42,014 bases of DNA, from positions 1-42,014 of IMG/VR virus record IMGVR_UViG_3300033146_001020; one strand, 5' to 3'. Below, piece by piece: positions 1 through 42,014 of the stretch (positions are counted from its first letter, which is position 1; the number at the start of each line of letters is the position of its first letter). Origin of the DNA: a virus. Below the pieces are notes generated by a model, which worked only from the letters and a program-made list of their open reading frames with translations, was not told where the DNA came from and did not search any database. A program made the translations under genes and the position numbers.

Positions 1-114
1 AGGTACACTTCAATCTGAATTAGATGTTTATTATTCTTTCATGGATGAACTAAGGAGTTTACATAAAGGTAAATTAGTATATATTATAGGAAATCATGAA
101 ACAAGAGTTCAGAA
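1..114. repeat. Terminal direct repeat (assembly overlap), left copy
   Basis: These 114 bases are identical to 41901-42014. The repeat falls inside the metallophosphoesterase coding sequence and joining the ends restores one uninterrupted frame. That favours a circular or circularly permuted genome of about 41,900 bp over a physical terminal repeat, because true direct terminal repeats seldom cut a gene so neatly. Confidence 0.95.
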
Positions 115-496
115 GTATCTTAAAAGAAACCATGAGTTGTATGGTTTAGAAGTATTAAAGCTTAAGAATCTTTTAAAGGTTAAAGAATACAACATAGTAT
201 TAACTTATGATTATGTTTATAAACAAATGTTATTTACTCATGGGAGATACACATCTAAGTATTCAGCTAATAAAGAATTAGATGTTAATGGTATGAGTGG
301 AATAAGTGGTCATGTTCATAGACATACAGTTCAATGTAAAACAGATAGAGCAGGTACAAAGATATGGATTTCTGCCCCTTGTATGCAAGACTTTGATAAA
401 CAAGAGTTTGCTCCTAATCCTAACTGGCAAAAAGGTTATGTGAGATTAGAATTTGATTCTAAAGAATTAAGTAGTTATCATGTGGTATTGTTATGA
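1..496 (+). CDS. Calcineurin-like metallophosphoesterase, C-terminal part
   Basis: This is the 3' part of the gene that starts at 41731; the joined product is 221 residues. The family uses two metal ions to hydrolyse phosphomonoesters or phosphodiesters. This part holds the later signature motifs: GNHE at about 98-100, an isolated histidine in FTHG at 242, and GHVHRH at about 310-325. The earlier DLH and GGD motifs lie beyond the right edge. Phage relatives act as protein phosphatases or as nucleases; the sequence does not decide which. The stop overlaps the next start by 4 nt, so the gene is part of the rightward operon. The frame is open from base 2, and the first in-window ATG at 41 is internal. 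Confidence 0.9.
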   Translation, partial: GTLQSELDVYYSFMDELRSLHKGKLVYIIGNHETRVQKYLKRNHELYGLEVLKLKNLLKVKEYNIVLTYDYVYKQMLFTHGRYTSKYSANKELDVNGMSGISGHVHRHTVQCKTDRAGTKIWISAPCMQDFDKQEFAPNPNWQKGYVRLEFDSKELSSYHVVLL

Positions 497-759
497 GACA
501 AACAACTAACTTTGAAAGGTTAAGTATTGACTGGGTCTGTGACTGGGAACAACTTAAAGGTAAATGGAATTGGTATGAGTTTAATCTCATCCAAATAAGA
601 ATAGAAAAAGAGTTCATACATGGGCAAGCTGAAATAGAAGTGTATTTATTAGGGTTGGGATTCAGATTATATTGGGTTTGGAATAAAGCAAAGATGTTAA
701 AACAAATGAAGAGATATGGAACTATGTTAAAGGAGGGTAAATTTACAGAATGGAAGTAA
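493..759 (+). CDS. Conserved small phage protein, Trp-rich
   Basis: 88 residues starting in the ATGA overlap with the phosphoesterase. It is rich in Trp and Tyr, with a hydrophobic segment around residues 50-65 (YLLGLGFRLYWVW) that may be a buried strand or a peripheral membrane patch. The layout recalls small accessory proteins of many phages, but I assign no function. An AAGGAGGG sequence near its end (729-736) probably serves the next gene. Confidence 0.75.
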   Translation: MRQTTNFERLSIDWVCDWEQLKGKWNWYEFNLIQIRIEKEFIHGQAEIEVYLLGLGFRLYWVWNKAKMLKQMKRYGTMLKEGKFTEWK

Positions 760-917
760 TTAATATGAAAGAAATCGAACAAAGACTTACTCCAGAATCA
801 TTTAATGACTTTGAAGATTTTATGAAAGGTCAGACAGTAGGTATGGATGAAAAAGGCAACTCTTTAATTTATGCACATGACTTCTTAAGATTTTGGCATA
901 GTTGGGAGTGGTTATAA
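750..917 (+). CDS. Small conserved phage protein (55 aa)
   Basis: ATG at 750 overlaps the end of the upstream gene; an alternative ATG lies five codons in. AAGGAGGG at 729-736 is a strong ribosome-binding site. The pattern FxxFMxGQTV...YxxDFLRFW near residues 21-50 resembles short accessory proteins common in phage early regions. No catalytic motif is visible. The stop overlaps the next ATG (TAATG). Confidence 0.7.
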   Translation: MEVINMKEIEQRLTPESFNDFEDFMKGQTVGMDEKGNSLIYAHDFLRFWHSWEWL

Positions 918-1183
918 TGAGTGGTGGACATTTTGAGTATGAGAATCATAAAATTGCAGAATGGGCATATATTGTTAAACAAGACACCTTACAAGATGAA
1001 ATAGAGGAACTATGGAAAACTAAATACACTAAAGAACAATTATTATCTATGAATGAATTTAGTATATTTTTAAAGAAAGTAGGAAGATTAGTTCATAGTT
1101 ATGATTATGCTATTTGTGGAGATACAAACATGGATGATTTTAAGAAAGATTGGGAGGAGTTTAAAAATGAAAAGTATAATTGA
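917..1183 (+). CDS. Phage protein of the MSGGHFxY type
   Basis: 88 residues. The N-terminus MSGGHFEYENHKI is the hallmark of a widespread phage accessory family of unknown function, and the GDT.MDDF..DWEEF ending also fits. I chose ATG 917, immediately after the upstream stop, because the SGGHF start is conserved in the family; the frame does extend a few codons upstream. Mostly helical, acidic, probably cytoplasmic. Confidence 0.8.
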   Translation: MSGGHFEYENHKIAEWAYIVKQDTLQDEIEELWKTKYTKEQLLSMNEFSIFLKKVGRLVHSYDYAICGDTNMDDFKKDWEEFKNEKYN

Positions 1184-1388
1184 GTTTGAATTACCAGAAG
1201 ATAAATCTGAATTTGAAGCAGCTAGTAAAGCTATAGATTTAGCTATCTTTTTATTTGATATTGAACAATACTTAAGGGTAAAGATTAAGTACAACGAAGA
1301 AGATAAATCTGCTGAATATATTAAAGCTTTAGAAGAGTTTAGAACATGGTTCTTTGAAGAGAAACCTGTCTTGGAGCATTTTGAATAA
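1167..1388 (+). CDS. Small acidic helical phage protein
   Basis: 73 residues from ATG 1167, preceded by GGGAGGAG at 1152-1159. The N-terminus (KSIIEFELPEDKSEFEAAS) is followed by a predicted long helix and an acidic tail. Similar short proteins with ELPEE-type starts occur in phage accessory operons, often beside MSGGHF proteins as here. Function unknown. Confidence 0.75.
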   Translation: MKSIIEFELPEDKSEFEAASKAIDLAIFLFDIEQYLRVKIKYNEEDKSAEYIKALEEFRTWFFEEKPVLEHFE

Positions 1389-1389
1389 A

Positions 1390-1650
1390 ATGAGGAAACT
1401 TAAACCTATGTTTAAAAGGGAATGCTTCACACACAGAATGCTCTCTAGGCAGACAAGCAAGGCTATTTATGAGGTTATTTACCATAAAAAGGTCTTAGGG
1501 TATGAAGTAATTAAAATCTTCATAGAACAACCTAATATTTATTCTAAAACTAAGTATGAAAGATACCCTTCAGATGAACAATTTGGAGATAAAGCTTGGA
1601 GTTATCAAGATATTAATATGGCAAAAGCACATTATAGGGGATTAAGATGA
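1390..1650 (+). CDS. Basic phage accessory protein (86 aa)
   Basis: ATG 1390 sits just after the preceding stop; the frame is open 12 codons further upstream but that would overlap the upstream gene more. Basic N-terminus, then a segment ending YPSDEQFGDKAWSY around residues 60-75, a pattern seen in uncharacterised phage proteins. No zinc ligands or catalytic motif. Overlaps the next gene by 4 nt. Confidence 0.7.
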   Translation: MRKLKPMFKRECFTHRMLSRQTSKAIYEVIYHKKVLGYEVIKIFIEQPNIYSKTKYERYPSDEQFGDKAWSYQDINMAKAHYRGLR

Positions 1651-1925
1651 TTAAAGAATTATTTAAATTATTAAAGAAAAATACTTCAGATAAAGGAAGT
1701 TTTGAATTATATTTTAATGAACATAAATCTTGTTATTCAGATATAAATTATTATGAATTAGATGAAAAAGAGTTAAAATTAGTAGATGGAAATAAAGACA
1801 TCTATAATTTGATATGGAATAAAGATACTCCAGTTGGAAATTATGATATTGTAAAGAATACTATTGAAGAAATTTATAAGGATGTAAAAGAAATTTGTGA
1901 AGAAAGGGATAAAGATGAGATGTGA
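1647..1925 (+). CDS. Hypothetical acidic protein (92 aa)
   Basis: Starts in a 4-nt overlap, with GGGGATTAAG just before the ATG. Lys/Glu/Asp/Tyr-rich with no Cys cluster or transmembrane segment. I do not recognise a family. The reading frame and overlapping ends support it as a real member of the rightward operon. Confidence 0.65.
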   Translation: MIKELFKLLKKNTSDKGSFELYFNEHKSCYSDINYYELDEKELKLVDGNKDIYNLIWNKDTPVGNYDIVKNTIEEIYKDVKEICEERDKDEM

Positions 1926-2127
1926 ACATTGTAATAAACAGATTATAAAACCTATTCAAGAATCTAAAGAGGATTATTGGAAATGTATTTGTGGAGATTA
2001 TCATAAAGGATTCCCTTATATGTGTCCAAAAAAGAATATAAAAAAATTAATTTGTGAAACTTGGCAAAATAGTAGTAGTTATAGAGATTTTAAAATAAGT
2101 CTATTTAATTTATTAGAATTAAAGTAA
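1915..2127 (+). CDS. Zinc-ribbon miniprotein
   Basis: 70 residues from ATG 1915. CEHC at residues 3-6 and C(I)C plus a later Cys at about 25-45 form a probable treble-clef or ribbon zinc site. Last gene of the rightward operon before the convergent junction. Such miniproteins in viruses may bind nucleic acid or host factors; here that is only inference. An upstream in-frame ATG at 1897 exists but is less well placed. Confidence 0.7.
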   Translation: MRCEHCNKQIIKPIQESKEDYWKCICGDYHKGFPYMCPKKNIKKLICETWQNSSSYRDFKISLFNLLELK

Positions 2128-2143
2128 AAAAAAAGAAAAAAAA
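2126..2143 (-). terminator. Oligo-T terminator of the leftward arm
   Basis: On the minus strand this reads as T8-C-T9 downstream of the last leftward gene (stop at 2176). T-tracts of this kind terminate archaeal RNA polymerase without needing a hairpin. It lies at the convergent junction of the two arms. Confidence 0.6.
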
Positions 2144-2175
2144 GGTAATGATTACTAATAACCATCTATCTATAT

Positions 2176-2820
2176 TCATAGTTCGTTGATACTGTCAACA
2201 GTAAAGTCTTCTACTTCACCATCTTCAATTTCTACAGTTGAAGAAAACTCATACCAAGTATCATCGTGACGGAATTTTCCTTCTACAATTAACTCAATAT
2301 CTGAATCATCAAAGTCTACATCTGAAACTTCAATTTCATCAGCGTCATCTCTAAGTCTTAACTTCTCAACATCATCTTCGTCAAGTTCAATTCCATTAAC
2401 AACTTCTTTGTCAATTTCATCTGCTAGTTCTTTTTCAACGTGTTGTAAAGCTAAAGATTTCATATCATTTACAAAGACAATTCTATCTGCAATTTTATAG
2501 ACTTCATCATCATCTAAATCATCTAAAAGATATTGAACTCTTCCATTGTTGTCATAGACTTCATTAAGAACTAAGTCTAAGTTGCCATTATCTACTAGAA
2601 CTTCTACTTCCTTAATAACTTCTACTGGAACTTCCACAGTGTTATTAACTGTTTTAATAACTTCTACTGGAACTTCTTTAATTACTTCTTGGGTAAGGAT
2701 TTTAGTTTGAGTGACAGGATTAGCTTGATTATACATTGCCATACCTGCTCCACCTACTAAAAGACCTGCTCCTAATGCAATAGCTGCCATAGCTTTGCCT
2801 ACTTTTGTTATATTTTTCAT
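2176..2820 (-). CDS. Membrane-anchored acidic protein with VPVEVIK repeats
   Basis: 214 residues. A lysine-containing N-terminus is followed by a Gly/Ala/Met-rich hydrophobic segment (about residues 10-30), so it is probably a signal anchor. Next come EVPVEVIK-like repeats at about 45-75 and a strongly acidic Asp/Glu-rich C-terminal half. It has its own GGAGGT ribosome-binding site and candidate promoter and is the last leftward gene. Predicted topology puts the acidic domain outside the cell or in the envelope. It could be a lysis accessory, envelope-modifying or virion protein; no enzyme motif is seen. Confidence 0.75.
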   Translation of the reverse strand: MKNITKVGKAMAAIALGAGLLVGGAGMAMYNQANPVTQTKILTQEVIKEVPVEVIKTVNNTVEVPVEVIKEVEVLVDNGNLDLVLNEVYDNNGRVQYLLDDLDDDEVYKIADRIVFVNDMKSLALQHVEKELADEIDKEVVNGIELDEDDVEKLRLRDDADEIEVSDVDFDDSDIELIVEGKFRHDDTWYEFSSTVEIEDGEVEDFTVDSINEL

Positions 2821-2844
2821 TTTAATATACCTCCATATATCTTT

Positions 2845-2870
2845 ATGAATATAAATTTGTGATTAAATAA
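2845..2870 (-). promoter_or_regulatory. Candidate promoter of the terminal leftward gene, with a 12-bp motif shared with 29.1 kb
   Basis: Read on the minus strand, TTAATCACAAAT leads into TTTATATTC, a plausible TATA box, with ATG 2820 about 30 nt further and GGAGGT between them. The plus-strand 12-mer ATTTGTGATTAA (2855-2866) recurs exactly at 29105-29116 beside the early promoter. Two occurrences at promoters suggest a regulator site. Confidence 0.4.
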
Positions 2871-2885
2871 GAAAGAGAAAAAGAA

Positions 2886-3104
2886 TTAATTGATTTTAAT
2901 TTGTACTTTGTTATCTTTAGAGATTACTTTATTATCTAAAGCAAAGACTCCTGTGATAGTTGTTAAGGCATTCAATACCTTTTTAAAGAAATTATCATCT
3001 CTTTCTGATTTTGTTAGTTTTGATAACCTGTATAATCCTTGAAAGACTAATGTAGCTCCTCCAATTATTTCAGTTATTAATGTTAATATTTGTGTTATTT
3101 CCAT
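2886..3104 (-). CDS. Small membrane protein, possible holin
   Basis: 72 residues with a hydrophobic segment near residues 3-25 (LTLITEIIGGATLVF) and a second weaker one near 45-58, separated by a charged KSERDDNFFKK stretch. The C-terminus is basic. Size, topology and position after the tail-fibre genes fit a holin-like protein, but holins share no reliable sequence motif. TAGGAGA precedes the ATG. Confidence 0.55.
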   Translation of the reverse strand: MEITQILTLITEIIGGATLVFQGLYRLSKLTKSERDDNFFKKVLNALTTITGVFALDNKVISKDNKVQIKIN

Positions 3105-3157
3105 TTTAAGTCTCCTATTTGTTTTAGTATATCTTACTAGTATTTAAAGCTATGGGT

Positions 3158-4555
3158 TTATTCTACTCCATTTATGCTTGTTATGTCTGCTACTGCTGTT
3201 CCATCTACTTTACTAGGGTCTTCTACACCATTTACAGTCCCTGTCCATCCAGATGTTGGTGTTGAACTGAAAGGGTATTGTTTTCCATCACCACTATTAT
3301 ATAATTCTGAGATTTCTGTAGATGTTAAAGCTCTTGACCAGATTCCTACTTCATCCATATTTCCTGTGTAATATTGGTCTGGAGAAGATAAAGGTCTAGC
3401 CCCAAATCTCATTTTATTAGTAGTACTTATACTTGATACACCAGAGGTTCCTTTGCTTACATTATCTATATAAGCAGTGGTGGTTGTTCCATCCCATTTA
3501 AAAAGAATATGGTGCCACCCAGAAGTATCTGAAAATGAAGTTGTGATGTCATGATTAGAACCGCTAGAATCATAATGCCTGAAATATAAAGTATTATTAT
3601 ATAACAATATTTTAAATGATTTATTTGCAGCAGTACCAGTGTTATCTATGATTTGTTGAGGACTAGAAGTTGCAGCTGCTTTTATCCATACTGAAACTGT
3701 GTATGCAGAAGGATTGAATGTATCTGGTAAAGTAATATAATCATTACCATCAAAATTATAACCTTCATTAATCTTACCATAACTACTTCCATTAGTTGCT
3801 CCAGTTATAGTTCCATCATTACTTCCAACACTATCAGTAGCATCCCCATCAAACTTCCAATAACTGACACAATTTATCTTCTTTGAATCAGGTGCATCTG
3901 TGAATGGGTATTGAGTTCCATCCCCTCCATTATATAACTGTCCGACTTCTACTGCGGTTAAAGCTCTTGACCAAATTCCAAGTTCATCTATAACACCATC
4001 CCAATTAAAAATTCCATTATTATAGGAACCTACTTCAAATTTATAATTTGAAACTTCTCCATTCCATCCATCCGTATAAGTACTTGTATCTACACTTGTT
4101 CCATCGATATATAAAGTCATTCCTGATGTGTCCCAAGTTCCTACAATATGATGCCATGAACCTGCACTCCAAGTTACTGATTGTTTTGGATAATCAGGTT
4201 GTGAACTTTCTCCATTTCTTAAATAAAAACCTAATGTATTACTATTAGGAAAATAAAAGAAAATATATTTTCCACTTCCACCTATCTTTGAAATGAACAT
4301 AGTTTGAACAGAATTAGATGAATCTATTGCATTATCTGTTTTAATCCATACACTTATTGAACCTGAATCATAAGCATCATCAAATATATCTTCATTATAC
4401 ATAAAATCATCAGAACCATCATAATTATAAGCCCCGTTAATTTTTCCTGAAGTTGTAGAAGTTGCTCCATCGATTGTTAAATCATCACTACCCACACTAT
4501 CTTCTGCATTACTATCAAATTTATAATAATGAACTATATCTGTAGTAAGACTCAT
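3158..4555 (-). CDS. Tandem LamG/concanavalin-like adhesin
   Basis: 465 residues with two similar beta-sandwich domains, at about 5-215 and 225-430. Each begins with a (Y/W)KFD...DSVGS start, has a GKIN.(A/G)YN(Y/F)(D/N)G strand and a VS/ISVWIK strand, and ends ELGIWSRALT / EVGIWSRALT...LYNGGDG, which is the LamG_3 signature. These domains usually bind glycans, so it is probably a receptor-binding virion component. The duplication is internal. A short 'GVEDPSKVDG' tail may join a partner. It overlaps the preceding gene by 4 nt, in the fibre operon. Confidence 0.85.
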   Translation of the reverse strand: MSLTTDIVHYYKFDSNAEDSVGSDDLTIDGATSTTSGKINGAYNYDGSDDFMYNEDIFDDAYDSGSISVWIKTDNAIDSSNSVQTMFISKIGGSGKYIFFYFPNSNTLGFYLRNGESSQPDYPKQSVTWSAGSWHHIVGTWDTSGMTLYIDGTSVDTSTYTDGWNGEVSNYKFEVGSYNNGIFNWDGVIDELGIWSRALTAVEVGQLYNGGDGTQYPFTDAPDSKKINCVSYWKFDGDATDSVGSNDGTITGATNGSSYGKINEGYNFDGNDYITLPDTFNPSAYTVSVWIKAAATSSPQQIIDNTGTAANKSFKILLYNNTLYFRHYDSSGSNHDITTSFSDTSGWHHILFKWDGTTTTAYIDNVSKGTSGVSSISTTNKMRFGARPLSSPDQYYTGNMDEVGIWSRALTSTEISELYNSGDGKQYPFSSTPTSGWTGTVNGVEDPSKVDGTAVADITSINGVE

Positions 4556-5025
4556 AAACCCATCAACTCTTCTTCTAATTTAGCGTTTGCAATATCTTCT
4601 TTAGTTCTGAACTCAACTATTCCTTCTTTAGAATCATTAATCTTTTGTTTAAAATCATTCACATACTTATCCCATTTCTTAACTTCATTGATAATCTCAA
4701 GATTCTTTTCTTTAGAATAAACTCCTAACGAAGCATTCCTTTGAACATATTCTTTTGGAAATTTAGGTTGAACATAAGACTTTAAAGCTTGGATTTGTTT
4801 CTCTTTAGTTTCTTCTAAAGTATCAACATGATAAACCTCTATTGTAGTCCAAATAACTTTATCTTTTAATACTTTAATCCCTTCAACTTCTTTAGTCTTC
4901 TCAGTATCTTGAATCCTTACTTTATTCAATTCTACTGGTAATAAGAAAGGTTTCTTTGGTAATAACTCCTTTGGTATATTTAATACCTTAATCTTGCTGT
5001 CTCTTGTATCATAATATCTTGCCAT
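4552..5025 (-). CDS. Tail-fibre-associated or fibre chaperone-like protein
   Basis: 157 residues, hydrophilic, with a probable coiled coil over the C-terminal half (about 85-155). The QRNASLGVY segment near residue 95 resembles tail-fibre accessory proteins. It sits between the giant fibre gene and the LamG adhesin, with GAGGT 5 nt before its ATG, inside the stop region of the fibre gene. Placement suggests a fibre assembly or linker role; this is inference. Confidence 0.6.
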   Translation of the reverse strand: MARYYDTRDSKIKVLNIPKELLPKKPFLLPVELNKVRIQDTEKTKEVEGIKVLKDKVIWTTIEVYHVDTLEETKEKQIQALKSYVQPKFPKEYVQRNASLGVYSKEKNLEIINEVKKWDKYVNDFKQKINDSKEGIVEFRTKEDIANAKLEEELMGL

Positions 5026-5026
5026 T

Positions 5027-8000
5027 TTAAACCTCTATATATGTTGAACTTGGATTAAATTTCAATACTGTTGTACTTAAAGCAGTTCCAATTATCCTTT
5101 GGATACTTGTTGATGTAGTAGGTGCTGTTGCCGTTATTGCTCCAGCTGTTTCACTAACATAATACAAACTACTTGCTGTTAATCCTGTTGTAGTAAATTC
5201 TCCTAATTTTATGAATGTGCCTGTTGCATCTGCACTTATTGTATCAATACACATTAACAACTCAGTCTTACAAGTAGTATCAGCTGAAGCATCTGCTTTC
5301 CAGTATTTACCATCTGATTTAAGATAACATAAATTACCACTTACTAAACTTTCTCCTGCTGTTTCTTCTGTAGTAATACTTTTATTATTTAAGTCTAAAT
5401 TTCCACCAAGTTGAGGAGTTGTATCTTCTACTACATTAGACATAGTGCCGGTTCCTTTTGCATTTATTTGAGTTTGAATACTTGAAGTAACACCCTCAAC
5501 ATAATTAAGTTCAGTAGTTGTTAAAGTTGCACCATCTAAAATGTTAAGTTCAGTTGCGTCTGCACTTCCTGGATAACTCACTTTAGCAGTGTTAGCTGCA
5601 ACATCAGTAGCTACATCTATTCCATTAATATTACCTGAAGTAATTGTACCTGTTCCAATATCTAGATTATCGTTATCAATTAAAGGTTTGATAGTATTTG
5701 TATCATCATTTCTTCCGAATGGGCTTGCATCTGCTGCACTATATACCGCAACATTAATATCCCATTTAGCACCAAGCTTAGAAGTTACTGCTGCTCTTTC
5801 ATCGTCTGTGATTGTGTCTGAAAAAGCCAAGATTTCTCCAATCTCTCCAATAAAATCAGCACCTGTTAAATCACTTGCACCCATTAAAAGGTTAGCTGTT
5901 CCTGAAGGGATAGCAGTTACATTATAACTTGAAGTTCCTAATAAATATCCATTTTTATAAGCTTTAGCTTTACTACCTGGAACCCATTCAATTTGTAATA
6001 CTTGCCATTCCCCATAATTAGAAGAGTAGTTTACTACTGCTTCTTGACCACTAGCATCTAGATTATTATAAATAGTTATGTTACTTGAATAAAATCTCCA
6101 TTCTCTTTGAGGAGTTGCATCATAATACTTAGACATGATAGCATCCCCTGTATTCTTAGCTTTGACAACTGCAATAATAGTCATTCCTCTTCCAGCTGTG
6201 TTATCATTAATATCATTATTACCAAAACTTAAAGGTGTGTTATTTGTATCCCATTTAGCTGTGTTTAATCCATTTTGAGTTGTTATTCCATACTCAACAC
6301 CTGTTGCACTTGAAGGTGTACCATTCCATGAATTAACACTATCAACAACATTAGTAATATGATTACTGCCATCTACTGTAACACTACTAGCATCACTAAA
6401 ATCTACGTGAAAGCTTGGGTTATCAATACTTGTAATATCAATATTAAAACTTGTGTTCTTTGAAGATATAATAATTCCTTCGTTTCCTACTCTCTCCAAA
6501 ATCATATATCCACCTGGATAAATAACTCTTTCTTGTGTAGAACCTCCCCAAGTTGCTCCGTTAGGGTTAAGTATTAGATTATAAGTTGAACCTGCATTAA
6601 TAAAAGTTTTAGTTGCACCACTTGGAATTCCTGCAAAATAAGTAGGGTTTAATGTTGCTGTTATATCTGCTGTAGATGAATTAGCACTTAGTATTCCAAA
6701 TACCCAACTTTCAGTTTCATCATAATCAGTAGTTATATTAATTAATTTTTTAATTATATTCCCACTCATTTGCAAATCCCCATCTGTTGGGGAGTTTACA
6801 TAACTATAAGTACCAGTTCCTAAGATTCCTTCTTCTGCAACAATATCATCGAAATGTGAAATTAGTTGTTCAGTTGCATTTATGTTCCCAATATAATTCC
6901 CTTCAAAACCTTCAATAGTTATTTTGTTAGCTGTGGAATGAATATGTCCTCCACTTGCCCCTGCTAGATGGTATACTTGCCCATAACTACCAACTGCACC
7001 ACTTGGTGTAGTAATACTCACCTTATTATTAATACTATCAATGTTATTTGAATTAGTACTATGAATAAAATCTAAATGTCCTGCGTAACTTGCACTTGTA
7101 GCTTCTATATCACAATTAAAGTCTCTTATAACTATATGTCCACTAGAAGAATCTTTAAAGAAATGTAGATGGTCTGCAGAAGTTGAAGCAAAACTCATTG
7201 TACCAAAACCTTGCATTATTTGATAACCCGCCGCTCCACTTGAATTTATGAAACTAATATTTCCTCCTATAGTCCCAGTTGAATCAAAGTCAAACTTACA
7301 ACCAGTAAATATAAAACTTCCTGCTTCTAAATCGATAATTTCTTCAGTATAACCATTACTAATATTATAATCAAAACTTACACTATTAAAACTAGTCATA
7401 GTGCCTTCTGCATAAACCAACTTAGAAGCGTTTGCCCCTGTTGCTGTTGATTTTAATTTAAGGTTTTTAATGAAAGCCATGCTCATCATTGCTGAAGGTA
7501 CTGTTAATACAGTTCCAGTATTAGCTTCAATAACAACTGAACCCATGGTTCCTTCTCCTACTAATGTAGTCATAGCACCTGCTTTAGTTGTTACGTTTTC
7601 TGTATAAGTTCCTGGATAAATTAATATTTTATCTGCACTTGTACTTGCATTAATAGCTGCTTGAATAGTATCATAATCTCCACCAGTTTTAGCAACTATG
7701 ATAGTATTGGCATAATCTGTGCCTCCCCCATTATCATCTACATATTTCTTACTAACTAAACTATTATCAGTAAAATTAGTTGAATAATCAGAAGCATATT
7801 CAAGACCTTTTTCATTAACATCATCATAAAATAAAGCACCCTCTTCATCAATAACTAATCCTATATCATCATCAAAATCAGTTCTAAGTAATTTAATTTC
7901 ATAATTATCTACAAATAATTGTGATACTATATTCTCAGTATTTTCATAACTAGTTATTGTAAATTCAATATCTTCTTCTAATTCTATATCTGTGTTTTCA

Positions 8001-9733
8001 CTAACTATTCCACCTAATTTTACAGTATTAGAAGCTTCGTTTAATCCATTTGTAAATGTATAAGTACTTCCTCCACCGTTATCATCTACATATTTCTTAG
8101 TAGCAGGTTCATAATCTGCATCTGGAGTGAAGATTGTAGTGTTATCAAGTTCTAAAACATTAGATTTTAAAGCTAAGCCACTTAAATCTTGGTCACCTGT
8201 ATTAATACCACTTAAGTTGCCTAAGTTAGTAATATCTGTTGAATCTATATTATGTGCTTGGCTTGCTGTGAATACTGGGTCTGATTCAGTAAAACTTTGT
8301 AAAGCAGAATCTGCTTTATCTAAACTTGTGTTTACACTCGTGTCTAATTTAGATTCATCTATTGAACCTGCTTTTAATACTGCAGTTATGTTTTGTGAAG
8401 TTAAAGTGAAATCTATTTCAGATGAATCTGTTACACTTACATCTCCAGTATTTGTACCTGACTGATTATCAAGATTAGCTTCTTGTGCATCTGTCATGTA
8501 TCTATAATTAGTATCTTCTGATATGTCCCCTGTAGTTAAAATAACTGTACCTGTTTCACCATTAACACTTAACACTGTATCAGTAGGAGTTTGTAATTCA
8601 GTCCAGTCTGACATTGAACCTGCTGAACCTGCGTTATGCATATAAGATTTGTTTTCATCTGTTCTTACACAAACATCTCCTTCTTCAGCTGTTAAAGCTA
8701 ATTGTGCTGCTTCACTAACTGCTACTTGAACAGTTGTTAAAGCAACTGGAGGTAATACTGAACTAGCAATAGTACCAGTGGTAATATTATTTGCATTAGT
8801 ACAATCTGTATTAGGTACATTACTTAATCCTATTTGAGTTTTAGTCACACTATGTGGATTATCTGTTTGTCCTCTGTGTGTATCATTTAATACAACATGA
8901 CTATGGTCTGTTCCATCACTTGTCCTGTGAGTTGTATTTGCACTTACTGCTGAAGTGAAATCTGTATTAGGAACATTTGACAAACCTACTTGGGTTTTAG
9001 TTACAGAGTGAGGATTAGCTACATCGGCTTCGTGAGTTATCAAAGCATCAGAAGTATCAACCTTTCCGTTATCATTTGTATCATATACTGCTTTAGTCAT
9101 ATCCCCAGTAGCCAAACTAGGTTTATTCTTTATATAAGAGTCATCTGCAGTATCTGATTCATTCCAATCAGATTGAACATTGACTTCTGCTCCTGTTTCT
9201 ATTCCAGATAATTTAGTTTCTTCTGCACTTGTAAAAGAAGCAGTGGTATTATCTAAGATAGTTTTATTAGAGTGAGAATGTTTTAAACTTACTGCACTTG
9301 TTAAATCAGTATTAGTTTGGTCATAAGTATCTAATAAAGCTTTATTCACATGAGTATGTTCGTTAGCAACTGCATCTGTAGTATCTAAGTTAGGCACATC
9401 TGCTAAACCAACTTGTGCCTTTGTAACACTATGTGGATTAGTGGTATCTGCTTCATGGGCTATTAAAGCGTCTGAAGTATCAACTTTACCATTATTATTA
9501 GTATCATAAACAGATTTAAGCATATCACCTACTCCTGCACTAGAGTTTTCCCAAGTGTTGGTAGCAGAAACATATTGTATGATTTGTCCATTAGTAGGAC
9601 TTGTTACACTTACATCTCCTAATTCATTTAATATAATCGTAGGATAAGATTCATTGATACTTACTGTAGTAGTATTTTCAGTAATAACTACATCATTTCC
9701 ATCTAATTCTTCTATTACAACTGTTATACCCAT
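5027..9733 (-). CDS. Giant multidomain tail fibre
   Basis: 1568 residues. The N-terminal third carries three copies of the NPHSVTK(A/T)Q(V/I)GL..VPN.D fibre repeat. Two KKYVDDNGGG linkers follow. At about 650-1000 is a right-handed beta-helix module opening with GGDYDTIQAAINA and IYPGTYTEN, as in pectin-lyase-like spikes. A LamG-like sandwich follows (about 1110-1340, FHVDFSDAS...IGEILAFSDTIT). The C-terminal part has TELNILDGA/TELNYVEGV repeats and a compact tip. It is probably the main host-recognition fibre, trimeric by analogy. The beta-helix could be a glycan-cleaving depolymerase, but I see no certain active site. Confidence 0.9.
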   Translation of the reverse strand: MGITVVIEELDGNDVVITENTTTVSINESYPTIILNELGDVSVTSPTNGQIIQYVSATNTWENSSAGVGDMLKSVYDTNNNGKVDTSDALIAHEADTTNPHSVTKAQVGLADVPNLDTTDAVANEHTHVNKALLDTYDQTNTDLTSAVSLKHSHSNKTILDNTTASFTSAEETKLSGIETGAEVNVQSDWNESDTADDSYIKNKPSLATGDMTKAVYDTNDNGKVDTSDALITHEADVANPHSVTKTQVGLSNVPNTDFTSAVSANTTHRTSDGTDHSHVVLNDTHRGQTDNPHSVTKTQIGLSNVPNTDCTNANNITTGTIASSVLPPVALTTVQVAVSEAAQLALTAEEGDVCVRTDENKSYMHNAGSAGSMSDWTELQTPTDTVLSVNGETGTVILTTGDISEDTNYRYMTDAQEANLDNQSGTNTGDVSVTDSSEIDFTLTSQNITAVLKAGSIDESKLDTSVNTSLDKADSALQSFTESDPVFTASQAHNIDSTDITNLGNLSGINTGDQDLSGLALKSNVLELDNTTIFTPDADYEPATKKYVDDNGGGSTYTFTNGLNEASNTVKLGGIVSENTDIELEEDIEFTITSYENTENIVSQLFVDNYEIKLLRTDFDDDIGLVIDEEGALFYDDVNEKGLEYASDYSTNFTDNSLVSKKYVDDNGGGTDYANTIIVAKTGGDYDTIQAAINASTSADKILIYPGTYTENVTTKAGAMTTLVGEGTMGSVVIEANTGTVLTVPSAMMSMAFIKNLKLKSTATGANASKLVYAEGTMTSFNSVSFDYNISNGYTEEIIDLEAGSFIFTGCKFDFDSTGTIGGNISFINSSGAAGYQIMQGFGTMSFASTSADHLHFFKDSSSGHIVIRDFNCDIEATSASYAGHLDFIHSTNSNNIDSINNKVSITTPSGAVGSYGQVYHLAGASGGHIHSTANKITIEGFEGNYIGNINATEQLISHFDDIVAEEGILGTGTYSYVNSPTDGDLQMSGNIIKKLINITTDYDETESWVFGILSANSSTADITATLNPTYFAGIPSGATKTFINAGSTYNLILNPNGATWGGSTQERVIYPGGYMILERVGNEGIIISSKNTSFNIDITSIDNPSFHVDFSDASSVTVDGSNHITNVVDSVNSWNGTPSSATGVEYGITTQNGLNTAKWDTNNTPLSFGNNDINDNTAGRGMTIIAVVKAKNTGDAIMSKYYDATPQREWRFYSSNITIYNNLDASGQEAVVNYSSNYGEWQVLQIEWVPGSKAKAYKNGYLLGTSSYNVTAIPSGTANLLMGASDLTGADFIGEIGEILAFSDTITDDERAAVTSKLGAKWDINVAVYSAADASPFGRNDDTNTIKPLIDNDNLDIGTGTITSGNINGIDVATDVAANTAKVSYPGSADATELNILDGATLTTTELNYVEGVTSSIQTQINAKGTGTMSNVVEDTTPQLGGNLDLNNKSITTEETAGESLVSGNLCYLKSDGKYWKADASADTTCKTELLMCIDTISADATGTFIKLGEFTTTGLTASSLYYVSETAGAITATAPTTSTSIQRIIGTALSTTVLKFNPSSTYIEV

Positions 9734-10086
9734 CTTGTTACCTCTTTACTTAAAGTTACATCTCCATATAACTTTCTGTCTACTGTTGTACTTATAAATG
9801 CTTCTAAATCATATACTCCTTCGCTGAAATTTAAAGCTGCTGTATCTATAGCATTAATATTTAAAGTGATTACTCCATTTGCTTGGTTAGAAGTATCTAT
9901 TCTTCCGTTATCAGAAGTTAATTCTATTAAAGTGGTAGATGCAGGTATCGCTGTTCTAATCTGCATTCTCCAAGAATAACCTGTGAAATCTATTGTAGTA
10001 TCTTGTGTATCATCTGTATAGAAAGTAAGCTTTCTTGTGAAAGTGGTTCCTTGTTCTATTGTTATGTTGTATTTACCTGCAGTCAT
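9724..10086 (-). CDS. Fibre-proximal virion protein
   Basis: 120 residues of beta-rich sequence with the pattern common just upstream of phage fibre genes: a QGTTFTRKLTF start, TGYSWRMQIRT near residue 40, NGVITLNINAIDTAAL, YDLEAF, then a closing YGDVTLSKEVTRW. Families of this type sit at the baseplate or tail-tip to fibre junction. It overlaps the fibre start by 10 nt, consistent with coupled translation. Confidence 0.75.
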   Translation of the reverse strand: MTAGKYNITIEQGTTFTRKLTFYTDDTQDTTIDFTGYSWRMQIRTAIPASTTLIELTSDNGRIDTSNQANGVITLNINAIDTAALNFSEGVYDLEAFISTTVDRKLYGDVTLSKEVTRWV

Positions 10087-10096
10087 TTTAATCTCC

Positions 10097-10330
10097 TTAT
10101 TTAGTATATATGTTCTCTAAACTATCTTTTGTAATATATAGTTTTGTTATTTGATAAAACTGTTGAAGGAAAGGACAATATTTCTCTGCTCTTTCCATCT
10201 GGTTTATCGCTTTCTTTCTATTTTTGTAATTATGATTTGTTTTTACTTCAACCAATACAGCCCTTGTGTAACCTGGTTTATAAGCAACAACATCTAACTC
10301 CCCACAAGCTAGGTCTGTTTTATATTCCAT
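10097..10330 (-). CDS. Small PD-(D/E)XK nuclease-like protein (start uncertain)
   Basis: 77 residues from the only ATG. GELDVVAYKPG at about 10-20 and VLVEVKTN at about 25-32 supply the Asp and E-x-K metal-binding pair of the PD-(D/E)XK fold, as in VRR-NUC and resolvase-like enzymes. QMERA near residue 45 is a typical following helix. The open frame continues upstream to 10438 and encodes a helix (HDHICDLVQKELESRGF) that looks like the missing first helix of the fold, but it contains no ATG, GTG or TTG. The functional protein is therefore probably longer and starts by frameshift or at an unusual codon. Confidence 0.65.
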   Translation of the reverse strand: MEYKTDLACGELDVVAYKPGYTRAVLVEVKTNHNYKNRKKAINQMERAEKYCPFLQQFYQITKLYITKDSLENIYTK

Positions 10331-10409
10331 ATGGTCAAGTGTTTTGAATCCTCTTGATTCTAATTCTTTTTGTACTAAGTCACATATATGGTCATGACGT
10401 AATACTCCT

Positions 10410-10682
10410 TTATCTTTTTTCTTTCGTCTCGTTGTGATTCATCCCTTTGTATTTATATCCAATCTGAGGTTTATGTACTTGATAAGTTAATATTCCTTCT
10501 TTAGTAATATAATACTTTGCTTTATATCCATTTCTATGATATATCTTTAATTCTTCTTCTATAAGTGTTGCTGCATTAACTGTGCTGTCATGGTATTTAA
10601 GATACAGAAGATTTATCATAAACTCTGCTTTATCTATTTGGGTTAAATCCTCTGTTACTTTGTCAATGCTTTTTTGTTCCAT
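10410..10682 (-). CDS. Hypothetical protein (90 aa) upstream of the nuclease
   Basis: Start taken at ATG 10682; the frame is open from a GTG at 10745 but that would overlap a Cys-rich frame. Helical N-terminus, then YYITKEGILTYQVHKPQIGYKYKG near the end. It ends TAAAGGAG: the stop lies in a strong ribosome-binding sequence whose downstream frame is that of the nuclease. No family recognised. Confidence 0.55.
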   Translation of the reverse strand: MEQKSIDKVTEDLTQIDKAEFMINLLYLKYHDSTVNAATLIEEELKIYHRNGYKAKYYITKEGILTYQVHKPQIGYKYKGMNHNETKEKR

Positions 10683-10770
10683 ATTCTTTATGCCAACACT
10701 CATCACATAATGTTTCTTGTATGTTGCTATTACAAGTTGCACCACAACTACAAGCTATTCTAAATATCAA
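10663..10770 (-). CDS. Possible 35-residue zinc-ribbon miniprotein (TTG start)
   Basis: In this frame a TTG overlaps the stop of the upstream gene (TTGA), then CSCGATC at residues 7-13 and CDECWH at 22-27 give a CxCxxxC...CxxCWH pattern that looks like a zinc site. The alternative frame across the same bases has no such pattern. No ATG and no clear ribosome-binding site, so expression would depend on coupling to the upstream gene. Confidence 0.4.
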   Translation of the reverse strand: MIFRIACSCGATCNSNIQETLCDECWHKEYGTKKH

Positions 10771-11627
10771 TATTTTATGTACTCGTTATCTTGGTCAAAA
10801 CTATACTGGATAACATAAAACTGATTATTCATCATGGTATATTTCTTTTTCCAGTCTAAAGCAAATTGATTTTCCATGTATGTAGTCTCTATCGGAACAA
10901 AATCATTTACATCTTGACCTCTTATCCAAGTTAAGATTGCATGAGTTCCTCCGTTTCTTATACCTACTATCATTCCTCTGAGTCTTTTTATTTCAGTAGG
11001 ATAATATTTTAAAAGTAATTCTATAATTAATACATATTTAAAGACCATGAATCCATCACAATCATCTAGTTTACCTGATTTTATATTATTATATATTTGT
11101 CTGAAACTTGCCCAGAAGTCTGCTTTGTTATAATTCTTTTGGTCAGTAATGTACCATTCTTTTGAAGGAAATTTCTTTATAAAAGCTAGGTTAAAATAAT
11201 ATAACAATTCATCTGCATTATTATGATTGATTTTATCATGTTTGAACTTTAACATTTTATCTATAAAGTTCCAAGCTAATTCAGCTTCTGATTTAGTATA
11301 TCTTAATTTCCTAGATGGTCTGAACTTAACCCCTCTGAAATTATAATACTTAGTTATAGGTTTTGTATTAGTTGTAAGAAACTTCATAAAGTTCTCAAAA
11401 CTAGAATGAATATTAATCTTTTCTAAATCATATTTAAGGTCTAATACTTCTGTTTCTAATTCAATTATCTTAGCTTTCTTAGTTTTAATATAATCTACAT
11501 CAGCTTCATGTTGAACTGTCCATTCAGTTATCTTAACTTTTAAAGCAAAGATTTCATCTAATGAAGGTTGATTATCACTCTTTTGTATCTTAATATACTG
11601 TTCCTTAAACCAATTTAGTATTTTCAT
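10767..11627 (-). CDS. Transglutaminase/papain-like cysteine peptidase domain protein
   Basis: 286 residues. A coiled-coil N-terminus (about 25-75) precedes a C-terminal domain with a plausible catalytic set: Cys190 in LDDCDGFMVFKY at a helix start, His229 in GGTHAILTWI, and Glu247 in FVPIETTY where the family usually has Asp. This is the order and spacing of transglutaminase-like (BTLCP-type) peptidases. Within the tail module it could cut cell-envelope peptides during entry or at lysis; pseudomurein endopeptidases of methanogen viruses are also of this superfamily, though no pseudomurein-binding repeat is seen. Overlaps the neighbouring virion gene by 4 nt. Confidence 0.65.
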   Translation of the reverse strand: MKILNWFKEQYIKIQKSDNQPSLDEIFALKVKITEWTVQHEADVDYIKTKKAKIIELETEVLDLKYDLEKINIHSSFENFMKFLTTNTKPITKYYNFRGVKFRPSRKLRYTKSEAELAWNFIDKMLKFKHDKINHNNADELLYYFNLAFIKKFPSKEWYITDQKNYNKADFWASFRQIYNNIKSGKLDDCDGFMVFKYVLIIELLLKYYPTEIKRLRGMIVGIRNGGTHAILTWIRGQDVNDFVPIETTYMENQFALDWKKKYTMMNNQFYVIQYSFDQDNEYIKY

Positions 11628-12535
11628 TGTGCGCCCACATAAAATCCTTTGATACTTGGATAACCTGCTGTTGGACTAGTAGTTTTAGGGATTAATTTTA
11701 CTATTAAAGTATTTGGTTCAGAAGTAAAAGCAGTAAAACTACTTATTTCAGGTGAAGGGTTCATTGAATCTAACCAACCTATGTCTTGTTTTACATTATC
11801 ATATTCATAAAAATCAATAGATAAAATTCCTATTTCATTAGGGCTAGATGTACAATCTATTGTCCAACCAGAATCAGTTGTACTTCCTGTAATTGTTTCA
11901 TGGAAATTCCCTACACTACTCATAGATTTAGTTTGATTGTTAAACTCAATTGGTGAACTAAAAGTAGCTACTTGTCCTGAAATAGTGGCATTTTGACCAT
12001 CTATTGTTATAGATGTAATAGTGGAACTTGCACTAAAAGTTATACTTTTTAATTTTATTTTTCTGTTTACTGTAAGATTCCATAAAACATCATTTGCATT
12101 AGAAGTATTTTCATCAGTATAAAATGTAGCAGTTGAAGATGAAGAATTATAATCTCTTTCTTGCAATTTATATTGTATATCTGCTCCTGTTTCCCAATCT
12201 TCTAAAAATGGAACTCCTATGACACTTGATACTGTGTCAGAGAAAGTTCCTGATGGAATATCATGAGTTATCAAATCCTCTCCTGTTCCGTCTACTTTAT
12301 ACTTATTTGTATCAAAAGTTGCATCAGTATTATAAGTATCCACACTACTATTTCTACCACCTACTGAAGTATAAGCTTCTCCCCACCCCTCAATTTGACC
12401 AGCTGAATAAACTCCTATTCTATCAAATAATTGTCTTATATGATTCAACCCTAAGATTGTAAATGTTGCATTTGTATTAGTATTTACTTCTGTTGCCTTT
12501 GCTTTTGTATTTGCTACGAATTTAGTTAATGTCAT
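11624..12535 (-). CDS. Tail-tip/baseplate virion protein, beta-rich
   Basis: 303 residues. It begins TLTKFVANTKAKATEVNTN, a short helical start typical of tail appendage subunits, followed by Ser/Thr/Asn-rich beta sequence resembling a jelly-roll or Ig-like fold. No enzymatic motif. Its place between tail-hub and peptidase genes suggests a distal structural role or adhesin. Confidence 0.65.
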   Translation of the reverse strand: MTLTKFVANTKAKATEVNTNTNATFTILGLNHIRQLFDRIGVYSAGQIEGWGEAYTSVGGRNSSVDTYNTDATFDTNKYKVDGTGEDLITHDIPSGTFSDTVSSVIGVPFLEDWETGADIQYKLQERDYNSSSSTATFYTDENTSNANDVLWNLTVNRKIKLKSITFSASSTITSITIDGQNATISGQVATFSSPIEFNNQTKSMSSVGNFHETITGSTTDSGWTIDCTSSPNEIGILSIDFYEYDNVKQDIGWLDSMNPSPEISSFTAFTSEPNTLIVKLIPKTTSPTAGYPSIKGFYVGAQ

Positions 12536-12537
12536 TT

Positions 12538-13170
12538 TTATGAATAACTTACTTTAACTTGTGTGATTGTTGAAGTAGTTGTTCCTCCTAATATTTTATA
12601 TTTGATTCCTGTTGTACTATTGTTTGTGAATGTATGTTCTGTTGCTGAAGTAACTTCTTCCCAATTACTCCCCCCATCTGCACTTAAATATAAAGTATCA
12701 TCTGAATCTGAACCTGTTACAGTTAATGTAGCTTTTGTATACAATGTATTATTTGCAGCTATTATCTTTGAAATTAATACTTCTCCTGATGCAAATGTGT
12801 AATCATAATCTGAGGAGTAATCCCCTGTTCCAGTTGAATTATCTTCATCAACAAACCTATTAGTTTCAAAAGCATCTTCAAAAGTATTGTTATAATTAAT
12901 TACTCTTATCCAAGTTTTTGAAGTATATCCATCCATATCATTATCTCCACTCCAATTAAAATCATCCCAATCTCCTTGATTATCGTCATCCCAAAATAAA
13001 GTAGTTCCATCTAAATCATTTTCAGAGATAATTATAGTTCTTGTTTCTGGAGTTAAATTAACATCTGTTTGTTCTCCAAAACCTGATTCATCCCCATATC
13101 CTAATACATCATCTTTAACTTGATTTGTATTTTTATTCAAGTTTCCAATGGCAGAAGCTAAATTAGACAA
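12538..13170 (-). CDS. Virion appendage protein, Asp/Asn-rich
   Basis: 210 residues. A short helical N-terminus (ASAIGNLNKNTNQVKDDVL) precedes a domain very rich in Asp, Asn, Gly and Trp (WDDDNQGDWDDFNWSGDND near 80-95), probably calcium-binding beta structure. The C-terminal half is Thr/Ser-rich beta. Probably a baseplate or fibre-attachment component. Separated by one base from its neighbour. Confidence 0.6.
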   Translation of the reverse strand: MSNLASAIGNLNKNTNQVKDDVLGYGDESGFGEQTDVNLTPETRTIIISENDLDGTTLFWDDDNQGDWDDFNWSGDNDMDGYTSKTWIRVINYNNTFEDAFETNRFVDEDNSTGTGDYSSDYDYTFASGEVLISKIIAANNTLYTKATLTVTGSDSDDTLYLSADGGSNWEEVTSATEHTFTNNSTTGIKYKILGGTTTSTITQVKVSYS

Positions 13171-13171
13171 T

Positions 13172-13525
13172 TTATTTTACCCTCACAATATAAGTTATAT
13201 CATATTCAAAACTTGAAGTCTTTTCAAAGGCAATAATAGACTGACATCCATACATATCTCCTGCACTTGCTGCATTAAATAATCCTGTTTCTGCAATATA
13301 TGTACTATTTCCTTGTGCTGTTGTTAAAGTGGCAGTCATTTCCACAGTTTGAGCTTGTAAATTGGTACTTGTTATTGCATTTCTTATGGTTTCAGTTCCA
13401 AGAGAGGTACTGTTTTCTGTTAAAGTAGATGTTCCAGTACCAAAAGCAATATGTGAAGGTTTAGTTAAAGTTCCAGTTGTAATTGATTCTGCTATTTTCT
13501 TTTTAAATGTTGTTGTACTTACCAT
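13172..13525 (-). CDS. Tail-tip protein (TxFGTGT...EIGLF-like family)
   Basis: 117 residues with the pattern IAFGTGTSTLT...LGTETIRNAI...TATLTT...YIAETGLFNA, which recurs in proteins that precede tail fibres or collars in many phages. Probably a baseplate/fibre adaptor. Its ATG overlaps the stop of the preceding hub gene by one base. Confidence 0.7.
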   Translation of the reverse strand: MVSTTTFKKKIAESITTGTLTKPSHIAFGTGTSTLTENSTSLGTETIRNAITSTNLQAQTVEMTATLTTAQGNSTYIAETGLFNAASAGDMYGCQSIIAFEKTSSFEYDITYIVRVK

Positions 13526-14766
13526 TATATTTCTCCTTCTAATTCATAATCAACTGTATAATCTGTATAAGTTATACTTGTAACTCTCATATTTAAATGA
13601 AGAATATTATAACTTGGGAAATTACAATCAACTAATTCTAATAATCCTTTGTCTTTATTAAATGGCATAGTCACATTTGCTGTAATAACTCCATCTATTA
13701 ATTGTGCTAAATATGCATCTCCTAATAATTTACCTAGTATTCTTGCTTGTTGAATGATTGCAGTTTCATAATCATTATCATCAGCACAAACAGTACCAAA
13801 AGTTGTAGTATAAGGGTAAGATGCATCTTTAGGAAATCTATAAGATTTATCAAAATCACTTGTATTTGTTTTTTCTTCTAATAACATTATATTTCCTGCC
13901 AAAGTATTAGCATTAGTATAATATTTCCATTTTGCACCATTTTTATTACTACTTGGATAATTAAATGAATATGTTCTAATCCTTTTTCCTGAAGGACTTA
14001 ATCCACAATAAATAGATAAACTATTAATAATCTTCTGGTTATTTGGTTTAACCTTTAAACTATTTGTTTCTTCTTCATCTAATGTTGAATCTGGTTCACC
14101 ATCTAAATTATTCTTTTTCCAAATTAACTTATTTTCTTTATTAATATAATATGAATAATTTCCATCTCCAGTTGAAGTATTTGCACTGTATTTTTCAAAG
14201 ATAAGATTCATAGGTTTATAAAATTCTCCTTTTACTTCTAAATCAGGGAAATCATTCCCTTTTGAGTTCTTACCTGCAACTTCACTACTTGTAGGATTAT
14301 TTGTATCCCAAGTTATTTGATAATTTTTATTATATCTATTATGGAAATCTAATGCTAATTGTAATATTTCTAATGAATTTTTATTTGTTTCCGAATCTAA
14401 AAAGGTTAATCCTTCTAAAAATTGTTCTGTGATAGATTTCCCCTGCACATATAAAATATTGTTTTGTGCATTTGTAAGATTAGTATTATTAACAACTCCT
14501 GTAAATATTAAATCATTTGAAGTGACTGTTGTTGAATTAATTACATAATAAAATTCTATTTTGTCAGTAGGTTCTATTGTAATTCCATTAGTAAATAATT
14601 CATTATTATTATTTTGTATGCTAAAATTGAATGTGTCTTTCTTTGAACCTGAATTTAAAACTATCTTTTTATTAAATGAACCATTTAATGTGATATAAGA
14701 AGTTTCCCAACCTCCTTGTTTTTCATCACTTCTTTTATATAATCTTAATTCTGTAAAAACATACAT
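13525..14766 (-). CDS. Tail hub / tail-associated protein (gp27-like)
   Basis: 413 residues. An N-terminal beta-barrel with KDTFNFSIQN (about 45) and DLIFTGVV (about 85), a middle region with the coat-like KSITEQFL motif, and a beta-rich C-terminus with AIIQQARILGKLLGDAY (about 345) followed by VTSITYTDY. This arrangement is typical of gp27/late-control-D hub proteins that cap the tail tube. It follows the tape measure and a small virion protein, the expected location. No lysozyme domain is fused, unlike many Tal proteins. Confidence 0.75.
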   Translation of the reverse strand: MYVFTELRLYKRSDEKQGGWETSYITLNGSFNKKIVLNSGSKKDTFNFSIQNNNNELFTNGITIEPTDKIEFYYVINSTTVTSNDLIFTGVVNNTNLTNAQNNILYVQGKSITEQFLEGLTFLDSETNKNSLEILQLALDFHNRYNKNYQITWDTNNPTSSEVAGKNSKGNDFPDLEVKGEFYKPMNLIFEKYSANTSTGDGNYSYYINKENKLIWKKNNLDGEPDSTLDEEETNSLKVKPNNQKIINSLSIYCGLSPSGKRIRTYSFNYPSSNKNGAKWKYYTNANTLAGNIMLLEEKTNTSDFDKSYRFPKDASYPYTTTFGTVCADDNDYETAIIQQARILGKLLGDAYLAQLIDGVITANVTMPFNKDKGLLELVDCNFPSYNILHLNMRVTSITYTDYTVDYELEGEI

Positions 14767-15231
14767 TTATGCTGTCTCCGTTAAAGTTAATGAATATCTC
14801 CATAAATAAGCTACATCTGAATCCTTTGCATCTATATCTATTTTAAAATCATTTATAACTACTTTTACATATTGGCTTGTTGTTGCTGCAGTTGTACTTT
14901 CTGCACCTATTAAATAAGTTGGTTTATCTCCTGTGTTCACTTTTAAATATAAAGTATTAGGAGTGGTATTATCATATTTTATTTTAGCAAAATCTATTAA
15001 ATACTTTTGTGAGATTAAATTAGTATCTGTTGAATTAGTATCAATAAACCCTGAAATATTTATTTTTGGGTTTTCAAATCCTGCATATTGTGTTTCTACT
15101 AATTCAAATTTATTAACTAATGGTGCAGACCTTGTTAAATTATTATAAGAATAAGTTAATTTAGCACCTAATAAACTTACTTCATTCCCTGAATTAATAT
15201 TTGTGTTTTTAAGTTTAATGTCATCTGCCAT
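14767..15231 (-). CDS. Distal tail protein candidate
   Basis: 154 residues, immediately downstream of the tape measure. Beta-rich with a conserved-looking start (TNINSGNEVSLLGAKLTYSY) and end (VAYLWRYSLTLTETA). In siphoviruses the gene after the tape measure usually encodes the distal tail (Dit) ring. This one is shorter than most Dit proteins, so the call rests on position and fold-like pattern. Confidence 0.6.
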   Translation of the reverse strand: MADDIKLKNTNINSGNEVSLLGAKLTYSYNNLTRSAPLVNKFELVETQYAGFENPKINISGFIDTNSTDTNLISQKYLIDFAKIKYDNTTPNTLYLKVNTGDKPTYLIGAESTTAATTSQYVKVVINDFKIDIDAKDSDVAYLWRYSLTLTETA

Positions 15232-15232
15232 T

Positions 15233-16555
15233 TTATTCTTCTCCTTGTTGTGAGGCTTCTACTAAATTTTGTAATTCTTCATAAGAGGGATTAGAGATAT
15301 AATTATTTACATTAGTTATCATTCCATTGTCTGGTAAATTTAATCCTTCTAAAATACTTGTTTCATCTCCTGTTGGCATAATATCTTTTAAAGTTTCTTG
15401 TAAACTTTTTGCATCATCTTTAGTACCCATTAATTTCTTTTTAATTTCATCAATCAAAGTAGGTTCATTATCCCTCATCTTTTCAAGTTCTAATGCAGTT
15501 TGTTTAATGGCATACATTTCTGCTGCAACATCTGCTACATATTGAGAACCCATTGTACTGAAATCAGCAGTGCTTTGTTCAAATCCAAACCAACTTCCCA
15601 CTTTAGATGCTGCAAATTTATTATAATAATCTACAAACTTGTTAAACATTTTACCTATTCTATTTAAAGTATTTTCTATAGATGTAGCCCAAGCATATTC
15701 TATTGATTTAATTGCATATTTAATAGAATTCCAAGTAATTGCCATATTATATCCTATCTTTTTTCTAAATATAATCACAGATGCAATCACTGCAGCAAAT
15801 GCAGCTAATGCCCATACTGGAATTAATCCTATTGCAGCACCAATCCCTATAATTGCCATCAAAGCTAAAGTTAGCCATTTTAACCAAGTGGGAATCTCAG
15901 TTTGGAATGTTGCAGTGACTAATGCAATAGAAGCGACTATTGCTAAAATTGGTGCTAACATCCCTCTAAACATTAATAAATATATAAAATTAAATATTGG
16001 TTTTAATCCCAAGAATACAATTCCAAACATAGTTAAGATTCCTCCTATTGCTCCAATTACTAATAAAGTTTTAGTTAATAATTTTTGATTATTATCTATC
16101 CAAAAAACCATAGCATCTGCAATCCCCCTTATTGTTGGAATAAAAGGCATTAATACATTATTTAATGCTTCGCCTACTGCTAACCATACTGAATCAGTTA
16201 CTCCTTTAAACATATCAAATACTGTAACTGCTCCTTCTACTGAATGTGCCACATCTTGAAATACTTTTGTAGAAGATTTCCAAATTTGGTTGAATACTCT
16301 TGAGATTGCCATTCCAAAGAACATCATAGACAAAGCCCACCCATCAAATCTATTAAAGAATTTGTTCAAAGAATTTCCTACTCTTTTAAACATCATTTTA
16401 GTTTGCATCATTTGAGGTTTCAAACTTTTAAATCCTTGTTTTAATTGATTTAACCCTTTTGTTAAAAAACCCATTTGGGATTTTATTTTCTTAAAAGTAG
16501 CAGACATCTCATCCTTTGCTTGTAATAAAACAGTTATAATTTCTTGAGTATTCAT
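15233..16555 (-). CDS. Tail tape measure protein
   Basis: 440 residues. The N-terminus (IITVLLQAKDEMSATFKKIKSQM) is the classic tape-measure start, followed by a Lys/Met-rich coiled coil to about 60, then several long hydrophobic segments at about 160-275 that may form the membrane channel at DNA entry, and an amphipathic C-terminus. At the usual 0.15 nm per residue the length implies a tail of roughly 65 nm, short for a siphovirus. Overlaps the chaperone gene by 4 nt. Confidence 0.9.
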   Translation of the reverse strand: MNTQEIITVLLQAKDEMSATFKKIKSQMGFLTKGLNQLKQGFKSLKPQMMQTKMMFKRVGNSLNKFFNRFDGWALSMMFFGMAISRVFNQIWKSSTKVFQDVAHSVEGAVTVFDMFKGVTDSVWLAVGEALNNVLMPFIPTIRGIADAMVFWIDNNQKLLTKTLLVIGAIGGILTMFGIVFLGLKPIFNFIYLLMFRGMLAPILAIVASIALVTATFQTEIPTWLKWLTLALMAIIGIGAAIGLIPVWALAAFAAVIASVIIFRKKIGYNMAITWNSIKYAIKSIEYAWATSIENTLNRIGKMFNKFVDYYNKFAASKVGSWFGFEQSTADFSTMGSQYVADVAAEMYAIKQTALELEKMRDNEPTLIDEIKKKLMGTKDDAKSLQETLKDIMPTGDETSILEGLNLPDNGMITNVNNYISNPSYEELQNLVEASQQGEE

Positions 16556-16761
16556 CTTTTCCTCTGATTTACTTTTTGTTGTTTTCTGTATTTCTTTAAT
16601 CTTTTTAACAAATTTAATATAAAATTTATTGGGGCTTCATTAATTTCTTCATAACTCCAATGATATTCTTGGATTAATACGAACATGATTTCTTCATAAT
16701 AATCATCAGAGGATTTAGATTCCCCTCTTACTAGATTATCTATTCTTTGCTGGAAGTTCAT
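16552..16761 (-). CDS. Tail assembly chaperone, C-terminal partner (GT-like)
   Basis: 69 residues from ATG 16761; the same frame is open from a GTG at 16779. The sequence YYEEIMFVLIQEYHWSYEEINEAPINFILNLL closely resembles the T part of gpG/gpGT chaperones, which bind the tape measure. It overlaps the upstream chaperone and lies immediately before the tape measure. The frame is +1 relative to the upstream gene, so a fused product would need a +1 or -2 shift rather than the usual -1. Confidence 0.7.
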   Translation of the reverse strand: MNFQQRIDNLVRGESKSSDDYYEEIMFVLIQEYHWSYEEINEAPINFILNLLKRLKKYRKQQKVNQRKR

Positions 16762-17089
16762 GTTTAGATGTATCAACACATAATTTAGTTAATGGTTCAA
16801 TTAATTGAAATAAATTAGATGTTACAAATCTTTCTACTTCATCCTCTGGTAAATCTGGATAACTATTTGAAACCATTATCTTTTGAATTTCTGTTAATTT
16901 TGTTAAAGTATCTTCATCTAATAATTCCATTAACTCTTGTCCTGTTGAATTTTCTTCTAAAGTTGAAAATTTACTTAAGATACTAAATGCTTTTGGAAAA
17001 TATTTAAAGGGAATTGCTTTAAATATAAATTCTTCTTCTCCTATTTTGTAATTAATATCATATCTTATGCTAGTTGTTAATTTACTCAT
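16736..17089 (-). CDS. Tail assembly chaperone, N-terminal partner (G-like)
   Basis: 117 residues. Starts with beta-type YDINYKIGEEEFIFKAIPF, then helices ending with VERFVTSNLFQLIEPLTKL, matching gpG-type chaperones in size and placement between tail tube and tape measure. Overlaps the next frame by 26-44 nt depending on its start, and the upstream gene by 4 nt. Confidence 0.75.
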   Translation of the reverse strand: MSKLTTSIRYDINYKIGEEEFIFKAIPFKYFPKAFSILSKFSTLEENSTGQELMELLDEDTLTKLTEIQKIMVSNSYPDLPEDEVERFVTSNLFQLIEPLTKLCVDTSKHELPAKNR

Positions 17090-17394
17090 TCTTCTTTTCT
17101 CCCAAAGGTTTTTAATCCTTTGTCTTTCTTTTCTTCTACCGGTTTATTTACTAATTGATTATACTTAATTTCTAAATCTTCTAATTTATCAAATAACATA
17201 GCAAACTTGTAATCTTCTTGTTGAGCTTTAACTAAAGTCCAAATCATTGTCCATCTGCTATCTCCGAAGTTTTGTTTACAAAAAGTATCTACCTCATTAA
17301 ATATACTTAAAGGCATACCACTCACTTGAAAACTTCTAGTGATTAATTCACTTTCTACTCTATTCTTAAATTCATCTTCGTTCATTTCAATCAT
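17086..17394 (-). CDS. Small helical tail-module protein
   Basis: 102 residues, helical, with a charged C-terminal tail (KPVEEKKDKG). The segment VSGMPLSIFNEVDTFCKQNFGDSRW is reminiscent of small ribbon-helix-helix-like archaeal proteins, which would suggest DNA or protein binding, but there is no diagnostic motif. It is the first gene after the terminator-like hairpin that follows the tail tube gene, so it is probably expressed at a lower level than the tube. Confidence 0.6.
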   Translation of the reverse strand: MIEMNEDEFKNRVESELITRSFQVSGMPLSIFNEVDTFCKQNFGDSRWTMIWTLVKAQQEDYKFAMLFDKLEDLEIKYNQLVNKPVEEKKDKGLKTFGRKEE

Positions 17395-17397
17395 CTC

Positions 17398-17425
17398 TTC
17401 AAAAATAAAGGGTAAAAATACCCTT
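17398..17425 (-). terminator. Terminator or attenuator after the tail tube gene
   Basis: On the minus strand AAGGGTATTTTTACCCTT (17408-17425) forms a 7-bp hairpin followed directly by a U-rich run. It lies 7 nt after the tail tube stop. Partial termination here would boost tube protein over the downstream chaperones and tape measure. Confidence 0.6.
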
Positions 17426-17432
17426 ACTAAGT

Positions 17433-17942
17433 TTAAGCCCAGTCTGCTATTGCAGTTATTGCTGTTTTTGCAATTTGTAGATTTGCTACTCCTGCACTTG
17501 TAGTTGGACTTAATTTAAATGTGATAGTTCCTTTTAAGAAATCATCTGCTGAAGATTCTGGTTCAAAAGTAACTGCTCTAACATTGTTATAAATCCTACT
17601 ATAATAATTAGTTCCATCAGTGAACTGAATACCAATAGTTTTTTGGATTGCATCTCCATCTGATTTAAGACCTGCACCCCATTTGTATGTATCAAATAAT
17701 GTACTATCATCACCATATTCTAATATAACATCAAATGAAACTTCAATTTGTGTTCTAGGTTTAACTTTATCAATGTTTCCACCTCCAAAGACTGGATTAG
17801 ATTCTACTTCTTCTTCTCCGCCTGATTCACTAAAGTTAGTGATGCTTCCTGTTATTGTATCTGCTCCTGTTGCGATTGCATCTGGTTCTGTATCTACTGC
17901 ATTAATATATACTATTGCTTCTTCTGGTTGTATTGCTCCCAT
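17433..17942 (-). CDS. Major tail tube protein
   Basis: 169 residues. It begins GAIQPEEAIVYINAVDTE and has the alternating beta pattern of tail tubes, with DTITGSITNFSESGGEEEVESNPVFGGGNIDKVKP (quoted in part: residues 22-57) followed by QIEVSFDVILEYGD. The C-terminal GTITFKLSPTTSAGVANLQ matches tube proteins as well. It is the only tube-like gene, there is no sheath, and it is flanked by connectors and a terminator, all consistent with a siphovirus. Confidence 0.8.
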   Translation of the reverse strand: MGAIQPEEAIVYINAVDTEPDAIATGADTITGSITNFSESGGEEEVESNPVFGGGNIDKVKPRTQIEVSFDVILEYGDDSTLFDTYKWGAGLKSDGDAIQKTIGIQFTDGTNYYSRIYNNVRAVTFEPESSADDFLKGTITFKLSPTTSAGVANLQIAKTAITAIADWA

Positions 17943-17964
17943 TGTATTCTCCTTTGACTGTAAT

Positions 17965-18369
17965 TTATACGGTCATTCTTTTTAAACTCTTTCTGACCTT
18001 TTCTGGATAAAGCTCTTGTAAAGCTTTAACTGTCTTTTCGTAATAATGATATTGTCCTGATTTCTTAGTACCTTGATACCAACCTCTCTTACCATCGTTA
18101 TACCAAATATGATATGGTCTTGCGTTACCTTTGGATTGTGCTTTTGGTGTTCTGGATACTATTTGCCATTGTGTTCCTTTTGGAATCACACTTACAGCTT
18201 GAATCATTCCTTCAAACTGTTTAGGCATCTTGTCTATTAATATTCTTGAACCTTCTATTGCTTGTGTTTTTGTTAAGTTAGGTATCTCAGTTGTAATCCA
18301 TTTATCAAATTTTGTTAAATGTCTTGTAACTGCTCCAACCCCTGTAACTTTATAATTTACAGTAAACAT
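17965..18369 (-). CDS. HK97 gp10-like head-tail/tail completion protein
   Basis: 134 residues, basic. VTRHLTKFDKWITTEIPNLTK, then a central YHIWYNDGKRGWYQGTKKSG segment and a basic C-terminus, match the HK97 gp10 family that joins head and tail. Position two genes before the tail tube is canonical. One-base overlap with the upstream gene. Confidence 0.75.
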   Translation of the reverse strand: MFTVNYKVTGVGAVTRHLTKFDKWITTEIPNLTKTQAIEGSRILIDKMPKQFEGMIQAVSVIPKGTQWQIVSRTPKAQSKGNARPYHIWYNDGKRGWYQGTKKSGQYHYYEKTVKALQELYPEKVRKSLKRMTV

Positions 18370-18803
18370 TATCTCCTCTTAAAGGTTAATGTGATTGATT
18401 TTAAATGTACTTTGTTTTCATTAGGATTACTAAATGCAGGTACTTCATCCCAACCTGTTAATAATAATCCAGATATTGTTTTTAATCCAGAGATATTATC
18501 TATTTGGTCTAAAATATAATCTATGTTCTTTGTTTTCTTAGTATAAATATCTAACATAACTTGAATAGTATTAGTATTTTGTGTTCTATTGAAACTAAAT
18601 TCATCTTTACCTATGTTTGCAGTATTGATAACTACTTCTGGTAAATTAGTTGTTTTATCTGTATATGCTCCAAAGATATTAACTCCTGATACACCAGTAT
18701 TAGTATTATCATAATACTCTAGACTTGCAGCTACTAATAATGCTTTGATTTCTGTATAAATTGAGTTCCTCAAGGAACTATTACTTATTGTCATTCGGTT
18801 CAC
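18369..18803 (-). CDS. Tail terminator/completion protein
   Basis: 144 residues. N-terminal helix (NSIYTEIKALLVAA) followed by alternating strands including LPEVVINTANIGKDEFSF and VMLDIYTKKTKNIDYILDQI, ending LKSITLTFKRR. This is the size, fold pattern and position of tail-terminator proteins (gpU-like), between connector and tail tube. Confidence 0.65.
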   Translation of the reverse strand: MNRMTISNSSLRNSIYTEIKALLVAASLEYYDNTNTGVSGVNIFGAYTDKTTNLPEVVINTANIGKDEFSFNRTQNTNTIQVMLDIYTKKTKNIDYILDQIDNISGLKTISGLLLTGWDEVPAFSNPNENKVHLKSITLTFKRR

Positions 18804-18818
18804 AACCTAAAATTCTAG

Positions 18819-19196
18819 CTACGCTATTATTTTTGATAACCTTAAAGCTATCGCAACCATATTGTTCTCAACATAATAGTCTTCAAATGTTTTAACTTCA
18901 TAATCAACTGATTTAAAAGTTACTTTTTGTTTCATAAATACTGTAGTATTATAAGGAACTACTGCGTCCATGTCTCCTTCTTGTAAGTCTCCAAAAGGTA
19001 AATAATTTACCCTTCCTCCAAAAAGGTTATAAGGTACTATCCTTATAGATGTACTTGTTTCAGTAACATTTATCTCTGAACCATATTCATCATAAGAAAT
19101 ACTATCTTTAGAATAAAAAGAAGCGTCACTTGCCAACTTACCAGTTGCAAAGACTTTCTTTTCTAATTTATTCCTAAATTTAGTATCTAAACTCAT
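18819..19196 (-). CDS. Head closure protein candidate
   Basis: 125 residues, beta-rich, with KVFATGKLASDASFYS and KVTFKSVDYEVKTFEDYYVENN. Similar strand patterns occur in head-closure (gp16/gpFII-like) proteins. Starts in a 4-nt overlap with the connector gene, in the standard order. Confidence 0.65.
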   Translation of the reverse strand: MSLDTKFRNKLEKKVFATGKLASDASFYSKDSISYDEYGSEINVTETSTSIRIVPYNLFGGRVNYLPFGDLQEGDMDAVVPYNTTVFMKQKVTFKSVDYEVKTFEDYYVENNMVAIALRLSKIIA

Positions 19197-19843
19197 CTAT
19201 TATACCTGTATGTTTTAAATGAACCGAGTTTACCTATTAGTTCATTAATATCTGTTTTTAATTGTCTTACTCTATCAGCACTGAAATTAGAAGGGTCACT
19301 TATTGAAATTGCACCAACTGTTACATTTCCGCCTTCTTCTCCTGACTGACCATTTACTACAGTTTCAATAATCCTAAGAGAAACCCTCTTTGCAACTATT
19401 AATGTTACAGTAGGATTAACTGTTTCATAACCATAAGCATAACTTAATTTACAATTTTGTACACCTGTATAAGGTTGTGTACTACCATGAAAATGTAATT
19501 CTCCTTCTGTTTTATAAATAATATAATTTGCTGATGAAGTTCTTCCTTCTGTTAAAGTTATCCAATTCTCTGTTGCTGCTTCAATTCCATTTCTTTCAGT
19601 AGTAAAGCTTGTAATACTTATTAAAGGAGCATAATTAGTCCTTAGTATTCCTGACCCATCATAATCAAGATATTCATCTTCTACAACTTCATAACCCCAA
19701 GAAGTATTAGTTTCTCTTTTGAGTAAATCTGATTCTTGTTTAATCCATTCTTCTACTGTATCAGTAGATGGAGTGGTGGAACTAGTTATACTTAATCCAT
19801 TTAGTTCGTTTTTTATGTCTGTTGTATCGCAATATTTTGCCAT
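19193..19843 (-). CDS. Head-tail connector protein (gp6-like)
   Basis: 216 residues. AKYCDTTDIKNELNG at the N-terminus, a helix with VEEWIKQESDLLKRETNTSW, and APLISITSFTT and YAYGYETVNPTVTLIVAKRVSLRI later are typical of gp6/gp15 adaptor proteins that dock below the portal. First gene of the operon whose promoter lies at 19.88 kb, with AAGGAAG before the ATG. Confidence 0.75.
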   Translation of the reverse strand: MAKYCDTTDIKNELNGLSITSSTTPSTDTVEEWIKQESDLLKRETNTSWGYEVVEDEYLDYDGSGILRTNYAPLISITSFTTERNGIEAATENWITLTEGRTSSANYIIYKTEGELHFHGSTQPYTGVQNCKLSYAYGYETVNPTVTLIVAKRVSLRIIETVVNGQSGEEGGNVTVGAISISDPSNFSADRVRQLKTDINELIGKLGSFKTYRYNR

Positions 19844-19861
19844 TTTAGTCTTCCTTACTAT

Positions 19862-19900
19862 TATAACTCATAAGTTATCCTTTATATACTTATCGGTTTT
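19862..19900 (-). promoter_or_regulatory. Archaeal-type promoter with operator, connector/tail operon
   Basis: Minus strand: AAAACCGATA (BRE-like), TATA box AGTATATAAA, then GATAACTTATGAGTTATA at fixed spacing. The dyad TAACT-TATG-AGTTA (19864-19877) covers the expected transcription start, about 20 nt before ATG 19843. The same arrangement is present at 24.79 and 27.77 kb. Binding over the start site would normally repress. Confidence 0.75.
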
Positions 19901-19906
19901 GCAGGT

Positions 19907-20212
19907 TTATTTCCATAAAACTGTAAGTGCAAATACTATTAAAGTGATTGCACCAGTATATCCTGCTAATTTTAGATTCACTTTATCCATCTTTTTCCAT
20001 AAAGACTCCACAGATGATTTATCTGCTTTAGCTGTTAAGGATTTATTAATAAATGTTATGTGGTCATCTAGTTTACATAATATTTTATCTTGTTGTATTT
20101 TGTTTTCATTGCTATCTTCTTTACCAGATAATATATGTTCATCTAGTTTTGTCTCTATATTTTTAATATCACTTTTCATTATAGCAATCTCCACTTCTAC
20201 TTTTTGTTTCAT
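19907..20212 (-). CDS. Coiled-coil protein with C-terminal membrane anchor (XhlA-like topology)
   Basis: 101 residues. A long charged coiled coil (about 5-75) ends in one hydrophobic helix (LAGYTGAITLIVFALTVLW) at the C-terminus. This topology matches XhlA-type lysis accessory proteins, but the position directly after the capsid terminator is unusual for lysis genes. It could instead anchor capsid assembly to the membrane. It overlaps the shared promoter region downstream. Confidence 0.55.
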   Translation of the reverse strand: MKQKVEVEIAIMKSDIKNIETKLDEHILSGKEDSNENKIQQDKILCKLDDHITFINKSLTAKADKSSVESLWKKMDKVNLKLAGYTGAITLIVFALTVLWK

Positions 20213-20220
20213 TTTAGTTA

Positions 20221-20250
20221 ATTAAATAAAAATAAGGGGAAATCCCCTTA
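20221..20250 (-). terminator. Terminator after the major capsid gene
   Basis: Minus-strand TAAGGGG / CCCCTTA form a perfect 7-bp stem with a 4-nt loop (20233-20250), followed by TTTTTATTTAAT. It sits 6 nt after the capsid stop, in the same arrangement as the hairpin after the tail tube gene. Confidence 0.7.
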
Positions 20251-20256
20251 AAAAAT

Positions 20257-21159
20257 TTAAGCAATATAAGAAGTGATGGTACAAATACCAGCCCCTCTAA
20301 GAACTTTTGCGTCGTAATCAACTACACCAACTACTTTGTGTTGTCTGTAATCAATTTCTAAATCCCTTAAGATATAAGGCATTCTTTTGTAAAGAGTTCC
20401 AAATGGTGGTACACCTTGTTGGTCTTTACCTAACATTAAAGCTTTAGCTTCATTTGAAGCAGTGGTTACTGATTCAGTAGCAAATACTTCAATACCTAAG
20501 ATAGTTCCAATTAAACCAGTTTTAGCAACTTGGTCACCGAAGTAATCAAATCTTTTAAATTGGTCTTCATCTTCTAAACTAGCTAATTGGTCATAGTTTA
20601 CAACGATTGCATAAGGATTAACTTTTGCTTTTCTTAATACTTTTTTAGCACTAACTAAAGTACTATAATCTAGAGTATCAGTAGATGCAACTGAAGTTCC
20701 ACCACCAACAAAGATATTACCTGATGCTCCTGCTACAACTGTAGAGTAAATATCAGCGTCAATCATTAATGCTAAAGCATAACCTAATTGTTCAACCATT
20801 TCATTCATAACTGGGATGAATGCTCTGTCTAATTCTTTCTGTGAAACTTGCATACCAGTTGCACCTTCACTTGGACTAAAAACTACTTGAGTTTTAGTAA
20901 AGTCTTGGTAACTTACTGCTGCTGTTTCTGCTACTGCTGAAGCTGCTACTGGTGCAACCCCTACTGTAACATTGAAAGTATCTCCTGCTACATTAGTTCT
21001 ATTATATACTTTACCTAATTTTTCAAGAATTAAGTTATCTTTTAAATATCCTAATGTTTCTTTTTCCCATAATTCTGGGTTTACATGTCCTGCACTTGTG
21101 TCTGATGTAATAAAAGCATTAGCATCAAATGCGTGGATTGCAAATTCTCTTGTATCCAT
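20257..21159 (-). CDS. Major capsid protein (HK97 fold)
   Basis: 300 residues. The N-arm (about 1-60) has NPELWEKETLGYLKDNLIL, followed by an E-loop/spine region with VSYQDFTKTQVVFSPSEGA and the long P-domain helix (about 115-145). The A-domain includes SAKKVLRKAKVNPYAIVVNY and GTILGIEVFAT, and KVVGVVDYDAKVLRGAG closes the protein. Order after scaffold and protease and before connectors supports it. It has no fused protease or scaffold domain; a separate scaffold gene lies just upstream. Confidence 0.85.
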   Translation of the reverse strand: MDTREFAIHAFDANAFITSDTSAGHVNPELWEKETLGYLKDNLILEKLGKVYNRTNVAGDTFNVTVGVAPVAASAVAETAAVSYQDFTKTQVVFSPSEGATGMQVSQKELDRAFIPVMNEMVEQLGYALALMIDADIYSTVVAGASGNIFVGGGTSVASTDTLDYSTLVSAKKVLRKAKVNPYAIVVNYDQLASLEDEDQFKRFDYFGDQVAKTGLIGTILGIEVFATESVTTASNEAKALMLGKDQQGVPPFGTLYKRMPYILRDLEIDYRQHKVVGVVDYDAKVLRGAGICTITSYIA

Positions 21160-21165
21160 TTTAAT

Positions 21166-21573
21166 TTATCCTCTATATTTATTTGTTTTGTCTAAAAACT
21201 TCTCCCATGCTTCTTGACTTCCTTTGTTAATATCTGTAAGGTCTTCTTCTGTAAAGGAAGGTGCTGAAGGTACATTTGGAGAGGGTGACTGTGATATAAT
21301 TTGTTTAGATTGTCCAATCTGAGAATTAAGAGTCTTAACTTCTTCTTCGTGTTGTTTCTTTTGTTCTAACACTAAAGATTCCATTTTCTTTTTCTCTTCT
21401 TCAATCTCTTGTAATTTCTTCTTCATATCAAGCATTTCTTGTTCTTTAGCTATTTGCTCTCTGATTTCTTTCTCTTTTGCTTCTGCATCAGATTTAGCTT
21501 TAGCTTCTTCTTTTTGCTTGATTTCTTGTTCTATCTTTTCAATATCTTCATTTTTTACTTCTTCATCTGCCAT
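21166..21573 (-). CDS. Scaffolding protein
   Basis: 135 residues, almost entirely Lys/Glu-rich coiled coil (about 1-95), then a short Pro/Ser linker (SQSPSPNVPSAPSF) and a C-terminal helix that would bind the capsid. This is the usual design of a capsid scaffold and it directly precedes the capsid gene. The leader AGGTGAAATGAAATG is shared with the next gene upstream. Confidence 0.7.
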   Translation of the reverse strand: MADEEVKNEDIEKIEQEIKQKEEAKAKSDAEAKEKEIREQIAKEQEMLDMKKKLQEIEEEKKKMESLVLEQKKQHEEEVKTLNSQIGQSKQIISQSPSPNVPSAPSFTEEDLTDINKGSQEAWEKFLDKTNKYRG

Positions 21574-21583
21574 TTCATTTCAC

Positions 21584-21997
21584 CTATTTGTATTTCAATA
21601 ATTCTTCATTATGATGTTTGATTATTGCTTGTTTCTCTTTTAATGTTTCTTCAAGATTCTTTATCATTTCTTTCTTAGCATAGATTTCCATACCATAATT
21701 ATAAATGAATCTTTCATTAACAATCTTTTGTTGTGCAATTAAATATTTTTTATATTTATCTTCTTTTTCATATTCAAAATCTGGTTTAATCTTTAAACAT
21801 TTATCAATTACTAATTGTTTAATATCTTGTTTAAGTTTGTATTCATCTTCCATGAATTGAAGAGTTTTCTTCTCAAATGGAATACTAATATTTAACTTCT
21901 CAAGATTGATTTCTTCAAGTTTAATTTTGTCTTGAATATGTTTTACTATACTTTTTTGTTCATCTGCTTTTAAAGCATTCTTTCCAATTTCTGTCAT
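21584..21997 (-). CDS. Coiled-coil head-module protein
   Basis: 137 residues, highly charged helical/coiled-coil sequence throughout (for example IKNLEE and ETLKEKQAII near the end). No membrane segment or catalytic motif. Between glycosyltransferase and scaffold, it may assist capsid assembly. AGGTGA ribosome-binding site. Confidence 0.6.
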   Translation of the reverse strand: MTEIGKNALKADEQKSIVKHIQDKIKLEEINLEKLNISIPFEKKTLQFMEDEYKLKQDIKQLVIDKCLKIKPDFEYEKEDKYKKYLIAQQKIVNERFIYNYGMEIYAKKEMIKNLEETLKEKQAIIKHHNEELLKYK

Positions 21998-22013
21998 TTC
22001 ATTTCACCTATGT

Positions 22014-22709
22014 TCAACGGTCTTTGACCCATAACCAATTCTGATTTATATGTTCTAACATTAAGTTAGTATCCACATAAACAGGTATGTCCTTTGCTTT
22101 TAAATCCAAATAAAATATTGAATCTGTATGCATTGAATATCTATCTGTATATTTAAACGGAAACTCTTTGAATATATTCTTTTTTATAAGAACACAACCA
22201 AGTCCCATTCCCCCTACTTGTTGAATCCCTTGACCCAACATTTTGTATCCTTCCTCTACCTCTACAAATTCTAATAAATTATCTTGGTAAGGTTGTTGGA
22301 TACATATTCTTCTTGGAGCGTCAGTAGAACCTTTAACACCTACTTCATATACCCCCCCTATAATATCTTTGTTTTTATTAAGTAATCTTTGTATAATATC
22401 AACTGGAACTATTATATCAGTTTCAATCATCATGATATAATCATAACCATTGTCTAATGCATATTGTCTTATGTATTCTGTTGAATGTGCTATAGACCTT
22501 CTACTTGTAGTATCTCTTGGTAGATGTATAATCTTTTTATACCCTTGTCTTCTTAGCTTGGATTGGTATGAGGTCCCTTTAGAGTTATCCACAACTAACC
22601 AATCATAGTTTTTATAACTTAAATTGGTTATAATCTTATACCATTGATGGAAGATATAATCCTTCCCACGATATGTCGGTGCTGCTACTAAAACTCTCGG
22701 TTCATCCAT
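22014..22709 (-). CDS. Glycosyltransferase family 2-like (GT-A)
   Basis: 231 residues. VLVAAPTYRG at 7-14 and WLVVDNSKG at 37-45 form the first GT-A strands, MMIETDIIVP at 93-102 supplies the metal-binding ETD in place of DxD, and GGMGLGCVLIKKNIF at about 165-180 is the acceptor-side loop. It transfers a sugar from an activated nucleotide sugar. Embedded between protease and scaffold in the head operon, it probably glycosylates a virion protein. The sugar nucleotidyltransferase at 39.9 kb could provide the donor. Both links are inference. Confidence 0.8.
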   Translation of the reverse strand: MDEPRVLVAAPTYRGKDYIFHQWYKIITNLSYKNYDWLVVDNSKGTSYQSKLRRQGYKKIIHLPRDTTSRRSIAHSTEYIRQYALDNGYDYIMMIETDIIVPVDIIQRLLNKNKDIIGGVYEVGVKGSTDAPRRICIQQPYQDNLLEFVEVEEGYKMLGQGIQQVGGMGLGCVLIKKNIFKEFPFKYTDRYSMHTDSIFYLDLKAKDIPVYVDTNLMLEHINQNWLWVKDR

Positions 22710-22728
22710 TTCAAATCATCTCAATTAA

Positions 22729-23409
22729 CTACACTATTGCTACTGTAGTTCTGGGATTGATAGGGTTATTATCTAAAGCTAAACCCAATATCTTTCCACC
22801 CATTAACTTACCTTCTGATTTCATATTAGAAGGTATGTGTGCTTCAATACTCATGCTTTTATACTTTTGTATTTGTTTAATATATCTTTTATCTATCAAT
22901 GCTTTAATCCAAAGTTTACCTTTCTCATAAATTGCTTTGATTACTCTTAATACTCCTTTTCTTTCTGTTAAAGCTTTTTTATAAAACTCTTTAGTAGGAA
23001 GGTGACTATACTTCATAATTAGTTCTTTGTATTCTGAATGAGAAATTCCACCAAAGATTCCTCCTTCATTGATTTGTTTAGCAAAATCCATTAATGCTGA
23101 TTCAGTAAATTGTGTTCCTTCTAAATTAGGTAAGGTATCAGTTAAAACTCCTTCTATATAATAATTTCCATCTTCTGCATGAGTTACAAAAGTATCTTCT
23201 TTAATATCTAAATCAAAAGTATAAAAGTTAAAATCAAAGCCATGTGCTACCCATTTACCGTCTACTTTCTTTAATTTAGATTTAGTACTTTGCCATGCAG
23301 TTTTAGCTGCAATATTAGAATCCTTTGTTCTGTTTAAAGAACCAACATAAACTTGTTTATAATAATCTTGGACAGGTTTAGGTAAACTGGAAATATGCTC
23401 TGGAATCAT
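22729..23409 (-). CDS. ChaB-domain fused to prohead protease
   Basis: 226 residues. Residues 5-53 match a ChaB-like domain (SLPKPVQDYYKQVY...AAKTAW...GKW). The rest resembles XkdF/U35-type prohead proteases: YYIEGVLTDT near 84-92, candidate catalytic His124 in GGISHSEY, and Ser187 in KSMSIEAHIP. Such proteases mature the capsid and scaffold. The ChaB fusion also occurs in other phages; its function is unknown. It overlaps the portal gene by 4 nt. Confidence 0.75.
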   Translation of the reverse strand: MIPEHISSLPKPVQDYYKQVYVGSLNRTKDSNIAAKTAWQSTKSKLKKVDGKWVAHGFDFNFYTFDLDIKEDTFVTHAEDGNYYIEGVLTDTLPNLEGTQFTESALMDFAKQINEGGIFGGISHSEYKELIMKYSHLPTKEFYKKALTERKGVLRVIKAIYEKGKLWIKALIDKRYIKQIQKYKSMSIEAHIPSNMKSEGKLMGGKILGLALDNNPINPRTTVAIV

Positions 23410-24734
23410 TCTTCATCCTCCATTACATAAGGATATTCATTGAATCCTTTTGAGTGTCCTACTAATTGTTCTTTTCTTGTAGTGGATTGTTCTCCTGTTC
23501 CTATGTTCTTAGAAGATTCATCTGAAGCTTTCCTTTGTCTTGAAGGATACATATCTTCTGATTTCTCACTAGATTGTTCCTTAACTTCTGGTTTAAATAG
23601 TTCTTCATCTATTAACTCACCTTCCACAGGGAAATTAACTGAATGTAAATATTCTTCTACTTTCTTAGCAGAGAAACCAATAGTTTTCATTCTTTCTGCA
23701 TTTTGTAAGACTGTTTCAAGATTAGTTTTAGCAGGGTTATTGAATTTAATAATTATTTTTGGGAAACCCATCTTAACAAATAAATCATTAACATAAGCTT
23801 CTTCAATTACTTGATGGACTGATTTGATTCTTGTTATTAAGAAATCTTCTTGCTTATCTCCAGAACTTCTATTTGAATTACCTGTTTCATTTGCTGCAAT
23901 ACTTGGTACTTGCATAAGTTTTAATATATTACTATCACATTTATCAATTAATGCTAATGCTTTGTCTGCATCATTTAAATCACCAAGAACTATCTTTTCA
24001 ATTTCTCCTGAGAAGGGTAAATGTTTTGTTATATCATTCTCTGTTCTTTTAATATAACTTAATAAAGTTTTAACACCATCATCATTTGATTCTTTTATAT
24101 TTAATAAGTTTCTTTTCTGGTTTGTTCCAAAGAACCAACCATAATATGCATAAATATAATTCTTTAATAAAACATATTTATGAACACTGCCTATAGCAAT
24201 ATCACTCCATATATTTTCACCTAAATCATCTATACTAATATGTGTGACTTCATCGGTAGTCCATGAAGGATAATCTCCTTCTTTATAATTTTTAATCTTT
24301 TGAATATACTCAACTATCTCTCCGTGTTCAGTTGTGATAGGTTCAGTTTGAGTTGTATCTAATATATGTAATTCTTTGATTTTAGAGTTTCCATCTTTTA
24401 CATTTTCAATGAAAACATTATTAAAACCAAAGAGGTTAGAAAAAGACTTTCTTAGAATTTTATCAAATCTTACTTTTTTCTTAACTTCCTCAAATGATTT
24501 AAGATTAGACTTGGGGTCTAATGAAGAAATAGAATAACCATATTCTAAACTTTTATCGGTTAGTGTCACTATTGCTGCTTTAACAGTTTCATCCTGTCTA
24601 ATATCTGCTAGTGCTTGCGCTCTGTCAAAATTAGGGTATATCTCATATCCTTTTTTGTCATTTGGTATTGCAAGATAATAGTCATTAATGAAACCTTTAG
24701 ACGCGTGACTTATAGTTTCTTTTGTGTTTACCAT
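23406..24734 (-). CDS. Portal protein
   Basis: 442 residues. DETVKAAIVTLTDKSLEYGYSI near 50-70, ILDTTQTEPI near 125, a DDLGENIWSDIAIGS segment around 170-185, and a helical C-terminal half are typical of HK97/SPP1-type portal proteins. It is the first gene of the head operon and follows terminase. Its 36-nt leader has GAGGAG separated from the ATG by a 6-bp hairpin (24746-24762). The C-terminal tail (about 385-442) is charged and disordered. Confidence 0.85.
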   Translation of the reverse strand: MVNTKETISHASKGFINDYYLAIPNDKKGYEIYPNFDRAQALADIRQDETVKAAIVTLTDKSLEYGYSISSLDPKSNLKSFEEVKKKVRFDKILRKSFSNLFGFNNVFIENVKDGNSKIKELHILDTTQTEPITTEHGEIVEYIQKIKNYKEGDYPSWTTDEVTHISIDDLGENIWSDIAIGSVHKYVLLKNYIYAYYGWFFGTNQKRNLLNIKESNDDGVKTLLSYIKRTENDITKHLPFSGEIEKIVLGDLNDADKALALIDKCDSNILKLMQVPSIAANETGNSNRSSGDKQEDFLITRIKSVHQVIEEAYVNDLFVKMGFPKIIIKFNNPAKTNLETVLQNAERMKTIGFSAKKVEEYLHSVNFPVEGELIDEELFKPEVKEQSSEKSEDMYPSRQRKASDESSKNIGTGEQSTTRKEQLVGHSKGFNEYPYVMEDEE

Positions 24735-24769
24735 GGTAAAATTGAAGAGTATTATCTACTCTCCTCAAT

Positions 24770-24810
24770 AGTATAACTCATAAGTTATCCTTTATAAAGG
24801 TTTCGGTTTT
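24770..24810 (-). promoter_or_regulatory. Archaeal-type promoter with operator, head operon
   Basis: Minus strand: AAAACCGAAACC (BRE-like), CTTTATAAAG (TATA), then GATAACTTATGAGTTATA with the dyad at 24774-24787. Downstream of the TATA box it matches the 19.88 kb promoter for 20 nt without a mismatch. The expected start near 24770 gives a leader of about 36 nt before the portal ATG. Confidence 0.8.
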
Positions 24811-24816
24811 AGACCC

Positions 24817-25098
24817 TTATTTGGCTTTATTTGGGAAGATTTCTTGAATATTGACATGAAAAGTAGGTATTTTGTCTAAATTATCTAAATAAAACCTAAT
24901 ATTCTTCAAAACGTTATCGCAACTCTTATTAAACATTTGTTTTGCTTCTTCTTTAGTTTCAGGTATGAGTTCAATACTTGCGTTATCTTTCTCTAATGCT
25001 TTCTCAAAACCTACTGCTGATACTAATTCTTGGAATTGTTCATCATTTAAAACGAATTTGTATTTATTACCTTTTTGATAATATCTTCTGTATTTCAT
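24817..25098 (-). CDS. Hypothetical protein at the end of the terminase operon
   Basis: 93 residues, Lys/Tyr-rich N-terminus, then ELVSAVGFEKALEKDNASIELIPETKEEAKQMF and a helical C-terminus. No family recognised. It overlaps the terminase stop by 4 nt and ends just before the head-operon promoter. Confidence 0.6.
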   Translation of the reverse strand: MKYRRYYQKGNKYKFVLNDEQFQELVSAVGFEKALEKDNASIELIPETKEEAKQMFNKSCDNVLKNIRFYLDNLDKIPTFHVNIQEIFPNKAK

Positions 25099-26600
25099 TC
25101 TTCATCCCACTCATATATTTTAAATCCTGCTTTCTCCTCTAAAAAGAAGAAACTGCTTATAACAAAACTATCTATGCTATCATCACTTCCACCTTTAGGA
25201 CAAGCTATTCTTGTACTTCTTGGAGTTTCTTCTTCTTCCATAGCTTTCATCTCAGCTGCTAATTGTTTATCATCATAAGATACAATTTTACCTTGATACA
25301 TCTTAGCTCTGAACTGAACATACTTCTTAACTTTATCTTTCTTGAAACTCATAAGTTTGACATTAACACCTGCTTTTTCTAAAGCTTGTATCAAATGTCC
25401 TGCTGCTGCGCAATCATCGACGATTACTCTTTGGATGTTATACTTAGGTATCAAAGCAATTATATCTTCTACTATTGTTAAATCTTCTTCAGCGTTATAT
25501 CTATGATTCCATATCCTTCTAATGATTTTATCATCATCTAATCGTGTAACAGTCAATACACTTCTACTTCTCTTGAATCCTATGTCTACTCCTAAATCAC
25601 AAGGTTTAGAATAACTATCCCATCTTGATTCAGTTTTATCCATCATCATATCTACTTTCTCTGCATCAAAGAAAGCTTGACCGTCTGCTGTGAAACTAGC
25701 TTCATATTCTTGTTGGAACTTCTTAGATTCTCCTGATTGTTCTAGTTTAAGTTTAGTAACTAATACTGCTTCTCTTTCTTCTTGACTTTCTATATGGTCA
25801 TAATGTAACCACATTCTGTAATATGAGTTCTCCTCATGTTCATCAAATGGGTCAAATGATTTAAAGAACCAACCTCTTTGACCGTTTGGAGTAGTCGTAA
25901 CAATGCTGTGCCCTTTTGTACTTCTCATAGTAGGTTCTGCTATAGTAGAATAAAAGTCTTCCATTTCAAAGAATGCTGCTTCATCCATAATAACTTTACT
26001 GAATGTATAACCTCTTGCACTTTCTGTTGCAGGCACACATATAATCTCACCTATCTTGTCACCTTCTGGAACATATACTTTCTTTTTGTTTTCTATCTTA
26101 CCTACCAGTTTCCTAAAAGTAATATGTAATTTGTTATTGCTATCTGTTAAACGAGATGACTTGTGAGCTGAGAACCACCCATACTTTAAACCGTACTTCC
26201 TCTTAAGATGCATATCCCCTGTGTCTATTAATGTATTAATATCGTCCATTAGTTTCTTTGCTTGTCCTTCTGATTTAGACACTATACCTATAATAGTCCT
26301 ATTACCTTTTGAACTAACAGGTAAGATGTTATATATTGAATGATGTAAAGCTATAACTGCATCTGCAAAACTCTTACCAACTTGTCTTGGTGTGCAAGCT
26401 AAGATGTCTTCGTTGTTCTTCATAACTTCTCTGAATAACACGTGTTGCCAAGTATAAGGAGTGATACCTAATTGATGATAACAGAAATAAGTTATATTGT
26501 CTCTGCATTTCTTAGGAAATACTTTCCCTCCTACTGGAAGAACTGTACATATATCATCTCTTTCTTTTATATCTTTTTTAGTTATTTTAGTATAATCCAT
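25095..26600 (-). CDS. terL: Terminase large subunit
   Basis: 501 residues. Motor domain: adenine motif TPYTWQHV at 47-54, Walker A ACTPRQVGKS at 68-77, Walker B VIMDEAAF at 203-210, coupling motif TTTPNG at 235-240. RNase H-like nuclease: DLGVDIGF with Asp339 at 335-342, VIVDDCAAA at 392-400, and the final acidic site GGSDDSIDSF at 470-479. It pumps DNA into proheads and cuts concatemers. Overlaps small genes on both sides. The arginine in the QVGKS P-loop is classical. Confidence 0.95.
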   Translation of the reverse strand: MDYTKITKKDIKERDDICTVLPVGGKVFPKKCRDNITYFCYHQLGITPYTWQHVLFREVMKNNEDILACTPRQVGKSFADAVIALHHSIYNILPVSSKGNRTIIGIVSKSEGQAKKLMDDINTLIDTGDMHLKRKYGLKYGWFSAHKSSRLTDSNNKLHITFRKLVGKIENKKKVYVPEGDKIGEIICVPATESARGYTFSKVIMDEAAFFEMEDFYSTIAEPTMRSTKGHSIVTTTPNGQRGWFFKSFDPFDEHEENSYYRMWLHYDHIESQEEREAVLVTKLKLEQSGESKKFQQEYEASFTADGQAFFDAEKVDMMMDKTESRWDSYSKPCDLGVDIGFKRSRSVLTVTRLDDDKIIRRIWNHRYNAEEDLTIVEDIIALIPKYNIQRVIVDDCAAAGHLIQALEKAGVNVKLMSFKKDKVKKYVQFRAKMYQGKIVSYDDKQLAAEMKAMEEEETPRSTRIACPKGGSDDSIDSFVISSFFFLEEKAGFKIYEWDEE

Positions 26601-26754
26601 TTTTATCCCATGTTCCTTTTAAATAATGTGTTCCTTCTTTGTCTTCTTGTTTGATAAAGAAAGAAATAATATCTTTACCAGAATAAGTGTATTCTAATAA
26701 AGGAGTCTCCCTTAACTTATTTAAATTATTTAACACATCTAATAGTTCTTTCAT
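26587..26754 (-). CDS. Small hypothetical protein between terminase genes
   Basis: 55 residues. Its ATG overlaps the small terminase stop (GAATGA) and its end overlaps the TerL start by 14 nt, so the frame is tightly fitted. N-terminal helix, then YTYSGKDIISFFIKQEDKEG. No function recognised. Conserved gene fitting supports expression. Confidence 0.6.
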   Translation of the reverse strand: MKELLDVLNNLNKLRETPLLEYTYSGKDIISFFIKQEDKEGTHYLKGTWDKNGLY

Positions 26755-27254
26755 TCTACTGCCACAAACATATCTTCTACTTCTTCTCCTTTTTGTTGTT
26801 TCTTCATTTTGTAATCCATATTGGCTTTACCTATATCAAGATTAAGCTTGTTAGCATCAAGAATCATTTGTTGTAACATCTTGAAGTTCTTTTGATAGTT
26901 CATATCTTCTAAAGGTATCTTACCTCTGTCTTCTATTGCTTTCTTGAGTTTGAGTAAATCCATCTCAAGTTCTTTAATCATAACCATATAATTAGCAGAA
27001 GTCCCACCAACACTTGCATAGATTTGTAAGAAAGCTTTAAGATGTTCTTGTTTCTGTTTTAACCATTTACCATCATTAATTAAATCAGTTACAAAGTCTC
27101 CTGTTTCTTCTGGTTTATATTGCTCTACTGCTTCTAATGCACCTGTTTTCTTTAACCAGTTATTGATATTACTACCTTTAGTGTCTCCTTTCTTTAAAGC
27201 CCTCACTGAACCTACCATTGCTTTACTAGATGCTTTTTGTTTATTGCTTACCAT
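26751..27254 (-). CDS. terS: Terminase small subunit candidate
   Basis: 167 residues, strongly helical, basic N-terminus (SNKQKASSKAMVGSVRALKKGD), a central helix pair and a coiled coil, with an acidic end (EEVEDMF). Position just upstream of terL, size and helical/oligomerising sequence fit a small terminase that recognises viral DNA. No clear helix-turn-helix can be assigned by eye. Confidence 0.6.
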   Translation of the reverse strand: MVSNKQKASSKAMVGSVRALKKGDTKGSNINNWLKKTGALEAVEQYKPEETGDFVTDLINDGKWLKQKQEHLKAFLQIYASVGGTSANYMVMIKELEMDLLKLKKAIEDRGKIPLEDMNYQKNFKMLQQMILDANKLNLDIGKANMDYKMKKQQKGEEVEDMFVAVE

Positions 27255-27426
27255 TCTTTCTCCTTATTAACGCAATCACGTTCTTTACTTCTTTACCATC
27301 TAAAAAGATTTTATACTTCTTTGCATCTGGATGAGAAGGAGTAATCAGTTCATCATTTACTGCTATTTTGTATTTAACTAAGACTGTATGTTCAATCTCA
27401 TTGTATTCTATGTTAGGAGTTTCCAT
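27241..27426 (-). CDS. Small hypothetical protein (61 aa)
   Basis: Beta-rich start (IEYNEIEHTVLVKYKIAV), then TPSHPDAKKYKIFLDGKEVKNVI and a basic end. It overlaps the terminase small-subunit gene by 14 nt. Begins MET like the gene before it. Function unknown. Confidence 0.55.
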   Translation of the reverse strand: METPNIEYNEIEHTVLVKYKIAVNDELITPSHPDAKKYKIFLDGKEVKNVIALIRRKNGKQ

Positions 27427-27593
27427 TAGTCTTCACCGTATACCCACATGCTACCCTCTGAGAAAGAGTGATACAAGTTACCTTTCTTGAAAGCTACTCC
27501 CTCACCAGTCATCTTCTTAAAGTCTTCCCAGTTGGCTAAATGAATGATTAATCCTTCTGTGAAGGAGATGTCTAATACTTCTATAGTTTCCAT
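27426..27593 (-). CDS. First gene of the terminase operon, small hypothetical protein
   Basis: 55 residues (METIEVLDISFTEGLIIHL ... GSMWVYGED). Its stop overlaps the next ATG by one base. Transcription from the TATA box at 27618-27626 would begin only a few bases before the ATG, a leaderless arrangement usual in archaea. No family recognised. Confidence 0.6.
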   Translation of the reverse strand: METIEVLDISFTEGLIIHLANWEDFKKMTGEGVAFKKGNLYHSFSEGSMWVYGED

Positions 27594-27609
27594 AAGATGT
27601 GGTAGGCAG

Positions 27610-27635
27610 TACTAGTATATAAGCTTTGTGGTTCT
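27610..27635 (-). promoter_or_regulatory. TATA promoter of the terminase operon, probably leaderless
   Basis: Minus strand: AACCACAAAG followed by CTTATATAC (27618-27626), about 29 nt from TATA centre to ATG 27593. It has no TAACTTATGAGTTA operator, unlike the head and tail promoters, suggesting separate control. Confidence 0.6.
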
Positions 27636-27757
27636 GGAAACTATATATTAAAGTATATACAATGCTTGTAATGCTTTAAACCCAAAGCTTTAAATACTAG
27701 AATTACTTTCCATATAGATATAATATAACTTAAGTGACTTAACACCGTTAATATGTA

Positions 27758-27800
27758 TCAAAATGCAAAGGTTTATAAATGATAACTTATGAGTTATATT
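27758..27800 (+). promoter_or_regulatory. Archaeal-type promoter with operator, candidate non-coding RNA
   Basis: AAAATGCAAA (27760-27769), TATA GTTTATAAAT (27771-27780), then GATAACTTATGAGTTATA with the dyad at 27783-27796, at the same spacing as the two leftward late promoters. No coding frame follows on this strand for about 900 bp, so the transcript would be the structured segment at 27.8-28.2 kb. Confidence 0.75.
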
Positions 27801-28200
27801 ATTAGAGAAGACAGAATATTGAATAACTTTTGTAACAAAAAGCTCATATTCATAGCTGAAGGAAACTAATGAAGCATCTTTTCTAACACACACATAAGTA
27901 TCCAATCGGAAGAAAGGATACTTACTCTGAGTAAAGGAGTATAGGTCGGGTGGTAATCAACCTTTTCTTGAAATAGAAATGGAATAACACCCCTTCAAAG
28001 AACCAGCCTGTGCGAGTCGGAAGGTTTCCAGTTAAACTGTTTCGGACTGACTAACTTTACAAGACAGTATATGTCAAGGATTAATAAGTAAATAACCTCT
28101 AGTAGGTTTCGTTATATAAAAATAAGACAACACAGGCGAACGATTAGTGAGCCTGTAAAATAAAAGCGTTCTTACTAAAAGCTTGTAATGCTAGTTAATA
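27800..28200 (+). ncRNA. Candidate large structured non-coding RNA
   Basis: No convincing ORF. The segment is visibly richer in G and C than its surroundings and full of local stems: 9 bp TAAGTATCC (27895-27903) with 27916-27924; AGTC-G-GAA (28015-28022) with 28041-28048 around a G.G mismatch; AACCT (28094) with AGGTT (28104); ACAGGC (28132-28137) with GCCTGT (28151-28156), whose loop GAACG can pair with CGTTC at 28167-28171 as a pseudoknot. A second GCCTGT at 28006 offers an alternative partner for ACAGGC. It has its own promoter. I recognise no known family (not tRNA; RNase P signatures not found). Confidence 0.6.
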
Positions 28201-28249
28201 CATCTCATTCTTAATAATAACAAATAATATCCCTTAATAATTCATTATA

Positions 28250-28400
28250 GTTACAAATGTTAGTAACGTATACATATTATTACATTTATTAGTCACCTAT
28301 TGTTACATTTATTAGTAACGTATACCCTTAGTACATACCCCTATATACTACCCTATACGTATTCATGAAGTAATGTTATCTTGTTACTTTTAGTTACTTA
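28250..28400. repeat. GTTAC-N8-GTAAC iterons, candidate origin/operator array
   Basis: Two 24-bp units with the form GTTAC-N8-GTAACGTATAC start at 28250 and 28302, with a degenerate third (ATTAC-N8-GTCAC) at 28279 and a looser GTTAC pair at 28383. The unit is itself palindromic. The surrounding DNA is extremely AT-rich and gene-free from 28200 to 28690. Iterons of this kind bind an initiator or repressor. Confidence 0.55.
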
Positions 28401-28597
28401 GTGAGGATAGGTAATAGTATTATTTTGGTATTGTATGAAAATGTTAATCTCTCTTTATCTCTTGTAATCAGTAACATATCTAATAATGCTTATCCCTATA
28501 TTGTTTACTTCTATTCTAAGATATTATTAATTTATTATTATATTGTGACATATTATACCATTATCCCTACTTCTATTCGGAATTATCCCTTAATATG

Positions 28598-28645
28598 ACT
28601 AGTGTCACTCAGTAGTGTTTACTATAGTTTATATACTAGTGTCAC
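28598..28645. repeat. Paired ACTAGTGTCAC sites at a candidate promoter
   Basis: ACTAGTGTCAC occurs at 28598-28608 and 28635-28645, 37 bp apart centre to centre. They flank the TATA-like GTTTATATA (28627-28635). The second copy overlaps where transcription would begin. A regulator site is plausible. Confidence 0.45.
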
Positions 28646-28690
28646 CTATATACTATTATGAAGATAAGCAAAGACTTATCTCAATAGGTG
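28625..28690 (+). promoter_or_regulatory. Promoter and leader of the first rightward genes, with hairpin
   Basis: GTTTATATA (28627-28635) is a candidate TATA box; a start near 28655-28660 would place a 7-bp hairpin AGATAAG/CTTATCT (28662-28681) at the 5' end of the mRNA, five bases before the AGGTGA ribosome-binding site at 28686-28691. Confidence 0.45.
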
Positions 28691-28696
28691 ATGATG

Positions 28697-28867
28697 ATGA
28701 AAATAACAACTATCGAATATAAACAATCTTACTTTATGCAAATGGTTAATACTATCATTAGCATAACTAAGAAACTAACCACAACCAAAAGAGGTTATAT
28801 TTTAGTAGGTAGTCAAACAAAAGCATATAATCCACGATATGCAAGATATACTAAATTGGTGGAATAA
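28697..28867 (+). CDS. Small basic protein, first rightward gene
   Basis: 56 residues from the third of three in-frame ATGs (28691, 28694, 28697), chosen because AGGTGA at 28686-28691 then has normal spacing. Basic, Thr/Lys-rich: MKITTIEYKQSYF start and a KAYNPRYARYTKLVE end. Could be a small nucleic-acid-binding or regulatory protein; not recognised. Confidence 0.6.
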   Translation: MKITTIEYKQSYFMQMVNTIISITKKLTTTKRGYILVGSQTKAYNPRYARYTKLVE

Positions 28868-29062
28868 ATGAACTTTATTTCTTTTTTTTATTTTTCTTTA
28901 TCTAAGTTTGATAAGAATTTATTATTAGCTTATCAGAACTTCTTAAGAATAACAAATAAAAAGAACAGTTTACTCAATGGGTTTATATTTAGCTCAATAA
29001 GTTTATACTTTTCTTTTAAAGTATTAGATTTATTAGCTATTGCTATAAATTATATATTGTAA
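28868..29062 (+). CDS. Hydrophobic small protein (64 aa), possible membrane protein
   Basis: ATG follows the preceding stop directly (TAAATG), with GGTGGA 5-8 bases before. Aromatic and hydrophobic throughout, with a C-terminal hydrophobic segment (FKVLDLLAIAINYIL). Real expression is plausible but AT-rich DNA can give such frames by chance. Confidence 0.4.
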   Translation: MNFISFFYFSLSKFDKNLLLAYQNFLRITNKKNSLLNGFIFSSISLYFSFKVLDLLAIAINYIL

Positions 29063-29087
29063 TATACATAATAAAGAATAGTTCAAA

Positions 29088-29130
29088 ATGCAAACATTTA
29101 TATAATTTGTGATTAATACACATATTAAAG
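29088..29130 (+). promoter_or_regulatory. Early promoter of the main rightward operon
   Basis: AAAATGCAAA then CATTTATATAAT, the same BRE-like element as the 27.77 kb promoter, but followed by ATTTGTGATTAA (29105-29116) instead of the late operator. Start expected near 29127. The leader of about 100 nt contains GCGAAAGC (29158-29165) and a GTTTAAA/TTTAAAC hairpin (29174-29200) before AGGTGA and ATG 29230. Confidence 0.6.
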
Positions 29131-29229
29131 GCAAAAACAACAAAATCCTTATTAAATGCGAAAGCAATTAAAGGTGTTTAAAGGGCAAGAATCTTTTAAA
29201 CCAACATAAAAAAACCAAAAGGTGAAAAA

Positions 29230-29370
29230 ATGACAAACGAAATATACGAAAACGAGGAGATTAAAATAATCTCATATTTTAACGGAGAAAGAAAAGTTTA
29301 TAAAATTATAATTAATGGGGCTTTAGTTGAGATAAGCCATAGACAAGACGATTTAAAGAGGTGTTTATAA
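29230..29370 (+). CDS. Small protein (46 aa), first of the early operon
   Basis: ATG 29230 preceded by AGGTGA with 6 nt spacing, the clearest archaeal-type ribosome-binding site in the window. Alternating beta-like sequence (IKIISYFNGERKVYKIIING), suggesting a small sheet domain. Overlaps the next ATG by one base. Unknown function. Confidence 0.65.
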   Translation: MTNEIYENEEIKIISYFNGERKVYKIIINGALVEISHRQDDLKRCL

Positions 29371-29723
29371 TGAAAAAAGAAATAAGTTTAAACGATTTTA
29401 TAAGAGAATTTGAAGACTGCAATAGAGATTATTTTAGTTATGAAGGATATCAAGCCCTTTATGATTACTATGATGAATTTGAAGACTTTAACTTAGATGT
29501 TATCGCTATTTGTAGTGAAGTTACGGAATACGATGAAGACGAACTATTCAATGATTATGGTAAAGAAGAAGACTTTAAAGAGTTTAAAGAAGAGAATAAA
29601 GACATTTATGACGATGAAGAAGAGTTTAAGGAAGAGTATATTAAAGAATTAGTTGAAGAAATGCAAAATAACACCACAGTGATTAAACTAGATAACGGAA
29701 GTTACTTAGTTTGGGAGTTTTAA
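29370..29723 (+). CDS. Acidic phage protein of the FSYEG..ALYDY family
   Basis: 117 residues from ATG 29370. YFSYEGYQALYDYYDEFEDF followed by LDVIAICSEVTEY and a closing VIKLDNGSYLVWEF is a recurring pattern in small phage early proteins of unknown function. Very acidic (runs of Asp/Glu), so it could mimic DNA, as some anti-defence proteins do, but that is speculation. A GTG 9 nt upstream is an alternative start. Confidence 0.75.
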   Translation: MKKEISLNDFIREFEDCNRDYFSYEGYQALYDYYDEFEDFNLDVIAICSEVTEYDEDELFNDYGKEEDFKEFKEENKDIYDDEEEFKEEYIKELVEEMQNNTTVIKLDNGSYLVWEF

Positions 29724-29724
29724 A

Positions 29725-29988
29725 ATGACAAAAATAGAAAACTTAAATGGATATGCTAATCAATTTTTGATTAGTGAAGATAATAAAATAACATTTCAAA
29801 GTTATGAATCCGAAATATGTTATCTGGAGAATGATAAACTATATTTAAAGGATTCTATGTGGGATTATCCAGTCACAACTAGAAGGTATTTTAAAGCTTT
29901 TATTAATCAATACACATCATTTACTTATGAGAATAAAGCACAATTCTTAAAAGAGATTAAGCAAAATGATAAAATAGAGGTGTTATAA
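29725..29988 (+). CDS. Hypothetical protein (87 aa)
   Basis: Starts one base after the preceding stop. Beta-rich with KITFQSYESEICYLENDKLYL and DYPVTTRRYFKAFIN. No motif recognised; position suggests a small early accessory protein. Confidence 0.65.
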   Translation: MTKIENLNGYANQFLISEDNKITFQSYESEICYLENDKLYLKDSMWDYPVTTRRYFKAFINQYTSFTYENKAQFLKEIKQNDKIEVL

Positions 29989-30093
29989 ATGATAAATACA
30001 AATGAAATACAGGAAGTAGTAGAACTAATTAAAAAGATGAGTATTCATCAAAGAGAGATAACAAAGAATTATTTAAACGAGATGTTAAAATGA
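29989..30093 (+). CDS. Micropeptide (34 aa), helical
   Basis: MINTNEIQEVVELIKKM then a charged helix; starts in TAAATG after the upstream gene with GAGGTG before it, and overlaps the next ATG by 4 nt. Too short to assign. Confidence 0.5.
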   Translation: MINTNEIQEVVELIKKMSIHQREITKNYLNEMLK

Positions 30094-30272
30094 GTGACCA
30101 CTGGTTAAACGAAGCTATGCGTCAAAGTGACGCTAACGCATTATACGGTGAATGGGTAGACGAACACGAACAAGAGATTTTAGAAGCTTATATTGAATCT
30201 TTAGAGTTTGAGAATGTACCTGATGACTTTATACAAAATCAATATGAAATAGCACAAAGGAGAGAAGATTAA
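30090..30272 (+). CDS. Small acidic helical protein (60 aa)
   Basis: SDHWLNEAMRQSDANALYGEW N-terminus then an acidic helix; ATGA overlap with the micropeptide. GAGATG-like sequence precedes it. Unknown function. Confidence 0.6.
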   Translation: MSDHWLNEAMRQSDANALYGEWVDEHEQEILEAYIESLEFENVPDDFIQNQYEIAQRRED

Positions 30273-30273
30273 A

Positions 30274-30513
30274 ATGGGGTTAGAGATTGATAGACTAGAA
30301 CAGAACAAAGATTATGTAGTATATAACAACACAACAGGGCAAATAGATACTTTTTATGGTTGGAAAAGCTTTGTAAGTGTAGTTAAACAAATTATTCCAC
30401 AAAATAAACAAGTTAAAGACTATTTTAGGTATGATGAATTAGTAGATGCTATTGCTGAATTAGACGATGATATAACAGAATTAGATAAATACTTTGGAGT
30501 GTGGGAAAAATGA
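30274..30513 (+). CDS. Hypothetical protein (79 aa)
   Basis: AGGAGAAG upstream is a good ribosome-binding site. Mixed alpha/beta sequence ending ELDDDITELDKYFGVWEK. No recognisable domain. Confidence 0.6.
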   Translation: MGLEIDRLEQNKDYVVYNNTTGQIDTFYGWKSFVSVVKQIIPQNKQVKDYFRYDELVDAIAELDDDITELDKYFGVWEK

Positions 30514-30695
30514 ATATGAATAAAAGTTATTTAGACAGTTTTAAAGATGAAATATGGGAGTATTATAGTTATTGGTTGCAAGAGAACTACTCAGATGAGT
30601 TACATTGTAAGGATGATTTAATACAAGCTGAGGAAAGATTATTACATCTTGATGTGTTTGTGTTACATCTTAAATCTATTGCAGAGAGGTTATAA
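30510..30695 (+). CDS. Hypothetical protein (61 aa)
   Basis: ATG 30510 overlaps the stop of the upstream gene (ATGA); the frame is open 3 codons further upstream. Aromatic, helical (DEIWEYYSYWLQENYSDE). Function unknown. Confidence 0.6.
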   Translation: MNMNKSYLDSFKDEIWEYYSYWLQENYSDELHCKDDLIQAEERLLHLDVFVLHLKSIAERL

Positions 30696-30696
30696 A

Positions 30697-30867
30697 ATGA
30701 GTTTCAGAGGAGCATTACCAAAATCAAGGAGAGCTTGTGCAACTTGCAAAACAAGAACAACTTTTATTTATAATGAGAAAACTGGACACTCAGAATGTAA
30801 ATATTGTCATAATTGGACAACAACTAAACAAAAACATTATTTAAAGGGAAATATTGTGAGGTTATAA
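30697..30867 (+). CDS. Zinc-ribbon miniprotein (56 aa)
   Basis: From ATG 30697, preceded by AGAGGTT. CATC (about residues 14-17) and CKYC (about 34-37) flank a beta turn with an intervening KTGHSE segment, a typical zinc ribbon. Likely binds nucleic acid or a host transcription/translation factor; inference only. Confidence 0.7.
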   Translation: MSFRGALPKSRRACATCKTRTTFIYNEKTGHSECKYCHNWTTTKQKHYLKGNIVRL

Positions 30868-30868
30868 A

Positions 30869-30943
30869 ATGAACTACGAAGAAATCAAAAAGAATAAGTC
30901 TTTATTAGACTTTGAAGGTGAAGAAGATGAAGAAAATGCTTAA
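30869..30943 (+). CDS. Acidic micropeptide (24 aa)
   Basis: NYEEIKKNKSLLDFEGEEDEE; preceded by GTGAGGTT. Its 3' end contains the GGTGAAGAAG ribosome-binding site of the next gene, so it may serve translational coupling rather than having its own function. Confidence 0.4.
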   Translation: MNYEEIKKNKSLLDFEGEEDEENA

Positions 30944-31079
30944 AGAACTACAAATTATGAGAACTAAACTAGATGAAATGGGAGACAGAATAGCTGTTTT
31001 AACATTCAGAACTAAAGCTATGGTTAATTATTATAAAAAATTAACCTTAGAACTTAAGAAAGAGGGATTAATAAAATGA
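30927..31079 (+). CDS. Small basic coiled-coil protein (50 aa)
   Basis: AGGTGA with good spacing before ATG 30927. Helical with heptad-like Leu spacing and Lys-rich ends. Overlaps both neighbours. Unknown function. Confidence 0.55.
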   Translation: MKKMLKELQIMRTKLDEMGDRIAVLTFRTKAMVNYYKKLTLELKKEGLIK

Positions 31080-31189
31080 AATCACTAATAAATGCAAATC
31101 AAGTTGCAATTATGACCTTAGGAGAAGAAATACAACAGATTAAGAAAGAAATTACGCTATTAAAGGCGTTTAAGGAGGATAGAAAATAA
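31076..31189 (+). CDS. Small helical protein (37 aa)
   Basis: Starts in an ATGA overlap. LINANQVAIMTLGEEIQQI then KKEITLLKAF: amphipathic helices, possibly a coiled-coil partner of the preceding protein. Confidence 0.45.
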   Translation: MKSLINANQVAIMTLGEEIQQIKKEITLLKAFKEDRK

Positions 31190-31190
31190 A

Positions 31191-31367
31191 ATGGCATACA
31201 AACCAAGTACTAAATTAGATAGTGTTACCCTTAACAAATGGGTTAAAACTAACAAAAATAATACTAAACCATTATTCCAACACGAGAAAGTAATTATAAA
31301 TGATTATTATAACCAGTATGAAGACAATCAATTTGGAGATAACGTGATAATAAGAAGAAGTTACTAA
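31191..31367 (+). CDS. Small basic protein (58 aa)
   Basis: AAGGAGGAT before ATG 31191. Lys/Thr/Asn-rich; ends GDNVIIRRSY. It is the last gene before the hairpin-rich gap at 31.37-31.49 kb. No family recognised. Confidence 0.55.
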   Translation: MAYKPSTKLDSVTLNKWVKTNKNNTKPLFQHEKVIINDYYNQYEDNQFGDNVIIRRSY

Positions 31368-31485
31368 CTAAGTCTTATGTGTGTGTGAGTAAGACAAGTA
31401 AGGGTAATCTAAGCAGATTATCATAAAATGGTATTAACATAAGCCTAAAATAAAAGGCTGTTAGAAGGCATCTAATAGAGGTAAA
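31368..31485 (+). ncRNA. Four consecutive hairpins: structured leader or small RNA
   Basis: Gene-free. Perfect or near-perfect stems follow one another: GTCTTA/TAAGAC (31372-31395), GGTAATCT/AGATTATC with an AAGC loop (31403-31422), AGCCT/AGGCT (31442-31459), TTAGA/TCTAA (31461-31475). AGAGGT for the next gene follows immediately, so this may be a structured 5' leader controlling the DNA-binding-like gene downstream, or an independent RNA. Confidence 0.5.
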
Positions 31486-31851
31486 ATGAACACAAAGGAA
31501 CTTAACAAATATCAGTATTGGAATGGGTATAGAAATCCTATCTTAACTCAAGAAAGATTAACTAAGTTAATCAATGTTATGGGTTCAGATTGGAAGAGAA
31601 GAGTAGATTTAACAAAGCTTACTAAATTAGACCATAAAGTAACTGGTACAGTTATTAACTTAGGATTAAAGTATGAATTAATCCAAGCAAGAATCATCCC
31701 TAACTGGTTCTTTAAACAAAGATGCACAAGAAAAAGTAGAAAAGGTAAGATAAAACACACATATTACAAACTAACACGATATGGTAAACAAGAAACTAAT
31801 ATACTAAAGAATATATTAAGAGACCAAAAGCACAAGAACTTAGAACCTTAA
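31486..31851 (+). CDS. Winged-helix-like DNA-binding protein candidate
   Basis: 121 residues, basic. RRVDLTKLTKLDHKVTGTVI and LGLKYELIQARIIP fit a helix-turn-helix followed by a wing, and HTYYKLTRYGKQE is a typical ending of small winged-helix regulators. It is flanked on both sides by strongly structured gene-free segments. It is a candidate regulator for the TAACTTATGAGTTA or GTTAC sites, without direct evidence. Confidence 0.6.
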   Translation: MNTKELNKYQYWNGYRNPILTQERLTKLINVMGSDWKRRVDLTKLTKLDHKVTGTVINLGLKYELIQARIIPNWFFKQRCTRKSRKGKIKHTYYKLTRYGKQETNILKNILRDQKHKNLEP

Positions 31852-31855
31852 ACCC

Positions 31856-31980
31856 ATAACTATATAAGTAAGTGGAAAATACTATATAGTGAGCGAAGCG
31901 AACGGAACTAAGCAGGGGGGTATCCCTTAACACGAGGGGGTTTATCTGAGCAAAGCGAAGATAAACCTCTGAGTGTTATC
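31856..31980 (+). ncRNA. Hairpin-rich gene-free segment
   Basis: Contains ACTATATA/TATATAGT (31859-31890), the stable GCGAAGC mini-hairpin sequence within GAGCGAAGCGAACG, and a long hairpin 31928-31978 made of TAACAC/GTGTTA and GGTTTATCT/AGATAAACC, with loop GAGCAAAGCGA. GC-rich for this genome. Could be an RNA element, a terminator between operons, or a DNA site; not recognised. Confidence 0.5.
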
Positions 31981-32015
31981 TTCCTAACTGGTTCATCTAT
32001 ATAAGAGGTACTAAA

Positions 32016-32147
32016 ATGAATTATGATAAAAGATACATAAAGAATAAAGAACCATCTAGAAGGAACACTCCTCTGAAAGAGAAAGTTACTAAGAATGGTT
32101 GGATAATCTTAACCATAATTGGTTTGATTGTGTTGTGGTTATTATGA
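32016..32147 (+). CDS. Small single-pass membrane protein (43 aa)
   Basis: Basic N-terminal half, then a hydrophobic segment GWIILTIIGLIVLWLL at the C-terminus, so a tail-anchored topology. AGAGGT precedes it and the stop overlaps the next ATG. Function unknown. Confidence 0.6.
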   Translation: MNYDKRYIKNKEPSRRNTPLKEKVTKNGWIILTIIGLIVLWLL

Positions 32148-32275
32148 AAAGATGCGAAGGATGTGGTAAAGAAGGATATGAAACAACTTGTCCTTATGCA
32201 GAAGAGATACATAACACTATTATCAAAGTCACTTTATGTGAGAGATGTTATAACGAAAGATTAATGGATATTTAA
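32144..32275 (+). CDS. Zinc-finger miniprotein (43 aa)
   Basis: CEGC at residues 4-7, C at 16, CERC at 32-35: CxxC...CxxC zinc site typical of a treble clef. Overlaps the preceding gene by 4 nt. Small nucleic-acid or host-factor binder by analogy only. Confidence 0.6.
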   Translation: MKRCEGCGKEGYETTCPYAEEIHNTIIKVTLCERCYNERLMDI

Positions 32276-32276
32276 A

Positions 32277-32372
32277 ATGAAAACTAACAAAGAATCATGG
32301 GAAGATGAAGGTGATATATTTATTACACCAGAAAGACATTTATTGTTAAGATTAAACGAGGTAAGAAAATGA
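32277..32372 (+). CDS. Micropeptide (31 aa)
   Basis: KTNKESWEDEGDIFITPER then a basic end; its last bases contain GAGGTAAG for the next gene and its stop overlaps the next ATG. Too short to assign. Confidence 0.45.
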   Translation: MKTNKESWEDEGDIFITPERHLLLRLNEVRK

Positions 32373-32866
32373 AAACAATTAAATTAGAAAATGGTAAAAC
32401 AGTAGAAATTAGTGAAGAAAGTTATAAAGCCTTACAAGATAGTATTAAAGAAAATTATGTTATTAATAATAATTCTGCTGTTGTTGATAAATATAAGTAT
32501 GTTTCTGAATTAAGTAATGATAATAAAATAAAAACCACGATTAAAAAAGATAAACAAATTTATGTTAATATGGTTTTTGCAAGGGATAGTGTATTTGGAA
32601 AGAATTGTGTTTTTATAAAATGTGAGTTTGGTTCAAGTTGTAAATTTGGTTCAGGTTGTGAGTTTAATACAAGTTGTGAGTTTGGTTCAGGTTGTGAGTT
32701 TAATACAATTTGTGAGTTTAATACAAGTTGTGGATTTGGTTCATATTGTGAGTTTGGTTCATATTGTGAGTTTGGTTCAGGTTGTGAGTTTGGTTCATAT
32801 TGTAAGTGGGGTTCAAATTGTAAAAAACAACTTCCTTATTGGGATAAAAACGGAAAACATGAATGA
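32369..32866 (+). CDS. Cysteine-stacked hexapeptide-repeat protein
   Basis: 165 residues. The N-terminus (1-65) is an unremarkable helix/strand segment with an ISEESYKALQ motif. From residue 85 to 151 twelve cysteines occur exactly every six residues (85, 91, 97 ... 151) in units of the form C-E-F-(G/N)-(S/T)-x. Period six with an aromatic at a fixed position is the signature of a left-handed beta-helix; three units per turn would give four turns, with the cysteines in lines on the faces. A one-residue slip at 80-85 marks the entry. Stacked cysteines could bind metal, form disulfides or stabilise the coil. Function unknown. Confidence 0.75.
   Translation: MKTIKLENGKTVEISEESYKALQDSIKENYVINNNSAVVDKYKYVSELSNDNKIKTTIKKDKQIYVNMVFARDSVFGKNCVFIKCEFGSSCKFGSGCEFNTSCEFGSGCEFNTICEFNTSCGFGSYCEFGSYCEFGSGCEFGSYCKWGSNCKKQLPYWDKNGKHE
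32621..32821 (+). repeat. 18-bp coding tandem repeat
   Basis: DNA of the hexapeptide region: units such as GAGTTTGGTTCAGGTTGT repeat with few changes, about 11-12 copies. Two unit types (FGS and FNT) alternate in part, suggesting expansion by slippage or unequal crossing-over. The repeat also opens an alternate frame that is not a gene. Confidence 0.8.
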
Positions 32867-32877
32867 GGTGATGAAGA

Positions 32878-33069
32878 ATGAAAACAACAGAAGATATAAT
32901 TAAACTATCAAGATTATGTAATCAAGATAAAAAGTTTATGAAGAAACAATGGGTTGAAGTTGATAAAGTTAAAGAAACTATTAATAAGTTGGATTTTTGG
33001 GAAGTTAAACTTCAAAGAAGGAAGATAGATACTCTTGATTTATTAAAAGAATTAGGATTGGGTGATTAA
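32878..33069 (+). CDS. Small helical protein (63 aa)
   Basis: AGGTGATGAAGA before the ATG. Helical, charged (EDIIKLSRLCNQDKKFMKKQW; ...DLLKELGLG). Function unknown. Confidence 0.6.
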   Translation: MKTTEDIIKLSRLCNQDKKFMKKQWVEVDKVKETINKLDFWEVKLQRRKIDTLDLLKELGLGD

Positions 33070-33105
33070 AACGGAAACAATTAAAGAATTATTTGGTGAT
33101 GAAGA

Positions 33106-33390
33106 ATGAATGAAAGCTTAGAATTACATATAAAAGATGAAGAACAAAGACAACAACACCCTAATTATTTTGGAATAAGGGAAATTATACAAGACCAGTT
33201 AGACCTGCAACAAGGGATAATTAAAAGTAGATATTTATTAAGAGACTTAAATAAGAAGTTCGATATTAAACATAACTACAATTTAGGTTATCCTGCAAAA
33301 GGAATTAAACAATTACCAAGAGCAGAATACGAAGGTAAAAAAATTTACACAATAGCAAGAGTATTAGGATTGTATAAGGTGTTAAAATGA
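33106..33390 (+). CDS. Hypothetical early protein (94 aa)
   Basis: GGTGATGAAGA ribosome-binding site before the ATG. Helical N-terminus (IREIIQDQLDLQQGIIKSR), Lys/Tyr-rich second half ending TIARVLGLYKVLK. The end could be a small DNA-binding helix; no firm assignment. Overlaps the next gene by 4 nt. Confidence 0.6.
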   Translation: MNESLELHIKDEEQRQQHPNYFGIREIIQDQLDLQQGIIKSRYLLRDLNKKFDIKHNYNLGYPAKGIKQLPRAEYEGKKIYTIARVLGLYKVLK

Positions 33391-33734
33391 ACTTTTTAGA
33401 AGCAAGTAAAATGAAAGAAGGAACATTATTTAATGTTATAGTTAAGACTCATAGAGGAGGTTGGTTAAATTGTTATTTTGAGAATGGAATGGTTAAAAAA
33501 AAAATAGGGAGTAAATTAGCAGCAACAGTTGATGTATTTAATGCAGATTGGGAAGTTGTTGAAGAGGATAAAGATTGGAATTTAGCAGATAGTGAATTAG
33601 GCACTACAATTGATATTAGCAGATGGGATGATATTAAGAAATGCAGGGATTTGATTATAGAAGACTTAAAATATTTAAAACAACATCATATTATAATTTT
33701 AGATATTATTAATAAAAGATTTGGTAACTTGTAA
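33387..33734 (+). CDS. Hypothetical protein (115 aa), beta then helix
   Basis: Residues 1-55 look like a small beta domain (LFNVIVKTHRGGWLNCYF); the C-terminal half is helical (IIEDLKYLKQHHIIIL). Not recognised. Confidence 0.6.
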   Translation: MNFLEASKMKEGTLFNVIVKTHRGGWLNCYFENGMVKKKIGSKLAATVDVFNADWEVVEEDKDWNLADSELGTTIDISRWDDIKKCRDLIIEDLKYLKQHHIIILDIINKRFGNL

Positions 33735-33735
33735 A

Positions 33736-33933
33736 ATGAGTAGAATCCAATACAACTGGTTAATAAGAATATCTGCTTTGGTATTCTTTGGATTATTATT
33801 AGCTTATGTAGTTAATGCAGAAATAATCACAACAACATTAACTATTGACAACACAATATACCCTCAAACTGGTGAATGTATTAAAGGGGTTTGTCAAGAA
33901 ATAGTTAATAATACAAAATATGTGAGATGGTAA
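33736..33933 (+). CDS. Small exported protein with signal peptide
   Basis: 65 residues from ATG 33736. Basic/aromatic start then a hydrophobic core (ALVFFGLLLAYVVNA) ending at a likely cleavage site, followed by about 40 residues of beta sequence with two Cys (GECIKGVCQE). A secreted or surface miniprotein; candidates include superinfection exclusion or envelope modification, unproven. Confidence 0.6.
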   Translation: MSRIQYNWLIRISALVFFGLLLAYVVNAEIITTTLTIDNTIYPQTGECIKGVCQEIVNNTKYVRW

Positions 33934-33935
33934 GA

Positions 33936-34076
33936 ATGCGAGAATATGAAATATTTTTAATGTCTTTAGATTTATCTATGGACAATGAAGACAATTTACC
34001 AACCTCAAAAGAATTGAAAAAATTAACTAAACAAGAGATATGGAGTTTACTTGTAAGTTGGAGTGAAACAGAATGA
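33936..34076 (+). CDS. Small hypothetical protein (46 aa)
   Basis: ATG 33936 (an in-frame ATG at 33927 is an alternative). Helical and acidic: LMSLDLSMDNEDNLPTS, then KKLTKQEIWSLLVSW. Overlaps the next gene by 4 nt. Confidence 0.5.
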   Translation: MREYEIFLMSLDLSMDNEDNLPTSKELKKLTKQEIWSLLVSWSETE

Positions 34077-34372
34077 ATGAAATCTCTGTTAAAGCGTTCC
34101 ACGAGAGAATGAGTAATCCAGAGTATAGGAAGTATGTATTCAAAACTATATCTTCCAGTAACATAAAGCTTAAATATAACCTAAGCTACCCAATATTAAA
34201 AGGTGATAAAATGAGTTTAACAATACCAAAACCCAATAAATGGGATACAAGAACAACCGACATCCACCACCAAGTATTTATTAAAATAGCAAGTGAACAA
34301 ATTAAAGGCACACCAGAAGAGATTATCAATTATGCTAAAAATTTAGAAAAAGTATTTGATAACTGGGAATAA
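34073..34372 (+). CDS. Hypothetical protein (99 aa) with possible internal start
   Basis: N-terminal half basic (AFHERMSNPEYRKYVF). At codon 47 an internal ATG (34211) is preceded by AGGTGATAAA, as good a ribosome-binding site as any in the operon, so a 53-residue C-terminal product (starting MSLTIPKPNKWDT) may be made as well or instead. Family unknown. Followed by the structured gap. Confidence 0.55.
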   Translation: MNEISVKAFHERMSNPEYRKYVFKTISSSNIKLKYNLSYPILKGDKMSLTIPKPNKWDTRTTDIHHQVFIKIASEQIKGTPEEIINYAKNLEKVFDNWE

Positions 34373-34379
34373 CAATCAC

Positions 34380-34610
34380 TAAACAACACTTGAAAATGTT
34401 AACGGTTTGATTCCGTACAGTAATCAAGTAAAGCAACCAAATTTTCACAAGATTAGTATGATAAGAAGTCTAGGGAAAATCGTAGTTTGGTTGTGTTGGG
34501 TGAAATCAGTTAAGAGGTTCTGTCAAAACCTCACACATTCACAGGAAGCATAAAGAATAACGGAGGAAAGCTCGTCACTTGATAACAACGTTTGAAGTCT
34601 TCCTTTTATA
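34380..34610 (+). ncRNA. Second candidate structured RNA
   Basis: No ORF of note. Nested stems: ACTTGA (34388) with TCAAGT (34424), enclosing ACGG/CCGT (34402-34416); CAACCAAA (34434-34441) with TTTGGTTG (34486-34493), continued by ATTTTC/GAAAAT; GTGAA (34500) with TTCAC (34538), enclosing GAGGTT/AACCTC (34514-34532); a weaker AACG/CGTT around GAGGAAAGCTC (34559-34592). Each stem has compatible surroundings and none overlap. It could be a leader RNA of the gene at 34627 or a free RNA. Confidence 0.55.
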
Positions 34611-34626
34611 ATCAAGGAGAATAACA

Positions 34627-34827
34627 ATGGCAACATACACTTTTAGAATAGGTACTAACAATAAAGAGAGCATAGGAGTTATGGAACTTATGACAGATAA
34701 TATAAATGAGTTTGAAGAAGCTGTCATTGATGTTAAAAAGATGTATTACAAACACAGAGATTTAGCAATCAATGACAGAGAAAGACAAAGATTATTAATT
34801 AACAAGGAGTTAAGAAAACAAAAATGA
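34627..34827 (+). CDS. Hypothetical protein (66 aa)
   Basis: AAGGAGAATAAC precedes the ATG. Beta start (TYTFRIGTNNKES), then a helix with EEAVIDVKKMYYK. No family recognised. First gene after the structured gap; overlaps the next by 4 nt. Confidence 0.6.
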   Translation: MATYTFRIGTNNKESIGVMELMTDNINEFEEAVIDVKKMYYKHRDLAINDRERQRLLINKELRKQK

Positions 34828-34985
34828 AGAAAACTAAATACGAATACTTTATGCCAAGAAGCATATTAAAAGATTTTATTACAGAATTAAGGGTTGCAGA
34901 TAACAAGGATACTTTATTAGTAAAAATAGAAATAAGAAAAGATTTACAAGGATTTAATATAGAAAAGAAGGTAATGAACAAATGA
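34824..34985 (+). CDS. Small basic protein (53 aa)
   Basis: KKTKYEYFMPRSILKDFIT... with a Lys-rich end; 4-nt overlaps on both sides. Leads into the replication block. Function unknown. Confidence 0.55.
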   Translation: MKKTKYEYFMPRSILKDFITELRVADNKDTLLVKIEIRKDLQGFNIEKKVMNK

Positions 34986-35152
34986 AACCAACAATAACAA
35001 CTAAATTATTTGATATTCCAGTTATGGATATTATCAAAGCACTTAATATCAAAATCCTTAAAACAGAAGGAATTGATTTTGTAGAATACAACAACTTGGA
35101 TGATACTTTATTAATACAAGTATCTGACGCAGAAGAAAACAATGAGGTATAA
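34982..35152 (+). CDS. Small acidic protein (56 aa)
   Basis: ATG in a 4-nt overlap. Helix-strand pattern TTKLFDIPVMDIIKALNIKI, then EYNNLDDTLLIQVSDAEE. Its end carries GAGGT for the next gene. Unknown function. Confidence 0.55.
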   Translation: MKPTITTKLFDIPVMDIIKALNIKILKTEGIDFVEYNNLDDTLLIQVSDAEENNEV

Positions 35153-35154
35153 AA

Positions 35155-35670
35155 ATGGAATTTGACGTAAAAACACATGAAAAATATGGGGAGAGTAAAT
35201 CTCCTAACTGGAAATCAATGAAACCAGATGAACAAATTAAAGTAACACCTGTAGAACTACTTAAAGAAGGAGAAGCTTCTAAAGATGGTAGGTCTTGGAA
35301 ATGGTATCTGTTTAAATTTAAAATAGATAACCAAGAAATGAGTGGCTTTGCACCAGTAGGTTGGATGGCAAAAGAGTTCAGAGCTAACTTTGGAACTGAA
35401 TTAACAGTTACAAGATATATGGATTTAAAAGCTAGTAAGTTATACTTCAAAGTAGAAGGAGGAGTTAAAGCTCCTAAAGAAGAGATTCCTTTTACTGCTT
35501 CTACTACTTGTAAAGATGAAGATGGAGAGTATAGTGATAAACAAATCGCAGACCTAATGAAAGAAGCTAATATGTTTGATGATTTAGCAACGTGGAAAAC
35601 TATTTATAAAGAGAAAGGTTCAACAGAAGCAAGAGCAACCGTTGTCTTTAACAACAGAGATAAACTATGA
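35155..35670 (+). CDS. Possible ssDNA-binding OB-fold protein
   Basis: 171 residues. The segment at about 25-105 (EQIKVTPVELLKEG, then WKWYLFKFKIDNQ, GFAPVGWMAKEF, LTVTRYMDLKASKLYFKVEGG) has the five-strand layout and aromatic/Lys content of an OB fold. It precedes the ATPase-primase block, where an SSB would be expected. No acidic tip. Assignment is by pattern and context. Confidence 0.45.
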   Translation: MEFDVKTHEKYGESKSPNWKSMKPDEQIKVTPVELLKEGEASKDGRSWKWYLFKFKIDNQEMSGFAPVGWMAKEFRANFGTELTVTRYMDLKASKLYFKVEGGVKAPKEEIPFTASTTCKDEDGEYSDKQIADLMKEANMFDDLATWKTIYKEKGSTEARATVVFNNRDKL

Positions 35671-35783
35671 GAACCTTAGACCCTTTGCAACAAGTAACTA
35701 ATACTTTATTTTTAGTATTAACTTGGTTATGGATTGCAGTAGGAATTGGTTATGGATTTAAGTTTTTAATCAATCTTTTTTAA
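35667..35783 (+). CDS. Small membrane protein (38 aa)
   Basis: One hydrophobic helix (TLFLVLTWLWIAVGIGYGF) after a short polar N-terminus; starts in the stop of the upstream gene. It may be a holin-type or regulatory micropeptide; unassigned. Confidence 0.5.
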   Translation: MRTLDPLQQVTNTLFLVLTWLWIAVGIGYGFKFLINLF

Positions 35784-35821
35784 TTTACTTTATATTTTAT
35801 ACAAGTTATGGAGGTAACACA

Positions 35822-36019
35822 ATGAAAATAGAAAAATTATTAGGAAAAGCAAAGAAAGATTTAAAAACAGACAGTGAAGCACTTGCAGTTGAAGTATTAA
35901 AATCAAGTTTATTAGATATTGAATCTGCTAAAAAAACATTAAGAAAATTAGAAAAATCTCATAAAATTTTATTAAAGACAGATATTGATGAGTTAGAATT
36001 AAATGGGTTTGAATACTGA
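35822..36019 (+). CDS. Small coiled-coil protein (65 aa)
   Basis: Preceded by TTTATATTTTATA (possible internal TATA) and ATGGAGGTAACACA, a strong ribosome-binding site. Almost entirely helical, Lys/Glu/Leu-rich (KKTLRKLEKSHKILLKTD). Its stop shares a base with the next start. Confidence 0.6.
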   Translation: MKIEKLLGKAKKDLKTDSEALAVEVLKSSLLDIESAKKTLRKLEKSHKILLKTDIDELELNGFEY

Positions 36020-36336
36020 TGTTTGATTCTACAACCACAGTGACTTTAAATTTATCTGATAATAAAGGTAATGAAGTTACTTATGGGGGTAAAGATTCAA
36101 TTATCACAAGTATGGATTTACAAACTGAAAATAATTTTGATGTTGTAGATTTTGGAAGTAAGGTAATCCCTCTTGCACCAAGCCCTATTAAACTCAGTTT
36201 AGAAATATTAATCCCTTCTGAAAAGTATTATGAACTTTATAAAGAAGGAAATTATTCTCCTAAAATAAGTCAGAAAAAAGTAAAAGATTGTAGTATTCAA
36301 GAATTATTATTTGCAGTAAGGAAGAAAATAAAGTAA
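36019..36336 (+). CDS. Hypothetical beta-rich protein (105 aa)
   Basis: VTLNLSDNKGNEVTYGGKDS, then DFGSKVIPLAPSPIKLSLEILIPSE and a basic helical end (QELLFAVRKKIK). Domain not recognised. Upstream of the ATPase in the same transcript. Confidence 0.55.
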   Translation: MFDSTTTVTLNLSDNKGNEVTYGGKDSIITSMDLQTENNFDVVDFGSKVIPLAPSPIKLSLEILIPSEKYYELYKEGNYSPKISQKKVKDCSIQELLFAVRKKIK

Positions 36337-36354
36337 TCTTATGGAGGTAAGACG

Positions 36355-36561
36355 ATGTTAATTATACCAAAACGAAAAGTAGTCAAGACTATGCACATAG
36401 GAATCACAAGTGTATTCCAGTTTGATATTTATGAGGATGGAACATCTTCTCAACCTAAAGTTACTAAAAGTTATAACTTTATTCCAGGAGCAGCCAAGAA
36501 AAAGAAACCAGTTAATACTCCAAAAGTAATCCTAATGGATGAAGAAGAGGAGGTATACTAA
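36355..36561 (+). CDS. Hypothetical small protein (68 aa)
   Basis: ATGGAGGTAAGACG before ATG 36355. Beta start then a Lys-rich linker (GAAKKKKPVNTPK) and acidic end (DEEEEVY). May be an accessory of the helicase downstream. Confidence 0.55.
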   Translation: MLIIPKRKVVKTMHIGITSVFQFDIYEDGTSSQPKVTKSYNFIPGAAKKKKPVNTPKVILMDEEEEVY

Positions 36562-37956
36562 ATGAGTGTAGAAAAACAATGGCATTTTAAAACTTTGTCA
36601 GAATTTAAGAATTATTATTTTAAAGGTTTGATTACTAAATCAATGCAAAGTGGTGAACAGATTTATATTAAATCTTTTATTAATGAGAATGGGTTTGAAG
36701 AAGCAGATGTTAATTTCTTTTTACATCCATTCAAGAAAGATAATCTTATTTATCTTTTACCTTCACAACATGTATTGAATTTACCTGTTTTAATCAAATC
36801 AGAGAAACAAATTGCTTATTCAGGTAAAGGATATAGGATTCCCACTTATAAAGAACTTCCTAAAGGAATCAAGTTTGATGTTAAGAATATGAGGATAGAA
36901 CCTAAACATGTTATGTCAGCACCTGATTTATTAAAAAGGTTATTCCCTATAGATAAAACTAATAATCTTCATGGAGATTTGTATAAGATAATAGGATTAG
37001 CAGCATACTTAGATAGAATCAATGTAAGGATTGCAACTGAACCTTCTTTTGGGAAAACAAGTTTATTCTCAGTTATGAAATCATTATTAAATGATGTAGC
37101 AATCATAACTAATCCTACTCTTGCTAAACTTAAATATTTGACAGATAGTAAAGTATTAGTAATAGATGAAGTATCTTCAGCTAAAGCAGAAAGTAAGAAA
37201 GATATGGAACCTTTTAGTCTTGCTTGTGCTGCATTTGATATTAGTTATGAGAATCCATCTAAAGGTATTAAAGGTGTAGCAGAGAATATGAATATAGAAA
37301 ATATGTCATTAGTATTTATTTATAATACCCTTAATAATTACAGCACATCTAATAAATACTTTGATTTCACTTGGGAGAATAATGGTGCTATGAATAACAG
37401 AATCTTTCCTTTGGTGTTTGATGGGTTCCCTAAGAATAAATTTAATCAAGTAACAAACCACAAACAAGAAGCTATTAATAACATAGATGAATATATGGCA
37501 ATAATCAAAGAGATTAAATATCTTGCAAGTGAGTATCAAGATAACCCTTATAAAACTAAGATGAAGTTTAGTTTTGGTAAAGCATTCGATAGATGGGAAA
37601 CTAATTTTAATATTATGGTTAAATGGATTGGGGTATTCTCAGAAACAGAAGAGATATACAAAGAAAGAGTTAAAGAGTTATACAAAGCACATATTCAGTA
37701 CCTCAAAATGGTTGGTCACAAAGAGATTTCTAAGAGTGACAACAGTGACCAACCTCTTACCCTTATAGAGGAAGCAGTAAGTAACTCTGGAGCTGCTAAA
37801 ATACTAGAATATCTTGAGAAGTACGATAAAGGAGAAGGATTAGATATTGATACAGTTATCAATGCTTGTCTTGTAGATGAAGAACTAATACAGAAGATGA
37901 AATCAAAAGCAGACTTATATGAACCACATACTGGTAAAATAAGCTTATTAAAATGA
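36562..37956 (+). CDS. P-loop replication ATPase (helicase-like)
   Basis: 464 residues. A variant Walker A at 159-167 (TEPSFGKTS, the first Gly replaced), Walker B VLVIDEV at 198-204, and a downstream VFIYNTLNNYS that looks like a sensor strand. The N-terminal 120 residues are beta-rich. The motif order suggests a superfamily 3/AAA-like or primase-associated helicase. It overlaps the primase gene by 4 nt, so the two probably form the viral replication machine. GAGGAGGT ribosome-binding site. Confidence 0.65.
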   Translation: MSVEKQWHFKTLSEFKNYYFKGLITKSMQSGEQIYIKSFINENGFEEADVNFFLHPFKKDNLIYLLPSQHVLNLPVLIKSEKQIAYSGKGYRIPTYKELPKGIKFDVKNMRIEPKHVMSAPDLLKRLFPIDKTNNLHGDLYKIIGLAAYLDRINVRIATEPSFGKTSLFSVMKSLLNDVAIITNPTLAKLKYLTDSKVLVIDEVSSAKAESKKDMEPFSLACAAFDISYENPSKGIKGVAENMNIENMSLVFIYNTLNNYSTSNKYFDFTWENNGAMNNRIFPLVFDGFPKNKFNQVTNHKQEAINNIDEYMAIIKEIKYLASEYQDNPYKTKMKFSFGKAFDRWETNFNIMVKWIGVFSETEEIYKERVKELYKAHIQYLKMVGHKEISKSDNSDQPLTLIEEAVSNSGAAKILEYLEKYDKGEGLDIDTVINACLVDEELIQKMKSKADLYEPHTGKISLLK

Positions 37957-38915
37957 AGTATCATAAACTTGTCTTGATAGACGGAAAAAGGAGAGGTGGT
38001 TGGAATACTATTAAAGATAGCAATGATATGACAGAAGAAGATTACAAAGATGCTAACTTAAGATTCATATTTGATAATGAGATTGTATTAGATAGCGAAT
38101 CACATCTTCATTCTATTATTGTTAAAGCCAAACTTAATAACTTAGGTTTTAAGTATGAAGAATACAAAACCGGAAGCAGAGGTAAACACTTTCATTTATT
38201 CTTTAATGGGTTACAAACATTAACATCAGAACAAAGAAACTTTTATAGAGGAGTTATAATAGACAAACAGAAACACTTTAAAAGGTTATCTGGTATGGAT
38301 TCTTTACAAAAAAGGAAAGAGTATGTTATAAAAGTATTAAAAACTAAAAGAAGATTAAAAAGAGACAGACATATAACTGAACAAGATTTAGTAAATGCAG
38401 AAATAGATTTATTCAATGCAACTAAAGAGTATGAATCTTTGTCAGCTATGTTTAAAGAGTTTCCATCTTTCGGAACAGACTTAGCAAAGATTAATGGTTT
38501 GATAGCTTTAGAGAATAGACCACATATCAAAACACAAAATATAAAGACAATGTTAAGCATAGTTAAAGGCAGAAATAAAGTTGATATGGATTTAGTATCA
38601 AAAATAAAGTTGAAACTATATGTTCCAGAACAACAATCTTTAAATACAAGTAACACTTACCCTGACTTAGAAAGTATTAAAACCAAGTATCCTCTGGACA
38701 AAGTATGGAGACACTGGGGATTATCTAAAAAAGGTAATCGCTGGGATTCTCCCTTTGTTACTTCAGTAAGTAAAGCTTGTGTTGCATTATATCCTGATGA
38801 CCACTGGTATGATTTCAATTTAATGCAAGGAGGGGATGTATTCAATGCAGTAATGTTAAAGTATCATTGTGATTTTAGTGAAGCATTAAAAAGATTACAA
38901 AAGGAGGAATATTAA
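37953..38915 (+). CDS. AEP-type primase with zinc-less CHC2-like C-terminus
   Basis: 320 residues. EIVLDSES at 43-50 gives the Asp47/Glu49 metal pair, GSRGKHFHLFF at 74-84 the sxH nucleotide motif, and FGTDLAKINGLIALENRPHIKT at 173-194 (quoted in part) the third AEP motif, as in archaeal/plasmid primases. The C-terminus at about 247-315 follows the CHC2 pattern (WDSPFV...YDF...GGDVFNAV...FSEALKRL) but the zinc cysteines are replaced. It synthesises primers, and with the adjacent ATPase forms a primase-helicase unit. Confidence 0.75.
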   Translation: MKYHKLVLIDGKRRGGWNTIKDSNDMTEEDYKDANLRFIFDNEIVLDSESHLHSIIVKAKLNNLGFKYEEYKTGSRGKHFHLFFNGLQTLTSEQRNFYRGVIIDKQKHFKRLSGMDSLQKRKEYVIKVLKTKRRLKRDRHITEQDLVNAEIDLFNATKEYESLSAMFKEFPSFGTDLAKINGLIALENRPHIKTQNIKTMLSIVKGRNKVDMDLVSKIKLKLYVPEQQSLNTSNTYPDLESIKTKYPLDKVWRHWGLSKKGNRWDSPFVTSVSKACVALYPDDHWYDFNLMQGGDVFNAVMLKYHCDFSEALKRLQKEEY

Positions 38916-38916
38916 A

Positions 38917-39768
38917 ATGGGATATATGCATATAGATAATTTATACAAAGATGATAGGATTTTTAATTTCAAAGAATGTTATTGTATGGAAAAGATTCAT
39001 GGAACTTCAGCAAGAATCCAATGGAAAGATAATAAATTGATTTTTCATGCAGGTGGCTGTAAACATGAAACCTTTATTAAGATTTTTGATGAAGAAGAAT
39101 TATACATAAGGTTTTATGAAGAGTTTAAGGATATTGATGTTGTTATTTATGGAGAACAATATGGTGGGAAGCAACAAGGTATGAGTGAGACTTATGGTAA
39201 AGAACCTATGTTTATTGTGTTTGAAGTTCAAATTGATGAAGCTTGGTTAAATGTACCTAATGCAGAGGATGTAGCAAATAAACTTAATCTTGAATTTGTA
39301 CCTTATCAAAAATGTTCAACTGAACTAGAAATATTAAATTCTTATAGGGATGCTCCTTCCTCAGTTTCATTTAGAAGACAATGTGGAACTAATATACGTG
39401 AAGGAATTGTAATTAAACCATTAGAAGAGTTTACTGACAAAAGAGGAAATAGGGTTATCACTAAACATAAAAGAGCAGAGTTTGGTGAAACTAAAACTCC
39501 AAGAGAAGTAGACCCAGAGAAATTAAAGATATTAACTGAAGCTAATGAGATTGCAGATGAATGGGTAACTCCTATGAGATTTAATCATGTGATTGATAAA
39601 TTCACAGAAGAACACATTATTGAAAACACTGGTAAGTTTATCAAAGCAATGGTTGAAGATGTATTAAGAGAATCCGAAGGAGAAATAATAATATCTAAAC
39701 AAATCACAACAGCGATAGGTAAAGCTGGTGCTAAGTTGTATAAAAATTATATTATGAAGGTGAACTAA
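38917..39768 (+). CDS. RNA ligase, T4 Rnl2-like
   Basis: 283 residues. Motif I MEKIHGTSARI gives the adenylated Lys26 (KxHG, a KxxG form); motif III VVIYGE at 75-80; FIVFEV at 99-104; motif IV REGIVIKP at 161-168; motif V ITKHKRAEF with two lysines at 181-189. It seals nicked or double-stranded RNA with ATP and is often used by viruses against tRNA-cutting defences. The C-terminal 80 residues are helical as in Rnl2. Confidence 0.85.
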   Translation: MGYMHIDNLYKDDRIFNFKECYCMEKIHGTSARIQWKDNKLIFHAGGCKHETFIKIFDEEELYIRFYEEFKDIDVVIYGEQYGGKQQGMSETYGKEPMFIVFEVQIDEAWLNVPNAEDVANKLNLEFVPYQKCSTELEILNSYRDAPSSVSFRRQCGTNIREGIVIKPLEEFTDKRGNRVITKHKRAEFGETKTPREVDPEKLKILTEANEIADEWVTPMRFNHVIDKFTEEHIIENTGKFIKAMVEDVLRESEGEIIISKQITTAIGKAGAKLYKNYIMKVN

Positions 39769-39948
39769 ATGGAACTTATTGATAGAATGTTAAACAAACA
39801 AACACTAAAAGAATACCAAGCTTATCTTATGTTGAGTGTGTATCAAGATAGTTTAAAGAAAGCACAAGTGAATCAAAAAGGAAACCTTTATATAGAATTA
39901 GCAGATTTAGACACTATTTTAAGAGAATACACACAGGTATCAAAATGA
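39769..39948 (+). CDS. Small helical protein (59 aa)
   Basis: ELIDRMLNKQTLKEYQAYLML..., acidic end; directly follows the ligase and overlaps the nucleotidyltransferase start by 4 nt. Function unknown. Confidence 0.55.
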   Translation: MELIDRMLNKQTLKEYQAYLMLSVYQDSLKKAQVNQKGNLYIELADLDTILREYTQVSK

Positions 39949-40643
39949 AAGATTATGATTTAGTATTATTATTAGGTGGAACTGGTTCCCGTATGGGGAT
40001 TAAAGGCAATGATAATAAACATACAAAAGAGTTAAATGGGAAACCTGTTATAAGTTATATCAAAGATAAAATAGATTTGTATGAGAAAGCAGTTCAACCA
40101 TTTGCTAATAAATACATAGTAACAAATGGTAAAGGTTTAGACCAAATTATGAAAACCTTTGGGCAAGATTATACTTACTTTTATCAAGAGAAACCTACAG
40201 GGATTCCAGATGCAGCTTATCTTCCTAATCCTCAAAATAGATTCTTATTACATCTTGGTGACCAGTATTATGAAGAAGAAATACAAAGCTTTATAAATGA
40301 TAATGATTCTCGTCCAATGAAAGTATGGTTAAAAGATACAAAAGATACAAATCATACTGTTGCAGCTATGGATGAAGATGGTAATATTAAAAAGTTTATA
40401 GAGAAACCAAATTATGATTCAAGAGTAAGTGCTTTTGTTGCAACTGGAATGTATATGTTATCTCCTTATTTAAAGCATTTCATAAATGAATTACCAAGAC
40501 ACGAGAAGAATGAGAATAATATGTCTGACTTAGGAAACAAAGTATTAAGCTTTGGAGATAAAATAGATTATCAAATCATGCAAGGTAATTGGTATGATGT
40601 GAATTCACAAGAAGTTATTAAGATGATAGAGAGGTATCAATAA
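39945..40643 (+). CDS. Sugar-phosphate nucleotidyltransferase (RmlA/GlmU-like)
   Basis: 232 residues. LLLGGTGSRM at 8-17 is the nucleotide-binding signature (G-G-x-G-S-R), QEKPTGIPDAAY at 81-92 binds base and sugar, HLGDQYYEEEI at 103-113 supplies the metal Asp106, then EKPNYDSR and ATGMYMLSP around 150-172 and NWYDV near the end. It makes an NDP-sugar from a sugar-1-phosphate and NTP. Shorter than most RmlA and lacks a C-terminal domain. It may feed the GT2 enzyme of the head operon. Confidence 0.8.
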   Translation: MKDYDLVLLLGGTGSRMGIKGNDNKHTKELNGKPVISYIKDKIDLYEKAVQPFANKYIVTNGKGLDQIMKTFGQDYTYFYQEKPTGIPDAAYLPNPQNRFLLHLGDQYYEEEIQSFINDNDSRPMKVWLKDTKDTNHTVAAMDEDGNIKKFIEKPNYDSRVSAFVATGMYMLSPYLKHFINELPRHEKNENNMSDLGNKVLSFGDKIDYQIMQGNWYDVNSQEVIKMIERYQ

Positions 40644-40795
40644 TGAAACTCAAAGAAGAATTACTTAATAGAATGATAGAACTACAAGAAGAAGTAACAT
40701 CTAAACATAGTTCTAAAACAGAATCAAGTTTGGCTTTGTCACACCTTATGGTTGTTTCACAATTTTATACTGCTATGGGGTACACAGATGAATAA
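40643..40795 (+). CDS. Small hypothetical protein (50 aa)
   Basis: ATG shares a base with the preceding stop. KLKEELLNRMIELQEEVTS then ALSHLMVVSQFYTAM. Helical, unassigned. Confidence 0.5.
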   Translation: MKLKEELLNRMIELQEEVTSKHSSKTESSLALSHLMVVSQFYTAMGYTDE

Positions 40796-40910
40796 AGGTA
40801 CAAGAGGTAAGGTAGAAGCTATATTAAGAGATTATTTTGAAGAATCTAAAGAAGATTTGATTATTGTTGCAAAGAAATTCAATTACAAAATTACTGGTAA
40901 AAAAGAATGA
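40788..40910 (+). CDS. Small basic protein (40 aa)
   Basis: NKGTRGKVEAILRDYFEE; overlaps both neighbours. Helical basic peptide, possible nucleic-acid binding; function unknown. Confidence 0.5.
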   Translation: MNKGTRGKVEAILRDYFEESKEDLIIVAKKFNYKITGKKE

Positions 40911-41308
40911 CTAAATGGACAAATCTACCTGAAGACATAAAAGATTATTTAGGATTTATTTATAAGATTACTAACCTTACTAATAATAAATTTTATATAG
41001 GTCAAAAGAAGTTTTGGTTCAAGAAAACATTACCTCCTCTTAAAGGGAAGAAAAGAAAAAGAAGAAGTTTAGTAGAAAGTGATTGGAAGACTTATAATAG
41101 TAGTAGTAAAGAATTACAAAAAGATATCCTCTCTTTAGGAGAAGACAAGTTTAAATATGAAATATTATTTTGGTGTAAAAATAAAGCTATGATGAATTAT
41201 GTTGAATTAGCAAGACAAGTATCTAATGATTGTTTATTAAGAGATGATTGTTATAATGGAATAATCCAAGTAAGAATAAGTAAGAGAGGATTGGAGAAAA
41301 TAAAATGA
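40907..41308 (+). CDS. GIY-YIG endonuclease (phage Seg-like)
   Basis: 133 residues. GFIY at 16-19 and YIG at 30-32 form the GIY-YIG core with KITN between them; the pattern then matches phage members: VESDWKTY..SSKEL, GEDKFKYEIL and a Glu in MMNYVELARQ. The fold cuts DNA; free-standing phage copies often act as homing nucleases. It overlaps both neighbours by 4 nt and its base composition does not stand out, so it is well integrated into the operon. Confidence 0.85.
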   Translation: MTKWTNLPEDIKDYLGFIYKITNLTNNKFYIGQKKFWFKKTLPPLKGKKRKRRSLVESDWKTYNSSSKELQKDILSLGEDKFKYEILFWCKNKAMMNYVELARQVSNDCLLRDDCYNGIIQVRISKRGLEKIK

Positions 41309-41511
41309 ATGAAGACAGAATATTAGGTGGAACTTATATGGAAACTACTTTCTTTCCAGATAACATTTGGGAAAGAACACAAGATGAAGACTTGTTTATT
41401 AAAAAGCTTACAGAAGTAGATGCTCATGAAACAATCCATATGTTATGTGTTAAAGCATTAAGAGAAGGTCACGAGTGGGCTGTTGATAAGATGTTAGAGG
41501 ATTTAGAATGA
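41305..41511 (+). CDS. Hypothetical protein (68 aa)
   Basis: Acidic, helical C-terminus (MLCVKALREGHEWAVDKMLEDLE). Four-base overlaps with the nuclease and the next gene. Not recognised. Confidence 0.6.
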   Translation: MNEDRILGGTYMETTFFPDNIWERTQDEDLFIKKLTEVDAHETIHMLCVKALREGHEWAVDKMLEDLE

Positions 41512-41738
41512 AAGCATTAGATTATCAAGTAGGAAAGAATAAAGATGGTTCAGAAAGTAATCATTATAAACAATACAAAATACAACCTATTACTTTTATT
41601 ATGGAAAATAAAGTTCCATTCTGTGAAGCTAATGTGATTAAGTATATTATGAGGTGGAGATTTAAGAATCAGAAAGAAGATTTATTAAAAGCAAAACAAT
41701 ATATTGAGTTTTTATTGGAGGGATTAGAAGATGAATAA
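41508..41738 (+). CDS. DUF3310-like protein
   Basis: 76 residues. HYKQYKIQPITFI...PFCEANVIKYIMRWRFKNQKEDLLKAKQYI matches DUF3310, a family of small proteins common in phage early regions: (H)Y..IQPI.FI, NVIKYI.RW, KxxxDL.KAKQYI. Function not established. The next gene starts 7 nt before its stop; GGAGGGATTAGAAG is its ribosome-binding site. Confidence 0.8.
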   Translation: MKALDYQVGKNKDGSESNHYKQYKIQPITFIMENKVPFCEANVIKYIMRWRFKNQKEDLLKAKQYIEFLLEGLEDE

Positions 41739-42014
41739 AGTATTATTTGTATCAGATTTACATCTACCTTATCATGATGTAAAAGCAGTTAAAGTATTAA
41801 TGAAAGATTTAAAAAATAATCAGTATGATACTGTTGTTTTAGGAGGAGATATGTTAGATATGATTTCTCCTTCACAATTCAATAAACACCCTTATGAAGA
41901 AGGTACACTTCAATCTGAATTAGATGTTTATTATTCTTTCATGGATGAACTAAGGAGTTTACATAAAGGTAAATTAGTATATATTATAGGAAATCATGAA
42001 ACAAGAGTTCAGAA
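41731..42014 (+). CDS. Calcineurin-like metallophosphoesterase, N-terminal part
   Basis: Start at ATG 41731 with GGAGG spaced before it. The N-terminus VLFVSDLHLPYHD supplies the metal-binding D-x-H and the following VLGGDMLD the next Asp. GNHE appears at the end. The frame continues over the circular junction to position 496, giving 221 residues with all five family motifs. A short insert (SPSQFNKHPYEEG) follows GGD. Confidence 0.9.
   Translation, partial: MNKVLFVSDLHLPYHDVKAVKVLMKDLKNNQYDTVVLGGDMLDMISPSQFNKHPYEEGTLQSELDVYYSFMDELRSLHKGKLVYIIGNHETRVQ
41901..42014. repeat. Terminal direct repeat (assembly overlap), right copy
   Basis: Identical to 1-114. Features in it duplicate those at the start of the window. 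Confidence 0.95.

What the first reader, a model, noticed from the sequence alone, without database searches (positions are those of the whole stretch)
19862..27800. Three late/ncRNA promoters share a module of nearly 50 bp with an operator dyad
At 19862-19900 (minus), 24770-24810 (minus) and 27758-27800 (plus) a BRE/TATA core is followed at identical spacing by GATAACTTATGAGTTATA. The dyad TAACT-TATG-AGTTA covers the expected start. Two drive head and connector/tail operons and the third drives a non-coding segment. It is absent from the terminase and early promoters. This suggests one viral repressor or activator coordinating late transcription with a large RNA; the candidate winged-helix protein at 31.49 kb is the nearest regulator. 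Sequence identity was read directly; the regulatory role is inference.
Basis: partly seen in the sequence, partly recalled or inferred. Interest (0 to 1): 0.85.

Follow-up and report, generated by a model that had tools for sequence, protein, structure and literature searches.

The report
Shared operator-like promoter in archaeal virus
A tailed virus, most likely of an archaeon, starts its capsid genes, its tail genes and one untranslated RNA from three promoters that carry the same 18-base symmetrical sequence, most likely a switch site for one regulator; shared promoter repeats of this type are already known from other archaeal viruses, but this lineage keeps changing the sequence in that one position.

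Summary
GATAACTTATGAGTTATA occurs exactly three times, at 19862-19879 (-), 24772-24789 (-) and 27781-27798 (+), each one base after a TATA box with a BRE-like stretch before it. Full-module scores are 71-75; the next site scores 5.7. Two copies start the portal-to-capsid and connector-to-tail operons. The third starts a stretch without credible genes that runs into an origin-like repeat region. The dyad abuts the expected start from upstream rather than covering it.

The terminase operon uses a second class, TTWWATACTAG (four intergenic copies).

The nearest visible relative, L224 (syntenic, 31-38% identical), keeps the class II box before its terminase operon and a TATA box before portal, but not the 18-mer. 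Eleven more distant contigs carry another palindrome, GAGTATATACTC, in the same slot (18 copies, 0.0 expected). All eleven encode a small C68/AbrB-like protein that the window lacks.

Best reading: a virus-specific operator just downstream of a strong TATA box, probably for a repressor that times late transcription. The proposed regulator at 31486-31851 is unsupported. Closest precedents are the halovirus HF2 intergenic repeats and shared promoter sequences of other archaeal viruses: a new member of a known kind.

The parts
24772..24810 (-). Class I module B: BRE-like AAAACCGAAACC 24799-24810, TATA box TTTATAAA 24791-24798, 18-mer operator candidate 24772-24789; 37 bp before the portal gene
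   Evidence: Exact 18-mer, alignment, PWM 74.1
19862..19901 (-). Class I module A: BRE-like CAAAACCGATAAG 19889-19901, TATA box TATATAAA 19881-19888, 18-mer 19862-19879; 18 bp before the connector gene
   Evidence: Exact 18-mer, alignment, PWM 74.9
27758..27798 (+). Class I module C: BRE-like TCAAAATGCAAAGG 27758-27771, TATA box TTTATAAA 27772-27779, 18-mer 27781-27798; reads into the non-coding segment
   Evidence: Exact 18-mer, alignment, PWM 70.9
19907..24734 (-). Operon behind module B: portal 23406-24734, 22729-23409, glycosyltransferase-like 22014-22709, 21584-21997, 21166-21573, major capsid 20257-21159, 19907-20212
   Evidence: Portal and capsid families; synteny with L224
2176..19843 (-). 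Genes behind module A: 19193-19843 (connector by position), tail genes, tape measure 15233-16555, fibre 5027-9733; later internal promoters such as 3147 also act here
   Evidence: PHROGs hits for tape measure and tail proteins; the connector role is by position only
27801..28690 (+). Segment read from module C without a credible gene; G+C island at 27.9-28.1 kb
   Evidence: ORF lists, G+C, fold z -1.9, no Rfam family
28220..28660 (.). A+T-rich direct-repeat region at the divergence of the two gene arms, likely replication origin (inference)
   Evidence: Repeats; strand skew changes sign at 28-29 kb
27612..27622 (-). Class II box TTATATACTAG of the terminase operon
   Evidence: Four copies, 0.52 expected; conserved before the terminase operon of L224
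27690..27700 (+). Class II box TTAAATACTAG, about 80 bp upstream of module C on the same strand
28629..28639 (+). Class II box TTATATACTAG before the small gene at 28694
3137..3147 (-). Class II box TTAAATACTAG before gene 2886-3104
   Evidence: 24-nt inverted repeat with 27677-27700, 96%
29083..29102 (+). Early promoter; shares the BRE stretch TCAAAATGCAAA with module C but has neither the 18-mer nor the class II element
31486..31851 (+).
   Evidence: No family, pLDDT 44, no relatives

Best explanation
The three sites are promoters read by a TBP/TFB-type (archaeal) transcription machinery. The identical 18-mer between the TATA box and the expected start is the operator of one sequence-specific dimeric regulator, most likely virus-encoded and most likely a repressor. 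Bound there, it would block RNA polymerase loading at the portal-capsid operon, the connector-tail operon and the untranslated RNA; its release would switch all three on together as the late class. Shown: the repeat, its fixed place, its dyad, the operons behind it, and a separate class II at the terminase operon. Inferred: transcription starts, the regulator, the sign of regulation and the timing.
For: Exact triple repeat at fixed spacing to a TATA box while outer flanks have diverged. Conserved block is a 6+6 dyad (chance 0.013). Structural operons behind two copies. A distinct class II serves the terminase operon, and its box is conserved in L224. Related contigs carry another palindrome in the same slot, 18 copies against 0.0 expected, and encode a small C68/AbrB-fold protein near the terminase genes. 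BRE and TATA sequences look strong, so silence early in infection would need a repressor. Most characterised archaeal regulators are repressors that act by promoter occlusion (PMC5569661).
Against: The nearest visible relative lacks the 18-mer at its portal promoter. No regulator is identified in the window. No transcript data. Dyads are frequent in such A+T-rich DNA. An activator or an extended core promoter element would leave the same sequence pattern.
Confidence: 0.55

Rival explanations
1. The 18-mer is the binding site of a late activator, or of a viral factor that helps TBP/TFB or RNA polymerase, and not of a repressor.
For: It marks late-type structural operons and is absent from early promoters. 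The asymmetric spacer TATG and bases just outside the arms are also identical in all three. AvtR can activate as well as repress (PMC5569661).
Against: BRE and TATA boxes look strong without help. From general knowledge, archaeal activators usually bind upstream of the BRE, and a protein at -21 to -1 would be in the path of RNA polymerase.
Confidence: 0.22
2. The module is an extended core promoter or initiator spread by duplication inside the genome; no regulator binds it, and the dyad is incidental.
For: Similarity of 44-61 bp between copies fits duplicated promoters. Dyads are frequent in this DNA. In HF2, mutation around the start abolished activity (PMC8707807).
Against: 18/18 identity in all three against low identity in the outer flanks needs a constraint that other promoters of the same virus do not share.
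Confidence: 0.15
3. The virus infects a bacterium and these are sigma-70-type promoters with the dyad as an operator between -35 and -10 (TTTATA, 17 bp, TATAAT/TATACT/TATATT).
For: All three copies end in a good -10 hexamer at 17-bp spacing (sequence). No host is named. The best capsid matches among isolates are bacteriophages.
Against: The conserved upstream part is BRE plus TATA, not TTGACA. The 29083 promoter has the same BRE/TATA form. The best-scoring TerL relatives include contigs in archaeal genomes (L163 and L164 in the Woesearchaeota phylum, L166 in Thermoproteota), and related contigs have the same TATA layout.
Confidence: 0.08

Closest known systems
Halovirus HF2 intergenic repeats, classes I and II (PMC8707807)
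   Same: Archaeal tailed virus with two classes of repeated intergenic sequence, each holding a TATA box with conserved sequence on towards the start; one class belongs to the late morphogenesis genes. The authors propose virus-encoded factors that read them.
   Different: Different sequences; seven plus two copies; promoter activity and starts were measured there. Here a dyad sits between TATA box and start, and one copy drives a non-coding segment. No sequence kinship was tested beyond a weak TerL match to a virus of the same genus (HJTV-3).
Shared regulatory sequences around BRE/TATA in SIRV2 and other archaeal viruses (PMC11065993)
   Same: Virus-specific conserved sequence around a common BRE/TATA core; inverted repeats in some viruses read as repressor sites.
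   Different: Those mark early anti-defence genes and the inverted repeats overlap the BRE; here they mark structural genes and lie downstream of the TATA box.
Archaeal viral regulators SvtR, AvtR, F55 and C68 (PMC5569661)
   Same: Small viral DNA-binding proteins acting at inverted or tandem repeats in viral promoters. Relatives of the window encode proteins with the C68 fold.
   Different: No such protein is identified in the window, and the AbrB-like gene of its relatives is missing.

Membership tests
Archaeal BRE/TATA promoter | TATA box with purine-rich BRE directly upstream | tested here: met
   All three copies; B reads CGAAACCTTTATAAA
Archaeal BRE/TATA promoter | Transcription start 26-31 bp downstream of the first TATA base | not testable with these tools
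   No transcript data
Repeated viral promoter module (HF2 type) | Several near-identical intergenic copies that include the TATA box, before operons of one temporal class | tested here: met
   Three copies; two before structural operons. The temporal class itself is inferred
Repeated viral promoter module (HF2 type) | Sequence and position conserved in related viruses | tested here: not met
   L224 keeps the class II box and the portal TATA box but not the 18-mer; only one syntenic relative was visible
Repeated viral promoter module (HF2 type) | Measured promoter activity | not testable with these tools
   Experiment needed
Repressor operator | Dyad at a fixed place that overlaps promoter elements | tested here: met
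   6+6 arms, centred 17.5 bp from the first TATA base; chance 0.013 for the dyad
Repressor operator | A cognate DNA-binding protein | tested here: inconclusive
   Candidates only: 31486-31851 (pLDDT 44) and two Cys-rich small proteins
C68/AbrB-like regulators (seen in relatives) | Swapped-hairpin fold | tested here: inconclusive
   Model pLDDT 91; top folds C56, C68, MazE and SpoVT with Foldseek probability 0.80-0.97 but weak E-values of 0.26-1.1; PF04014 in 5 of 12 members, best E 0.0005
C68/AbrB-like regulators (seen in relatives) | Presence in the window | tested here: not met
   No hit, also in stop-to-stop frames

The most novel reading that the evidence does not exclude
In this lineage of archaeal tailed viruses, one promoter slot between the TATA box and the start holds a palindromic operator that is swapped together with its small viral regulator. 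In the window lineage the swapped switch also drives an untranslated RNA that runs into the replication origin, coupling structural-gene expression to replication or packaging.
Probability: 0.2. Interest if true: 0.6.

Novelty: new member of a known kind. Interest (0 to 1): 0.45.

Why it matters
How archaeal tailed viruses time late transcription with only the host polymerase is largely unknown. Here a complete-looking genome shows two promoter classes, each with a defined sequence that can be placed on a reporter. Its distant relatives show a second operator type that occurs with a small C68-like gene, a concrete regulator-operator pair to test. The untranslated RNA in the late class, pointed at the likely origin, is the least expected part.

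Tried and rejected
Exact 18-mer in IMG/VR: five hits, all inside one gene of unrelated, cyanophage-like viruses without a TATA box; chance. Degenerate TATA plus dyad in IMG/VR: 12 contigs; 10 hits lie inside open reading frames and the other two are one sequence seen twice with another spacer, so none matches the module. TerL and MCP single-protein scans of the viral collection, and TerL in the genome collection: no relatives. An alignment of TerL with bacterial phages was too divergent to search with. A degenerate TerL motif gave one unrelated contig. Viral TFIIB: none. Rfam and tRNA scans of the non-coding segment: nothing credible. Structure of the 31486 product: pLDDT 44, so no fold search was made. 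AbrB-like protein in the window: none. GAGTATATACTC modules were absent from 645 kb of archaeal and provirus-like loci, so they do not look like a general host element. MCP search in 14 related contigs: none.

Full report
What is there. The window is a 42,014-base virus record with a 114-base direct repeat at its two ends, so it is probably complete. Structural genes are on the minus strand: TerL 25095-26600, portal 23406-24734, major capsid 20257-21159, tape measure 15233-16555 and a long fibre 5027-9733. Many small genes, a primase-like protein, an RNA ligase and others are on the plus strand. No TFIIB homologue is encoded.

The observation. The 18-mer occurs exactly three times and nowhere else in the window, one base behind a TATA box, with BRE-like sequence before it. 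Identity among the three is 18/18 in the core, 8/10 over the TATA box, 7-10/15 over the BRE stretch and low in the outer flanks. Gap-free similarity reaches 44-61 bases at 80-84%, so 'nearly 50 bp' is fair. The dyad is ATAACT-TATG-AGTTAT. Dyads of this size are common in A+T-rich DNA, and a random 18-mer shows one with probability 0.013. The strength of the case is therefore the triple exact repeat at one spacing, supported by the symmetry. The expected start (26-31 bp from the first TATA base; HF2 data in PMC8707807 give 26) falls at or just after the end of the 18-mer. The dyad thus lies just upstream of the start.

What the copies drive. B (24772-24810) is 37 bp before the portal gene and A (19862-19901) is 18 bp before the connector gene. 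C (27758-27798) faces about 890 bases without a credible gene. The first likely gene, at 28694, has its own class II box at 28629. The C segment has a local G+C island at 27.9-28.1 kb, a modest folding z-score of -1.9 and no Rfam family. It then enters an A+T-rich region of direct repeats (28.22-28.66 kb), placed where the gene arms diverge and the strand skew changes. I read that region as the likely replication origin; this is inference.

A second class. TTWWATACTAG occurs four times, all intergenic (0.52 expected): 27622 (-) before the terminase operon, 3147 (-), 27690 (+) and 28629 (+). The untranslated RNA thus has a class II and a class I promoter in tandem. The early promoter at 29083 shares the 12-base BRE stretch with C but has neither element. 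Two promoter classes in one archaeal tailed virus is the HF2 pattern.

Archaeal or bacterial. Each copy also ends in a passable -10 hexamer at 17-bp spacing from the TTTATA position, so a bacterial reading had to be weighed. The conserved upstream sequence is BRE plus TATA and not TTGACA. TerL relatives found in archaeal genomes score up to 84-85 bits (L163, in the phylum of Woesearchaeota, and L166, in Thermoproteota), above the best bacteriophage hit listed (67 bits); the searches differ in size, so this is support and not proof. Related viral contigs show the same TATA layout. I take an archaeal host as likely and leave its phylum open; the genome contigs could be misbinned.

Relatives. A portal search found L224, a 7.4-kb syntenic contig with TerL 34%, portal 31%, gene 22729 35%, glycosyltransferase-like 33% and capsid 38% identical. 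It keeps TTTATATACTAG before its terminase operon and a TATA box 76 bp before portal, but the 18-mer is absent; the best match is 13/18, elsewhere. The contig ends before the connector gene, so site A could not be compared. More distant TerL relatives (most read in full) lack the 18-mer module, but 11 contigs carry TATA plus GAGTATATACTC 18 times (0.0 expected) in the same slot. This was not seen in 645 kb of archaeal loci. Very near records may be hidden by the tools, so absence of close relatives is not shown.

The regulator of the relatives. All 11 contigs with that module encode a small protein (about 50-70 aa) near the terminase genes. Among near-complete contigs, 8 have both, 1 has the protein only and 3 have neither (Fisher p = 0.018, not corrected for relatedness). 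The protein models well (pLDDT 91) and its best folds are C56 and C68 of archaeal virus-plasmids, MazE and SpoVT, with high probability but weak E-values for so short a chain. In several contigs (G1651, G1642, G1641) the operator lies directly before this gene, as expected for autoregulation. The contig G1645 has the protein but no GAGTATATACTC; it has four other palindromes behind TATA boxes, one before the orthologue of a gene that the module precedes in other contigs. So the slot is shared and its palindromes vary. The window lacks the protein.

Mechanism. The best-supported model is a repressor operator between the TATA box and the start of near-consensus promoters. The regulator would be viral and expressed early, and its loss or dilution during replication would open capsid, tail and the untranslated RNA together. 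The repeat, spacing, dyad, genes and second class are shown. The regulator, its sign and the timing are inferred. The 31486 product remains only one candidate among small early proteins.

Assessment. Shared virus-specific sequences around a BRE/TATA core are known from HF2 and from several other archaeal viruses (PMC8707807, PMC11065993), so this is a new member of a known kind. The untranslated RNA in the late class and the changing palindromes in one slot raise its interest above routine.

Noticed in passing
L191-L220 (contigs G1638, G1640-G1644, G1646, G1648, G1651), L164, L178: A repeated promoter module, TATA box plus GAGTATATACTC, 18 copies in 11 distant relatives with 0.0 expected; often before a conserved gene of about 250 aa (MKLPTSDKTSSFGNKPHIKKGYY...) of unknown function.
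   Followed up: partly
L206:5226-5399, L164:6081-6266, L210:1500-1655 and nine others (alignment A5): A 50-70 aa protein near the terminase genes with a predicted C68/AbrB/MazE fold; probable regulator of the module above.
   Followed up: partly
window 3137-3147, 27612-27622, 27690-27700, 28629-28639: Second promoter class TTWWATACTAG, four intergenic copies; kept before the terminase operon of L224.
   Followed up: yes
window 28220-28660: Direct-repeat, A+T-rich region where the gene arms diverge; likely replication origin.
   Followed up: partly
window 1-114 and 41901-42014: Identical 114-base direct repeat at the two ends, so the record is probably a complete genome.
   Followed up: no
window 32578-32839: About eleven 18-base tandem repeats inside gene 32369-32866, giving a CEFGSG/CEFNTS repeat protein.
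   Followed up: no
L224:1-100: Nine-base tandem repeat (TACTATTAC) at the contig end upstream of the terminase operon of the nearest relative.
   Followed up: no
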